Translations under genes and position numbers: made by a program
Shown here: piece by piece, positions 1-64,000 of the stretch
Layout of the letters: each line of letters starts with the position of its first letter
Position numbering within the stretch: position 1 is the stretch's first letter
Notes under the pieces: model-generated
Told to the model about the DNA's origin: nothing
What the model saw: the letters and a program-made list of their open reading frames with translations, nothing else
The model's database searches: none
From: Zanthoxylum bungeanum
Taxonomy: Eukaryota; Streptophyta; Magnoliopsida; Sapindales; Rutaceae
Reading direction: 5' to 3'
Length of the DNA: 64,000 nt
Assembly: GCA_019454045.1 (NCBI GenBank)
Contig: SKCR01038123.1
Location: forward strand, 62,001-126,000

Positions 1-1431
1 GGATGTTATTGGGCCTTTGAGATCCATCAAGATTGGATTTGGAATTCAAGTCTTTAAGGCATATAAATAAGTGTAAATGTTTAATTTAGAATTGAATTAG
101 AATTAATATTGAATACAAATAAATTAGATTTAAAGTTGTAGTTCCATATAATTCAAGAATATGTACTTAAAGTATTTATTCTTAAACGAGTTGCACTCGC
201 ACAAATCAAATCGTTGTTTGAACATTGGATGGTCATTAATTCAAAGATTAATTAATTGGATTAGATTGATTGAATAACATGCTATGTGTGAATACTTGAA
301 TGTGTTGTATGAATAATGTATATCGAATGGATATTAAAAGGGTGAGGACAATTTTGGAAATTATAATAAATTTAGAATTTATTAAATTGGGTCTGCGTGT
401 CTAGCCAATTATCTCCTTATTCTTTGTAATTCTCTTCTCACCAATTCCCCTCAATGTTAATGAGGTTTCTTTGATATATTATTTAATTGGGTAGAAGTTA
501 GAATAGTGCCAGCTGGGGAGAGGAAAGGGAGTGATTTTTTCTAGGAACAATTTGTGAGATATTCATCCGTATATCATTATTAATTTATTTATCGTGCCTT
601 ATTATGCTTTTAGAATGCACGATTAAGGGTGTATGATGAGACCTAATCAAAGATAATTAATTGGTTGCCAATTACGCGAAAAACCCTCAATAAATATTAA
701 GTGTTTTCCTTCCATTGAGAGATTCATTCTCATGATCCAAGATTGACATTGGTTTGTTGGCCAAAGTCAAGACCTTTTTCAATCGAGGATGTGTTTGAAT
801 CATGAAGGCTTTGTTATATATCGCATGCCTTGGGCAAGTTGTAATTTGTTGGCTAAAGTCAAGATCACTTCTTGTTCATTGACATGGATTACGAAGCTTT
901 ACAAAGTCAATGGGTCCCGCTTGACTGGAATCATTAAGCTTGTTGTGCCAAAGCCAAGGCGTAGTTGATTCAGAGGAAAAGGTTAGGCAAATATATTGGA
1001 TATATTGGCATATATATTGTATATATGTTTCGGACTTGGAGGTCCACCTACCGGATCTAGGAATTGGATGAGATCCAATTGATCTTAGAGATCTACCTAG
1101 TTAAATATCATACAACTTGTTGGCCAAAGTCAAAGTTGTGTATTATTTAACGGGATCCTAGCTCACTAGGAAACTAGGTTTCCCGAGTAATCAATAGAGG
1201 TTAGAGGCTCGCAGAATAATAGTAGGAGGCTAGTATTGAATTTGTAATTTCATTCAAATACTTGCCAAATACGCACTTTCAAATTATTTCGTCAAATATA
1301 AATATTTATTAATTGGACTAATATTTTATTATTTTTCTTGTAACAGTTAGACTGTACCCATACATCGTTAATTGAGTAGTTTGACTATTGCAATTAAGGT
1401 GACAGGAAAGAACAATGTCCGAGACATCATC
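1..1431 (+). other. Untranslated leader of copia-A
   Basis: Non-coding, AT-rich sequence between the (missing) primer site and gag. It aligns with the copia-B leader (42506-46482, minus strand) after the solo LTR there is removed. It holds four spaced copies of a motif close to GTTGGCCAAAGTCAAG at 756-771, 848-863, 942-959 and 1119-1135, conserved in number and spacing in copia-B. No long ORF is conserved between the two copies here. Confidence 0.8.
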
Positions 1432-2200
1432 ATGGGTGATAATGTCTTCAACAGCGTAAACTTTTCTGGCTGGGAAATGAGTCTCAGGATTGTCTAGGCA
1501 TCCGAGAATTTACTCTACACTATAGAAAGACCTCTTGGGCCTAAGCCTAGATCTGTTCAGATAGTTGAGCTAGAGCTTTGGAAGACTCATAGCGATGACA
1601 ACTCGACTACTCAATCTATAATGCTTGCTGTTATGACTCAACAATTCCGTCGTCGGAATAATGGATTGGATCCCTATGAGATGATTGCGAAGTTGAATGA
1701 TCTTCATCGATCTAATCTTAGATCGCAGAGATATGAGTTACAGAAGAAGCTATTTCGCGCTCGCATATTAGAGGGTACATCTGTTGAGCACCATGTGTCA
1801 CAGATGATTGCTGAAATCGAACAGCTGGGACAGATGGGCATTGTCTTCGAAGCTGAGACTTCTATAGATTTGATCTTACAGTCTATGCCCGACACTTGTA
1901 GTAGGTTCATCATGAACTATATATGATGAACTAAGACGATACTCTTGGAGAGTTAATGTCCACACTGCGTGAAGCAGAAAAGGAGCTCTTAAATGGTAAG
2001 AAGTGCGAGGCGCACTTTGCTTCAACATCTCAGTCTTCGAGGGCTTGGCCTAAGGCGACTAGAGGTGTAAAGAAGAAGAAGGAGGGCAAGGCCAAATCAT
2101 CAAAACCTTCTGGGAAGGGTAAGGACAAATCCCAAGATATATGTCTGCAGTGCGGGAAGCGGGGTCACTGAAAGCGTGACTGCCGAGAGTACAAGGCACA
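1432..2200 (+). pseudogene. gag: copia-A gag (nucleocapsid/capsid), broken
   Basis: Encodes the remnant of the Gag polyprotein that would form the virus-like particle. The likely start is the ATG at 1432, the same Met codon that opens a conserved stretch in copia-B. Readable blocks include a capsid-like region with 'LLYTIERPLGPKP', then 'LHRSNLRSQRYELQKKLF'-type sequence around 1700-1760, and a lysine-rich tail ending in a CX2CX4HX4C zinc knuckle (CLQCGKRGH...C, about 2143-2184). An in-frame stop interrupts the region near 1495, tandem stops follow at about 1924, the frame then changes, and the residue after the zinc-knuckle His is a stop. It is non-functional. Confidence 0.85.
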
Positions 2201-2201
2201 T

Positions 2202-2519
2202 ATGAAGGAAATCAAAGCGAGGAAGGCACCGGTTTCAGGTATGTTTGTTTTAGAAATAAACATGTCTACTACTAGTTTTAAAAACTGGATTTTTGATTCT
2301 GGTTGTGGTACTCATATATGTACTGATGTGCAAGATCTAAAGATTAGCAGGAGACTGGCCTCAAGGGAGATTGATCTACATATTGGAAATGGGACACGAG
2401 TCACTGTTTTGGGCGTTGGCACTTTTATTTTAGAACTGCCCTTGGGGCATGTACTTAAACTTTCAGACTGTTATATGTACCTAGTTTGACTAGGAATATT
2501 ATCTCTGTATCGTGTTTGA
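2202..2519 (+). pseudogene. pol: copia-A aspartic protease domain, broken
   Basis: Retroviral-type aspartic protease that would cut Gag-Pol. The active-site triad reads D-S-G in 'IFDSGCGTHICTD' (about 2288-2325), the usual form in copia elements. The reading frame is open from 2202 to 2489, then is lost just upstream of integrase. The equivalent in copia-B is at 41731-41468 (minus strand) and keeps the same DSG motif. Confidence 0.8.
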
Positions 2520-2619
2520 CCCAATGCGGGTACACTATTGTATTCTGAAACACTAGGTCTTGTGTTTATAAAGATGATTTTAAGATAGTCCTGTTGATGC
2601 TAATAATGGTCTTTATATT

Positions 2620-3893
2620 TTGAATATAAATAAATCTCAAACATATAATATAACAAACAAAAGGCTTAAAATAAGTAACAAAGTTGAAACTTATATGTGG
2701 CATTGTCGTCTGGGATATATTAACAAGACTCGTATATCCACACTTTCGAAGAGCGGGTACTTGGACGGATTTGATCCAAATTCATATGACGTCTGCGAAT
2801 CTTTCTTATTAGGTAAAATGCCTAAATCACCTTTTAGCGGTAAAGGTGTACATTCCACCGAATTATTAGCCCTCGTTCATAGTGAAGTATGTGGGCCCAT
2901 GTCTATCCAGGTTAGAGGTGGATATGAATACTTCGTAACCTTTACGGATGATACATCGCATTATAGTTATGTGTATCTTATGAGACACAACTCGGAAACC
3001 TTTGAGAAATTCAAAGAGTTTCGACACGAAGTAGAAAAACAGACCGGTAAAAGTATTAAGACATTACGGTCGGACCGTGGTGGAGAATACTTGAGCAATG
3101 AGTTTTTTAATTACTTGAAAGAGTATGGTATTCTTTCACAATGGACTCCTCCCGAAACACCTCATTTAAATGGTGTGTCCGAAAGGAGAAACCGAACTTT
3201 ATTGGATATGGTAAGGTCTATGATGAGTCGCACAGAGTTATCTATTTCCTTTTGGGGATATGCATTAAACAGTGCAATACTTATTTTGAATAAGGTTCCG
3301 TCAAAGTTTGTTCAACAAACTCCGTATGAGATATGGACAGGAAAGAAACCGGGTTTCTCATTCCTAAAGATTTGGGGATGCTGGGCATATGTTAAATATT
3401 GGAAGGTACCAAACTAGGACCCAAATCGGATAAATGCCTATTTGTAGGTTATCTTAGGGAAACCAATGGATATTACTTTTACAACCCACAAGAGAACAAA
3501 GAATTTATTGCTCTACATGCATTTTTCCTTGAGAGGGAATTCCTTAATGCAGTGGTTAGTGGGAGGAAAGTAGAACTCGATGAAAATCGGAGTGATACTG
3601 TTCCTGGAACAGAATCCTTAACGGAACAAGAACAGTTCATCATGGGTGAAACTGTACCACAACCTTCGAATACACAAGAACCGCGTAGGTCGGAGAGAGT
3701 CAGAAGCCAACATGAGAGGTATGGGTTTCTGATCTCACCTCATGTGGATATCAATCTTATTGAGGAAGACGAACCGGCTACGTATGAGGAAGTGATACAA
3801 GATATCGACTCCGCTTTATGGCAAGAAGCCATGAAGTCCGAAATGGATTCCATGTACACTAACCAAGTTTGGACACTGGTGGATACACCATAA
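2620..3893 (+). pseudogene. pol: copia-A integrase, mostly readable but damaged
   Basis: Integrase inserts the cDNA into the host chromosome. The zinc-binding region (from about 2700) and the catalytic core are easy to follow, with 'LRSDRGGEY' around 3067 for the second Asp. Two signature residues differ from copia-B: the second zinc His is Tyr (RLGYIN against RLGHIN) and the second Cys of C-E-S-C is Phe. The first catalytic Asp (HSDVCGP in copia-B) is Glu here. One frameshift near 3400 splits the domain from the C-terminal 'KCLFVGY' region (3399-3893). Loss of zinc and catalytic residues means no activity. Confidence 0.85.
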
Positions 3894-4580
3894 GGCGTAA
3901 AGCCTATTGGTTGCAAGTGAATCTTCAAGAAGAAGACCGATATAGATGGAAACATACAAACGTACAAAGCTAGGCTTATAGCGAAAATGTATCGTCAACG
4001 ATATGGTGTCGATTACGATGAAACGTTTTCACCAGTAGCCATGATTAAATCCATTCGGATTATGCTTGCTATTACTGTATATTTCGATTACGAGATATGG
4101 CAGATGGACGTCAAAATCACTTTCCTTAACGGAAACCTTTTGGAGGATGTTTATATGCAATAGTCTGATGGTTTTATCGCACCAAAACTTGCAAACAAGG
4201 TTTGTAAGTTAAATCGATCCATTTATGGATTGAAGCAAGCATTGCGTTCTTGGAACCAACATTTTGATAAGATCATCAAAGAATATGATTTCATTAAAAA
4301 TGAGGACGACCCTTGTGTATATAAGAAGGTTAGTGAGAGTGCACTGACATTCATTGTCCTTTATATTGATGATGTATTGCTTATGGGCAATGACATTCCC
4401 ATACTACAATAGGTGAAAGCTTGCCTTTTATTAAAATTCTATATGAACGATCTGGGAGAAGCAGCCTATATTCTAGGAATAAAGATCTACCGGGATAGAT
4501 CTATAAAGCTACTTGAACTCTCCCAGAGCACATACATTGATAAAGTGTTGAAGCGATTCAACATGGATCAGTCCAAGAGA
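3780..4580 (+). pseudogene. pol: copia-A reverse transcriptase, broken
   Basis: Copia-type reverse transcriptase. Recognisable blocks run from 'ALWQEAMKSEMDSMYTNQVW' to the catalytic box, which reads Y-I-D-D at 4363-4374 (YVDD in copia-B). Stops interrupt it at 3891-3893, within the next 40 codons, near 4161 and at about 4410. It overlaps the tail of the integrase entry because no protease cleavage boundary can be seen. Confidence 0.85.
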
Positions 4581-5290
4581 TGACTGTTGCCAGTGTCATA
4601 TGGCGTCACTCTATCTAAGGACATGTGTCCTAAAACTCAAGATGAGAGAGACAACATGAGTCAGATCCCGTTCGCTTCGGCAGTCGGATCGATCATGTAT
4701 GTCATGATATGTATGCGACCTGATGTCTCGTATGCTTTGAGCATGTCTAGTCGATATCAGGCCGATCCAGATGATGGTCACTAGATGGCGGTTAAGAATA
4801 TCCTTAAGTATCTTAGACGAAATAATGATGCTTTCTCAATCTATGGAGATGGAGAACTTGAGGTAACTGGGTATACCGATGCAAGTTTCCAAACCGATAA
4901 ATATGACTCTAAGTCATAATTCGGTTACATATTTTATTTGAACAATGGAGTAGTAAGCTGGAAATCTTCCAAGTAAGAGACTGTTTTCGATTCACCAACA
5001 GAAGCGGAGTACATTGCTGCAGCTGAAGTAGTAAAAGAGGCAGTTTGGATCCGTAAATTCCTAATTGGATTAGGAGTAGTTCCGTTAGCAGCTGAGCCCG
5101 TTACATTGTATTGTGACAATAACATGGCTATAGCACAGGCGAAAAAACCGCGGTCTCATCAACGATCCAAGCATGTTCTTCGACGTTTCATCTGATTCGT
5201 GAGATCATACATCGTGGCGATGTGAAGATCGAGAAGGTCGCATCGGATGATAACATTGTAAATCCACTGACGAAAGCTATTTCACAGTAA
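4581..5290 (+). pseudogene. pol: copia-A RNase H domain, broken
   Basis: RNase H would degrade the RNA template during cDNA synthesis. The block 'ASAVGSIMYVMICMRPDVSYAL' type sequence (about 4660-4740), the 'GYTDASF' block (about 4869) and 'SPTEAEYIAA' (about 4995) are typical of the C-terminus of copia pol. Stops occur at about 4784, 4918 and 4975. The polypurine tract AAGTAGGAGAT (5351-5361) lies directly before the 3' LTR. Confidence 0.82.
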
Positions 5291-5361
5291 AAGTTTGAGC
5301 AACATGTATATAGTTCAGGTGTTAGATGCTTGAGTGACTGGATATAGGCCAAGTAGGAGAT

Positions 5362-7286
5362 TGTTAGACAATTATGACCTATAACATCACTATTTGTAAA
5401 AGACATTATGGTTTTTGTACAAATTAACTATGTGACTATGGAAATTGTTATTTTATCATTTTGTAATTGGATTACTTAAATATAAAGTGATAAAAGTCCT
5501 TATGATTAGTTCCGGATTATAATATATGAGACAATATTAATCTACTAAGGTTTAATCATTAAACATCCTTAGTCGTAGTATTATCGAGATTGGACATCGA
5601 TAATGCAGAATAGACTAGTATTGCACTTGTGCACGTTGTGGGAGCATAACGACATAGTTCTCATATATTTAAGTATTGGATGCTTATGCAAGTGTGATAG
5701 GAGGTTGTGTTTACCGATGGTACGAAAATAGCTTCGCTTCGGATAAGCCCCACGGAATCCCATTGGTTATATGCCAATTTGTCTATGGGAATCCGATTTA
5801 GAGTAGGTGTATTTGGTCTACCTGAGACTTGCATCGCTAATACTTGCGACAGTCATTATGCTTTAGTCTTGGTCGTCCGTGACTTTAACAGGTTTTGTAT
5901 ACGCCTCTTCTGGGCTTATTGAGAATCGTAGAGTATTGGGTGTGATGTCAAGATGGAAGTATCACTTCAGTGATATGAAGATGATGATCATGCAGGGATA
6001 TAAAACTGGTACTCTAATGTGTTACAACCATCGGGATAATGTTACAACGTCATGATTATCCGGTTAAAGAGACAAGTTCCTTGTGATCCGATATATGCTT
6101 CGTACGGGGCAAACACTACTACAGCCCCAGGCCTTGCATGTGACATCTGATACTGGATCGCTATATGCAATACTACGTATACTACGCCTGACAAAGATTG
6201 TATATTCCATTAAGAATATATCTGGAGAATTGGGTAGGCACGGTGCTTTGCTAAAAGCCAACCATGTCTTGTAAAGCGGTAAGCATGTGGTACAGGTACG
6301 CACTTAATCGGATAGTCCGATAATCGAATTTACTGCCAATATATCTAGGGGTCTCTTGGGTCGCTTCCCAAAGATTCACCGATGACAGTTGACTCGAATT
6401 AGAATTAATATGGGATTAATTAAGAGAGAGAAAATTAATCTGGGATTAATGGAGGTATTATTTAATCTGGGATTAAATGTGTTCGGAAGAGAGAGAACGC
6501 GATTAATTTGGAATTAATTGGTAAAATAAATTTAATAGTTAAATTTGATTTTTCTATTTAATTTATTCATATTGGCTAAAATTAATATATCGGATATATT
6601 AATTGGAATTAGATTTCAATACGAAATTAAAGTCGGACTTTAATACGTACGAACGAATTAATTTAGAATTAATTCATAAACGGTATTCGAAATATATTTA
6701 CGAGGCATCGTTATTTAATTAAATTAGATTTAATTATTTAGCGACGAAAATTCATTTAATTGGATTAAACGGATCCGAGCCGCGGTAAACATTCGTATAA
6801 ATCATTTGAATTTTGAATTCAAAAGTGAGGCCCACTTCACATGTGGTAATTGGGAGAGTGGTTGGTATTTATGCCAAACCACCCAATTCCCAACCACTTG
6901 GTTTTGGTTTTGGTAAAATCAAAAACCCAACAATGTTGTTTAGGTGAAAATGGTAAATGGCTTTTTACTAAAATCTATCTCTCTCATCCAAACACATAAC
7001 ACACAAAACTCACAAACCTAAATCTATGAAACGGGCATGAACCTCTCTTGTTCTTCTATTTGATTTTGTTGTAAAATCAAACAAACTAGCACTTCAAGGA
7101 GTCTTCTAATGTGATAGGGAAACAACTTCAAGAGTTGGAATCAACACTTAAAGCTTGGAGCTTCAAGAACACACCAAATTTTTGAAAGTCTAATCCAATC
7201 CTTGTAAGTCATTTCGTAACTTTTAATGATCTTAATCACTCATAATATTGCTTAATAGATCCTGACATGTTGTAGGAACACTAACA
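5362..7286 (+). repeat. 3' LTR of copia-A (1925 bp)
   Basis: Starts TGTTAG directly after the polypurine tract and ends CTAACA, so the ends are inverted repeats of each other. Length and sequence order match both copia-B LTRs (1921 and 1919 bp). The second half of U3 holds clustered quasi-palindromes of the form TTAATCTGGGATTAAT (about 6405-6500). No ORF in it is conserved. Confidence 0.88.
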
Positions 7287-8479
7287 AGATTTATTTTTAA
7301 TGACAAAGGTATAGAAAATTAATCCCTAAGCTAAGCACCCAAATTTGGTGAATTTAAACTTTGGATAAATTATGGATTTTGAAGTTTATATGATGATAAA
7401 ATAAAGGTGTTGGATGATAATTAAGTATAAATGATTGAGTTGTGTTGATGGTTGAAGATAAGAATTGTGAGACTAAACTTATATATTAAAGTTATTAAGT
7501 TTTGAGGTTTAAATCTTTGTGAGGAAATTGAATGTATTAAAGTTGGGTATTTATGAATTAATGAATTCAATTATGTAGTATTGTATGTTATATGATGTTT
7601 TGAGTAATGATTTTGTTATGGGAATGTTTGAGCTTGTGTGGGATTGAATTTGGGAAGAGCTAAATTCTGTAAAGACAGTTTCTGTCTCGTCCCTAACATG
7701 TTATATTTGGTCGCTTCTAACTCAAGTTTTATCTGCCCGATTGGTAAACCGTAGAATTCTGAGAACTAGACACATAGAGGAGTAACATATCCAAATTTCA
7801 AAATTTTTGGACTTAAGATGAGACCAGACCGAATTTTTGAAGTCAGGCTATCTGCTGCCACTGTGCCCAGTTTTTCCAGCCGCACAACCCCCAAACTTCA
7901 GTGCATAACTTGAGTTCTAGGAATCTAAACTGAGATCTGTAAAAGAAAACATAAAGTAGACACATAAACGAGTATTTATTAAAATTTCAGCCCCAAATTC
8001 AGTTCCGATTTGGCGCACCACATTTTCAAAAGCAGTGTTGGCGCATTGAAATTTTCTGGATAGATGGCAGAATATGAAGTTTTGTGAAGTATCTTGTGAA
8101 ATCCTCAAACGAGCATAATAAGAATTATCAGACCAAACTAAAATGTCAGTAACATAGTGGGTATGAGTTAAAATGAATAATGAACAAATTTTGTTAAGAA
8201 AGAATATAATTCGTAACTTTGGTACTAACAAATTTTGCTAATTCTAGATTTTCTCCATGAGATACGATTTTGCCACCATTGCAAGGAGCCATTAGTAAGT
8301 TCCGAACCAGTGAGTTGACACTCTCACTTTTACTTATTTTTCATTTCGCACTCGAGATTAGACTTACTTAGCCAAGTTTGTTTTCATATTATTTATGAAT
8401 TAGCATGTTTTGGAAAAAATATTTTAGAAATAGATATTTTTCAGAATGATTTTATGTTTTTAGGGGTATTATAGGAGCT
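7287..8479. other. Unassigned LTR-like sequence between copia-A and Ogre-1
   Basis: AT-rich, non-coding. It reads like gypsy LTR sequence in the + direction (for example the stretch around 8280-8330 with a CAGTGAGTTGACACTC motif), but I see no termini, primer site or second copy in the window. It is probably the element into which copia-A inserted. Confidence 0.3.
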
Positions 8480-9076
8480 TATATTTTTGCATGAAAGCTC
8501 GATGATGATCCTTGTTTGGAGGCATTACCCGATAAGTTGTGGAAGTTGCGGGAAACTGATGTCGGAAGGGAAAATTCAAAAAATAAGTACGTCATTAGAT
8601 TTAATTCATATGTTCACTGCATGTGTGTTCGTCCATCATTCGAAAAGACGTTCAAATGGTAAACAGATTGCAGACGTTTGTGTAGCATCTGGAAATACAT
8701 TTGAACAATCATCTATATTTCCGTTTTAATGTTAGCCACGTCCAAGCCTACCAAAGAACCAAGCCACGCCCAAGCCCACCAAAGAACCAAGCCACACACC
8801 CAAGGCCCACCAAATCCCATCAAAAAAATTCAACACATTAAACACATGTCTAAATTAAATCAAATCAAAACAAATCACCTTCCCAATCTAAATAAATCAC
8901 CTTCCCAATTACCAAAGATCTAAATCCAATCAAATCCAATCACCTACCAAAATAAAGATATCCCCCACCAAAATTACACAAATTTATTTCCCTAAATAAT
9001 TTAATTAAATATATCCCCTTAATTGTGATTTGCTTCCTTTTGAAATCCCATACAAGGAAACCCTAAGATTCACTAT

Positions 9077-9085
9077 TATATAAAG
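9077..9085 (+). promoter_or_regulatory. Candidate TATA box of the Ogre-1 LTR
   Basis: TATATAAAG about 600 bp into the LTR, in the same LTR region as TATAAAAAG in Ogre-2 (60291). Transcription would start some 30 bp downstream. The call rests on sequence and shared position only. Confidence 0.5.
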
Positions 9086-9638
9086 AAAACACAAAAAACC
9101 CTAAGGGACTCTCTGCTCTCTCCTTCACTCGGCAACTCTAATAAAAAGGAAAAAAAACCTGCCCCCCTCACAATACAAATCCTCACACACAGCCATCCTA
9201 GATACATGCACATCCCTCACTCACGGCAAAACAAACAAACCAAATAACCACAAACAAAGTTTCCTCCAAACTGAACACACAACAACCTTCCTCAACTAAA
9301 CAAACTTAACCATTCAATCAACGAAAATCAACTCACGAAACAGTGCCCTGTAGCAACTAAAAATAGTCCAAAACAGCCTCAAAAATACCCCATAACCGTG
9401 ACCCAATACACCCCAAACCAATCCCAAAAATCGACCCCAGAACAGCAGTAAAACAGTACGAAAACAGAGAAGAAAAACAGCAGAAATAATAGTCTAAAGT
9501 AGCGGCAAACCAGAAAAATAACGGAGCTTTAACCCTTCCGGCTACAACGTAACACACTCCCGAGAAGTAACTTAAAAGGTAAAACCCGAGGGCACCATTT
9601 ATTGTATTTTATTTTGTAGCTTTGGCCAGGGCATGGTC

Positions 9639-10578
9639 GGTTGGACGTGAAATATGACCAATCGGGTGTGCGAGGTCCTATATCAAAAACGTCCGAATTC
9701 TGGTCTTATCTTTTTATTATATTGTTATTTATTTGTCGCACATTTACTTTGTACTATTAGCCTTTAATTTTCAGTCATTTATCTTCCTTTAATGTTTCGC
9801 ACTTAGTTTATTATTTATCGTTTCCGTTATGTATTGTTATTTCATCACATGCATTTCATGTATACATTGGGTTAATGATTGCATTATGTTAAATGGTCGG
9901 TGCTACCTCTTGCGGTATATTGGCTGGAAACCCATACGTAAATTCCCTAGCCAAATCTGAATGGACGGTATTGCGGTCTGTACTTGGGATACAACTCCAC
10001 GTGCCGCTTGAGAAACTTTCAAGCACATGTTATATTGTGTGATTTAAATTTATGTTTATTATTCAGCTATTTATTTTCTATGCATTGTTTCTTCGTCATA
10101 GCATTGTAATCTAGTGTGCATGGGCTAATAATGTGAGGGTAATGGTCCTCTATTCGAGGAAAATGCCTAAAGGATACATTTACCTCAATATTTTGTCGCG
10201 CCGGACAAAGTACGTTTGATTGAACGTGAAATTTGTTCAATCGGACATACAAGGTCCCATATCATTACTTTGTTTATTCATACATTGTTTCTGGATGTGC
10301 ATGGGTTAATCATGTGGGGTAAAGGTCCTCTATTCGAGGGAAATGCCTAAAGGCTATCTTTACCATGATGTTTTACCGCGCTTCTTTTCATTATTTCGTT
10401 ATTTACCTTTTGCATATCGTTACTTTACTTATTCATGCATTGTTACTTAATGCACATGGGCTAATCATATAGCTTAAAGGTCCATATTTTGAGGGGAAAA
10501 GCCAAAAGGCTACCTTTACCACGATGTTTTGCCGCGCCGGATGAAGTATGCTTGAGTGAATGTGAAATACGTTCAGTC
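9639..10578 (+). repeat. Three 25-nt hairpins with a constant loop in the Ogre-1 LTR
   Basis: Units at 9639-9663, 10218-10242 and 10554-10578. Each has 8-nt arms around a 9-nt loop of the form GTGAAATNN. Arms are GGTTGGAC/GACCAATC, GATTGAAC/GTTCAATC and GAGTGAAT/GTTCAGTC. The middle unit is a perfect stem; the others have one mismatch each plus a G-T pair. The arms differ between units in a way that largely preserves pairing. Confidence 0.6.
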
Positions 10579-10864
10579 GAGCTTACGAAGACCTATATAG
10601 ATGTTGGCCTTGGTCGTATCTCTTTTATTGTCTTGTTATTTACCTTCATTGGTTGTTATGTTTTCATTCTTCAATTTACATTCATGTTGCATCAATGTTT
10701 GAGTGTTGCCTCTTGTGGTATATCAGATGGAAACCCAGACATAAATTCCGTAACCAAATCCGAATGGACGGTAGTGCGGTCTGTACTTGGGATATAACTC
10801 TACGTACCACTTGAGAAGTACTCACACAAACGTTTACGTCATTTTAAGTACCTTTTGGTAACCT

Positions 10865-11226
10865 CGTTCGAACGCATTATCAAGCGCTACACGAACGCAT
10901 ACATTTTGTTCCAGTCCGTTCGAACGCGTTTCTGGATGCTATACGAACGTGCACATTCTATCTCATTTTTGTTTGAATGCGTTTCCGGACGTTACACGAA
11001 CATGTGTATTCTACCTCAGTCCATTCGAATGTGTTTACAAATGCTACTCGAATGTGCATGCATTCTGTTTTACCATGCATCGGGTCTTATCTCGTTCGAA
11101 CGTGTTTACAAATGCTATTCGAACGTGCATACATTCTATTTTACCATGCATCAGGTCTTGTCCCGTTCGAACGCGTTCCCGAATGCTATATAAACACGAA
11201 CATTCTGTCTCATTATCGTTCGAACG
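10865..11226. repeat. Array of the palindrome CGTTCGAACG in the Ogre-1 LTR
   Basis: Five perfect copies at 10865, 10917, 11093, 11164 and 11217, with two degenerate ones at 10970 and 11022. Spacing is 52-53 bp or 71 bp. A related second motif (ACGAACG/TCGAACGTGCA) lies in most units. A separate pair of about 60 bp direct repeats follows at roughly 11250-11360. The array is absent from the Ogre-2 LTR. Confidence 0.75.
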
Positions 11227-11871
11227 TGTTATCAAACGCTCCATTAACGTACATGCAGTGGGTTGACTTCTTTTCCTCATATTTCATGCATGTTTGCTTA
11301 TTCAAACGTACATGCAGTGGGTCGACTTCTTTTCCTCATATTTCGTGCATGTTTTCTTATTTAAGTCATTTCTTTCGCATTACATAATTAACCATATCAT
11401 TTCATTATTGACGCTTTTACCGTATTTAATTATTTATATATCCGTATTTATTTATTTGATATATTCACGAGATTGTGTCCTCACTTTTATTATTATACCT
11501 TCATGGTTGTTATTAGTTATATTTTTGTGCTTCATCATTTAATACATTTATGAATTATGCATTTTGCATTCATTTTTTATTTATGATTATGGGTGTGCAA
11601 TCTTGTATGTTGATTATGTTATCTTGCATGTTACGTAAGACCTGGTTATACTATTGCTTAAATCTTCTCATTGCATTTGGCATAAGTAAGGGACGATTCT
11701 GAAACCAACGGTTTGAGGTCTTCCATTGGGAGGGGTGAGTGCGGCCTTAAATCATTTCCCAGTTCACACTAGGTAGCAACTCCAATTTATTTCTCTGGTT
11801 TAGTCCCCCACAGGCTATTCCGTACTCCTGACCTGGACAGCGTCGTCCACTTCTATACCTCATCTGCAGTC

Positions 11872-11890
11872 TGGTGACTCCACTGGGGAT
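11872..11890 (+). other. Primer binding site of Ogre-1 (tRNA-Arg)
   Basis: TGGTGACTCCACTGGGGAT, three bases after the LTR end. It differs at two positions from the complement of the 3' end of plant tRNA-Arg(ACG), the primer known for Ogre elements. Minus-strand cDNA synthesis would start here. Confidence 0.75.
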
Positions 11891-13299
11891 AGAGTATCGG
11901 CCCCGAAATAATATCTTATAATGTTTGTGATTTTTGCTTTAGTTAACCTTGTAAAAATTTGATTTTACCAAAGATATTATTAGAGTTAGATAATGATTTG
12001 GTGTCTTCCTTCACTCACTACCTTTTTATAGCCCAAAGGAAAAGCTGTGAAGACATCTAGATAATCATTTTCTCGAAGCTTACCTTGGAGTATATTTAAA
12101 GTGATAGACTAATTTTTATGATCAGTTGTTTATTCCTATCACCAAGGCGATTAGAGCCTAAGAGGTAAGGGTATTTAAGAGAGTTCATTCCACCCTGCAT
12201 CTGAGGAATTTTCAATAGAAGAATCCATTTGACAGTTATTCATTTATTGTGAAGTCGTTTTCGCTCAAAGCGGCGAATCATTATATGGTACTATCACTCG
12301 TTGGCACGTACCTTAAGGTATAAAAAAGGTGCGCTCACTTGGTCGCTCGAACCCTTGAGTGGGGAGACCTAGTTGTGGGCAATCTTTCACCGACGGGAGC
12401 CTTAATCTATACTCATATAAACCTGCATGTGAACCATAGTTGTATGACCTATAGAAGCCACCCTTTTATGCTTGTGTTTGGGACCATCATCATTTGGATT
12501 CAGTTGGACTTCCTGTCATGAGATGTGCACTTGTTGAGTTATTTAAACTGGGACGAGTTTATGTCTTATGATAATTGGGCCAAAAGCTTCTAAAATGTTT
12601 ATTGGCCACTTTGTGTTTGGGCCCCAAATCATTGGAAGTTGTTTAGCCACGTTATTGCAAAAGTGTAAACCTATTGGGCCTTTTTCAACTGGGACAAGTT
12701 TACACCTCGCAATAATATGATTTAATACTCTGAATTGATAATGGGCCAACTTATATGAAAACCTTGATGGGTTTAGAAAGTCCAAACTTGATCCAAATAT
12801 GCTAGAAGCATGAGTTCGATATCTGCACTGGCTTTCATCCAGAGAGGATACGCCTTGTTACGGCATATTTGTATACTTTTGGATGCTTCTAAGTTCATCC
12901 CTATGACCACGGTTGTCGAAATCCCAATTCTTCATTTATAGACAATAGCGTGATCCATAATAGGCTTAGTCCAAGTTGTTAATGGGCGGTCTTTGTCTTT
13001 TACCGATGGAAAGGGACAGAAGCGATCGAGGTTCACCCCGTAGCATAGGAGAGAGCGATTTTTTATACCTTGCATCAGTGCATATAATAAGCCATATCTA
13101 GAACTAAAAATAGGCTTACCGCGAGTGTGGGAGAAATAAGGTTGGAAAGGTAGATTCTGTTTGATCACCTCATGCATTCTATATATATTTCATGCATCGC
13201 ATGCATACATGTACTATGCTAACTCATAGTTTTAAAGTTGCCATAGATTTCCAATGGGTTAGAGAGGAAGGAAAACTCGTCAAAAGACCGTTAGCGAAC
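11891..13299 (+). other. Leader of Ogre-1 between primer site and gag
   Basis: Non-coding leader, aligned in pieces with 62352-63290 of Ogre-2. It contains a hairpin conserved in both copies (12652-12715) and a direct repeat of AACTGGGAC-RAGTTTA blocks (12546 and about 12687). The additional sense ORF some Ogre elements carry here is not visible; antisense ORFs seen in both copies look like by-products of the repeat sequence. Confidence 0.6.
12652..12715 (+). repeat. Conserved long-stem hairpin in the Ogre leader
   Basis: TTATTGC(12652)-AAAA-GTGTAAAC(12663) pairs with GTTTACAC(12698)-CTC-GCAATAA(12709): 8 + 7 perfect pairs around a small internal loop, with a 27-nt terminal loop. Ogre-2 has the same structure at 63056-63117 with one T-G pair and one mismatch. 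Confidence 0.6.
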
Positions 13300-14555
13300 A
13301 TGAGTGAGTCCGATAACGAGGGTTCTCACATGGATCAGTTGGAGACTAATCTCACTAAGATTATCGAGCAGTTCCAAGCTTTGACCACCGTCGTGGCCAC
13401 TATGGCAGTGTCCCGTGCAAGAGGGGCATGAAACTCTGATAATGTCAGGCGTGAAGAGCATCCGATCAGGATGAGTGATGAGATCATTATTTTTGATGAT
13501 GACATGACTGAGTATGCCGCGGGAAGGGTAGCCGAGTCTTAGGCCAAATTGTAGAAACTCAGGGATCAGTCAGTTACCCGCAAGATGAGGGGTAAGTATG
13601 AGGATTTTCTAGACTACGTGGCGATGACGTTTGAGGATCAGTTGCCCTCTCAATTCAAGATGCCAGACATAGCCAAGTTCAACGGGAACGGGGACCCTAG
13701 GGTTCATATCCGACAGTATGTTTCTGTGATGAGTTCGGTGAGGCTGTTGAAGCGTCAGGTTCAGAAAATGTTTGGGATGTCACTTGAGGGAGCACCCGTG
13801 GTTTGGTATCATGGCCTTAAGAGGAAGGTCAATGATGATCAGAGGGCATTGGCGGATGCCTTTCTGAATCAGTATGTCACAGACTTAGAGATCGACTTAT
13901 CGCTTTGTGACTTGGAGAATACCAAACAGAAGCCGAAGGAGAGCTTCAAGGATTATGTATATCGCTGGAGGAGCCAACTTTTGAAAATGCAGACCCGACC
14001 CTCGGAGAAGGACCAGATCAAGATAATCATCAAGGGTACTAAGCCTTCTATTTATGGCAAGCTGAGGAGGATAACCTCTATGATTGGCGATTTTTAACAG
14101 TTGAGGGAGACTATTATGGACATTAAGGAGGAAGAAACTGAGAATAGAAAGTTTTATAGCCTGAATAGAAGAACCATCGGGGGGCCTTCGGGAACCAACC
14201 CACTTCTGCTAAAGTTTCCGCCATTAGGAATAGGTGATTTTCTAACCTGAGTAAGCCTTTTCTAAGGTGCTCGAGAAGTTCAAGAGACAATGACTCCTAA
14301 AACCCTTAGAAGCTAGACCACTTCCCAACCATCCACCACCACACCTCAATATGAACCTATATTGCCATTACCACCAGCAAAAAAGGCCATGACACCGACA
14401 ACTGCGCCCGCGTAAGACATGAAATCCAAGACCTCATTGACTCCTATAAAATACCTGACCTAGAAAAAGAACAACCCAACACACAGAGAAAACCCTACCC
14501 AACTATCACTCCGTTCCACCACCCACATATATGATTAAGTCCGTACTACCCGAAA
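13300..14555 (+). pseudogene. gag: Ogre-1 gag, interrupted by stops
   Basis: Gag of the Tat/Ogre type. The start is the ATG at 13300 (MSESDNEGSHMD), shared with 63291 in Ogre-2. The frame continues through stops at 13429, about 13540 and 13552, then is open from 13585 to 14094 with the Retrotrans_gag core ('KFNGNGDPRVHIRQYVSVMS', 'LEGAPVVWYHGL'). A further stop ends it at 14095. Downstream, in another frame, the typical Ogre block H-D-T-D-N-C-A...H-E-I-Q-D-L-I-D-S is readable at about 14392-14455. Antisense ORFs here have no support. Confidence 0.82.
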
Positions 14556-14559
14556 CCCT

Positions 14560-15239
14560 TGTCCTCCAAATCTTTGAGTGCAAAGCCTTTTGCATGGGGA
14601 TTTGGGATAGTAGTAGTGAAGATGAGATGAAGTAGGGGAAGAATTTCTGCGAGAACTTCTCAAGCAGTGATGAAGAGGAGGTGAATGGGATGACGTGCAG
14701 TGGACATTTTTACGGTGATGTAGCGGAGAAAGGTAAGAAAGTGTTGGTAGAAGGTAGGGAAGTGACAAAGAACGTGGATAATACTGAAAGAGATGTTCTG
14801 ATACGTCAGTTGAAGAAGACTCAAGCACAAGTGAGTATTTGGGAGTTATTGTGTGCATCTCAAGATCATAGGTGCGCCATGGTGGAAGATTTGAGTAAGA
14901 TAGTGGTACCAGAGGATGACAACCCCGCAATGTTCATAGGGTCGGTACAGAAGGAAGCTTTGCAAGTGATAACATTCTCTAAGGAAGAACTCCCGTTGGA
15001 GGGAAGAGATCAGAATATGCCACTGTTCATTAGAGCAGAAGTGAAGGGAAAGAAGACATCTTGTGTGATGGTGGATGATGGCTCATCTATCAATGTGTGC
15101 CCTTTGAAGATTTTATCGAGGTTGGGCCTGAAGACGACAGATTTGAGTCCCTCTAACATGACTATCAAGGCGTCTGATGATAGTAAGCGGGGAGTAGAGG
15201 GCACATTTGCGGTGGTAGTCAAGGCAGGCCCAATGGAGT
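14560..15239 (+). pseudogene. pol: Ogre-1 protease region, truncated
   Basis: The frame from 14681 is open through the retropepsin-like domain. The active site reads D-D-G-S-S (in 'VMVDDGSSINVCPL', about 15068-15109) where Asp-Ser/Asn-Gly is usual, followed by 'LGLKTTDLSPSNMTIKA' as in other Tat/Ogre proteases. After 'VVVKAGPM' homology ends at about 15235 and the ORF runs on into an unrelated LTR fragment to 15337; those last residues are not protease. Confidence 0.78.
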
Positions 15240-15582
15240 CCTGGGTCGAGCATGGGTCCTTACGTCCCTGTGTACAGTTTTTTTTTTTGTACTTGTATTC
15301 TTATTTGTATAAGTCATGTAATAGTATTTTTCTTTGAGCTCTGCCGGAGGCCAATTAGTTTATATTTTTTTCTTTGAGTTCAGACCTGAGGCCTTGATAT
15401 TGTTGTTGATGTTCCGGCCTGAGGCCGATGTTTTGGGTTCTTGTTGTATTGGATGCTGGCCACAGGCCAGGTTGCATGATGTTACGAATACATCATGCCG
15501 AAATTTCGTTAGAATCAGAGGCTTATGGAGATGGGTTTTCCTGTCTCCTGCCGGTAGCATCCTGGTCTAGGCGGGATGTTAC
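15240..15582 (+). repeat. T-LTR fragment in inverted orientation to its neighbour
   Basis: Its reverse complement starts TGTAACATCCCGCC at 15582 and aligns with the left end of the solo T-LTR at 53419 (shared blocks: the gap around CAGGAGACAGGAAAACCC, and the later ACCCAGGACTC). It stops at about 15240 against Ogre-1 protease. It contains several GGCCTCAGGCC-type palindromes. Only about 340 bp of the terminus is left. Confidence 0.75.
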
Positions 15583-18500
15583 ATATGTAAACATTAACTA
15601 GGCCTCAGGCCTGAACTCAATGATAAAAGTGTAAATACTTAGCCTCCGGCCAGAACTCAAAAATAAAACTAAGCTATTACAACTTTTACATATGAGATAC
15701 CAATCCAATAACATATACAAAGGTCGTGAGGACCCATAACTCAACCCAGGACTCAAAGACTCCCTTGACTGCAATTGAGGCGATCCATTATCTTCAAAGT
15801 CTTCACCAAAATCCTATGGCTCGACATAACCGCTATTGACCTGCAAAACTATAAACTGTTGTGGTGTGAGTCATGATGACTCAGTAAGTAATCATGCAAA
15901 AGCTTAAAAAGTTTGAATTAATTGTCTATTTCTTATTCATTTCACAAACCTGTCATTTTGTTACTGTACCTTTAACTGATCACCACCTGCAAAATTTCTG
16001 TTTGTTATTTACACTTTCAAATATAATATATATATATTATATCCAATTCTTATGTCATCAACATATTAAGCTCCATCATGCTATTGATACACTACACTAA
16101 ATTCTGCTTACTTCTATACTCATTACTAATCTGGTTCAGGTTCAGGTATTTGTTATAACTTTCTCTCTACGCTATCTTGAAATATCAACAGATCGGACAA
16201 ATAGAATATTATTCACTTAATCATTAATCCACTATCACTGATCATGTATATGTTACCATTTCATTATTATCTGGCATTCTTACAATATGTTCTTTCTAGG
16301 TAAGCATAAAACTACTACCTTTATCATTGATACATTTAAATAAGATCATGCTACTATGCACTCGTACTTTTCAAATATTATTTCTATATGAACACGCTAT
16401 ACACAAAGTTAACCGTCTATGCACACTGATACAGACATGTCACATGTATTAATGCCAACTATATGCTTTCAAATGATAACTAGCATGTATGATTTATATG
16501 CATAATTTGTGAACTATCATCAAACTTTAATATGTAATATAATTTAGAAGATACTTCTTGAAAACCTTTTCTAAAGACTATTCCTGAAAACTGTTTTCTG
16601 AAACTCTTTCTGAAAGTCTCTTTATAAAACTAGGCTTGCTGAAAACATCCTTAAATCTCTAGTTTCTGAAAACTGTCTCAAAAACCTGTTTTCTGAAAAT
16701 TGTTTACTAAAAACTGAGTTCTGAAATCTGGATAAAGAAAATATGAAAACTTTATACTGGAGATCTGAAAATTTTAAAAAAGAATTATTTAAAAAAAAAA
16801 CTTATTTATGAAAACTGTATACTGAAAACTGAAAATACTCGATGCCCAGGACAACAACTCAACTGGCAGCATCGCTGAAATCTGACAAGATGCCCAGGAC
16901 AACAACTCAATTGGCAGCATCTCTGAGGCTGGTGGTGCCCTACGTCCAGGACACAACTCAACTGGCAATGTCGAGCTATACACCCAGGACAAAAACGCAA
17001 CTGGCAGTGTAGCCACCACTAGGGACCAAGTACATGATCCTAATCGCCATCCTGGCCCCACATGTGCACATGTTCTCTGTAACCATCAATTCCAACTGTA
17101 ATAGTTACATAATGGAGTGAGGTTTTACCTCATGCCCCGAAAATATGAAACCGTAAATAAACTTTTAAAAACTTAGATCAAATCCCAAACTGTAAAGAAC
17201 ATCTGTCAAAACATTTGAAAACTAGCCTTTGTAATACTTTGAAACTTAAACACTTTTTGCTTCAACTTAACTTCTGAAAACCATAACATGTAGTTATGCT
17301 TATGTATTTCTCATGCTTCTTCCTATTCTAGCCATGATTTCCTATATATATATATATATATATGCACATGTATATATTTATGCATACTCTATGCACAAAT
17401 AAAACTTATCCTTGTATATTGTCATATTCATATATACTTGCATACATATATGTAAATACGTTCTTACTTTATCTCTATTGAATTCTAAAATGTATCTCAG
17501 ACTAGTATGCATATAAACATGACATGCCTTTCAAAAACACGGTTACTTATACTAACATGCTCATATTTCCTAATATTCATCACAGCATAATTTCATTCAC
17601 ATTCTTTTATACTACTCAGGTTCATAACCTACTTTATCGGGCAACCTTATATACACATATGTGCATACACACACGTATCTAAATATCCAACTATACTTAT
17701 AAAATAAAGACATATATATTTCATTCTTTACAAGCATCCATCATGCAAACTTAAATTAACATTTTTTAGCATTTCATCTATAATACCATATCATAACCTT
17801 TTACATTTTACCTTTATCTTTGTTAAATCGGTTAATGGCTATACTTATTAGTAAATATACACATTCGTTCAATTTACATTTTCCTTATCAAGAAAGTATA
17901 TTTATAAATCACACTCGCCATTACATCTTTTAAGCTTTAAACCAATTCCATAGGGTGTAGTTCTGCAACCTCCAAACCCAAGTCTCATTGTATTTGGCTC
18001 GTCAGAATTTACTCACATTTCACATATACACAAATACTTATCATTCTTAAACTTTTCACTCTTTGGCATACTGATATCTTATTTGCGTATTTATCCTTAT
18101 ATATATATATATATATCTTTTAAGTCTATGGTTATGCATATACTTATGAAATTAATTAATATCTATCTTAAAAATATAGCATCTCACAAGTACTCATTAC
18201 ATGAATTACTTACCTGGCAATGCGAACACTCATGATCCGGGTCTGATATGTCAAAACAAATAACAACACAAGGTCAGCACCGCTATTTGCGGAACTTTCA
18301 ATTTATCTATAAAACTTCCGGACCTTTTCAGAATACACGAATCCTTTCTAATTCTACGATTCGAATTCCAATACTCTAATATGCCTTTCTATACCATTCT
18401 ACGCTAGCTAGATAGCTTAGATTCTCATTCTACGAGTTTGCGGTAAAACTAGCGAAAACGTTTCTGCAAACTCTACGGAAGGGTCTCGAACCCTCCGAAC

Positions 18501-19610
18501 TTATCCAGAGAGTTACTTAATTACCCTCGTAATACCATAATTATATCATCTTCATGACTACGGTCATCTACGCTCAGTCGCGCGAGAAACTCCATTTTTC
18601 CGGAAACTCGTTAATTCTACGGATCGATCTAATCTATTTAGTTTCTCCCCGGATTCTATCACATTTATCGTTTTAACATATTAAAACAAATCCATTTCAT
18701 TTCATGCTAATTAGCTACACTACGGAACTACTGGAAACAACCGAATATAAAACTGTAAACTTTAAAATAATAAATTCTAAACGGAGAGTCGTACCGAAAT
18801 TCCGAGGCCATATTCGGACTCCCATCAGCCATACGAACGCGCTGGTATCATCGAAATTCCGATCGGAGTTACTGTTCATTTTAGGTACTATTCATGCACT
18901 GCTTTTCCGCCTCGTTTCGAGTGCCTCCAGTAGCTATTCTGTAAAAAAACTCCGTATACTCGTAGTACTCATTGAGGGCTTCGATTTAGTAGGTGGATCG
19001 GGCCGTGAATCTAGCCGACGAGCCTGGATCGGGAACCTCAAAACCGCGTCTGTCTTCTCCTCCCTGCGCTGTTTCCGGCCACCGTTGGCCTGAACGCCGG
19101 CCATTGCATGGTCGGCCTTCCTCCGACAATCCCCCCTTGTGGGGTCGCACATCACCGGTGACACTCCCTCTCTATCTCCACGCGTTGCGCCTCTCATTTC
19201 CTTTTTTTGTTTTGTTTTCTGTATTAGGCAATAATAATAAAAATAATAAACAAATATCTAAAATCCAGAAATGACTAAAATGCCACCACTAAGAAGGGTA
19301 TTTTCGTTCAACATGAAAGTTGTTCATCTCGGAAAAATGAGTCCGATGGTTCAAAAATCAACTCAATCGGAGTTCGTTTTGCTAATTTCGTGCCCAAAAC
19401 TGTAAACTTTAAGCATATAGTAAAAATCGCGTAACTGATTCTTGGTCCCACTCGTTTTCCAATGCGACGAATATCATTTCATATTATTTCATATTATTCT
19501 GATCCATATTCCATCACTTAAACACTTATTCCTCATTATCATTCTATTCCAAGACTATATCGTCAGTCTGAGAATCTTCTAAAACAGTCCCGAAAATCTG
19601 GGATGTTACA
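15583..19610 (-). repeat. T-LTR, nearly complete (about 4.0 kb)
   Basis: Aligns from its first base with the interior of the solo T-LTR at 53419-57774, lacking roughly the first 190 bp, and ends GGATGTTACA at 19610. Orientation is inferred: read on the minus strand it starts TGTAACATCCCAGATTTTC, as many gypsy (Tekay/Del-like) LTRs do. It contains a CTGAAAACTG-rich stretch (16550-16840), a hairpin array (16841-17010), the palindrome ACATGTGCACATGT (17060-17073), an (AT)n run (17343-17365) and a GC-rich block (about 18990-19200). No conserved coding sequence seen. Confidence 0.72.
16841..17010. repeat. Tandem hairpin array in T-LTR, copy 1 (four units)
   Basis: Units start at 16841, 16889, 16942 and 16980. 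Each has an outer stem (GATGC/GCATC, GATGC/GCATC, ACGT/ATGT, ACAC/GTGT), an inner stem CCAG/CTGG (TTGG in unit 2), a 2-nt CA bulge on the 3' side and a 12-13 nt loop of the type GACAACAACTCAA. Outer stems change between units but stay paired. The homologous array in the other T-LTR is at 54694-54881. Confidence 0.8.
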
Positions 19611-20801
19611 TTAAGAATATTGAAGATTACCTCAAAATCTCCAACATCCTTAAGCTTTCTTGATTTCATCACTTTCTTTCAAGTTTCTTCAAGGAAATAT
19701 TTTGGGATCCTTCTAAAATGGTGGAAACTTTGGCCAAGACAACTTATGAAAGAGGAAATAATTTCCACCTTTTTTTATTTGTCTTGGGCGAAATTAAGAG
19801 GGAGGGGCATTTTTATCATTTTCAAAATTTAATCAAATTAAAGAATCCAAATTCAATTTGACAACCATTTACTTTAATAAGGCCAAGTGTAATAATTTAG
19901 GCTCAGCCATTTTTCTACTAAATGATGACATTAGATATTTTATTTTTAATTATTTAATAGTTTAAAAATTAATTAAATAAATAAATAAATAAATAAATAA
20001 TATAAATATAAATATCTATATATATTTATTTTTTTTACATTAAATAAAAATACATATATTAATAACATTTGTCAAAATCTCATTTGATAATTAATTAATA
20101 TGTATCTAATAAATTTTGTATCAAATACAAATATATATTAATTAATAATTGACTGAAATACCCCTATGCATGTATTTTTTTCGATTAGCCGTTAAATGAT
20201 TCGAATTAACTTATTTAATCCAATAAAATATTATGGATAATCAGTCTTATTCATAAAGCGTTGCCCAAGTGCTAAACGAGTACACTTCATATTGTGAGAC
20301 TCTATAAGTTTAGGTTTATCCATCACAAAATCAAATTACATGTCTATAATACACTCACTCGTAAATTATGACAAACACGTATAATCTCGCTAAACTATAC
20401 AAGTCGAGGTCATTGCATACGTATAATCCCTTCGTCACAGGCTATTCATATTATACTGGGGATATAGATAGGTACGTCAAATCCCCAAGGTATAATATAG
20501 TTGACTTATAAATTTACGATCTCTAAATAACACTCGAAACTCACTTCCAAAGTATGCCACAACCATGGACTTACTAGATCGCAAACGCATACAAGTACCC
20601 ATGCCATGTACACAAGACTAACAGATTCTATCTGATACTTACAGGATATCATAAGCATCAGTCCACACTCAACGAGAAGACAGAGGTCTGATCTAAATAG
20701 AACGGTGACCTGACCACCATCAAAGTGTGGAGGATGTCTCATATATCCACAGTGTTATTGTAAGTCGAAAGACCACTATGCTACTCGACTCGACAAGATT
20801 T
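19611..20801 (-). repeat. Copia-C-type LTR fragment
   Basis: Aligns with the copia-C 5' LTR interior (about 58010-59235), most clearly from 20080 to 20801. It lacks both ends: the left side meets the T-LTR at 19610 and the right side meets an inverted LTR start at 20802. Contains an (AAAT)n run at about 19974-20000. No gene seen. Confidence 0.6.
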
Positions 20802-21164
20802 TATTAGGGTTGGTGCTTTAAATGCCAATTTCTCTTGTATTTCCCTGTAAATACTTATGTAAATATTTTATTGTGAATAAAATACACAATTTCTTTAATA
20901 TATCTTCTTTTATTATATGGTAAAGAAGTACATGACCATAGAATGATTAATTATAATATTATTGCAAAAGCATCGCAACTGTCATTAAATTGTTTCATAT
21001 CAGTATCATTCTTAAACTGTTCCTGATCAAGGTTTATAATTACTTGGTCAGTAAGTAAATTCATAGAGACCGGTATATATCGTATATTGGAATATTGGAT
21101 TCCAATGGTTTCTCAACGAACTATGAGTCTCGAGAGACTTATATAGACTCATATAGGCATATAG
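20802..21164 (+). repeat. LTR-like fragment starting TATTAGGGTTGG
   Basis: Begins with a sequence like the TGTTAGGGTTGG terminus of copia-C (59698, minus strand), but in the opposite direction to the neighbouring fragment. It is cut at about 21165 where Athila-O coding sequence begins. It is only weakly like the copia-C LTR after the first 12 bases, so it may belong to another copia family. Confidence 0.35.
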
Positions 21165-21552
21165 TTAAGTTCGCTTTTGATAAATTCTGCTATTATCTGT
21201 TGGGTCTGAAAGTGATGGTCTACACAGATCATTCAGAAATCAAATACTTAATCATGAAGAAAGATGCAAAACCCAGATTGATCCGTTGGATACTTATACT
21301 GCAAGAATTTGACGTGGAGATCCGAGACAAGAAAGGGACAGAAAACCAAGTGGTAAATCATTTATCGAGGATCGAGAATGGATAAACAGCTGGCAAAGAA
21401 CTGAAAATCAAAGAAACTTTTCCATATGAACAGTTGTTTGACAGGAAACAACACAAAGCTCCTTGGTACACTAACTAGTTCAACTACATAGTATCAGGAA
21501 AATGGTCGTTGGAATGGACAACGCAGCAACAGTAGAAATTCTTCAAGAAAGT
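21165..21552 (+). pseudogene. pol: Athila-O RNase H end (pol fragment 1)
   Basis: Encodes the RNase H part of gypsy pol, starting at 'FAFDKF' and including '[10 protein letters not shown]' and '[15 protein letters not shown]', nearly the same as the Athila-Y protein at 28140-27930. Stops follow at 21382 and beyond. The fragment ends where Athila-Y inserted and continues at 34057. Confidence 0.85.
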
Positions 21553-23653
21553 TGATCAGCGTAATCACACACGTATAATGCAAGCGCACGTATCGTTCAA
21601 GTAGTTTAAAAAGTATCGATCCCACGAGGACTTAATACCTAATTTATTAATTTAACTGAGGCTAAACGATTACTGGTATCTAACAAATTGTTTGATTTGA
21701 TTTGAAATGACGATGATTCTAAATTTAAAAACAAGTAAATAAAATTGCGCAAAAGAATACTGAAGAAAAATTCAAATTTATAAAACTATCCAGGGTTGTG
21801 ATTTATTCCAATATTATTTAAAAGATGAAGTGGTTATCTTATTCTTGGGTAATATATTGATTTATTAACCTGGAACACTAAATTATGTAAACGCCTCTTC
21901 CGATGGTCAATTACAAATACCTAGTATAATCCAATTGAACCATATGTCTATGTCAACCAAATTACCTAGATTCATTAAGATTAAGTTCCAATTATGGCTA
22001 CCCCCGCCCGACAGGTATGTTCCTATCCTGTAAGGAAATCTATTAAAGGGTTATATATCCTCAAGGAAGATCGTGGGCTATTGAGTCTAAGGTCTTAAAC
22101 AAAATCCATTTTCCAAGTTCATTTTCAGTTTACCTAATCAATTTTATTAATGGCCAGTTAATTAAAAATCATTAAAATTAAGACTCAATAAATAAATCTT
22201 TATATTACCCAAACTATAATTTAACCCCTTATAAACCGGTAATATTGGATTTCATCACAACCCCAGATATCTAACTTAGTTACGACACATAACTAGGGCT
22301 AATGAAATAAAAGACATCAAATTAAAATGCTGAAAAGTAATTGCGGTAAAGTAAAAGCTGAAAAGTAAATTACAATAAATTAAATGCTAAGGTAAAAGGA
22401 ATTAACTTCTACTATTTACTATTTAGATATCTCCCATAAATATAACATATAAACTTGTGATAATTTACCAACCAGCCATATAGGCGGTAACCTGATTAAG
22501 TCAAATTAAGTCCAACCAGCCATTAAGGCGGTAACAATAATTGTCCATAATCCAGCCATATAGGCGGAACCAAAATAAACCTGCCATATAGGCGGTAAGA
22601 AGCTTTAATTACCAACCGACCAATCTAGCGTATCCTTATTTAGTCAGGTTTGACCAGATTAAAATGAATTACCAACCAGCCAATATAGCGGTATCCTTGT
22701 TAAGTCAAATTTTAAATAATGAATATATTATAATTATGGGAGATTAATCTAAATATCAATAATAAAAGCTTTACCTTTCACCCCAGCAAAGGAGAATTGC
22801 CTCCGCATTGCTTGAAAAATAAAAACTGCAATAGTAAAGAAAGGAAATGATTGTACGTAAAAGTAAATTGCGGAAAGTAAAAACTAAAAAGTAAAGAAAA
22901 GAAAGTGCGAAAGTAGAAATTAATTACTGAAAGCTATAAATAAATAAAAAAGATACAATCTTTTATTTATTCATTAGGAAATTTCAAAGAAAAAGTATGA
23001 ATTTTACAAATGAAATGACTTGGTATTTATAGGCAAAATTTTGCCTTCCATCAAATCATCCATCAAATTCTACACCAAATCCATTATTAATTTCTCCACT
23101 AATTTCTCAACCAAATCCATAATTGCTCCACTAATTGCTTATCTTGTTTGGTGATGATTTGATAATTTTTATTAATTATTTATTAATTTTATATTTTGCT
23201 TTGAAAATGATTGATAATGACTTTAATAATTACACACCACACACTTCTGGATGGTTCATCAATTCGGTCATGAAATCATCAGAATTCGAAAATATTTTCT
23301 CTTTCACAGTTGTAGATATTCGAGTCTTCTTTAATCTGGCACTTGAATCAGCTCAATCCGATATCGGAGTAAAAAGTTATGCCCGAAATACGACAGATAT
23401 GAAAAACTGGAATTTCCAAAACTGCACTTCGTCAAAACGCCCTTTCAAGTTTCCAATCTCCAAAATTAATATATCAAGTCCAATAATTGCCCTCAATTGA
23501 CCCACATTTCGTCCTAAATGATTTCATTGAGTCCCGATATTATTTTATCTGCAAAATAAAATAAAACATATCAAAACGTTCAATAAACCCGAGAAACTAA
23601 ACAAAATATTAAGTTGAAGGGGCGGTAAATAGTGATATATTTTCCGCTCATCA
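21553..23653 (-). repeat. 3' LTR of Athila-Y (2101 bp)
   Basis: Starts TGATCAGCG and ends CGCTCATCA on the + strand. It has six irregularly spaced units near CCAGCCATATAGGCGG between 22482 and 22690. The ORF at 23135-23500 is not kept in the other LTR and is not a gene. Confidence 0.93.
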
Positions 23654-25002
23654 CACCCCCAAACCTAACAGTTTGCTAGTCCTCAAGCAAAACAAAATAA
23701 AATACATTTAGCATATGCAACAAGCCTTTAAACCCCTAGGTGTCCCTAGTGGACGAGTTGTAGTCTCGTGAGGGTTTACAGCAATGATACCCACAAAAAT
23801 TTTACAAAAGTAAAAAGGTAGTGAAACTAATGCACACAAAAGCAAAAAGACAAGCGAAAAGAGAATAAAGAAATTAGTGACTACTCAGGTGAAACTTCTT
23901 CTACAAGTTACTAGTTGTTTTGTTTCTTTCTAAATTACCGAATAAGTAAATTCTCCTATTATATTTACCATTCTCCATATATACAGCCTAACAAAATATT
24001 AATCAATCTCATTTTTACCCACAACAATCACAAATGTAGTTGACAAGAGAGTAATATTTTTGTCCTAAAGTTTTATCAGAATTCACACCTTTTGTAGTAA
24101 TGGAATAATTTTTCTGATTTTTCTGATTTTTTTTCTCTGATTTTTGAATTTTGAATTTTTATTTATATACAATACCTTCCGACTATGTAGCGAGCTTTGG
24201 GTCGGTGGCTCCCAAACCAATTGGCTTTAGGGCACCAGGTGTTAAGACACCCCTACAGACTTAATTACTCAGACTTCAGATATATATATTTTTGCAACAT
24301 CCTTGATCCATGTAGCAAGCTTTGGGCCAGTGACTCCCAAACCAGTTGGTTTTAGGGCACTAGGTGTTGAAACACCCTTACAGACTTAATAACTCGAATC
24401 TCGGACGTTTTTTTTTTTTTTTTTTTACTCCATCACTTTTTGAGATGCTTCCTCCAATTGAACTAAAGCACTGAATATTACAAACTTTTCAAATACAGCT
24501 CATGTCCGTATGTTACTATGCATATTGATAATACCTGCCAACTGAGCATATGAAGATATATTTTAGTCAGTTTTATGGAGAATTTACAAATTAAATAATT
24601 AAAAGGAAATAAACAAAAAATAACTTATTTCGAAATAGGTTTGAAATACGTCTCAGGAGTGGAAACTCCTTACTCGGCTATCTCATACACCAATTTCAGC
24701 TTCTTAGTCAAAATACAAGCACAAAAACGCAAAATATTTTTGTAATTTTTGAAAATTTTTCATTTTTTTGTATTTTTCGAAAAATTTTGAACTAAAAATA
24801 CAAACATCACACAAACTAAAAAAAAGATACTAATCAACTAATTTCCTCCCCCAAACCTAAATGAGACATTGTCCCCAATGTCTTAAACAGTAGAAGAAGA
24901 GTTTAGAAGATAGTACCTGATTAGCTGAAACTATACAGGAAAATTAAAGGTTAAGATCCAGATTAATCCGACGCTTCTTACCACGATCATTCTCGGACCA
25001 GT
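23654..25002 (-). other. Athila-Y 3' untranslated region with polypurine tract
   Basis: Next to the LTR lies the polypurine tract (minus strand TAGGTTTGGGGGTG, 23654-23667). A unit of about 110 bp is duplicated at roughly 24175-24285 and 24300-24407, each with a GGTGT...ACACC hairpin. A 19-base T run is at 24408-24426. A second purine tract (24841-24858, minus strand AGGTTTGGGGGAGGAAAT) sits next to an 8-bp perfect hairpin AGACATTG-TCCC-CAATGTCT (24864-24883). The same items occur in Athila-O at 48660-49900. Confidence 0.75.
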
Positions 25003-25596
25003 TTATCTTTGAAAGGATAGGGTCAATTGTGGTTCAAAGGCTAATATTTGGTCAATTAGATCCGGGCAGTTCTGGCAGTAAAGAGGAAGTTCCTTCATAG
25101 GTTTTGTTACGAACCCGTTTCTCCGGGCATCATCAAGAATACACACAAAAAAATCATAAAATCCTTCAACATTAAACAGCCCAATCGGTTTCTGGTGTAT
25201 GTTTAAGTTCGCCCAAGATAGCACTATAAAAATTTTCTCCAATGTGCCCAAGCCACCTGGCAAAGCAATAAAAGCATCAGCACGGTTAATCATTTCTACC
25301 AGTCGTTCAGACATACCTGGCACAATAAGTTCTTCTCCGTTTGATGGTCCAATAAGATTCGCCTCCGCCAAGGGTTTTGGAATGATTCCCAAGACTTGAC
25401 TGCCTTCTTCCTGTACAGCCTTTGAAACGATCCCCATAAGTCCAAGATTGCCTCCGCCATATACTAAGTGCATATTCCTTGCAGCTAAGACTCGACCTAA
25501 TTCATGTGCTGCTTCTATGTATTGTGATTTAACACCAACACTAGTTCCGCAAAACACACAGATATTTTCAACCCGTCTTCTTGAAGTGGCTTCCAT
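25003..25596 (-). CDS. LOG: LOG-family protein carried by Athila-Y (intronless)
   Basis: 197 codons, ATG at 25596, no break. LOG enzymes (LOG/lysine-decarboxylase-like Rossmann family) hydrolyse cytokinin riboside 5'-monophosphates to free cytokinin and ribose 5-phosphate in the cytosol or nucleus. Visible motifs: ICVFCGTSVG (12-21), LVYGGGNLGLMG (44-55), the E-R-x-x-E segment with R98, and PGGLGTLEK (113-121). The family signature is PGGxGTxxE; the last residue, implicated in catalysis, is Lys here (codon AAA, 25234-25236), while Athila-O has Glu. So the enzyme may be inactive even though the frame is complete. Length is slightly below the usual 210-230. It lies 256 bp after ORFx, same strand, upstream of the 3' LTR. 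Plant LOG genes normally have introns; none is present, which suggests capture of a spliced RNA. Pyrimidine tracts ending in CAG precede it at about 25639, 25686 and 25757. Confidence 0.9.
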   Translation of the reverse strand: MEATSRRRVENICVFCGTSVGVKSQYIEAAHELGRVLAARNMHLVYGGGNLGLMGIVSKAVQEEGSQVLGIIPKPLAEANLIGPSNGEELIVPGMSERLVEMINRADAFIALPGGLGTLEKIFIVLSWANLNIHQKPIGLFNVEGFYDFFVCILDDARRNGFVTKPMKELPLYCQNCPDLIDQILAFEPQLTLSFQR

Positions 25597-25852
25597 GTTT
25601 TACTCTGGATGTATTTCAAAAGTGCAATGATGAGTTGAATTTATAATACCTGAAAAGGGTGAGTAAAAAAAATAATAGCACTAGTACCTGCCAAATGACA
25701 ATTATTAGTTAAACAGTACAATAAATCGTGATAGTCAAAAAGGTCTGGATCCTGTCGGAGAAAATAAGAGAAAATAACAAAACAAATCAAAATTATTAGG
25801 AAAAGAAAAAGAGATATAATATGTACAAGAAACTTAGCGGCTTGATTGACGT
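25597..25852 (-). promoter_or_regulatory. Candidate 3' splice sites upstream of LOG
   Basis: Between ORFx and LOG the minus strand holds three pyrimidine-rich runs ending in CAG: TTTTCTCCGACAG, GTCATTTGGCAG and CACCCTTTTCAG. All three are recognisable in Athila-O (about 36012, 36077 and 36110), where the first reads AACAG and the second TTTCGCAG. This fits expression of LOG from a spliced LTR transcript; the donor site cannot be fixed from sequence. Confidence 0.45.
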
Positions 25853-26401
25853 TTATGCGTCAGGGACAAGCTTCATATCCAATTTTCTTATAAATGGGCA
25901 AACAGGGTCTTTTTGAGTCAGATTCCCGAGACTTAACTGTTGTCTTTCCTTTAAAAATTGTGTGTGTAATTTGTGAATGGCAATATGAACATATCCACTA
26001 GGATGCGTCTCAAGAGTCGAAGAAATATCATCCATAGACTCTTTGCTCAAGCCATCCCTAATGAATTTAATTTTGTCTTCGCGATTATCAGACACCATTC
26101 CTAAAGAACGACAACGAGTATTGTAATTCCAGCGTGCACATTTGAAACAAACACCCATTTTCTTAGCTCTACGTTTCTTGGCATAGGTGCTTCTTCCAAA
26201 ACCAGGCAAATAAGAAGTACAAGAATCAGAATACTCACCTGCTAATCGAACTCGTGCTTCGATTACCCAACGAATGTCATTAGGAATGCCATGGATAATT
26301 AGTAGTCTCATCCTTTCCAAGCGAGCTTTGTAAACTTTCATCAGAGAATTTTGAGGGAGAGAGGGAAATTGCTTGTGAAGATTTGCGAGAACTTCTTCCA
26401 T
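25853..26401 (-). CDS. ORFx of Athila-Y: unrecognised basic protein
   Basis: 182 codons from the ATG at 26401, uninterrupted. A longer reading to 26434 would need a GTG start, and that stretch contains a likely 3' splice site (TTTTTGCAG), so 26401 is preferred. I do not recognise the protein. Visible: an N-terminal half rich in Leu/Arg with likely helices (residues 1-50), a basic cluster AKKRRAKK at 74-81 resembling a nuclear localisation signal, Cys at 85, 88 and 97 (a C-x2-C with a third Cys), and a C-terminal part with 'KIKFIRDGLSK'. No signal peptide or membrane segment is evident, unlike the env-like ORFs known in Athila. It lies between integrase and LOG on the same strand. A homologue in Athila-O (35366-35914) is about three quarters identical by eye but has two stops. 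It could be a captured host gene or a highly diverged env-position ORF. Confidence 0.72.
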   Translation of the reverse strand: MEEVLANLHKQFPSLPQNSLMKVYKARLERMRLLIIHGIPNDIRWVIEARVRLAGEYSDSCTSYLPGFGRSTYAKKRRAKKMGVCFKCARWNYNTRCRSLGMVSDNREDKIKFIRDGLSKESMDDISSTLETHPSGYVHIAIHKLHTQFLKERQQLSLGNLTQKDPVCPFIRKLDMKLVPDA

Positions 26402-26539
26402 CTTGTAATGACTAAATCTGCAAAAACTAAACACACAAAATTAAATCACACCAAATCACAATATATACAAAGATTGCATGGGTTGCCTCCCTGCGAGCGT
26501 TAAGTTTTAAGTCGTCAGCTAGTCGTTGCTACTCGAACG
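26402..26539 (-). other. Athila-Y spacer between integrase and ORFx
   Basis: Holds the conserved block GGGAGGCAACCCA (minus strand, about 26477-26489), also found in Athila-O at 35291-35303, and the TTTTTGCAG acceptor-like site directly before ORFx. Confidence 0.55.
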
Positions 26540-29500
26540 TTATGCTGGATCTGAAAGTGTGACACTTTCTTTTTGTCGCTCGAATGATTCTCCCCAGTAG
26601 TGCTTGACACGCTGACTGTTAACTTTGAATGTGTTGTTAGTATTGGGATCCAATAACTCAACAGCTCCATATGGTAGAACCTGAGTGATCACAAATGGAC
26701 CTGACCACCTTGATTTCAACTTTCCAGGGAAAAGTTTCAACCTCGAGTTGTACAACAACACCTGCTACCTTGGTTCTAACTGTCTGTGCACTATTTTTCG
26801 GTCATGCCATTTCTTGGTCTTTTCTTTGTACAATTTGGCATTCTCATAGGCCTGTAGGCGAAATTCCTCCAATTCATTGAGTTGGTGAAGTCTTTTCTCT
26901 CCTGCAACTTGTGGATCAAGATTCAACTTCTTCAGTGCCTAGTACGCCTTGTGTGTTCAAGTTAACTGGCAGGTGGCATGCTTTCCCAAACACCAATCGA
27001 TATGGTGACATACCAATGGGTGTCTTGTAAGCTATCCTGTAGGCCTATAATGCGTCATCGAGTTTTGTAGACCAGTCCCTCCTTGATCCAACGGTTCTCT
27101 CCAAGATTCTTTTGATTTCCCTACTTTGAAACTTCAACCTGTCCATTTGACTGTGGATGGTAAGCAGTGGCAACCTTATGAGTAACTCCATATTTTGATA
27201 GGAGTGCATCAAAATATCTGTTGCAGAAATATGTGCCACCATCACTGATAATTGCACGAGGTGTTCCGAACCGAGTGAAAATGTTCTTTTTTAGAAATTC
27301 GATAACCACTTTTGAATCATTGGATGGTAGTGCAATTGCTTCAACCCATTTGGAGACGTAGTCTACAACAACCAGGATGTACAGATTTCCGAATGATGGT
27401 ATAATGGGTCCCATGAAATCAATACCCCATACATCAAATATCTCGACTTCCAAAATATTTTGCAACGGTCCTTCATTTCTTCTTGAAATATTTCCCGTTC
27501 TCTGGCACCTGTCACATTGAAGAGAAAACAAGTAAGCATCTTTAAAAAGAGTGGGCCAGAACAAACCTGATTGTAAGACTTTTGCTGCAGTTTTGTCCCC
27601 ACTGAAATGTCCGCCATATGGTGATGAATGACAGTGCTGCAAAACACTGTTGACCTCCTTCTGTGGAACGCATCGTCTCAATAATTGATCAGCACAGTGT
27701 TTGAACAGGTACGGCTCATCCCAAACATAGTGCTTGACTTCTTTGAAAAACTTCTTCCGTTGCTGAGTTGTCCATTCCAACGGCCATTTTCCTGACACAA
27801 TGTAGTTGACATAGTCAACATACCAAGGAACTTCCTGCTGTTTCATGGCAAATAGCTGTTCATCTGGAAAAGTTTCTTTGATTGAATGTTCTTTGCCAAC
27901 TGTTTCTCCATTCTCGAGCCTCGATAAATGATCTGTCACTTGGTTTTCTGTCCCTTTCCTGTCTCGAATCTCCACGTCGAATTCTTGCAGAAGAAGTATC
28001 CAACGGATCAGTCTGGGTTTAGCATCTTTCTTCGCGATCAGATATTTGATTGCTGAATGATCTGTGTAGACCACCACTTTGGGACCCAGCAGATAAGAGC
28101 GGAATTTGTCAAAAGCAAACACAACTGCAAGAACCTCATTTTCAGTGGTTGTGTAGTTGAGCTGAGCTTCATTCAGAGTCCTGCTGGAGTAATAAATGGT
28201 GTGGAAAATCTTTGCTTTGTGTTGTCCCAAAACTGCACCTACAGCAAAATCACTAGCAACGCACATCACCTCAAATGGAAGGGTCCAGTCTGGTGCTACT
28301 ATGATAGGAGCAGAGACCAGCTTCTGTTTCAAGATTTCAAAAGGTTCATGGCATTCTTTGTTGAAGTTGAAAGGTACATCCTTCTCCAGAAGATTGTAAA
28401 GAGGTTTTGCAATCTTGGAAAAGTCTTCGATAAATCTCCTGTAAAAACCTGCGTGTCCAAGAAAACTCCGAATCCATTTGACAGTTGTTGGTGGAGGTAG
28501 TTTTTCAATTGTCTGATCTTTGCTTTGTCTACCTCGATTCCCTTTTGTGATATCCAATGTCCAAGAACAATGCCTTCCTGAACCATGAAGTGGCATTTCT
28601 CCCAGTTGAGTACCAGGTTTGTGTCTTCGCACCTTTTTAACACCTGTTCCAGATTATGCAAGCAATGGTCAAAAGAATCTCCAAACACAGAAAAGTCATC
28701 CATGAATAGCTCCATACTCTGCTCCAACATATCTGAGAAGATGGCCATCATGCAACGCTGAAATGTGGCTGGGGCATTATATAATCCAAATGGCATCCTG
28801 CGGAAAGCAAAAGTGCCATACGGACATGTAAATGTGGTTTTCTCCTGATCTTCTAGGGCGATAGCAATCTGATTGTACCCTGAATATCCGTCCAGAAAGC
28901 AATAGTACTCATGTCCTGCCAGTCTATCCAGCATTTGATCAATAAATGGCAATGGAAAATGGTCCTTCCTCGTAGCATTGTTTAACTTTCGGTAATCCAT
29001 GCATACTCTCCATCCAGTCACCGTTCTTGTTGGAATTAGTTCATTCTTTTCATTAGTGACCACAGTAATTCCTCCTTTCTTCAGTACACACTGCATAGGA
29101 CTCACCCAACTGCTATCTGAGATGGGGTAAATGATGCCAACATCCAACCATTTGATTATTTCTTTCTTTACAACTTCTTTCATGATTGGATTGAGTCTCC
29201 GTTGGTGCTCCACTGTGGGTTTGTAGTCGCCATTCATCAGGATCTTGTGCATGCAAAATGATGGACTAATGCCTCGAATGTCAGCTATAGTCCAGCCAAT
29301 GGCTTTATTGTGCTCTCGTAAAACTCTCAATAATTTTTCTTCCTGTTCCAATGTTAGAGAAGAAGAAATAATAACAGGTAATTCAGAAGAGTTTCCAAGA
29401 AATGCATACCTGAGATGGTTCAGAAGTAGCTTCAACTCCAATTGTGGTGGTTCTTCAATCGAAGGCTTGATTCGATCTTTCTTTGGGAGGTCCAGACTTT

Positions 29501-30173
29501 CAACTGGTGTTGTTGATTTGAAATGAAACGGCTTGTTAAGATAGTTGATATATTCCAGAATTTCAGCATCAAGCTCGTTGTCAGTCATGTTGGTGATGCA
29601 AGCTTCAAGTTTGTCCGTAGGAATTGTATCAGTATCCTGGATGATACTATCAACAACATCAATTCTGAAACATTCCTCCTCATTTTCATCGCTCGGGAAT
29701 TTCATGGCTTTGAAAACATTGAAAGTAACTTCTTGGTCCTGAACTTTCATGGTTAGTTCTCCTTTTTGTACATCAATCACAGTTCGTCCTGTCGCCAAGA
29801 ATGGTCTCCTAAGGATAATAGGCACATCTTTGTCTTCTTCCATGTCAAGGATGATGAAATCTGCTGGGAGAATAAGTTTGTCAATTTTGACCAGCACATC
29901 TTCCATGACTCCTATCGGAAATGCAAGCGTTTGATCAGCAAGTTGCAGTGAGACTAAGGTAGGCATTGCTTCTCCAATTTGCAGTTTCCTGTAAATAGAA
30001 AAAGGCATCAAATTAACACTTGCACCTAAGTCACATAAAGCCTTACCGATATAATGTTCTCCAATAGTGCACGGGATTGTGAAACTTCCAGGATCTTTCA
30101 ACTCTGGGGGAAGTTTCCTCTGAATGATAGCACTGCATTCTTCCGATAATGCTATTGTCTCATAATCTCCCAA
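26540..30173 (-). pseudogene. pol: Athila-Y pol: protease, RT, RNase H, integrase; several frame breaks
   Basis: Protease: active site D-L-G-A-S at about 30032-30018. Reverse transcriptase: open from 30173 to 28329, catalytic box F-M-D-D near 28690, preceded by 'GLYNAPATFQRCM'. A frameshift at about 28500 joins to the next open frame (28632-27121) with RNase H ('[10 protein letters not shown]') and integrase: HHCC zinc region ('[16 protein letters not shown]...CDRC'), catalytic D in 'GIDFMGP', D in 'ISDGG' and E in 'GQVEVS'. A second frameshift at about 27120 and stops near 27045 break integrase before the GPY/F-type C-terminal module (26761-26540, 'SRWSGPFVITQVLPYGAVEL'). Non-functional as it stands; naming the frame breaks does not exclude that some are sequencing errors. 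Confidence 0.9.
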
Positions 30174-31829
30174 TCTGCATTTCGTTCGTGAAAGAATCTT
30201 TCATGAATTTGACATAACTGGGCATTTCTTCCAAGGCTTCTGCAAATGGAATGTTGATATGCAGCTTTTTGAACACCTCCAAGAATCGAGCGAACTGTTT
30301 GTCTAGTTTTTTTTTGAAGACACTGAGGAAAAGGTGGAGGTGGAGTGATCTGTTCTTTTTCCTTTGCTTCTTTTTCCTTTGCTTCTTTTTCCTCCATCTG
30401 TTGTGTGACTGCATCTTTTGGAACTTCCTCGATTGTTGTCTTGATTCCAACATCTTTGTTGATTTCAGTATCGCTTTTCAAGGTAATGGCTTGACATTGC
30501 TCCTTCCCTCGATTCCTTGGATTTGGTTCTGTGTTGCTAGGAAGATTTCCTGGGGGTCTGTAACTCTGAGCATTGGCCAGTTTTCCAATTTGATTATCCA
30601 GTGCTTTGATAGAAGCTGATTGGCTTTGAAACATAGCTTCATATTTTTTTAACTGAGCTAGCACTTCTGCCATTACTGGTTCTTTTTCATGCTCCTGGCC
30701 TTTGTTCTGTTGCTGAAATCCAGGTGGTGGATAGTTCTGCTGTTGGAATCCAGGTGGTGGATTATTCCTTTGCCCTGAATTATTGCTCCATGAAAAGTTA
30801 GGATGATTCCTCCACCCTGGGTTGTAGGTGTTGGAATATGGATTGTTCCCTTGTTTGTTGAAATTGTTGACGTAATTCACCGTCTCTTCAGGTTGGGTTG
30901 GCTCTGGTGCTCCTCCAAAAGATGAACTTGTGGCTCCATGGTTACTTTGTGTGTTGAGAGTCTCCATGTATCTGCAAATCTGATCTAGCTTGGCATTTAC
31001 TGCTGAATTGGCTCCAACTTCATAAATTCATGCAATTCTTTGAATCAGGCTCCTTTTTGTTGGCTACAAGAAATTGTTGTTGGCCATTTCTTCAATTAGG
31101 TCACAGGCTTGATCTTCTCCTTTTGCCATCAAAGCTCCTCCAGCAGCAGCATCAATTGTGGTTCTCATTATTCCAGAAAGTCCATTATAGAAGGTTTGGA
31201 CTTGAAGCCATTTTGGAATCTCATGGTGAGGACATTTTCGGAGCAAATCTTTATACCTTTCCCAAGCTTCGTAAAGAGTTTCTGAATCTTGTTGCACAAA
31301 GGATGTGATGTCATTCCTCAGCTTTCCAGTTCTGGCTGGTGGAAAGTACTTTGCAAGGAATTTGGTGGCTAGATTGTTCCATATTGTGATGGAACCTGCT
31401 GGTAGTGAATGTAACCAAGCTTTAGCTCTGTCCTTCAAGAAGTATGGAAAAATACGAAGTCTCATAGCTTCTTCAGCTTCTCGGTTGTAATTGAAAGTGC
31501 CGCAAACATCCAGGAAGTTGCTGATGTGGGTATTAGGATCTTCAGTTGCATTCCCCCCAAACTGAACTGACTGCTGTATCATCTGAATGCAAGTTTTGAT
31601 GTCAACCCGCATTGGCTGGTAAGGGAGGAAGTACAATTCATGAAATGAGTCTGTCAACCACCGGAATGGTTCTGTCTCGAATAGGAATTGGTGGTGCAAC
31701 CTCCAAAGGTTCAGGTTCCATGTTAACAATTGCTTCTTGGCCTTCTCGCATTTCCCTTCTCAACTGTCTGATGGTTCTTTCAATCTCTGGGTCAAGCGGT
31801 CGGAGTTCAAAGCTTCTGGTTCGTCTCAT
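30174..31829 (-). pseudogene. gag: Athila-Y gag, broken
   Basis: Starts at the ATG at 31829 (MRRTRSFELRPLD). The minus strand just upstream has a strong acceptor-like tract (TTCTTGTGTTTCAG), so the gag ATG may also be reached by splicing. A frame change near 31640 leads to the Retrotrans_gag core (31600-31070: 'DPNTHISNFLDVCGTF', 'AWLHSLPAGSITIWNNL'). Stops follow at 31064 and about 31030. The next part is rich in Pro, Gln and Asn with a repeated PPPGFQQQN. A frame change at about 30310 lies at a T run, and another near 30175 leads into the protease frame. Confidence 0.85.
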
Positions 31830-31932
31830 GAAAGATCTGAGAACCTGAAACACAAGAAAACAAAAAACAATAAAAAAAAAATATACTAGTAAAGGCATCT
31901 AACCTCAAAACTACTAATAAAAGATAAATAAG

Positions 31933-31950
31933 TCCCCGGCAACGGCGCCA
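31933..31950 (-). other. Primer binding site of Athila-Y (tRNA-Asp)
   Basis: On the minus strand TGGCGCCGTTGCCGGGGA, a full match to the complement of the 3' end of plant tRNA-Asp(GTC), the primer typical of Athila. It begins six bases after the 5' LTR. Confidence 0.93.
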
Positions 31951-31956
31951 AAAACT

Positions 31957-34051
31957 TGATCGGCGTAATCACACACGTATAACGCAAGTGCACGTATCGT
32001 TCAAGTAGTATATAAAAGTATCGATCCCACGAAGACTTAATACCTAATTTATTAATTTAACTGAGGCTAAACGATTACTGGTATCTAACAGATTGTTTGA
32101 TTTGATTTGAAATGACGATGATTCTAAATTTAAAAACAAGTAAATAAAATTGCGCAAAAGAATACTGAAGAAAAATTCAAATTATAAAACTATCCAGGGT
32201 TGTGATTTATTCCAATATTATTTAAAAGATGAAGTGGTTATCTTATTCTGGGTAATATATTGATTAATTAACCTGGAACACTAAATTATGTAAACGGCTC
32301 TTCCGATGGTCAATTACAAATACCTAGTATATCCAATTGAACCATATGTATATGTCAACCAAATTACCTAGATTCATTAAGATTAAGTTCCAATTATGGC
32401 TACCCCCGCCCGACAGGTATATTCCTTTCCTGTAAGGAAATCTATTAAAGGGTTATCTATCCTCAAGGAAGATCGTGGGCTATTGAGTCTAAGGTCTTAA
32501 ACAAAATCCCTTTTCCAAGTTCATTTTCAGTTTACCTAATCAATTTTATTAATGGCCAGTTAATTAAAAGCATTAAAATTAAGACTCAATAAATAAATCT
32601 TTATATTACCCAAACTATAATTTAACCCCTTATAAACCGGTAATATTGGATTTCATCACAACCCCAGATATCTAACTTAGTTACGACACATAACTAGGGC
32701 TAATGAAATAAAAGACATATAAATTAAAATGCTGAAAAGTAATTGCGGTAAAGTAAAAGCTGAAAAGTAATTACAATAAATTAAATACTAAGGTAAAAGG
32801 AATTAACTTCTACTATTTACTATTTAGATATCTCCCATAAATATAACATATAAACTTGTGATAATTTACCAACAGCACCATATAGGCGGTAACCTGATAA
32901 TCAAATAAGTCCAACCAGCCAGTTAAGGCGGTAACAATAATTGTCCATAATCCAGCCATATAGGCGGAACCAAAATAAACCGGCCAATAGGCGGTAAGAA
33001 GCTTTAATTACCAACCGACCAATCTAGCGGTATCTTTATTTAGTCAGGTTTAACCAGATTAAAATGAATTACCAACCAGCCAATATAGCGGTATCCTTGT
33101 TAAGTCAAATTTTAAATAGTGAATATATTAAAATTATGGGAGATTAATCTAAATAGCAATAATAAAAGCTTTACCTTTCACCCCAACAAAGGATAATTAC
33201 CTCCTCATTGCTTGAAAAATAAAAACTGCAAAAGTAAAGAAAGGAAATGATTGTACGTAAAAGTAAATTGCGGAAAGTAAAAACTAAAAAGTAAGAAAAG
33301 AAAAAGTGCGAAAGTAGAAATTAATTACTGAAAGCTATAAATAAATAACAAGATACAATCTTTTATTTATTCATAGGAAATTTCAAAGAAGAAAGTATGA
33401 ATTTTACAAATGAAATGGCTTGGTATTTATAGGCAAAATTTTACCTTCCATCAAATCATCCATCAAATTCTACACCAAATCCATTATTAATTTCTCCACT
33501 AATTTCTCCACCAAATCCATAATTGCTCCACTAATTTCTTATCTTGTTTGGTGATGATTGATAATTTTTATTAATATTATTAATTATATTTATTTTTGCT
33601 TTGAAAATGATTGATAATGACTTTAATAATTACACACCACACACTTCTGGATGGTTCATCAATTCGGTCATGAAATCATCAGAATTCGAAAATATTTTCT
33701 CTTTCAAAGTTTTAGATCTTTGAGTCTCCTTTAATCTGGCACTTGAATCAGCTCAATCCGATATCGGAGTAAAAAGTTATGCCCGAAATACGACAGATAT
33801 GCAAAACTGGAATTTCCAAAACTGCACTTCGTCAAAACGCCCTTTCAAGTTTCCAATCTCCAAAATTAATATATTCAAGTCCAATAATTGCCCTCAATTG
33901 ACCCACATTCGTCCTAAATGATTTCATTGAGTCCCGATATTATTTTATCTGTAAAATAAAATAAAACATATCAAACATTCAATAAACCCGAGAAAACTAA
34001 AAAAATATTAAGTTAAAGGGACGGTAAATATTGATATTTTTCCGCTCATCA
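31957..34051 (-). repeat. 5' LTR of Athila-Y (2095 bp)
   Basis: Ends TGATCGGCG (31957) and CGCTCATCA (34051). It is close to the 3' LTR at 21553-23653, with scattered single-base changes and short indels. It carries the same GGCGG-containing repeat cluster (about 32870-33105). Confidence 0.93.
33422..33432 (-). promoter_or_regulatory. Candidate TATA box of the Athila-Y 5' LTR
   Basis: CTATAAATACC on the minus strand, kept in the 3' LTR (23022-23032). It would direct transcription toward gag, starting around 33395-33400, about 1.5 kb before the primer site. Assigned from motif and position. Confidence 0.6.
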
Positions 34052-34056
34052 AAAGT

Positions 34057-35242
34057 CAAACATTATATCTAGGATGAGCCGTACCTGTTCAAATGCTGTG
34101 TTGATCAATTATTGAGACATTGTGTTCCAAAGGAGGAGGTTACCAGCGTCTTGCAATATTGTCATTCATTACCATATGGCGGACACTTCAGTAGGAATAA
34201 AAAACTGCAGCCAAAGTCCTATAATAAGGTTTGTTCTGGCCAACTCTTTTTAAAAATGCTTACGTATTTGCTCTTCAATGTGACAAGTGCCAGAGAATGG
34301 GAAATATTTCGAGGAGAAATGAAGGACTTTTGTAAAATATTATGGAAGTGTAGATATTTGATGTATGAGGTATTGATTTTATGAGACCATTTGTTCCATC
34401 ATTATGAAACCATACATACAAGTTGCAGTAGACTATGTCTCCAAATGGGTTGAAGCAATTTCACTACCATCCAATGATTCAAAGTGGTGATTAAATTCCC
34501 TAAAAAGAATATTTTCACTTGCTTCTGAACACCTCGGGCGATTATCAGTGATGGTGGCACACATTTCTGCAACAAATACTTCGATGTACTCCTATCCAAA
34601 TACAGAGTTACTCATAAAGTTACCACTACCTATCATCAGCAGTCAAATGGACAGGTTGAAGTTTCAAATAGGGAGATCAAAAGAATCCTCTAGAGAACCG
34701 TTGGATCAACAAAGAGAGACTGGTCTACAAAACTGGATGATGCAGTATGAGCCTATCGCACAGCTTACAATACACCCATTGGTATGTCCCCATATCGAAT
34801 GGTGTTTGGGAAAGCATGTCATCTGCCAATTGAGTCTGAACACTAGACATACTGGGCACTGAAAAAGTTAAATCTTGATCTACAAGCTACAGGAGAAAAA
34901 CGACTCCACCAACTTAATGAATTGGAGGATTTTCACCTACAGGCTTATGAGAATGTCAAACTGTACAAAGAAAAGATCAAGAAATGGCATGATTAAAAAA
35001 TAATGCGCATACATTTGGAACCAAGGCAGCAGGTGTTGTTATACAATTCATGGTTAAAAATTTTCCTTGGAAAATTGAAATTAAGGTGGTCAGGTCTATT
35101 TGTGATTAGTCAGGTTTTACCATATGGAGCTGTTGAGTTACTTGATCCCAACACCAATAACATATTCAAAGTTAACAGTTAGCGTGTCAAGCACTAATGG
35201 GAGAATCATTTGAGCAAAAAAAAAATGTGAGATCCAGCCTAA
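34057..35242 (+). pseudogene. pol: Athila-O integrase (pol fragment 2)
   Basis: Continues fragment 1 across the Athila-Y insertion. Readable: zinc region ('HCVPKEEVTSVLQYCHSLPYGGHFS', about 34112-34190), the core region near 34420-34680, and the C-terminal module ('VISQVLPYGAVELLDPNTNN', about 35105-35165) ending in D-P-A-stop at 35242. Several stops (for example 34075) and frame changes make it non-functional. Confidence 0.82.
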
Positions 35243-35365
35243 CGTTCGGGCAGTCATGTCTAGCTAATGACTTTAAACTTAGCGCTAACAGGGAGGCAAC
35301 CCATGCAATTTGTGTATATATTCAAATTTGGTGTGTTTCATTTGTATAGGTAAAGTCATTTAAGG
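35243..35365 (+). other. Athila-O spacer between integrase and ORFx
   Basis: Contains the Athila block GGGAGGCAACCCA (35291-35303) and a TTTGTATAG acceptor-like site before ORFx (TTTTTGCAG in Athila-Y). Confidence 0.5.
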
Positions 35366-35914
35366 ATGGAAGACATTCTTGCAAATCTTCACAAGCAATT
35401 TCATTCTCTCTCTCAAAACTCTTTGATGAAAGTTTACAAAGATCACTTGGAACGAATGAGACTTCTAATGATCAAAGGTATTCCTAATGACATTCGTTGG
35501 ATTATTGAAGCACGGGTCTGATTGGCAGGTGACTCTTCTGATTCTTTTATTTCATATCTGCCTGGTTTAGGAAAAAACACCTATGCTAAAAATAGAAGAG
35601 CTAAAAAGATGGGTGTTTGCTATAAATATGCTAGTATGACATGTAATACTCATTATCGTTCTTTAGGAATGATGTCTAATAACATTGAAGATAAAATTAA
35701 ATTCATTAGGGATGGCTTGAGTAAGAAGTATTTGGATGAAATATCTAAGACTCTTGAGATGCATTCCAGTGGATATGTACATCATGCAATTCACAAGTTA
35801 TATGCACAATTACGAAAAGAAATGAAACAATACAGTCTTGAGAATCTAACTCTAAAAGACCCCGTTTTCTAATTTATAAGAAAGTTGGACTGGAAGCTTG
35901 TCATTGACGCATAG
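35366..35914 (+). pseudogene. Athila-O copy of ORFx
   Basis: Same length and frame as the Athila-Y ORFx, starting MEDILANLHKQF. Stops at 35519 (TGA where Athila-Y has an Arg codon) and near 35870. The basic cluster is kept as AKNRRAKK; the C-x2-C is C-x-x-Y. The protein also keeps 'KIKFIRDGLSK' and 'SGYVHHAIHKL'. No indels relative to Athila-Y, which makes the pair suitable for a codon-based selection test. Confidence 0.8.
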
Positions 35915-36650
35915 ACGTCATTCAAGCCATTACTTATTGTAAATATTATTATCTCCTTGTATTTTGCTAATAATTATAATTTTTGTTTTTTTTCTTTTAT
36001 TTTCTCCAACAGGATCCATACTTTTTGACTTTTCATGATCTACTTTTCTTTTTAGCTAATAATTGTCATTTCGCAGGTACTAGTACTATTATTACTCACC
36101 ATTTTTCAGGTGTTATAAATTCAACTCATCATTGCACTCTTGAAGGCATCCAGATTTGAGAAAGAAATACAATAAAAATGGAAGCTACTTCAAAAAGACG
36201 AGTTATAAACATCTGTGTATTTTGCGGTACTAGTGTTGGTTCTAAGCCATAATATGTTGGAGCAGCACAAGAATTGGCTAGAGTCATAGCCGAGAGGAAT
36301 ATGCACTTAGTATATAGCGGTGGCAATCTTGGACTAATGGGGATCGTTTCAAGGGTTGTATAGAAAGGAGGCAGTCAAGTTTTGGGAATCATCCCAAAAC
36401 CCTTGGCAAAGGCAAATCTTATAGGACCATCAAATGGAGAGAAACTGGTCGTGCCAGATATGTCTGAATGACTGGTAGAAATTATTAACCGTGTTGATGC
36501 TTTTATTACTTTGCCAAATGGCTTGGGCATGATGGAGGAATTTTTTATAGTGCTATCTTGGGTGAACTTGAACATACACCAGAAATCGATGGGACTATTT
36601 AATGCTGATGGATTTTATGATTTTCTTTATGTGTTACTGGATGATGCCCG

Positions 36651-38571
36651 TGTTGGTTTCTATTGATGTCCCAAAAATATTAAGCCATGAAATAGAATGA
36701 ATACACAAGGAAGAGTGGCGGAAACACACTTACAAAGATCGGTTGGATGAGATGCTTAAAAAAAAAATTTCTTTCCCTTTGGTGAAGATTCGGCCAAGCC
36801 TTTGTTTTGTTGATGAGAATTAAGCAAGCTTCAGGCTTTCAAGGAAATCCAAGCTCTAAGATCAGCTTCCCTATCACCTTGTTTGATTCTTGATGTGCTA
36901 GCAAAAGATGAAAGAAAATCAAGTCTTCCTTCACCACTTGGAGTTCACGGTTTTAGCAAGAGAGAGGAAGAGAGTTTTTTTTTTGTGTTTTTGTTTCTTT
37001 GTTTTCTAAAAAAATTACCATAAAAGTGTTACCAAATATTTGGTATATGGATTTCAAAAAGTCAACACACTTTTGGCTCCAAAAAACCAATAAATGCTCT
37101 CACAAGCTTGTGTCATGAATAGTGACTATATTTCACTCACCAAAACGGTGACTTGACATCTATCACTAAAGTGACAAGTGATGTGACTCGTGATGTGACT
37201 TGTGGGCCCCACTTGATTCAAAATGCGAGTGGGCCCGTAAACACTTCCGGGCTCGGTTTCACTAATTCCAAATTGACGAACTTTCGTCGCGACGTAATTA
37301 AGTAATTATGCCTAGCGAAATTACTATTCACATCGCTAACGAATTAATTCTAAATTAACTCGTTTGCCCAAATTAAAATCTAATTTTAATTTCGCGTCGA
37401 AATGTAATTTCGTTTAATATATTGAATATATTATTTTGTCGATTAATTCCAAATTAATCTTTCTATCTCTTCAAATAGTACTTTATCCAAGATAAAGTCT
37501 TTCCGCAATTAATCCCAGATTAATTAAGTTCGAATCATACGTCATCGGTGAATCTTCGGGAAGCGACCCAAGAGATCCCTTGATATGTTGGCAGTAAATA
37601 CAGTCGTCGGACTATCTGAACACGTACGTACCTCGTACTATATTTTTACTTATTTACGAGACAAGGTTGGCTTCTAGCAAAGCACCATGCCTACCCAATT
37701 CTCTAGGAATATTCTTACTGAAATATAAGATATATATCAGGCGTAGTAAACCGTAGTATTGTGTATTGCGATCCAGTTTTGGATGTCACGTGCAAAGCCT
37801 AGGGCTGGAATAGTGTCTGCCTCGTACGAAGCACATATCGGATATCAAGCAACTAGTCTCTTTGAATCGGATATACATGATCTGGTCATATTATCCCGAT
37901 AGTTGCAACACAATAGAGAACCAGTTCTGAATCCCTGCGTGATCATCATCTCCATATGTCTGAAGTGATACTTCCGTCTTGACATCACATCCAATACACT
38001 ACGATTCTCAATAAACCCAGCAGAGGCGTACACAGAACCTGTTAAAGTCCTGGACGACCAAAACCAATGCGTATCAATTGTCGCAAGTACTAGCGATGCA
38101 AGTCTCAAGTTAAGACCAAATACACCGACCCTGAAGCGGACTCTCATAGACACATATACATACTACCAATGGGATTCCACAAGGTCTATCCACAGCGAAG
38201 TTGTTTTCCGTACCATCGGTAAAACACAACCTCCTATCACACTTGCATAAGTATCCAATACTTAAATATATGAGAACTATGCCGTTATGCCCTCACAACA
38301 CGCACAAGTGCAATACTAGTCTATTCCGCATTATTTATATCCGATCTCGATAATACTACGACTAGGGATATTTAATTATTAAACCTTTATTGATTGATAC
38401 TGTCTCATATCATCTCAATCCGAAACTAATCATAAGGACTTCTACCATTTATATATTAAAGTAAATAAATACAAAATGGTAAAAGGCAATTTCATTATTA
38501 CATAGTTAATTTTGTACAAAAACACAATGTCTTTTACAAACAGTGACGCTATGGGTCATAACTGTCCAATA
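36651..38571 (-). repeat. 3' LTR of copia-B (1921 bp)
   Basis: Plus-strand ends TGTTGG and CCAATA (the CA terminus of the partner LTR is TA here). Very similar to 46502-48420. In its U5 part the plus strand has AGAGTGGCG (36712-36720), identical to nt 4-12 of plant initiator tRNA-Met. Confidence 0.93.
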
Positions 38572-39520
38572 ATCTCCCACTTGGCCTATAGCGAGTCACT
38601 CAAGCATCTAATACCTGAACTATGTACATGTCACTCAAACTTTTGCTGAGGAATAGATTTCGTCAGCGGATCTGCCATGTTGTCATCTGATGCGACCTTC
38701 TCGATCTTCACATCGCCATGATGTATGATCTCACGAATCAGATGGAAATATCGAAGAATATGCTTGGATCATTGATGAGACCGCGGTTCCTTAGCCTGCG
38801 CTATAGCCCCATTATTGTCACAATACAATGGAACGGGCTCAACTATTACGGAACTACTCCTAATCCAATTAGGAATTTTCTGATCCAAATTGCTTCCTTT
38901 GTTGCTTCAGCTGCAGCAATGTACTCCACTTCTGTTGTTGAATCGGCAACAGTCTCTTTCTTGGAAGATTTCCAGCTCACTGCTCCGTTGTTCAAACAAA
39001 ATATATACCCGGATTGCAACTTACAGTCGTCTTTTTCGGTTTGGAAACTTGCATCGGTATACCCAGTTACCTCAAGTTCTCCATAGATTAAAAAAGCATC
39101 ATTAGTTCATCTAAGATACTTAAGGATGTTCTTAACCGCCATCCAGTGACCTTCACCCGCATCGGCCTGATAGTGACTACACATGCTCAATGCATAGGAG
39201 ACATTAGGTCGCGTACATATCATGGCATACATGATCGATCCGACTGCAGAGGCGAATTGTATCCGACTCATGTTGTCTCTCTCATCTTGAGTTTTAGGAC
39301 ACATGTCATTAGATAGATAGACGCCATGTGACACTCGCAACAATCTTCTCTTGGACTGATCTATGTTGAATCTCTTCAACACTTTGTCAATATATGTACT
39401 CTATGAGAGTCCAAGCAGCTTTCTAGATCTATCCCAATAGATATTTATTCCCAGAATAAAGGCTGCTTCTCCCAGATCTTTCATGGAGAATTTAAATGAA
39501 AGCCAAGCTTTCACCGACGT
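38572..39520 (-). pseudogene. pol: copia-B RNase H domain
   Basis: Conserved 'FASAVGSIMYAMICTRPNVSYAL' type block within 39382-39107, followed after a frame change by 'GYTDASF' and the tail up to the polypurine tract. Related to copia-A 4581-5290. Frame changes show it is not translated as one unit. Confidence 0.78.
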
Positions 39521-40213
39521 TAGCATGGGAATGTCATTGCCTATAAGCAATATCGTCAACATAAAGGACAATAAAAGTCAGTGCTCTCCCACTAACCTTC
39601 TTATATACACAAGGATCATCATCGTTTTGAATGAAATCATATTCTTTTATGATCTCATCAAAATGTTGGTTCCATGACCTCGATGCTTGTTTCAATCCAT
39701 AAATGGATCGATTTAACTTACAAACCTTGTTTGCAAGTCTAGGCACGATAAAACCGTCAGGCTGTTGCATATAAACATCCTCCAAAAGGTTTTCGTTAAT
39801 GAAAGCGATTTTAACGTCCATCTGCCATATCTCGTAATCAAAATATGCAGCAATAGCAAGTATTATCCGAATGGATTTAATCATGGCAACATGTGAGAAA
39901 GTTTCATCGTAATCGACATTATGTCGTTGATGATACCCCTTCGCTACAAGCCTAGCTTTGTACGTTTGTACGTTGCCATCCATGTCGGTCTTCTTCTTGA
40001 AGATCCATTTGCAACCAATAGGCTTTATGCCTTCTGGTGCGTCAACCAGTGTCCAAACTTGGTTAGTGTATATGGAATCCATTTCAGACTTCATGGCTTC
40101 TTGCCATAAAGCGGAATCGATATCTTGTATTGCTTTCTCATACGTAGCCGGTTCATTATCCTCAATGAGATTAATATCTACATGAGGTGAGATCAGAACC
40201 CATACCTCTTAGG
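39521..40213 (-). pseudogene. pol: copia-B reverse transcriptase
   Basis: An open frame from 40094 to 39534 covers most of RT: 'GCKWIFKKKTDMDG', 'AMIKSIRIILAIAAYFDYEIWQMDV', 'SIYGLKQASRSWN' and the catalytic Y-V-D-D at about 39563-39552. The frame is lost right after it (I-A-Y-R-Q-stop). Upstream part (40185-40095) shares the 'EMDSIYTNQVW' start with copia-A. Confidence 0.85.
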
Positions 40214-41530
40214 TTATTTCCTGACTCTCTCCGACCTACGCGGTCCTTGTGTAATAGAAGATTGTGGTACATTCTCATCCCGGATGGACTGTTTTTCTTC
40301 CGTTGAGGATTCTATGCCAGGAACAGTATCACTCCGATTTTCATCGAGTTCTACTTTCCTCCCACTAACCACTACATTTAGGAATTCCTTCTCAAGGAAA
40401 ATCGTATATAGAGCAACAAATATTTTGTTCTCTCGTGGGTGATAGAAGTAATATCCTTTGGTTTCCCTATGATATCCTACGAATAGGCATTTATCCGATT
40501 TGGGCTCAAGTTTGGTACCTTCTAAATGTTTGACGTATGCCCAGCATCCCCAAATCTTCAGGAATGAGAAACCCGATTTCTTTCCTGTCCATATCTCATA
40601 CGGAGTCTGTTGTACAGACTTTGACCGAACCTTATTCAAAATAAGAATTGCACTGTTTAATGCATATCCCTAGAAGGAAATAGTAGCTCAGTGCGACTCA
40701 TCATAGACCTAACCATGTCCAACAAAGTTCGGTTTCTCCATTCGGACACACCGTTTAATTGCGATGTTCCAGGAGGAGTCCACTGTGAAAGAATACCATA
40801 TTCTTTCAAGTAATCTAGAAACTCATTGCTCAAGTATTCACCACCACGGTCCGACCGTAATGTCTTTATACTCATGCCGGTCTGTTTTTCAACTTCATGT
40901 CGAAACTCTTTGAATTTGTCAAAAGTTTCTGACTTGTGTCTCATAAGATACACATAACCATAACGCGATGCATCATCCGTAAAGGTTACGAAGCATTCAT
41001 ATCCACCCATAGCTTGGCTAGACATGGGCCCACATACGTCACTATGAACGAGGGATAATAGTTCGGTGGCGCGTTCACCTTTACCGCTAAAAGGTGATTT
41101 AGGCATTTTTCCTAATAAGCAAGATTCGCAGACGTCATATGAATTTGGATCAAATCCGTCCAAGTACCCACTCTTCGAAAGTGTGGATATGAGAGTCTTG
41201 TTTATGTGTCCTAGACGACAATGCCACATATAAGTTTCATCTTTATTACTCATTTTAAGCCTTTTGTTTGTTATATTATATGTTTGAGATTGACTTATAT
41301 TCAAAATATAAAGACAATTATTTGCTACAGCAGTGCAAATATCTATATCATTTTTATAAATAAAATACCCAGTATTTCTAAATACAAAAGTGTACCCACA
41401 TTGGGTTAACATAGATACAGAAATAATATTCGTAGTCAAACTAGGTACATAATAACAGTCATTAAGTTCAAGTACATGCCCCGATGGCAGTTCTAAAATA
41501 AAAGTGCCAAAGGGCCAAAACGGTGACTGG
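40214..41530 (-). pseudogene. pol: copia-B integrase, largely intact
   Basis: Open from about 41500 to 40657 with complete signatures: zinc H-x-x-x-x-H and C-x2-C ('WHCRLGHIN', 'CESCLLGK'), catalytic Asp in 'HSDVCGP', Asp in 'LRSDRGGEY' and the Glu region in 'LNGVSE'. A frame change near 40650 leads to the C-terminal part (40639-40214, 'KCLFVGYHRETKGYYFY'), which ends in a stop at 40214. A frame change near 41522 separates it from protease. Better preserved than copia-A. Confidence 0.87.
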
Positions 41531-41739
41531 TGCCCCATTTCCGACGCGTAGATCAATCTCCCATGAGGCCAGTCTCCTGCTAATCCACAGATCTTTCACA
41601 TCAGTACATATGTGAGTACCACAACCAGAATCAAAAATCCAATTTTTAAAACTAGAAGTAGTCAAGTTTATTTCAATAACAAACATACATGTAGCCGGTG
41701 CCTTGCCCATTTTAATCTCCTTCTGGAGCACCTTGTACT
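41523..41739 (-). pseudogene. pol: copia-B aspartic protease domain
   Basis: Open frame with 'NWIFDSGCGTHICTD' (D-S-G active site at about 41647-41639). The frame is lost at about 41522 before integrase. Confidence 0.8.
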
Positions 41740-42505
41740 CGCGGCAGACATGATTCCAGTGACCCCGCTTGCCGCACTAGAGGCATACATCCTGAGATTT
41801 GTCCTTAGACTTCCCAGAAGCCTTTGACGATTTGGCCTTGCCCTTTCTCTTATGCTTCTTCTTCTTCATACCTCCAGTCGCCTTGGGCCCAGCCCTCGGT
41901 CTCTGAGATGTCGAAGCAAAGTGCGCCTCGTGCTTATTGCCCTTAAGTAGCTCATTCTCAGCTTCCTTGAGAATTGACAACAAGTCTCCAAGAGTGTCAT
42001 ATGTGTTCATCAATTTATAGTTTATGGTGAATTGTCTCCAAGTGTTAGGAAGAGACTGCAAGATCAAATCTATAGTAGTCTCAGCCTCGAGGACTATCCC
42101 CATCTGAGAAAGCTCATCTATGTCAGCAATCATCTGTGCTACATGGGACTCAACAGACATGCCTTCTAACATACGTGAACGGAAGAGCTTCTTTTGTAAC
42201 TCATATCTCTGCGACCTTCAGTTAGATCGGTGAAGATCGTGCAACCTCGCCAACATATTATAGGGATCCAAGTCCCTGTTCTGTCGATGGAAATACTGAA
42301 TCATAGAAGCAAGCATAATTGACTGAGCAGTATCATTGTCATCGCTGTGAGTCTTCCAAAGCTCCAGCTCAACTAACTGATCAAGGTTGGGTTTAGGCCC
42401 AAGAGGTGTATGTATAGTATACAGAAGCCTTTCGGCTCCAAGGACTATCCTCAGATTCATTTCCCAATCGGCAAAGTTTGTGCCCTTAAAGACATTTTCG
42501 CCCAT
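41740..42505 (-). pseudogene. gag: copia-B gag, two stops
   Basis: Likely start ATG at 42505 (MGENVFKGTNF). One frame runs through the capsid-like region; it has a TGA at 42216-42218, then is open from 42172. A lysine-rich segment precedes a CX2CX4HX4C knuckle near 41785-41745, in which one codon is TAG (from CAG). Otherwise close to copia-A gag and readable in one frame. Confidence 0.85.
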
Positions 42506-45500
42506 GATAATGTCTCGGACATTTCCCTTTCCTGTAATCTTGATTACGATAGTCAAACTATCTAATCAACGATATAGGGTACAGTCTAATTGTTACAAGA
42601 AAAATTACATTATATTAGTCTAACTAATAACATAATTTTGACGAAATAATTTGAAAGCGCGTAAAGCTAAGTATCTGAAAGAAATTACAAATTCAATACT
42701 AGCCTCCCACTATTTTTCGGTGAGCCTCTAACCCTCTGTCGAGTACTTGGGAAACCTAGTTTCCTACTGGACTAGGATCCCGTTAAATAACACACAAACT
42801 TGACTTTGGCCAACAAGCTGTATGATATTTAACTAGGTAGATCTCGAAGATCAATTGGATCTCATCCAATTCATAGATCCGGTAGGTGGACATCCAAGTC
42901 CGAAACATATATACAATACATATGCCAATATATCCAATATATTTGCCTAACCTTTTTCCTCTGAATCAACTAAGCCTTGGCTTTGGCATAATGGCCGGCG
43001 TAAACACACACGTATAACGCAAGCGCACTTATCGTTCAAGTAGTATAAAAATATCGATCCCACGAGGACGTAATTCCTACTGTTGTTATTAATCGTTGAT
43101 ACTATTTATTTACAGATATCTAATTATAGGGAGAAGAGAATTGATTGTTTGAATGATTTGATTTGTAGTTTTGCTAAAAAAAATAAATAAATAAAAAGAC
43201 AAAAGAAGATACTAAGGAAAATAAAAGACTCAAAGATCTAGGGTTGTGAATCTTTCTAATATCAATTAAAAGATGGAGTAATTAAATCATAGTTGGGTAA
43301 ATTATTGAATTATTAATCTGGAACACTAAATTATGTAAAAGTCTCTTTCGAATGATCATTTACAAATACCTAGTTATAATCCAATTGAACCATATGTCTA
43401 TGTCAATTAAATTACCTAGATTCATTAAGGTTAGTTCCAATTATGACTACCCCCGCCCGACATGTATATTTCTATCCTGTAAGGAAATCTATTAAAGGGT
43501 TATCTATCCTTAAGGAAGATCGTGGGTTGTTGAGACTAAGGTCTTAAACTTAAAATCCCTATGTCTAGTTCATTTTAAGTTTACCTAATCAATTTTATTA
43601 GTGATCAGTTAATAAAAAGCATTAAGATTATTACTCAATAAATAACTCTTTAATTACCCAAACTATAATCTAATCCTTTTTAAATGGTGATATTAGATTT
43701 CATCACAACCTAGATAACTAACTTAGTTATAACACATAGTTATGACAAGTAAAAAAAAAAAGAAACATAAAAATTACTAAAAAGTAAATGCAGAAAAATA
43801 AATAAAATGCTAAGGTAAAAGGAATTAACTTCCACTATTTACTATTTAGATATCTCCCATAAAATAATAATATATATACTTGTGATATTTTAAACCAACC
43901 GTCCAGAATGGCGGTATCCTGATTAAGTCAAATTCAATATACCAGCCATAAGGCGGAACAGAAATATAAATTTAAACGAACCGTCCAGAATGGCGGTATC
44001 CTCATTAAGTCAGGTTTAACCAGTTAAATTAAATAACTAACCGTCCGGAATGGCGGTATCCTTTATTAATTCAGATTTTAAATAGTTTATATATCATATT
44101 TTAAGGGAGATTAATCTAAATAGCAAAAGTAAAAGTATTACCTTATTACCTCAGCATGGAGAAGTTACCCTCTCATGGACGGATAGAATTACTACTACAA
44201 AGCGTAATTAAAACTAAATAAAATAAGAAAATATGAAGAACTCTTTATTATATATATGAAATTTCAGAGGAAGAAGTACATTTGAAACTAAAAATTCAGA
44301 ATCTATTTATAGGAAAAAAAATCTAATTTTTTATTATTATTTTTCTGATTTTTTATCATTTTATTATTTTATTATTATTTTTTTGGATCGCTGAATTTTC
44401 GATACGTGGCATGGTGGCTAACAAATTTGGATCGCTGAATTTTTGACACGTGGCATGCGGTGCAATTACCAAAATACCCTCGGTGTCGGGACGCCCAAAA
44501 TTACCAAAATACCCTTTTTGCCAAATTTCACACATTTTGCTCCAAATCACCTCTAGAATTTCCTGAAATTTTATTTTGGTGTCGGGAAAATTACCAAAAT
44601 ACCCTTTGTGTCGGGACGTCCAAAATTACCAAAATACCCTTTTGGCCAAATTTCACCAAATTTCACAGTTTTGCTTCAAATCACCTCCAGAATGTCCTGA
44701 AACTTTATTTATCTACAAAATAACACAAAACACATCAAAATATTCACAAAACTCAAGAAACTATACAAAATATTAAGTTAAATGAGTGGGAAATAGTGAT
44801 AGTTTTATCACTCATCACATAACAAGCTTAATGATTCCAGTTAAGCGGGACCCATTGACATGGAAAGCTTCGTAATCAATGTCGATGGACAAGAAGTGAT
44901 CTTGACTTTGGCCAACAAATCACAACTTGGACAAGAGACCGATATAGAATAAAATTCTCATGATTCAAACACATCCGCAATTGACAAAGGTCTTGACTTT
45001 GGCCAACAAACCAATGCCAACTTTGGATCTTGAGTAAGAATCACTCAACGGAAGGAAAAACGTTTAATATGTTTTGAGGGTTTTTTCGCGTAAATTGGCA
45101 ACTAATTTATTATCTTTGTTAAGGTCTCATCATGATGGATATTTAAACAGATTGTTCCTAGAACAAATCACTCAATTTCCTCTTCCCTGGCTAGCACTAT
45201 TCTTCTTCTACCCAATTACATAATACAATAATAGAAACCTCATTACATTGAGGGGAATTAGGTGAGAAGAGAATACAAAGAATCAATGAGAGATAAGGCT
45301 GGACACGCAGGTACAATTTAATAAATTCTAAATTTACAAGAATTTCCAAAATTGCCATTTCCCTCTAATATCCATCTGATATAAGCTATTCATTCAACAC
45401 ATCCATGTATTCATTCAAGCATGTTATTCAATCAAACTAATCAAATTAATTATCTTTGAATATAAGTGATCATCTAATGTTCAAACCATGATTTGATTTG

Positions 45501-46482
45501 CGCGAGTCCAACTCGTTTGAGAATAATTACTCAAAGTACGAATTCTTGAATTATATCGAACTACTCGTTAAATCTAATTTTAATTCGTATTCAATACTAA
45601 TTCAATTTAATTACAAATTAAATAATACACTTTTAATGCGTTTTAAAGACTTAGATTCCAAATCTAATCCTAATGGGTCTCAAAGCCCATTTAACATTCA
45701 ATGTAGTTTAATTAAAGTCAAATGGGTTTTCAATTGATTTCATAAGGCATGGGCTTTGGTCAATGTGGGTCAAACCCAATTACCAAGCCCAATTAAGGAA
45801 TCACCCTCATTTGCCATAAAACCAATTTTAACCCATAAGACCCAATTAAACTTTTAAAGCCCATTTATTACATTGGGCTTGATGGAATGATTTAGGCCCA
45901 ATTTGGATCCAATCCAATTGGCCTAAACCAACTTGGCCCAACCAAGCCCATTATGTCCAAATATAACATTTTCAAGCCCAATTTAAAATTAAGCCCATTA
46001 ATCAAATTTTAAAATTCCAAATTTTATAATTCAATTAAGTTAAGTGTATTACATCAATTAATTAACTAAATCAATATTTCCAAAATATAATTTAACTAAT
46101 TAATTACGTATCCTATTGTTCAACTAATGTCCAACATTCTTGAACCAAAAAATCAAGTCTTTACATGCCATCAAGCTCTCGGCCAAGGTAGGGATTTTTG
46201 TTCGAATTCGTTTTTCAATCCGATTGAATTTTAAATCGACATTCCCAATCGTTTCAAGTCATCCAATGATCATCAAAACAAAAATACCATGACTTCCAAG
46301 GGTAAATCATATTCGGCCATGCCTTAATTTTTGGGGAAAATTGATCCAATCAACGTTTCACGAAATTGATCATGTATAACACCATGTTATCAACATACAA
46401 GCATACTTAATCAAACAATTTCATCAAATCATGCTCCAATCAATTTTATCCAAATTTTACCCTAAAATATTTCATGCTTAAA
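42506..46482 (-). other. Leader of copia-B, split by a solo LTR
   Basis: About 2.15 kb of leader after removing the insertion at 42992-44822. It has the same four GCCAAAG motifs as copia-A: 42799-42814, 42975-42988 (interrupted by the solo LTR), 44901-44916 and 44992-45007 (plus-strand coordinates of CTTGACTTTGGCCAAC forms). Near the 5' LTR the sequence is rich in GGGCTT/AAGCCC words (about 45690-46010). No ORF is conserved. Confidence 0.75.
42992..44817 (-). repeat. Solo Athila-type LTR in the copia-B leader
   Basis: Ends TGGCCGGCG and ACTCATCA, flanked by CATAA (42987-42991 and 44818-44822). Aligns with the Athila-Y LTRs (GTATAACGCAAGCGCAC near the start, the GGCGG repeat cluster at about 43903-44070), so it is a different subfamily of the same lineage. 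Near its right end are a 75 bp direct repeat (about 44384-44460) and a 125 bp direct repeat (about 44464-44710). Single LTR with no internal sequence: the product of LTR-LTR recombination. Confidence 0.92.
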
Positions 46483-46500
46483 CAAGGCTTCATGATACCA
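46483..46500 (-). other. Primer binding site of copia-B (tRNA-Met type)
   Basis: Minus strand TGGTATCATGAAGCC, one base after the LTR. The first eight bases match the complement of the 3' end of initiator tRNA-Met (TGGTATCAGAGC); the rest is weaker. Confidence 0.65.
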
Positions 46501-46501
46501 T

Positions 46502-48420
46502 TGTTGGTTTATATTGATGTCCCAAAAATATATTAAGCCATGAAATAGAATAAATACACAAGAAAGAGTGGCGGAAATACACTTACAAAGATCGGTTGGA
46601 TGCGATGCTCAAAAAATAAATTCTTTCCCTTTGGTGAAGATTCGGCCAAGCCTTTGTTTTGTTGATGAGAATGAAGCAAGCTCCAAGCTTTCAAGGAAAT
46701 CCAAGCTCTAAGATTGGCTTCCCTATCACCTTGTTTGATTCTTGATGTGCTAGCAAAAGATGAAAGAAAATCAAGTCTTCCTTCACCACTTGGAGTTCAC
46801 GGTTTTCGCAAGAGAGATGGAGAGAGTTTTTTTTTTGTGTTTTTGTTTCTTTGTTTTCTAAAACAATTACCATAAAAGTGTTACCAATGTTTGGTATATG
46901 GCTTTCAAAAAGTCAACACACTTTTGGCTCCAAAAAACCAATAAATGCTCTCACCAACTTGTGTCATGAATAGTGACTACATGTCACTCACCAAAAATGT
47001 GACTTAACATCTATCAATAAAGTGACAAGTGATGTGACTCGCTATGTGACTTATGGGTCCCACTTTATTCAAAATACGAGTGTGCCCGCAAACCCTTTCG
47101 GGCTCGATTTTGCTAATTCTGAATTAACGAACTTCCATCACGACGTAATTAAATAATTATGCCTAGCGAAATTAATATTTACGTCGCTAACGAATTAATT
47201 CTAAATTAACTCGTTTGCCCGAATTAAAATCTAATTTTAATTCCGCGTCGAAATCAAATTTCGTTTAATATATTGAATATATTATTTTTTCGATTAATTC
47301 CAAATTAATCTTTCTCTCTCTTCAAATAGTACTTTATCCAAGATAAAGTCTCTCTGCAATTAATCCCAGATTAATTAAGTTCGAATCATACATCATCGGT
47401 GAATCTTCGGGAAGCGACCCAAGAGATCCCTGGATATATTGGCAGTAAATACGGTCATCGGACTATCCGAACACGTACGTACTTTGTACTACGTTTTTAC
47501 CAATCTACGAGACAAGGTTGGCTTCTAGCAAAGCACCATGCCTACCCAATTCTCTAGGAATATTCTTACTGGAATATAAGATCTATATCAGGTGTAGTAT
47601 ACCGTAGTATTGCGTATTGCGATCCAATATCGGATGTCACGTGCAAGGCCTAGGGCTGGAATAGTGTCTGCCCCGTATGAAGCACATATCGGATATCAAG
47701 CAACTAGTCTCTTTGAATCGAAAAAACATGATCTTGTCATATTATCCCGATGGTTTCAACACAATAGAGAACCAGTTCTGAATCCCTGCGTGATCATCAT
47801 CTCCATATATCTGAAGTGATACTTTCGTCTTGACATCACATCCAATACACTACGATTCTCAATAAACCCAGCAGAGGCGTACACAGAACCTGTTAAAGTC
47901 CTGGATGACCAAAACCAATGCGTATCGATTTTCGCAAGTACTAGCGATGCAAGTCTCAAGTTAAGACCAAATACTCCGACCCAGAATCGGACTCTCATAG
48001 ACACATATACATACTACCAATGGGATTCCGCAGGGTCTATCCAGAGTGAAGTTTTTTTCCGTACCATCGGTAAAACACAACCTCCTATCGTACTTGCATA
48101 AGTATCCAATACTTAAATATATGAGAACTATGTCGTTATGCCCTCAACGCGCACAAGTGAAATACTAGTCTATTCCGCATTATCGATATCTGATCTCGAT
48201 AATACTACGACTAGGGATATTTAATGATTAAACTTTTATGTATTGATACTGTCTCATATCATCTCAATCTGGAACTAATCATAAGGACTTCTACCATTTA
48301 TATATCAAAGTAAATAAATACAAGATGGTAAAAGGCAATTTCATTATTACATATTTAATTTTATACAAAAACACAATGTCTTTCACAAACAGTGACGCTA
48401 TGGGTCATAACTGTCCAACA
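46502..48420 (-). repeat. 5' LTR of copia-B (1919 bp)
   Basis: Plus-strand ends TGTTGG and CCAACA. Close to the 3' LTR. Holds AGAGTGGCG at 46565-46573, about 65 bp from the primer site. U3 has clustered quasi-palindromes such as TTAATCCCAGATTAATT (about 47360). Confidence 0.93.
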
Positions 48421-48585
48421 GCCCGGAGAAATGGGTTCGTGTCAAAACCTGTAAAAGAACTCATCTTTATAGCCAGAACTGTCTCAGATTTAATTGATCA
48501 AATTTTAGCCTTTGAACTACAAATTGACCATATCCTTCTAAAATTAATTGGTCGGATAATGATCGTGGTAAGAAGCGTCAAATAA

Positions 48586-49900
48586 ATTTGGATCTTAACT
48601 TTTAATTTTCTTTTTTTTTTTTACGTACAATTTCAGCTAAGCATGTACTATCTTCTACACCAATCTTCTACTTTTTAAGACATTGGGGAAAATGTCTCAT
48701 TTAGGTTTAGGGGAGGGGAATAGTTGACTAGTATCTTATTTTTATGTTCTTTTTATTTTTAGTCAAAAATTTTCAAAAAATTCAAAAAAATTAAAATTTT
48801 GTTATAATAATTAAAAAAATATTTTGTGTTTTTGTGTTTTTAATTTTATTACTCAATGAAATTAGTGTGAGATAGCTGTGTAAGGAATTTCCACTCCTGA
48901 GACGTATCTCAACCTATTTCGGAACAAGTTAACTTTTGTTTATTTCATTTTTAATTATTTAATTTGTGAATTCTCCATAAAACTTACTAAAATGAATCTT
49001 CATATGCTCAATTGACAAGTATTATCAACATGCATGGTAACATACAACCATGTGTTAGAATTGAAAATTTTGTAATATTTAGTCTCTAATTTAACTGGAG
49101 GAAGCATTTAAAAAAGACGATGGGGAAAAAAACGTCCGAGATCCAAGTTATTAAGTCCGTATGGGTGTTTTAACACCCCTAAAACCAACTAGTTGGGAGT
49201 CACTGGCCCAATGCTTGCTACATGGATCAAAGATGTTAGAAAAAAAATATATATATATGAAGTCTGAGAAATTAAGTCTGAATGGATGTCTTAACATCTA
49301 GTGGCCTAAATCCAAATAGTTTGGGAGTCACTGGCCTAAAGCTCGTACATGGATGGATGATATTGTATATAAATAAAAAAAAAATCGGAAAAATCAGAAA
49401 AAATTCCATTGCTAAACAAAAGGGTGTGAGTTCTAATATAACTTTAGGACAAAAATATTACTCTCTTTTCAACTACACTTATGAATATTGTGGGAACAAT
49501 AACTTGATTAATACCTTGTTAGCTGTGTGTATAGAGAATGATAAAAATAATCGGAGAATTTACTTATTCGGTAATTTAAAAAGAAAGAAAACAACTATTA
49601 ACTTGGATAAGAAGTTTCACCTGATTAGTCACTGACTTGTTTATTCTCTTTCATCTTGTCCTTTAGCTTTTGTGTGCATTAGTTTTGTATTGATGTTTGT
49701 GGGTATCGTTGCTGTAAGCTCTCACGAGACTACAACTCGTCCACTAAGGACACCTAGGGGTTTAAAGGCTTTTTGCATACGCTAAATGCAACCGTGATGT
49801 CTACGAAAGTGGCTTAGTTTAATGTTTATTTTAGAGATGTTTATGTTATTTTATTTTGATGTTTTGCTTACGGACTTTCAAAATGTTAGGTTTGGGGGTG
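48586..49900 (+). other. Athila-O 3' untranslated region with polypurine tract
   Basis: Contains the AGACATTG-GGGA-AAATGTCT hairpin (48678-48697, one base less perfect than in Athila-Y), the tandem unit pair (about 49130-49250 and 49255-49370) with the inverted repeat GGGTGTT-TT-AACACCC (about 49164-49179), and the polypurine tract AGGTTTGGGGGTG (49888-49900). No gene seen; the open frame at 49282-49635 is not conserved in Athila-Y. Confidence 0.7.
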
Positions 49901-51439
49901 TAATAAGTGGTAAATGTATCACTATTTACCATTTAACTTAATATTTTGTATAGTTTCTTGAGTTTTGTGAATATTTTGATGTATTTTGTGTTATTTTTTA
50001 GATAAATAAAGTTTCAGAACTCTCTGGAATCAAATTAGGGCCAAAACAGTGAAAAACAAACAAAAAGGGCAAAATTATCTTTTGGGCGTCGTGACACGAA
50101 GCACTACTACGTCACGACCGCTAACATGCACCGAATCCTACTAAAATGTGTCGTGCTCACATGAACCGATTTTATTAACATGCGCCGATTTTGCTAATGT
50201 GCTCCATGCCATATGTCACCATCACATGTTGACGACAATCGACATTGGCACATCATCACCACGTCAGCACAATCATTCAGCTACCGACGCCGCTAAGACA
50301 TGTGTCGCTGTCTCTGTATTTTGCGTCGCAATCTTAGGCACGTCGCGACGCACAAGGGTTGCGCTTCGTGATGCGTGGTAAGAAATATTTTCTATAAATT
50401 AAGCTCAATTTTCAGAATTTGATTCATACCTTCTTCTATGTAATTCCTTAAGAATACTAAGAAGATTGTATCTTTTTATTTATTTTCAGTTCAGTAATTA
50501 ATTTTACGTAATAGTAGTTTCCTTTCTTTACTTTTCAATTTTACTTTTCAATAATGATGTGGTAAACTCCCCCCTGTTGGGGTAAAAGGTAAAGTTTTTA
50601 TTACTAATATTTAGATTAATCTCCCTTAATTATAATATATAAACTATTTAAAACCTGAATTAATGAGGATACCGCTTTATTGGTCGGTTGGTAATTATTG
50701 AAATTGGTTTTAAACTTGACTAAACTAGATAACGCCTGATTGGTCGGTTGGTAATTAATTATTAATTTGATTTAATCAGGATACCGCATATATGGCTGGT
50801 TGGTAATTGTCATGTAAAGTTTATATATTATAATAAGGGAGATCTCTAAAATAGTAGTGATAAAAGTGAATCTTTTAACCCCTAACATTTTCTTTTATTG
50901 TACTTTTACATTTTTAATTTCACCATTTACGTTTCCGCATTTACTTTCCGTCATTTACTTTCCAGCATTTACTTAATGTCTTTTTTTATTTAAGCTTTTA
51001 CTAGCCGTAAAATATGTGTCTTAGCTAAATCCGTTATCTGGGGTTGTGATGAATTCCAATATCACCGGTTCATAAGAAGTTATTTTATAGTTTAGGTAAT
51101 ATAAAAGTTTACTTATTAAGTCTTAAGCTTAATGCTTCTTGTTAACCGTTCATTAATAAGATTGATCGGGTAAACTTAAATAAATTTGACAAAGGAATTT
51201 TAGGTTTCAGCCTTAGACTTAATAGCCCACGATCTTATTTGAGGATAGATAACCTTTTAATAGATTTTCTTAAATTTAAAAGTCATCATCCAATCAAATA
51301 ATCAATCCATTAGATACTCGTAAAAAATTTGGCTTCATAAATTAATAGATTAGGTATCAAGTCCTTGTGGGATCGATACTTTTTATACAACTTGAATGAT
51401 ACGTGCGCTTGCGTTATACACGTGTGATTGCACCGGTCA
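49901..51439 (+). repeat. 3' LTR of Athila-O (1539 bp)
   Basis: Starts TAATAAGTGG directly after the polypurine tract (TG has become TA) and ends GATTGCACCGGTCA, the mirror of the TGGCCGGCG end of the solo LTR. It includes a GGTCGGTTGG/ACCGC repeat cluster (about 50645-50805) and a CpG-rich stretch (about 50085-50390). The flank AACAC (51440-51444) would be the target duplication; the partner side is lost. Confidence 0.85.
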
Positions 51440-52835
51440 AACACTATTTTAAAAAACTAGACGGAAGATCTAGTATCTAATACGTACAGTTATCGTATTG
51501 TGAGAATCGATATTCTCAACACAAAACTATACACATCTTCTTTCTTTAGCTTTATAATTTACCTTTAATTATTCACAACAATTACAAATAATTGATTAGT
51601 AAATTATGTCAAAGATATGACTTCTAAAAGTCACTAGAGTCAAGAAACGTCATTATAAGATAAAAAAAAATACCTAATGGAGTTTTCTTAATGCATGTCA
51701 AGAATCTCGAGACATGAACTAACTCGTGTCAATTCTTATAGCACAAGAAACTATTCTCTCTAGATAATTATATCATAAAACTGATATCTAATTAGATTAC
51801 TTATCGTGATATAGAAACTAAGTCACTAACCATCTTGATTTTCAAGAAAATCGGAACAACAGTTCTTGATGGTTTTAAACTAATCTAATAATATCCAAGT
51901 GTACTAACATTCTAGAATCTATTCTGGAAATAAGCAACCAAAAGTGAAGTCAGAAAACATATTCAAATAATATGCATGCAGTGGATTAGAAGTATATTTC
52001 TATCAACAATATAGAACAAAGGAAAATAAAAGTAGCAATTTCCATAAAATTACGCGCTGCATTAGTTATGAATTTTTAACCCACCAGTGTCTCCCACTAT
52101 TTTACTTAATACCATAATCCCCAACAGAGAACGAGAATTCAATAATTAAATTGAATTCCATAGTGAGAGTAGGATCCCATGAATATATTTCGACTCACAG
52201 CTTTGGCACGATCTCGCCTACGTATAGTCATTAGGTAGACAACTCATTGTCAATAACTCACCAGTGACTCCTAATTTTGGTCCTGACCATTTCTCTTTAT
52301 GACAGCTTTGGCACATTCACAAGGAGGCGTATCAAGGCTTCACTTGTCAATGACAAACTAAAGCTACCAATGTAGTCCTGACAGCTTTGGCACTTTCAGG
52401 ATTTCTACTTTCACTTGAATTTGTCTAGTATCAATTATACATATAAAATGGATAAAATTCTATCAACTACACCCTCACTGCTTTGGCACTTTCTCGGATG
52501 CAGTAATAGAAAGATACCCATAAACCGTATTGACAAGACGGACCAAGAAACATGCATCCAATATACATTACTTTACAACTATATTTAAGCGGGGATATTC
52601 CTCAAGGAAGCACTGTTCTATATCATATGCAGAATTTTAATCTAAATCATTTTCTAAACAATTGAATTCTACCTATAGAAAACATAATTTAACTTAACTA
52701 TTAAATTTTCGTTACGTTTCCCGTTAGCGTAGAATCAAAAATTCAAGAAACATATAGATTACGTGTATGTGCAAACATAAAAATTGGATTATATATCATT
52801 TATCAAGCATGACTAATGTAATGGATCAAGGATCA
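51440..52835 (-). other. Leader of copia-C, truncated
   Basis: Non-coding sequence downstream (minus strand) of a tRNA-Met primer site; cut at 51440 by Athila-O. It contains four copies of a motif like GACAGCTTTGGCAC at 52196-52209, 52301-52314, 52380-52393 and 52486-52499 (GTGCCAAAGCTGTC in the element's sense). No gag is present. Confidence 0.6.
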
Positions 52836-52852
52836 GACCTGCTCTAATACCA
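52836..52852 (-). other. Primer binding site of copia-C (initiator tRNA-Met)
   Basis: Minus strand TGGTATTAGAGCAGGTC, five bases from the LTR end. Eleven of the first twelve bases match the complement of the initiator tRNA-Met 3' end. Confidence 0.85.
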
Positions 52853-53418
52853 ATTTTTATTGGGGTTTTGGGAGTGGGTGCAGCGGAAGCGCGGTTCTGG
52901 CGAAATCATAATTTAAAACTTTTTAAATTACCGAGTAAATTATTCAATATCCAGTATGAATAATTTATTTATAATTCACCTAAACATATTTATTCGATAT
53001 AAAATAATGAAGAAACGTCGCGAAATTTTTACGAAAATATTTTTTCGTAAAATGGCATAAAATGTGTTTTTGACCGAACTGACCACCCAATACATAATAA
53101 GACTGCCCAGGTCAGTCTTAATAGAATTAGGGCAGTTCATGGGCTGCCTGAAAAGTGACAAATTCATTGTTTGGGCAGCTGTCACCCGGTAAAACCGTTT
53201 TTCAACGTTTTCGCTTATTTCAACTCTGAAATAATTTCTGGTAATTGTTCTAACACTTAAAACACATCTAATACATTCAAATGACATCATTTTCATCACA
53301 ATCGACCCAGTTTTTCCAGATCTGATTTAGAAATAAAAATAATCATTTTTTCATGCTTTAATCCAATTTTTTCAACATTAATCTAATTAATCACAAGACC
53401 AATTCAAGTCTCCACCAA

Positions 53419-54356
53419 TGTAACATCCAGCATAGGCCAGGATGCTACCAGTTGGAGACAGGAAAACCCATCTCCATAAGCCTCTGAATCTGACGAAATT
53501 TCAGCATGATGTATGTAGAACATCATGCAACCTGGCTTATAGCCAGCATTAAGAGACAACATATATGCAATCATCATCATGGCCTTAGGCCTGAACTCAA
53601 TGAACAAATGTAAATAATTGGCCTCCTCCCAAAACTCAAAATAGAACTATGCTAATACATAACTCATACATACGAAACTACAAATGCAAATACAAAGTCA
53701 AGGGCCGTGAGAACCCATAACTCGACCCAGGACTCGAAAACTCTCTTGACTACAATTTGGCGATCCAATGTCTTCAAAGTCTTCACTGAATTCCCGCTGA
53801 TTCAAATAACCGCTACTAGCCTGCAAAACTACAAACTGTTGTGGCGTGAGTCATAATGACTCAGTAAGTAACCATGCAAATAACTTGAGCATCAACATAA
53901 ACAAGTTATGAATTATTAATCTATATTAGCCTGAGCTGTTTACTTGACATACAATATGAGATAAATTTAGACTTATTATTTTATCTTCTTTATCTGACTA
54001 TACATAAACTTAATCATATTTCTTGTTTATACTTTCTAACATCCATAATCTAGTCATTGAGTTTTCATAGTTCCATCTACTCTGTCAAGTCCTATTACGT
54101 TTCGACTGTGTTACTCTGATATCTTTCTATTTTTCTATATACTTATTTCTAATCTAGTTCCGACTCTTATTATAATTATCTTTCTTTGATATCATTGAAA
54201 TATCATCAAATCGGTCTATTAAAATATTCTTTCAATTAAACATCCAACAGACTAAAATCAGTCATATAAACATGTATATGAAACTATACGATCATACGCT
54301 AATATCTTACCAATTGTTCATTCGATGTGAACATATAATATACACAGGCATTAATC

Positions 54357-54393
<37 letters not shown>

Positions 54394-57300
54394 TCTCAGA
54401 TGAATTACTAGCATATATAATTCATATGCACGTCCTGTATACTATATAAAACTTTAACATGCTATGCTTTTTAGAAGATGCTCTTTGAAAACTCTTTCTG
54501 AAAAACTATTATCTGAAAGTTTCTTTCTGAAAACTGTATCTGAAGACTGAAAGCTACACTTGAAAACTGGGATATGAAAAACTGTTTCTAAACTCCGTTT
54601 CTGAAAACCGTGTACTATAATTTGGTTTCTGAAATCTAAACACTGAAAATCTGAAAACGGTGTATTGAAAATATGAAAACTGAAAATGGCTCTACGTCCA
54701 GGACCATAACTCAACTGGACGTCTCTCTACACCCAGGACCATAACTCAACTGGGTGTCTCTATGCCTAGGACCATAACTCAACTGGGCATCTCTGAAACT
54801 GGTGGTGCTCTACGTCCAGGACAACAGCTCAACTGGCAACGCAAAGCTCTACACCCAGGACCATAACTCAACTTGCAGTGTAGCCACCACTAGGGACCAT
54901 GTACACGATCCTAAGCCGCCATCCCGGCCTTACATGTGCACATGTTCTATGTATCCGTCAATTCCAACTGTATCTCAAGTTTCATACTGGGGTGAGGTTT
55001 TACCTCATGCCCCGAAACTCACGTAAAAACTGCTAATAAACTTTTTAAAACATAAATCAAATCTTAAAACTGTATAAACCTTTTCTAAAAATATTTCATT
55101 TTAAAAAATCTCTGTTACTTTTCTTTAAAACCCTTTTGAGTTTCAAAACTTTTCTCGTCTTATCATGTATGTACATGGATATGATCATGCACTCTTTTAA
55201 ATAATGACAAATGCATGTTCATTTCTAACACTTTCTTTTATTCTAACCATACTTTTTACATAATCCCACATATGTTCATGCATATGTTCGTGTTCGTGTT
55301 TATGCATATGTACAAAGAAATAAACTATGTTTTCTATTCCTTATATGCTTACATCTTAAGTCATCTCCTATTCTATATACTTATACTGTTCACAATACAC
55401 TTTATACATATTTATACCATCATAACTTAGCTTACCTTCATCACTTACCTTATTAATGCCTCACAAAAAAATATAATGTATAGTTATATTCATACACACA
55501 CAATCGATCATTATAAACTAATATATGACTTTATATACAACAAGTTTACTTATTCATTCATTTCCATTACTCATTAATCATTTATAATCATACTAGAACA
55601 TCTATCTCAACAATAGGTTTATTTAAGCATTTTCTAAAATTAACAGTTATGTTTAATCAAATACATACAAATAATATATATCCATGTACTTACTTATTTC
55701 TCCGTGAATATTTACCCGCTTGTACCTTTATACTTACTTCCTTATAATTATCATCTTTTAAACTTTAATCCCATACCCTAGGGCGTAGCTTCTACAACCC
55801 CCAAATCCAAGTCTCAAATATATTAGGTTTATCAGTATTTACTCTCGCTTCCTGAATACGCATATACTTCGTCATTCTTATACTTTTCAATCTAAAACTT
55901 ACTGATGTCTTTCTATTTATATACGTGTATATATATATATATCTTTACCTCTATATGTGCCCATGCTTGTCTTTTACTCATACACATGCCTATAGCTACT
56001 TGTTATTATCTATATGTATATATAAGTACACTTGCCTCTTTTCCCTACATTCATCTTTATAAATATATACAAGTTTCATACATATAACCATATACAACTT
56101 TATTATATTAATAATGTCAAACACATTAAATCTCTTAAGTATTTGTAGCATGAGTTACTTACCTGATTTGCGGTCATTCCTAACTTGGATCCGATCTGTC
56201 AAAATAAGTAACAAAACACGATCAGAATCGCTATTTGCGGAACTTTCTACTCATCTAAAATAAACTACGGACTTTCTCGGAATAAGCGAATGCTCTCTGA
56301 TTCCACCGTTTAAACTTAATTACTCTAATATATGCTCGTATATACTATTCTAAACTAGCTAGATGACTCAGATTCTCACTTTACGAGTTTACGGCAAAAC
56401 TTGCGGAAAAGTTTCCGCAAATGCTACGGAATGGTCTGAAACCCTCCGAACTAATCCAGAATTACTTAATTGCCCTCGCAATATCATAATTATATCTTAA
56501 CCAGGGCTACGGTCATCTATGGTCAGTCACGTGAGAGAAATTCCCTTTTACCGGAAACTCGCTAAATCTATCGGATCGATCTAATCTATTTCGTTTCTCC
56601 CCTGATTCTACCACATTTATCGTTTTATGGTCAGTCGCGTGAGAAATTCCTTTTTACCGGCTACGGTCATCTATGGTCAGTCGCGTGAGAAATTCCCTTT
56701 TACCAAAAACTCGCTAAATCTATCAGATCGATCTAATCTATTTCATTTCTCCCCTGAATCTACCACATTTATCATTTTAATATATTAAATCATATTCAAT
56801 TCATTTCATGCTAATTCGTTACACTATGGAACTACTGGAAACATGCGAATATAAATCGTTACACTTTAAAATAACAAATTATAAACGGAGAGTCGTACCG
56901 AAATTCCGAGGCCATATTCAGACTCTCATCGGCAATACGAACACGATGGTGCTATTAGAATTTTGATCGGAGCTACTGTTCATCGTGGGTCTACTATTCA
57001 TCAGACACTTCTCTCCTTGATTCGCGTGCAACCGATCACTGTTCGGTGAAATCGAATTCGCATACTCATAGTACTCTTCGAGGGCTTTGATTCGATAGAT
57101 GGCTCGGGCCGTGAAACAAACCGACGAGCCGAGATCGGGAAACCCAAAACCGCGCCTTTCTCCTCCTTCATGTCGCTTGTGGTGTCCCCTACGTCAGTGC
57201 CGGCCACTGGCTGGTGTGACGTGGCCGGACGCTTCAGATGCCGGTGGTCAGCTGGCGAAAGGGTGGCCGGAGGGCCACCAGTGAGGGCTTCACCCCTTTC

Positions 57301-57774
57301 TCTTTCCTGGACGTTGATGTCTTACGTTTCTTTTTTTTTTCTTTGTAAATGCTGACCATAAATAACAATAATAATAACACAAATATCATAAATCCGAAAA
57401 TGACTAAAATGCCCTCATAAGGAAGGGTATTTTCAGAAATCATCAATTTTGAAGCCCTTCAGACGCGATTTTCGAAAAAGGTTCAACACGAAAGTTGTTC
57501 GTCGCAGAAAAACGAGTCCGATGGCTTAAGAATAAACTCAATCGGAGTTTGTTTGCTAATTCTATTTTCAAAACAGCAAACTTTACTCATATAGTAAAAA
57601 TCACGTAACTGACTTTTGATCCCACACGTTTTCCAGCGAGACAAATATTCATAATATATTATTCTAACCATATAACATCACTTGAACCCTTATTCTTCAT
57701 TATCTTCATGCTCCGAGACTATAACATCGGTCCGGAAATCCTCTAGAACAGTCCCGAAAATCTGGGATGTTACA
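53419..57774 (-). repeat. Solo T-LTR (4356 bp) in the copia-C LTR
   Basis: Terminal inverted ends TGTAACATCC and GGATGTTACA, flanked by ACCAA (53414-53418) and ACTAA (57775-57779), four of five identical. It is homologous to 15583-19610. No internal region or primer site follows either end, so it is a solo LTR of a gypsy element (Tekay/Del-like by its ends). Contains CTGAAAACTG-rich sequence (54475-54690), the hairpin array, ACATGTGCACATGT (54932-54945), (AT)15 (54361-54390) and a GC-rich block (about 57090-57310). Orientation is inferred from TGTAACATCCCAGATTTTC at the 57774 end. Confidence 0.82.
54694..54881. repeat. Tandem hairpin array in T-LTR, copy 2 (five units)
   Basis: Units at 54694-54722 (ACGTCCAG/CTGGACGT), 54729-54757 (ACACCCAG/CTGGGTGT), 54762-54790 (ATGCCTAG/CTGGGCAT), 54812-54841 and 54851-54881. 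The first two are perfect 8-bp stems and the third has one T-G pair; all three share the loop GACCATAACTCAA. Units 4 and 5 have the CA bulge seen in copy 1 and weaker outer stems. Confidence 0.85.
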
Positions 57775-59698
57775 ACTAATGAATCACCCAAGAACAATTC
57801 TAGGCATTAGAAGAGTGTTCATAACACTCTAGAATGGAAACATATCAAATTGGACAATAATTACAATAATATCATCCAAATTAACTTCACACATGCAACA
57901 TGAGTTCAATTCCATCCTACAAATCCAAAAGACCCAAATTCACAAGAAAAGAAGAAAAACTACAGTCTATCTAGAAGATCAAGAACAAGAAAACATGCTT
58001 TCAAGCTTATGGATATTGAGTATTACCACTAATTCTCTAATTTCGTAAAGCGTTTTTTCTTGATTTTCTTCCTTTTCTTTGTTGAATCATCAAACAAATT
58101 TGAGAGTGTTTTAGGATGAAGTTTTCGGCATTAGGCTTCCCATGGAAGGAAATGAAAAATTTTTACTTTAAAAAATGCATCAAGACCGACTCAATGGGGG
58201 GCATATTAGTCATTTTCAAAAATTAATCCAATCAAATTACATTAAACTTTATGTTAGCAAATCATATTTGCACACCTAAAGTTTAATTAAAACATGCCAC
58301 ATGTCACCAATAATAATTAAACATTTATCATAACAATTATGAAAATAAATATTATTTAATATTCAAATATTTAACATTTAAATATCTAAATAATTAATTT
58401 TTTATTATTATTATATTATTATTATTTTTATTATATATGTATTTTTATTTACATTAAATAATAAATACATATATTAATGACATGTTTCAAAGTCTCATTT
58501 GATAATTAATTAATGTGTACCTAATCAAATATGTATCAAATACAAATACATAATAATTACGATTGACCAAAAATGCCCCAATGCATGTGTTTTCGTTTAA
58601 CCGATTAAACGATTCGAATTAACTCATTTAATCCGATGAAGTATTATGAATAATCTGTATTATTCATAAAGCATTGCCTAAGTGCTCAACGAGTACAGTT
58701 CATATTATGAGACTCTCTAATTTTAGGTTTATCCGTCACGAGATCTAATTTCGTGATCATAATTCACCTACTCATGAATTTTGACGACCATAAATAATCT
58801 CGCTAAACTATGCAAGTCGAGGTCATTACATACGTATAATCACTCTTTCACAGGCTATCCATATTATATATGGGACATAGATAAGAACGTCAAATTCTTT
58901 CGGTATAATATTGTCAACTTTTCAAATTTACCGATCTCTAAATAACACTCGAAATTGATTTATGAAGTTATACCACGACCGTGAATTTTCTAGATTGTAA
59001 ACAAGTGTAGGATGCATATGCCCTATATACAGGATTGAAAGATCCTATCTTGATACACACTGAATAGATAAGCATTAGTTCGCACCCAACGAACAGGCGG
59101 AGGTCTAATCTAAATAGATCAGTGACGTGTCTGCCATCAAAGTGTGGAGGAGAACTCATATATCTACTGTGGTATCTCAAGTCGAAGGATCACTATGCTC
59201 ACTCAACTCGAGAAGATTCTTATTGACGTTGGTGTACCATATATTAGGAAATCTTAGTGAGTCGTTCATTTTTTATCAAATAAACACCTACATATCTACA
59301 CGAGTCTCCCGATGGTCCAATTGGATAAACCATCGGACCAAGTCATGATATAGGACATGTACTGGTCTCAACAGATTTTACTAACCGTCCCGTGTTAGTA
59401 AATCTTGACAAGAAACTTTATTTAAGGATATACAACTTATAGTGACGCTTCCTAATGTGTAACTGCGCACTATGTTGTAAATCCTAAGGTCTTTGTATAA
59501 TATACACGTATCACAAAATCAGATTTAGTTTCAATCTAATCATAATAAGATGTCTAATCGTAATTAGATGGAATATGTATATAAAAGACAAGAGGTGCTA
59601 CCATTAAATAAGTAATATTATGGAAAAAAGAATTGTTCGCATTTATGAATCAGACATAAATATTATCCGGATTGGAACTCTGAAAACCAACCCTAACA

Positions 59699-59800
59699 TA
59701 GTGAACATTGTATAACACGAAGATAAGAGCAAGTGTCCCAATGCATGAGTTGAGGCTTAGGTGAAAGTTGGATCTATTGCTTTTCGATAACTGTAGCCAC
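59699..59800. other. Short unassigned stretch before Ogre-2
   Basis: About 100 bp between the proposed end of copia-C and the Ogre-2 LTR. No recognisable content; probably the sequence into which one of them inserted. Confidence 0.3.
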
Positions 59801-62329
59801 TGTATTTTTGCATGTAAGTCCCGATGATGAGTCTCGTATGGAGACACTACCTCTTTGATTGTGTGAAAGCCGTGGGAAACGGACGTTGGAAGGGAAAAGT
59901 CAAGAATTAACAAATTATTGGATTTAACTCGCTGGATTAGCTTCGGGGTCGCTTGTTGGACCTCCGTTTTAAGACACACTCTTAGCCCAAAACCCCCTAA
60001 ACCATACACCAAGCCCATTTCTCCCAAGCCCGATCCAAATAATTAAAAGATAAATTAAATTAAACTAAATTAAATCCAATAAATTAAATTAAATCTCATT
60101 CCAAAATTAAATAAATCCCCTTCCTAAATTAAAGAAATCTCATCTAATACTTTCATAATCCACTTAAAATACATTCCCTAATTAGAAGATACAAATCAAA
60201 TCAAATTCAATGACATTCTTAATTAAAAGATATCCCCATTAATACCCAAATCCTTTCCCTATTCACACAAGGTAAACCCATCCATTTTCCTATAAAAAGC
60301 ACTCTTAACCCCACCTTTCGAATCCTAGATGATTCTCACAAAAATCACAAACGAAAGAAATAAACCCTTCAATTGACTCCCATTCACAGCCGGCAATAAA
60401 CCCTTCATCAAGCCCCTCACGCCTATCTTGGTCTATACACACGTTGCTGCCTCCTCACATCACCCCACTTACGCCACATAGCACTCAACCCTTAGCCTCT
60501 CTCCACTCACTAGCCCTCACGCACCTAGTTGATCCTCAAATCATCCATTTCCTTCACACCCACTACATTCACGCCCACTGACCTGATCGCCACCTTACTC
60601 CACCAACACACATATGAAACCCTCCATAAACGGTAGCCCTTCACGTAAACTGTCCTTCATTCACGTCATTAACACGCAACAAACAGCCCTCTATCATGAA
60701 CCGAGCAGCCACAACCAACCAAACAAATAAACCATAAGTCCCCCTCTTTCGTCGCAAATAACCCCTACAACCTGCCGACCTCACGCCACTCACTCAATAT
60801 TTTCAACAAAAAACTGAAAGACCCTAATAGCCTTTTCATGCAAACTCTGCCCATTCACACTATTACCCTCACGTAACAGCTGCCCCATGCACACAAAACT
60901 GCCAAATCACAAGCCATCGTCCATCTCCTCTACTTAAAGCATGCACAAAAAAGCCATATAATTCGCATATGCAGAAGCCCTTGACCAATACAAAAACACA
61001 TGCACCTCTCACTCCACCTCTGGACGCTCTCTTTCTCTCACCTTAAATAAACCAACAAACGAAACAACAAAAACCTAAACACACAGATCCACTCGGTAGT
61101 ATAGGCACAAGGGAATTACCCTAGACTCACGACCTTTTTCTTTCTCACGGTACCATCACCCTTAGGAAAACCCTAGACATTCATGAAAAAGACTCATATT
61201 CGAACAAACAAGACTTCCAAGCACGTAAAACAAGCCACAAAAAAACACAAACAGTGACCGAAAACAACTCAACAAACTGCCCAGAAACTGTCCAGAAAAC
61301 TATCCAAAAAACTGCCAAGAAAACTGTCAAAAATAGTCCAGAAAAACTGCATCCTTACCACCAAAAATCGTGACCAGAAACAGCCATAAAACGGAGTAAA
61401 ACCGCAGCCCAAACAGTAAAACAGTGAGAAAAAATATTGAACCAGTGAACCGGAAGAGTTGCGGAGCATCCATCCTTCCGACGACCGTGTAACACACTTT
61501 CGAGAGACGACAAAAGAGGTTAGACCTGAGGGCACCATTTTTATTTATTCCCATTTATTTTTTTTATTTTAATACTTTATCGCATGAGAGTCGTTTGTTG
61601 ATGTTTGATGTGATTTCCGGATGAGCGGAATGCGTGTTCTCTTTTGTGGTATATCGGATGGAAACCCGAACGTAAATTCCGTAGCCGAATCCGAATGGAC
61701 GGTAGTGCGGTCTGTACTTGAGATACAATGCCACATACCACTTGAGAGACACACGTATTTCGTTTCATCCAACCTTGTATTTAAGCATGATTTAGTCTAG
61801 TATGTTATTTATTTTTTTAGTATGATTAAGTTACTTTTTATGCATGGTTTAGTTGTTTATTTTAAACATGATTAGTTATTTATTTTGCGTTTGGAACTTG
61901 CATTATGTTTAGGTTGTTATTTGTTTTCCGCATTATATAGTTGAAGTATGTTTATGAGATTGTCGTGTGATATTGTATGCTTTCTGTTATGATGATTTAT
62001 TTTTAAAGCATGTAAACTTAGTCATAGGATTTATTTTGATCTATGCGGACTAGATCTAAGTTACCTTTGAGCATACATGTTGGGTAGATTCGGTTAGTTT
62101 ATTGCACAAATCATATCATTACAAGGGACATAAGTAAATGACCATTTCGAACCCAACGGTTTGAGGTCTTCCCTTGCGAGGGGTGAGTGCGGCCTTAAAT
62201 CACATTTTCCCGGTTCACACTGGGTGGCGACTCCATGTTATTTCTCCGGTTTAGTTCCCCCGCGGACTATTCCGTAATCCCAACTAGGCCACGAGCCTAA
62301 AACACCATTGTCAACATCTGTGTCCTATA
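59801..62329 (+). repeat. 5' LTR of Ogre-2 (2529 bp)
   Basis: Starts TGTATTTTTGCATG and ends CCTATA, three bases before the primer site (CA has become TA). It shares with Ogre-1 the first 150 bp, a C-rich, ORF-free region, the CGGTAGTGCGGTCTGTACTT block (61701-61720) and the last 200 bp. Confidence 0.82.
60291..60299 (+). promoter_or_regulatory. Candidate TATA box of the Ogre-2 LTR
   Basis: TATAAAAAG, about 490 bp into the LTR, in a position comparable to 9077 in Ogre-1. Confidence 0.55.
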
Positions 62330-62332
62330 GTC

Positions 62333-62351
62333 TGGCGACTCCATTGGAGAT
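62333..62351 (+). other. Primer binding site of Ogre-2 (tRNA-Arg)
   Basis: TGGCGACTCCATTGGAGAT: 17 of 19 bases match the complement of the 3' end of tRNA-Arg(ACG). Same GTC spacer to the LTR as in Ogre-1. Confidence 0.78.
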
Positions 62352-63290
62352 AGAGAATTGGCCCCGAAATAATATCTTGTAATGGTTATGATTTGTGCTT
62401 TATTTAACCGTGTCTGTCGTGGGTTGAAAATGAGTTTAATCAAAGGCACTTTTTGAGCTAGGTAATGGTTTGGTGTCTTCCTTCATTCACTACATTTCTA
62501 TAAGGAAAAGCCGTGAAGGCACCTAGATAATCATGTACTCGTAGCTTACTTTGATGGACTAATTCGGAGGACTCGTTTTTTATTCCTGTCACCAAGCGAT
62601 AAGAGCTTAAGAGGCTTGGGTATTTAAGAGAGTTCACTCCACCCTCCCTCTGGGGAATCTATAACGGGAAATCCATTTGACAGTCAGTCACGTACCATAA
62701 CTCGTTGGCACGTACCGTAAGGTATAAAAAAGGTGCGCTCACTTGGTCGCTTGAACCATTGAGAGGGGAGTCTTAGTTGTGGGCAATCCTTCGTCAACGA
62801 AAGCCTTTGTCCGCACTCTTGTAAACCCACATGAGAACTTAGTCGTAGAACTAATAGAAATTATTTATTTTGTGTTTATATTTTGGACCGTCGTCATTTG
62901 GATCCAGTTGTACCTTTTGTCAAAAGATGTGAACTTGTTGGGCCATTTAAACTGGGACGAGTTCGTGTCCTTTAACAGTTGGGCCAAAAGCTTCTAAAAT
63001 ACTGATGAGCCATTTTATGTATGGGCTTCTTAGCATTCGAAGTCGTTTAGCCATGTTATCGCAAAGTGTAAACCTGTTGGGCCTTTTCAACTGGGACAAG
63101 TTTGCACCGCGCAATAATGTGATTGAACACTTTAGAATGATAATGGGCCAATTAGTATAGATTTTTTTTATGAATTTATACATTACATGCATTGCATGCA
63201 TAAACACTGACATACGATCTTAAAAGAGACACCGTAGATTCCCGTTGGGTTAGTGAAGAAGGGAGACTAATCAAAAAGTCGTCAGTAAAC
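62352..63290 (+). other. Leader of Ogre-2
   Basis: Non-coding; shares with Ogre-1 the GGTATAAAAAAGGTGCGCTC block (62720-62739) and the conserved hairpin at 63056-63117. It is about 470 bp shorter than the Ogre-1 leader. Confidence 0.6.
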
Positions 63291-64000
63291 ATGATTGAAT
63301 CAGTCAATGAAGGGTCTCGCATGGATCATATTGAAGCTAATCTCACCAAAGTCACTGAACAACTGCAAGCTTTGACCACTGCTACGGCTAATACGGCCAT
63401 GCCCCGTGTCGGGGGAAGCTATGAGAATGATAGGCATGAGGACCCTCTGAGCAGGTTGAATGATGATGTCCCCGTCTTTGATGATGATATGGCTGAATAC
63501 ACCACATGGAGAATAGCCGGGTCTCAGGCCGAGATACAGAAACTCCGAGATTAGGTGGAGTCAGTTACCCGAAAGATAAAGGGGAAACATGAGGACTTGT
63601 TGGATTATGAGGCGATGACTTTTGAGAAGCAACTGCCAGCTCAGTTTAAAATGCCCAACATAGCCAAATTCAATGAGAATGGGGACCCGAGGTTCCATAT
63701 CCGGCAATATATCTCGGTAATGAGTTCAGTAGGCCTCTCACAGTGCCAAGTTAAGAAGATGTTCAGGATGTCGCTCGAGGGGGCACCCGTAGCGTGGTAT
63801 CATAGCCTTGAAAGGAAGGTTAAGGAAGATTGGAAGGAATTGGCAGATGCCTTTCTGAAACAGTATGTTACAGATTTGGAGATCGACTAATCGCTCCACG
63901 ACTTGGAGAATGCCAAGTAAAAACCGGAGGAAAGTTTCAAAGAGTATGTAGACCGCTGGAGAGATCAACTATTAAATATACAGACTCGGCCCTTAGAGAA
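63291..64000 (+). pseudogene. gag: Ogre-2 gag, partial and interrupted
   Basis: Starts at ATG 63291 (MIESVNEGSRMDHIEAN). One frame carries the Tat/Ogre Gag with stops at 63552, 63887 and about 63917, then continues to the window end. The core shows 'PNIAKFNENGDPRFHIRQYI' and 'LEGAPVAWYHSL'. Better preserved at its 5' end than Ogre-1, where the GGSYENDRHED segment is lost. Confidence 0.85.

What the first reader, a model, noticed from the sequence alone, without database searches (positions are those of the whole stretch)
25003..25596. An Athila retrotransposon family carries a LOG (cytokinin-activating) gene
Seen: an intact, intronless 197-codon LOG-family gene lies in the sense direction between integrase and the 3' LTR of Athila-Y, inside LTRs, primer site and TSD that define the element. 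A second, older element of the same lineage (Athila-O) has the same gene in the same place. So the gene was acquired before the copies split and has been carried through transposition. Known: LOG enzymes release active cytokinin; plant LTR elements rarely carry host genes. Inferred: a retrotransposon could spread a growth-hormone gene, or gain by altering host cell division; it may also explain dispersed intronless LOG-like sequences in plant genomes.
Basis: partly seen in the sequence, partly recalled or inferred. Interest (0 to 1): 0.92.

Follow-up and report, generated by a model that had tools for sequence, protein, structure and literature searches.

The report
Retrotransposons carrying a LOG-type enzyme gene
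A plant jumping gene has carried a relative of a growth-hormone-activating enzyme into roughly twenty thousand places in its host's genome, and the gene shows signs of being kept by selection although its substrate pocket and tail differ from those of the ordinary enzyme.

Summary
Confirmed and extended, with corrections. A LOG (LONELY GUY) gene lies at 25003-25596, minus strand, in an Athila-type Ty3/gypsy element (LTRs, 5-bp TSD, tRNA-Asp-type PBS), in sense between integrase and 3' LTR; an older element has it in the same place. A LOG 30-mer (at most 2 mismatches) occurs 21,175 times in the 3.96 Gb assembly (control 0). Of 20 copies chosen by nearby non-coding DNA, 19 hold LOG and 2 are fully open. 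Nonsynonymous change is constrained about as in reverse transcriptase.

Corrections: the window's ORF is open but not intact (three 1-base indels, lost tail, catalytic Glu to Lys). 'Cytokinin-activating' is doubtful: of 152 relatives, 140 keep the catalytic Arg and 149 the Glu, but 140 have replaced two substrate-pocket residues. 124 of 152 end in an LxLxL (EAR-like) motif, usually after a basic stretch. A second accessory ORF, matching carlavirus nucleic-acid-binding-protein models, sits upstream of LOG. Ten of 20 LOG-chosen long copies lack RT core and integrase.

LOG (YgdH) domains in Citrus and Populus Gypsy elements were noted in one sentence in 2022 (citing 2011). So: a new variant of a known kind. 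Function is not tested.

The parts
25003..25596 (-). LOG-type ORF of element Y (197 codons, open but frame-scrambled near the 3' end; PGGLGTLEK)
25853..26401 (-). NAB ORF (182 codons): Viral_NABP PF05515 E 8.8e-7 and Carla_C4 PF01623 E 1.7e-5 (scored on the GTG-started ORF 25853-26434)
25597..25690 (-). last ~90 nt before the LOG start; less diverged than the rest of the spacer (78 of 136 pairs could be compared); holds conserved TTTTCAG|G (acceptor-like) and TATTATAAAT (TATA-like)
   Evidence: the reading of the motifs is mine
27121..28632 (-). RNase H and integrase ORF (RT_RNaseH, Integrase_H2C2, rve)
28329..30173 (-). reverse transcriptase ORF (RVT_1 at residues 385-541)
30152..30967 (-). 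ORF of 271 codons between gag and RT, no Pfam family at E 0.001
31064..31729 (-). gag (Retrotrans_gag E 2.4e-23)
31957..34051 (-). 5' LTR of element Y (inner end read from the sequence; BLAST put it at 31952)
31932..31950 (-). primer binding site, tRNA-Asp type (tRNA sequence recalled)
   Evidence: PMC1142308 passages for tRNA-Asp in related elements
23654..23665 (-). purine tract GGTTTGGGGGTG next to the 3' LTR
21553..23653 (-). 3' LTR of element Y
21548..21552 (.). TSD AAAGT, left
34052..34056 (.). TSD AAAGT, right
36178..36650 (+). 5' part of the LOG gene of the older element O, with three stops; homology resumes after the insert at about 48426
35366..35914 (+). NAB ORF of element O, decayed, two stops (coordinates derived from the repeat arms)
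36651..48420 (.). Copia-type LTR element inserted into O's LOG, TSD GCCCG

Best explanation
An ancient Athila-type Ty3/gypsy lineage of flowering plants acquired an intronless host LOG gene, probably once, and kept it as an accessory gene behind integrase, beside a nucleic-acid-binding-protein-like gene (NAB). Selection acting on the element's own multiplication maintains it, so it is not a passive passenger. The protein keeps the type-I LOG fold and, as a family, the catalytic Arg/Glu pair. It has a remodelled nucleotide pocket and a basic plus LxLxL (EAR-like) C-terminal tail. I think it most likely acts in the nucleus as an element-encoded effector: it hydrolyses a nucleoside monophosphate and/or recruits TOPLESS-type co-repressors, and so makes the host cell more permissive. 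Shown by computation: location, copy number, constraint, residue changes and tail conservation. Inferred: single capture, nuclear location, TOPLESS binding and benefit to the element. My probabilities: maintained by selection 0.9; enzyme still active in open copies 0.6 (lowered from 0.65 on recount, because both open copies of the UTR-chosen set have a changed motif); substrate still the cytokinin nucleotide 0.3; tail works as an EAR motif 0.4.
For: Copy number: 21,175 LOG, 16,447 NAB and 10,018 RNase H 30-mer places, controls 0. Linkage among listed exact places in contigs up to C566: 13 of 27 NAB have LOG 827-856 bp downstream in sense and 12 of 65 RNase H have it 2563-2595 bp downstream; 0 the other way. 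Constraint: in copies chosen by non-coding DNA, LOG dN/dS is 0.20 [0.15-0.32] and the transversion 0-fold/4-fold ratio, less touched by methylation, is 0.41 [0.28-0.76], against RT 0.36 [0.25-0.48] in LOG-chosen copies. Catalytic Glu is kept in 18 of 19 UTR-chosen copies. Open copies with PGGLGTLEE exist: 4 of 217 and 3 of 197 codons among the loci read. Pocket: K100 and E125 both replaced in 140 of 152 relatives, R99 kept in 140 and E122 in 149; role of these residues from PMC4979012 passages. Tail LxLxL in 124 of 152 against 3% in shuffles. Fold: model pLDDT 84, best PDB match AtLOG3.
Against: Most copies are dead: 2 of 20 UTR-chosen copies are fully open, and both have one change inside PGGxGTxxE, so 0 of 20 are open with an unchanged motif. 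The catalytic Arg is kept in only 12 of 17 UTR-chosen copies that could be read there. Close pairs show weak constraint (0.66 at dS below 0.1), as expected of dead copies, so selection rests on older branches. NAB constraint is weak in the LOG-chosen set (0.72 [0.43-1.05]). The pol-less copies were chosen for having LOG, so they do not show by themselves that LOG is kept preferentially. A subfamily that includes the window copy has lost the tail by frameshift and still multiplied, so the tail is not strictly needed. LxLxL is a short motif. Host LOG exons could not be searched, so single capture rests on two Arabidopsis and two bacterial outgroups. TE linkage of the homologues in other plants is not seen here.
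Confidence: 0.66

Rival explanations
1. The gene is still a true cytokinin-activating enzyme. The element makes free cytokinin from iPRMP or tZRMP to push cells into division or into meristem fate, where new insertions reach the germ line.
For: LOG fold, PGGxGTxxE, R99 and E122 kept in most relatives. A few relatives keep the fully canonical pocket, 11 of 152.
Against: K100 and E125, part of the adenine/prenyl pocket in PMC4979012, are both replaced in 140 of 152 relatives, including those nearest the window protein in the tree. No activity data.
Confidence: 0.25
2. Passive hitch-hiking: LOG was trapped once in a prolific family and only looks constrained because few master copies transpose and they have not yet lost it.
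For: Most copies are dead. A frameshifted short form also spread. ORF271 and integrase show weak constraint in the LOG-chosen copies, so the family tolerates decay.
Against: LOG constraint is about that of RT. The tail and catalytic pair are kept in homologues of several other plants at about 50% identity.
Confidence: 0.17
3. The LOG sequences are ordinary dispersed LOG genes or processed pseudogenes next to which Athila elements happened to insert.
For: Intronless, dispersed.
Against: Fixed spacing and sense orientation to NAB and RNase H; LTR-like sequence downstream in 19 of 20 long copies; TSD outside the LTRs in the window.
Confidence: 0.01
4. The LOG-type protein no longer works as an enzyme but as a nucleotide-binding platform whose tail is the active part.
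For: Tail conservation; pocket change; the Glu-to-Lys change is also in one of the 20 long copies besides the window copy (L028); Arg lost in 5 of 17 UTR-chosen copies.
Against: E122 kept in 149 of 152 relatives and R99 in 140 of 152, which a pure scaffold would not need.
Confidence: 0.15

Closest known systems
YgdH/LONELY GUY domain in Ty3/gypsy elements of Citrus sinensis, C. clementina and Populus trichocarpa (PMC9289625, section 12 read; it cites Steinbauerova 2011, not held and not read)
   Same: LOG-family domain inside plant Gypsy LTR elements. The Populus LOGL10-type proteins in my tree group with the window protein's wider clade.
   Different: There, one sentence from a domain screen. 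No anatomy, copy number, selection, pocket, tail or NAB neighbour is given in that section; lineage and position are not stated there.
Athila / Calypso / Diaspora lineage
   Same: Paired ~2.1 kb LTRs, 5-bp TSD, tRNA-Asp-type PBS a few bp inside the LTR (PMC1142308 passages), RT-RH-INT order, no chromodomain found.
   Different: NAB plus LOG stand where Athila has an env-like ORF (recalled, and PMC1142308 passage); no Athila ORF-1 (PF03078) hit; 10 of 20 LOG-chosen copies lack RT core-INT.
Plant LOG enzymes (AtLOG3, AtLOG8) and bacterial type-I LOG
   Same: Fold, PGGxGTxxE, catalytic Arg and Glu.
   Different: K100 and E125 replaced, H97 mostly Ser in the LxLxL-tailed relatives (49 of 76); basic plus LxLxL tail; intronless; carried by a retroelement.
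Phalaenopsis Gypsy elements with an AlkB-type demethylase ORF (PMC9289625)
   Same: A host-like enzyme fixed as an extra ORF of a plant Gypsy element. AlkB domains also occur in Betaflexiviridae (that paper's Discussion passage); NAB matches models of carlaviruses, which belong there (recalled).
   Different: Different enzyme and lineage; that protein was assayed, this one was not.
Carlavirus cysteine-rich nucleic-acid-binding proteins
   Same: NAB passes the Pfam cut-offs of PF05515 and PF01623.
   Different: Only about 30-85 central residues match. The NAB model is of low confidence. Direction of any transfer is unknown.

Membership tests
LONELY GUY (type-I LOG) | Rossmann-type LOG fold | tested here: met
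   Model of relative P0003 with alignment A1: Foldseek best match AtLOG3 2a33, E 3.2e-19, TMt 0.92; Pfam and NCBIfam hits of the window protein
LONELY GUY (type-I LOG) | PGGxGTxxE motif with catalytic Arg and Glu | tested here: met
   Family: R99 140 of 152, E122 149 of 152. The window copy itself fails: Glu is Lys
LONELY GUY (type-I LOG) | canonical cytokinin (prenyl/adenine) pocket residues K100 and E125 | tested here: not met
   both kept in 11 of 152, both replaced in 140, mixed in 1
LONELY GUY (type-I LOG) | cytokinin riboside 5'-monophosphate phosphoribohydrolase activity | not testable with these tools
   no assay; NCBIfam equivalog NF058542 scored 108.7, below its cut-off of 300
Athila-type Ty3/gypsy | paired LTRs, TSD, PPT, RT-RNase H-integrase order | tested here: met
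Athila-type Ty3/gypsy | PBS complementary to tRNA-Asp | tested here: met
   sequence TGGCGCCGTTGCCGGGGAC; tRNA-Asp sequence recalled; tRNA-Asp in Calypso/Diaspora from PMC1142308 passages
Athila-type Ty3/gypsy | no chromodomain and no second RNase H | tested here: met
   neither matched in the pol ORFs at E 0.001
Athila-type Ty3/gypsy | RT placed in the Athila clade of a tree | not tested
Athila-type Ty3/gypsy | Athila ORF-1 domain (in 16% of Athila elements according to PMC6317226) | tested here: not met
   no PF03078 hit in the six ORFs nor in a second copy's ORF271; not a required feature
LOG-bearing Gypsy elements of Citrus and Populus | LOG/YgdH domain inside a Gypsy element | tested here: met
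   PMC9289625
LOG-bearing Gypsy elements of Citrus and Populus | same lineage and same position behind integrase | tested here: inconclusive
   their elements are not held; Populus LOG proteins fall in the same wider clade
Carlavirus NABP | passes curated family cut-offs | tested here: met
   PF05515 and PF01623 above cut-off in the window ORF and in 4 of 4 further copies

The most novel reading that the evidence does not exclude
A plant retrotransposon lineage turned a captured hormone enzyme into a nuclear effector of its own: a LOG-fold nucleotide hydrolase with changed substrate, fused to a basic/EAR tail that recruits the TOPLESS co-repressor, expressed beside a nucleic-acid-binding protein related to a plant RNA virus protein. 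Together they reprogram or desilence the host cell, and selection keeps LOG even in copies that have lost RT and integrase.
Probability: 0.25. Interest if true: 0.9.

Novelty: new variant of a known kind. Interest (0 to 1): 0.73.

Why it matters
Host genes in retroelements are usually fragments in few copies (recalled). Here an enzyme-fold gene has been carried into about 21,000 places of one genome, is constrained about as strongly as the reverse transcriptase, and has relatives with the same altered pocket and tail in several other flowering plants. That makes concrete the question of what a retrotransposon gains from a hormone-pathway enzyme, and gives specific tests (substrate, EAR tail, nuclear location). 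It is also a practical warning: genes annotated as LOG or LOGL10 in plant genomes may be element genes.

Tried and rejected
Chance insertion next to a host LOG gene: rejected by fixed spacing and orientation. An intact window gene: rejected. A simple dN/dS on copies chosen by LOG similarity: biased towards intact LOG, so repeated on copies chosen by non-coding DNA, and with transversions only because transitions are raised at 4-fold sites. A first ratio for the UTR-chosen set mixed frames and was replaced. The NAB-LOG spacer as a whole is not more conserved than the 3' UTR; only its last 90 nt are. Viral-contig scans found no plant element: one LOG hit at 35% identity (L061, not pursued) and no NAB. 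NAB structure: low confidence, not searched. PHROGs gave NAB only weak hits, best E 0.0078. Papers: 'lysine decarboxylase' with Athila and 'cytokinin riboside' with Ty3 gave 0; YgdH with retrotransposon gave only PMC9289625; carlavirus with LTR retrotransposon gave nothing relevant among the 8 of 67 listed; EAR motif with LONELY GUY gave nothing relevant among the 8 of 11 listed. Finding the host's own LOG exons: the search did not complete; the genome-wide search with canonical LOG returned 150 full-length copies at 51-54% identity, like the element copies, and no exon-sized match.

Full report
OBSERVATION. The ORF at 25003-25596 is on the minus strand. It encodes a LOG-family protein (Pfam PF03641 E 3.6e-32, TIGR00730 E 3.1e-47, AtLOG3 2a33 E 3.8e-51). 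It lies in an LTR element on the same strand: LTRs 21553-23653 and 31957-34051, TSD AAAGT at both outer ends, a TGGCGCCGTTGCCGGGGAC primer site 6 bp inside the 5' LTR and a purine tract at the 3' LTR. The LTRs differ by K2P 0.034, about 1.3 to 2.4 million years at rates of 1.3e-8 and 7e-9 (rates recalled). ORF order is gag, ORF271, RT, RNase H-integrase, NAB, LOG. Element Y sits inside an older related element O (plus strand). O's LOG starts at 36178, has three stops, and is cut at 36650 by a Copia-type element (36651-48420, TSD GCCCG).

THE WINDOW COPY IS NOT INTACT. Against copy L004 it has one extra base (near 25088) and two missing bases (near 25066 and 25029), which scramble a short stretch and remove the last ~20 residues. 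The catalytic Glu of PGGxGTxxE is Lys. In PMC4979012 (passages read) Arg99 and Glu122 are the proposed catalytic residues of the C. glutamicum enzyme, and alanine mutants of the AMP-binding and catalytic residues lost almost all activity (S19A excepted). The window protein is therefore probably inactive. Among the 32 copies shown, three besides the window copy have a change in this motif (L012, L028 with the same Glu to Lys, and O).

COPY NUMBER. The window's assembly G000 has 3.96 Gb in 51,709 contigs. A LOG 30-mer with at most 2 mismatches occurs 10,572 + 10,603 = 21,175 times, the reversed control 0. NAB: 16,447, control 0. RNase H: 10,018, control 0. The three patterns differ in how well they are conserved, so the ratio is only a hint. 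Two protein searches each scored only their best 150 of 66,288 and 56,656 first-look candidates. By my count of the tables, 125 of 150 and 145 of 150 had no inner stop; these lists favour intact copies. Among the loci read forward, four LOG frames of 217 and three of 197 codons are open with PGGLGTLEE. A less biased view is the set chosen by 3'-UTR DNA (40 hits; 20 fetched): 19 of 20 have LOG next door, 11 of 20 have NAB within the 1.7 kb fetched, and 2 of 20 have a fully open 217-codon LOG. Both of these have one substitution inside PGGxGTxxE; the other 17 LOG copies are cut, stopped or frame-shifted.

LINKAGE. Of the first 20 loci (up to 1.5 kb flanks), 19 have a NAB match upstream of LOG. 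Of 20 long copies (9.6 kb; all chosen by LOG), 19 have LTR-like sequence downstream of LOG, 18 have a NAB match and 7 have RNase H-integrase. Ten have gag, the N-terminal part of the RT ORF, NAB and LOG but no RT core, RNase H or integrase match; in 8 of these 10 the match stops at the same RT-ORF residue, 192. One has only a piece of NAB. Two (L030, L033) have LOG but no NAB or gag match near LTR matches (counted by me from the table). Because these copies were chosen for LOG, they show that pol-less LOG carriers exist and are common among LOG carriers, not that LOG outlasts pol. Each pattern search lists only 100 exact places; of those in contigs up to C566 (100 LOG, 27 of 100 NAB, 65 of 100 RNase H), 13 of 27 NAB places have an exact LOG place 827-856 bp downstream in sense, 12 of 65 RNase H places have one 2563-2595 bp downstream, and none lie in the wrong order or orientation. 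The remaining 14 and 53 may have a LOG with mismatches, or none.

SELECTION. Pairwise Nei-Gojobori ratios: LOG in UTR-chosen copies 0.20 [0.15-0.32], 19 copies; by dS bin 0.66, 0.30, 0.32, 0.31, 0.20 from close to distant pairs, as expected if dead copies dilute an older signal; NAB 0.26 [0.22-0.35], 11 copies. In LOG-chosen copies: LOG 0.16, RT 0.21, gag 0.27, NAB 0.38, integrase 0.44, ORF271 0.44. Transitions at 4-fold sites are raised, as in methylated DNA, so I also used transversions at 0-fold against 4-fold sites. UTR-chosen: LOG 0.41 [0.28-0.76], NAB 0.53 [0.42-0.71]. LOG-chosen: LOG 0.23 [0.19-0.28], RT 0.36 [0.25-0.48], gag 0.66 [0.33-1.04], NAB 0.72 [0.43-1.05], integrase 0.83 [0.64-1.02], ORF271 0.89 [0.71-1.14]. 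LOG is thus constrained about like RT, though the fair LOG value and the RT value come from different copy sets of 7 to 20 sequences. In the UTR-chosen copies the catalytic Glu is kept in 18 of 19 and the catalytic Arg in 12 of 17; in the LOG-chosen long copies in 19 of 20 and 20 of 20.

THE PROTEIN FAMILY. Database searches gave 7,911 and 7,739 hits among 8,000 scored candidates each, of which the best 120 each are listed. The union is 175 proteins; 152 of 195-260 residues were analysed and 23 dropped for length. Arg99 is kept in 140, Glu122 in 149, Trp129 in 151. Lys100 and Glu125, which PMC4979012 places in the adenine/prenyl site, are both replaced in 140, both kept in 11, mixed in 1. AtLOG3, AtLOG8, the P. 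aeruginosa and the B. subtilis proteins have the canonical set. The C-terminus is L.L.L within three residues of the end in 124 of 152 (3% when the last 20 residues are shuffled), with a basic pair or run in the last 20 residues in 144 of 152. Of the 124, 122 have the altered pocket. In this genome, LxLxL stands in 25 of 26 LOG-chosen and 15 of 16 UTR-chosen copies in which the tail could be read, frames joined. The names EAR and TOPLESS are recalled; no call tested them. The last 8 to 12 residues of AtLOG3 and AtLOG8 were not visible, so the absence of such a tail in canonical LOG is recalled, not shown. The tree (FastTree, 103 tips, from the list plus the outgroups) places AtLOG3 and AtLOG8 outside. 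Then come eight canonical-pocket proteins (five of them Xanthoceras) with tails like KKRRLA or KRRRLD, then P0053 (canonical pocket, LxLxL tail), then the rest with altered pocket (P0101 mixed). Support at these nodes is 0.72-0.91. I read this as one capture followed by stepwise change; the outgroup is thin. Named members are from Populus, Xanthoceras, Reevesia, Diplodiscus, Parasponia and Paulownia. Twice a LOG and a NAB relative report a longest contig of the same length (8,723 and 4,511 bases), a hint that the pair is linked elsewhere too.

NAB. The 182-residue ORF passes the cut-offs of Viral_NABP and Carla_C4 in the window and in 4 of 4 further copies. It has 386 database relatives (120 listed), including Xanthoceras, Populus, Acer, Rhamnella and three Orobanche species. 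Its conserved core is KKRRAK...C-x2-C...C...C. The model is poor (pLDDT 65). Whether virus and element share it by transfer or by convergence is open.

HOW IT MAY WORK. The gene sits where Athila elements have an env-like ORF. The last 90 nt before the LOG start are less diverged than the rest of the spacer (78 of 136 pairs comparable) and hold an acceptor-like TTTTCAG|G and a TATA-like TATTATAAAT, so a spliced or own-promoter RNA is possible; neither is shown. The kept catalytic pair argues for enzyme activity, the changed pocket against plain cytokinin nucleotides, and the tail for a nuclear role. The statement and probabilities are in Best explanation.

WHAT IS KNOWN. PMC9289625 (section 12 read; abstract and passages otherwise) reports the YgdH/LOG domain in Gypsy consensus sequences of two Citrus species and, without its filter, of Populus trichocarpa, citing a 2011 paper that I could not read. 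The main texts of PMC6317226 and PMC7264820 hold no 'decarboxylase' or 'YgdH' (term counts). PMC11593424 and PMC1142308 were seen in passages only. So the kind is known. The copy number, selection, pocket, tail, NAB partner and pol-less carriers I met in no passage I read and in no title or abstract start listed by my searches, in a library that lacks most subscription papers.

Noticed in passing
window 25853-26401 (-), and 35366-35914 (+): NAB ORF matching carlavirus nucleic-acid-binding protein models, with many relatives in plants; with the AlkB ORF of orchid Gypsy elements it would be a second accessory gene type shared with Betaflexiviridae.
   Followed up: partly
L021, L024-L026, L032, L036-L040: A multiplied derivative that lacks RT core, RNase H and integrase (shared breakpoint at RT-ORF residue 192 in 8 of 10) but keeps gag, NAB and LOG.
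   Followed up: partly
L030, L033: Copies with LOG near LTR matches but no NAB or gag match: possible LOG-only mini-elements.
   Followed up: no
window 36651-48420 and 1-6551: Copia-type elements related to each other (85% over 5.5 kb, opposite strands); the first carries an LTR-like block of the Athila family at about 42998-44819.
   Followed up: partly
window 15583-20815 and 53563-59234: Two long blocks in direct orientation, about 71-80% alike, with further related pieces at 9900-14009 and 61631-64000; probably another old LTR family (gag hit at 13585-14097).
   Followed up: no
window 25640-25690: Conserved acceptor-like and TATA-like motifs just before the LOG start.
   Followed up: partly
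PDB 5zbj and 5zbk: The two P. aeruginosa LOG chains differ at the same Glu (LEELFE/LEALFE) that is Lys in the window copy.
   Followed up: no
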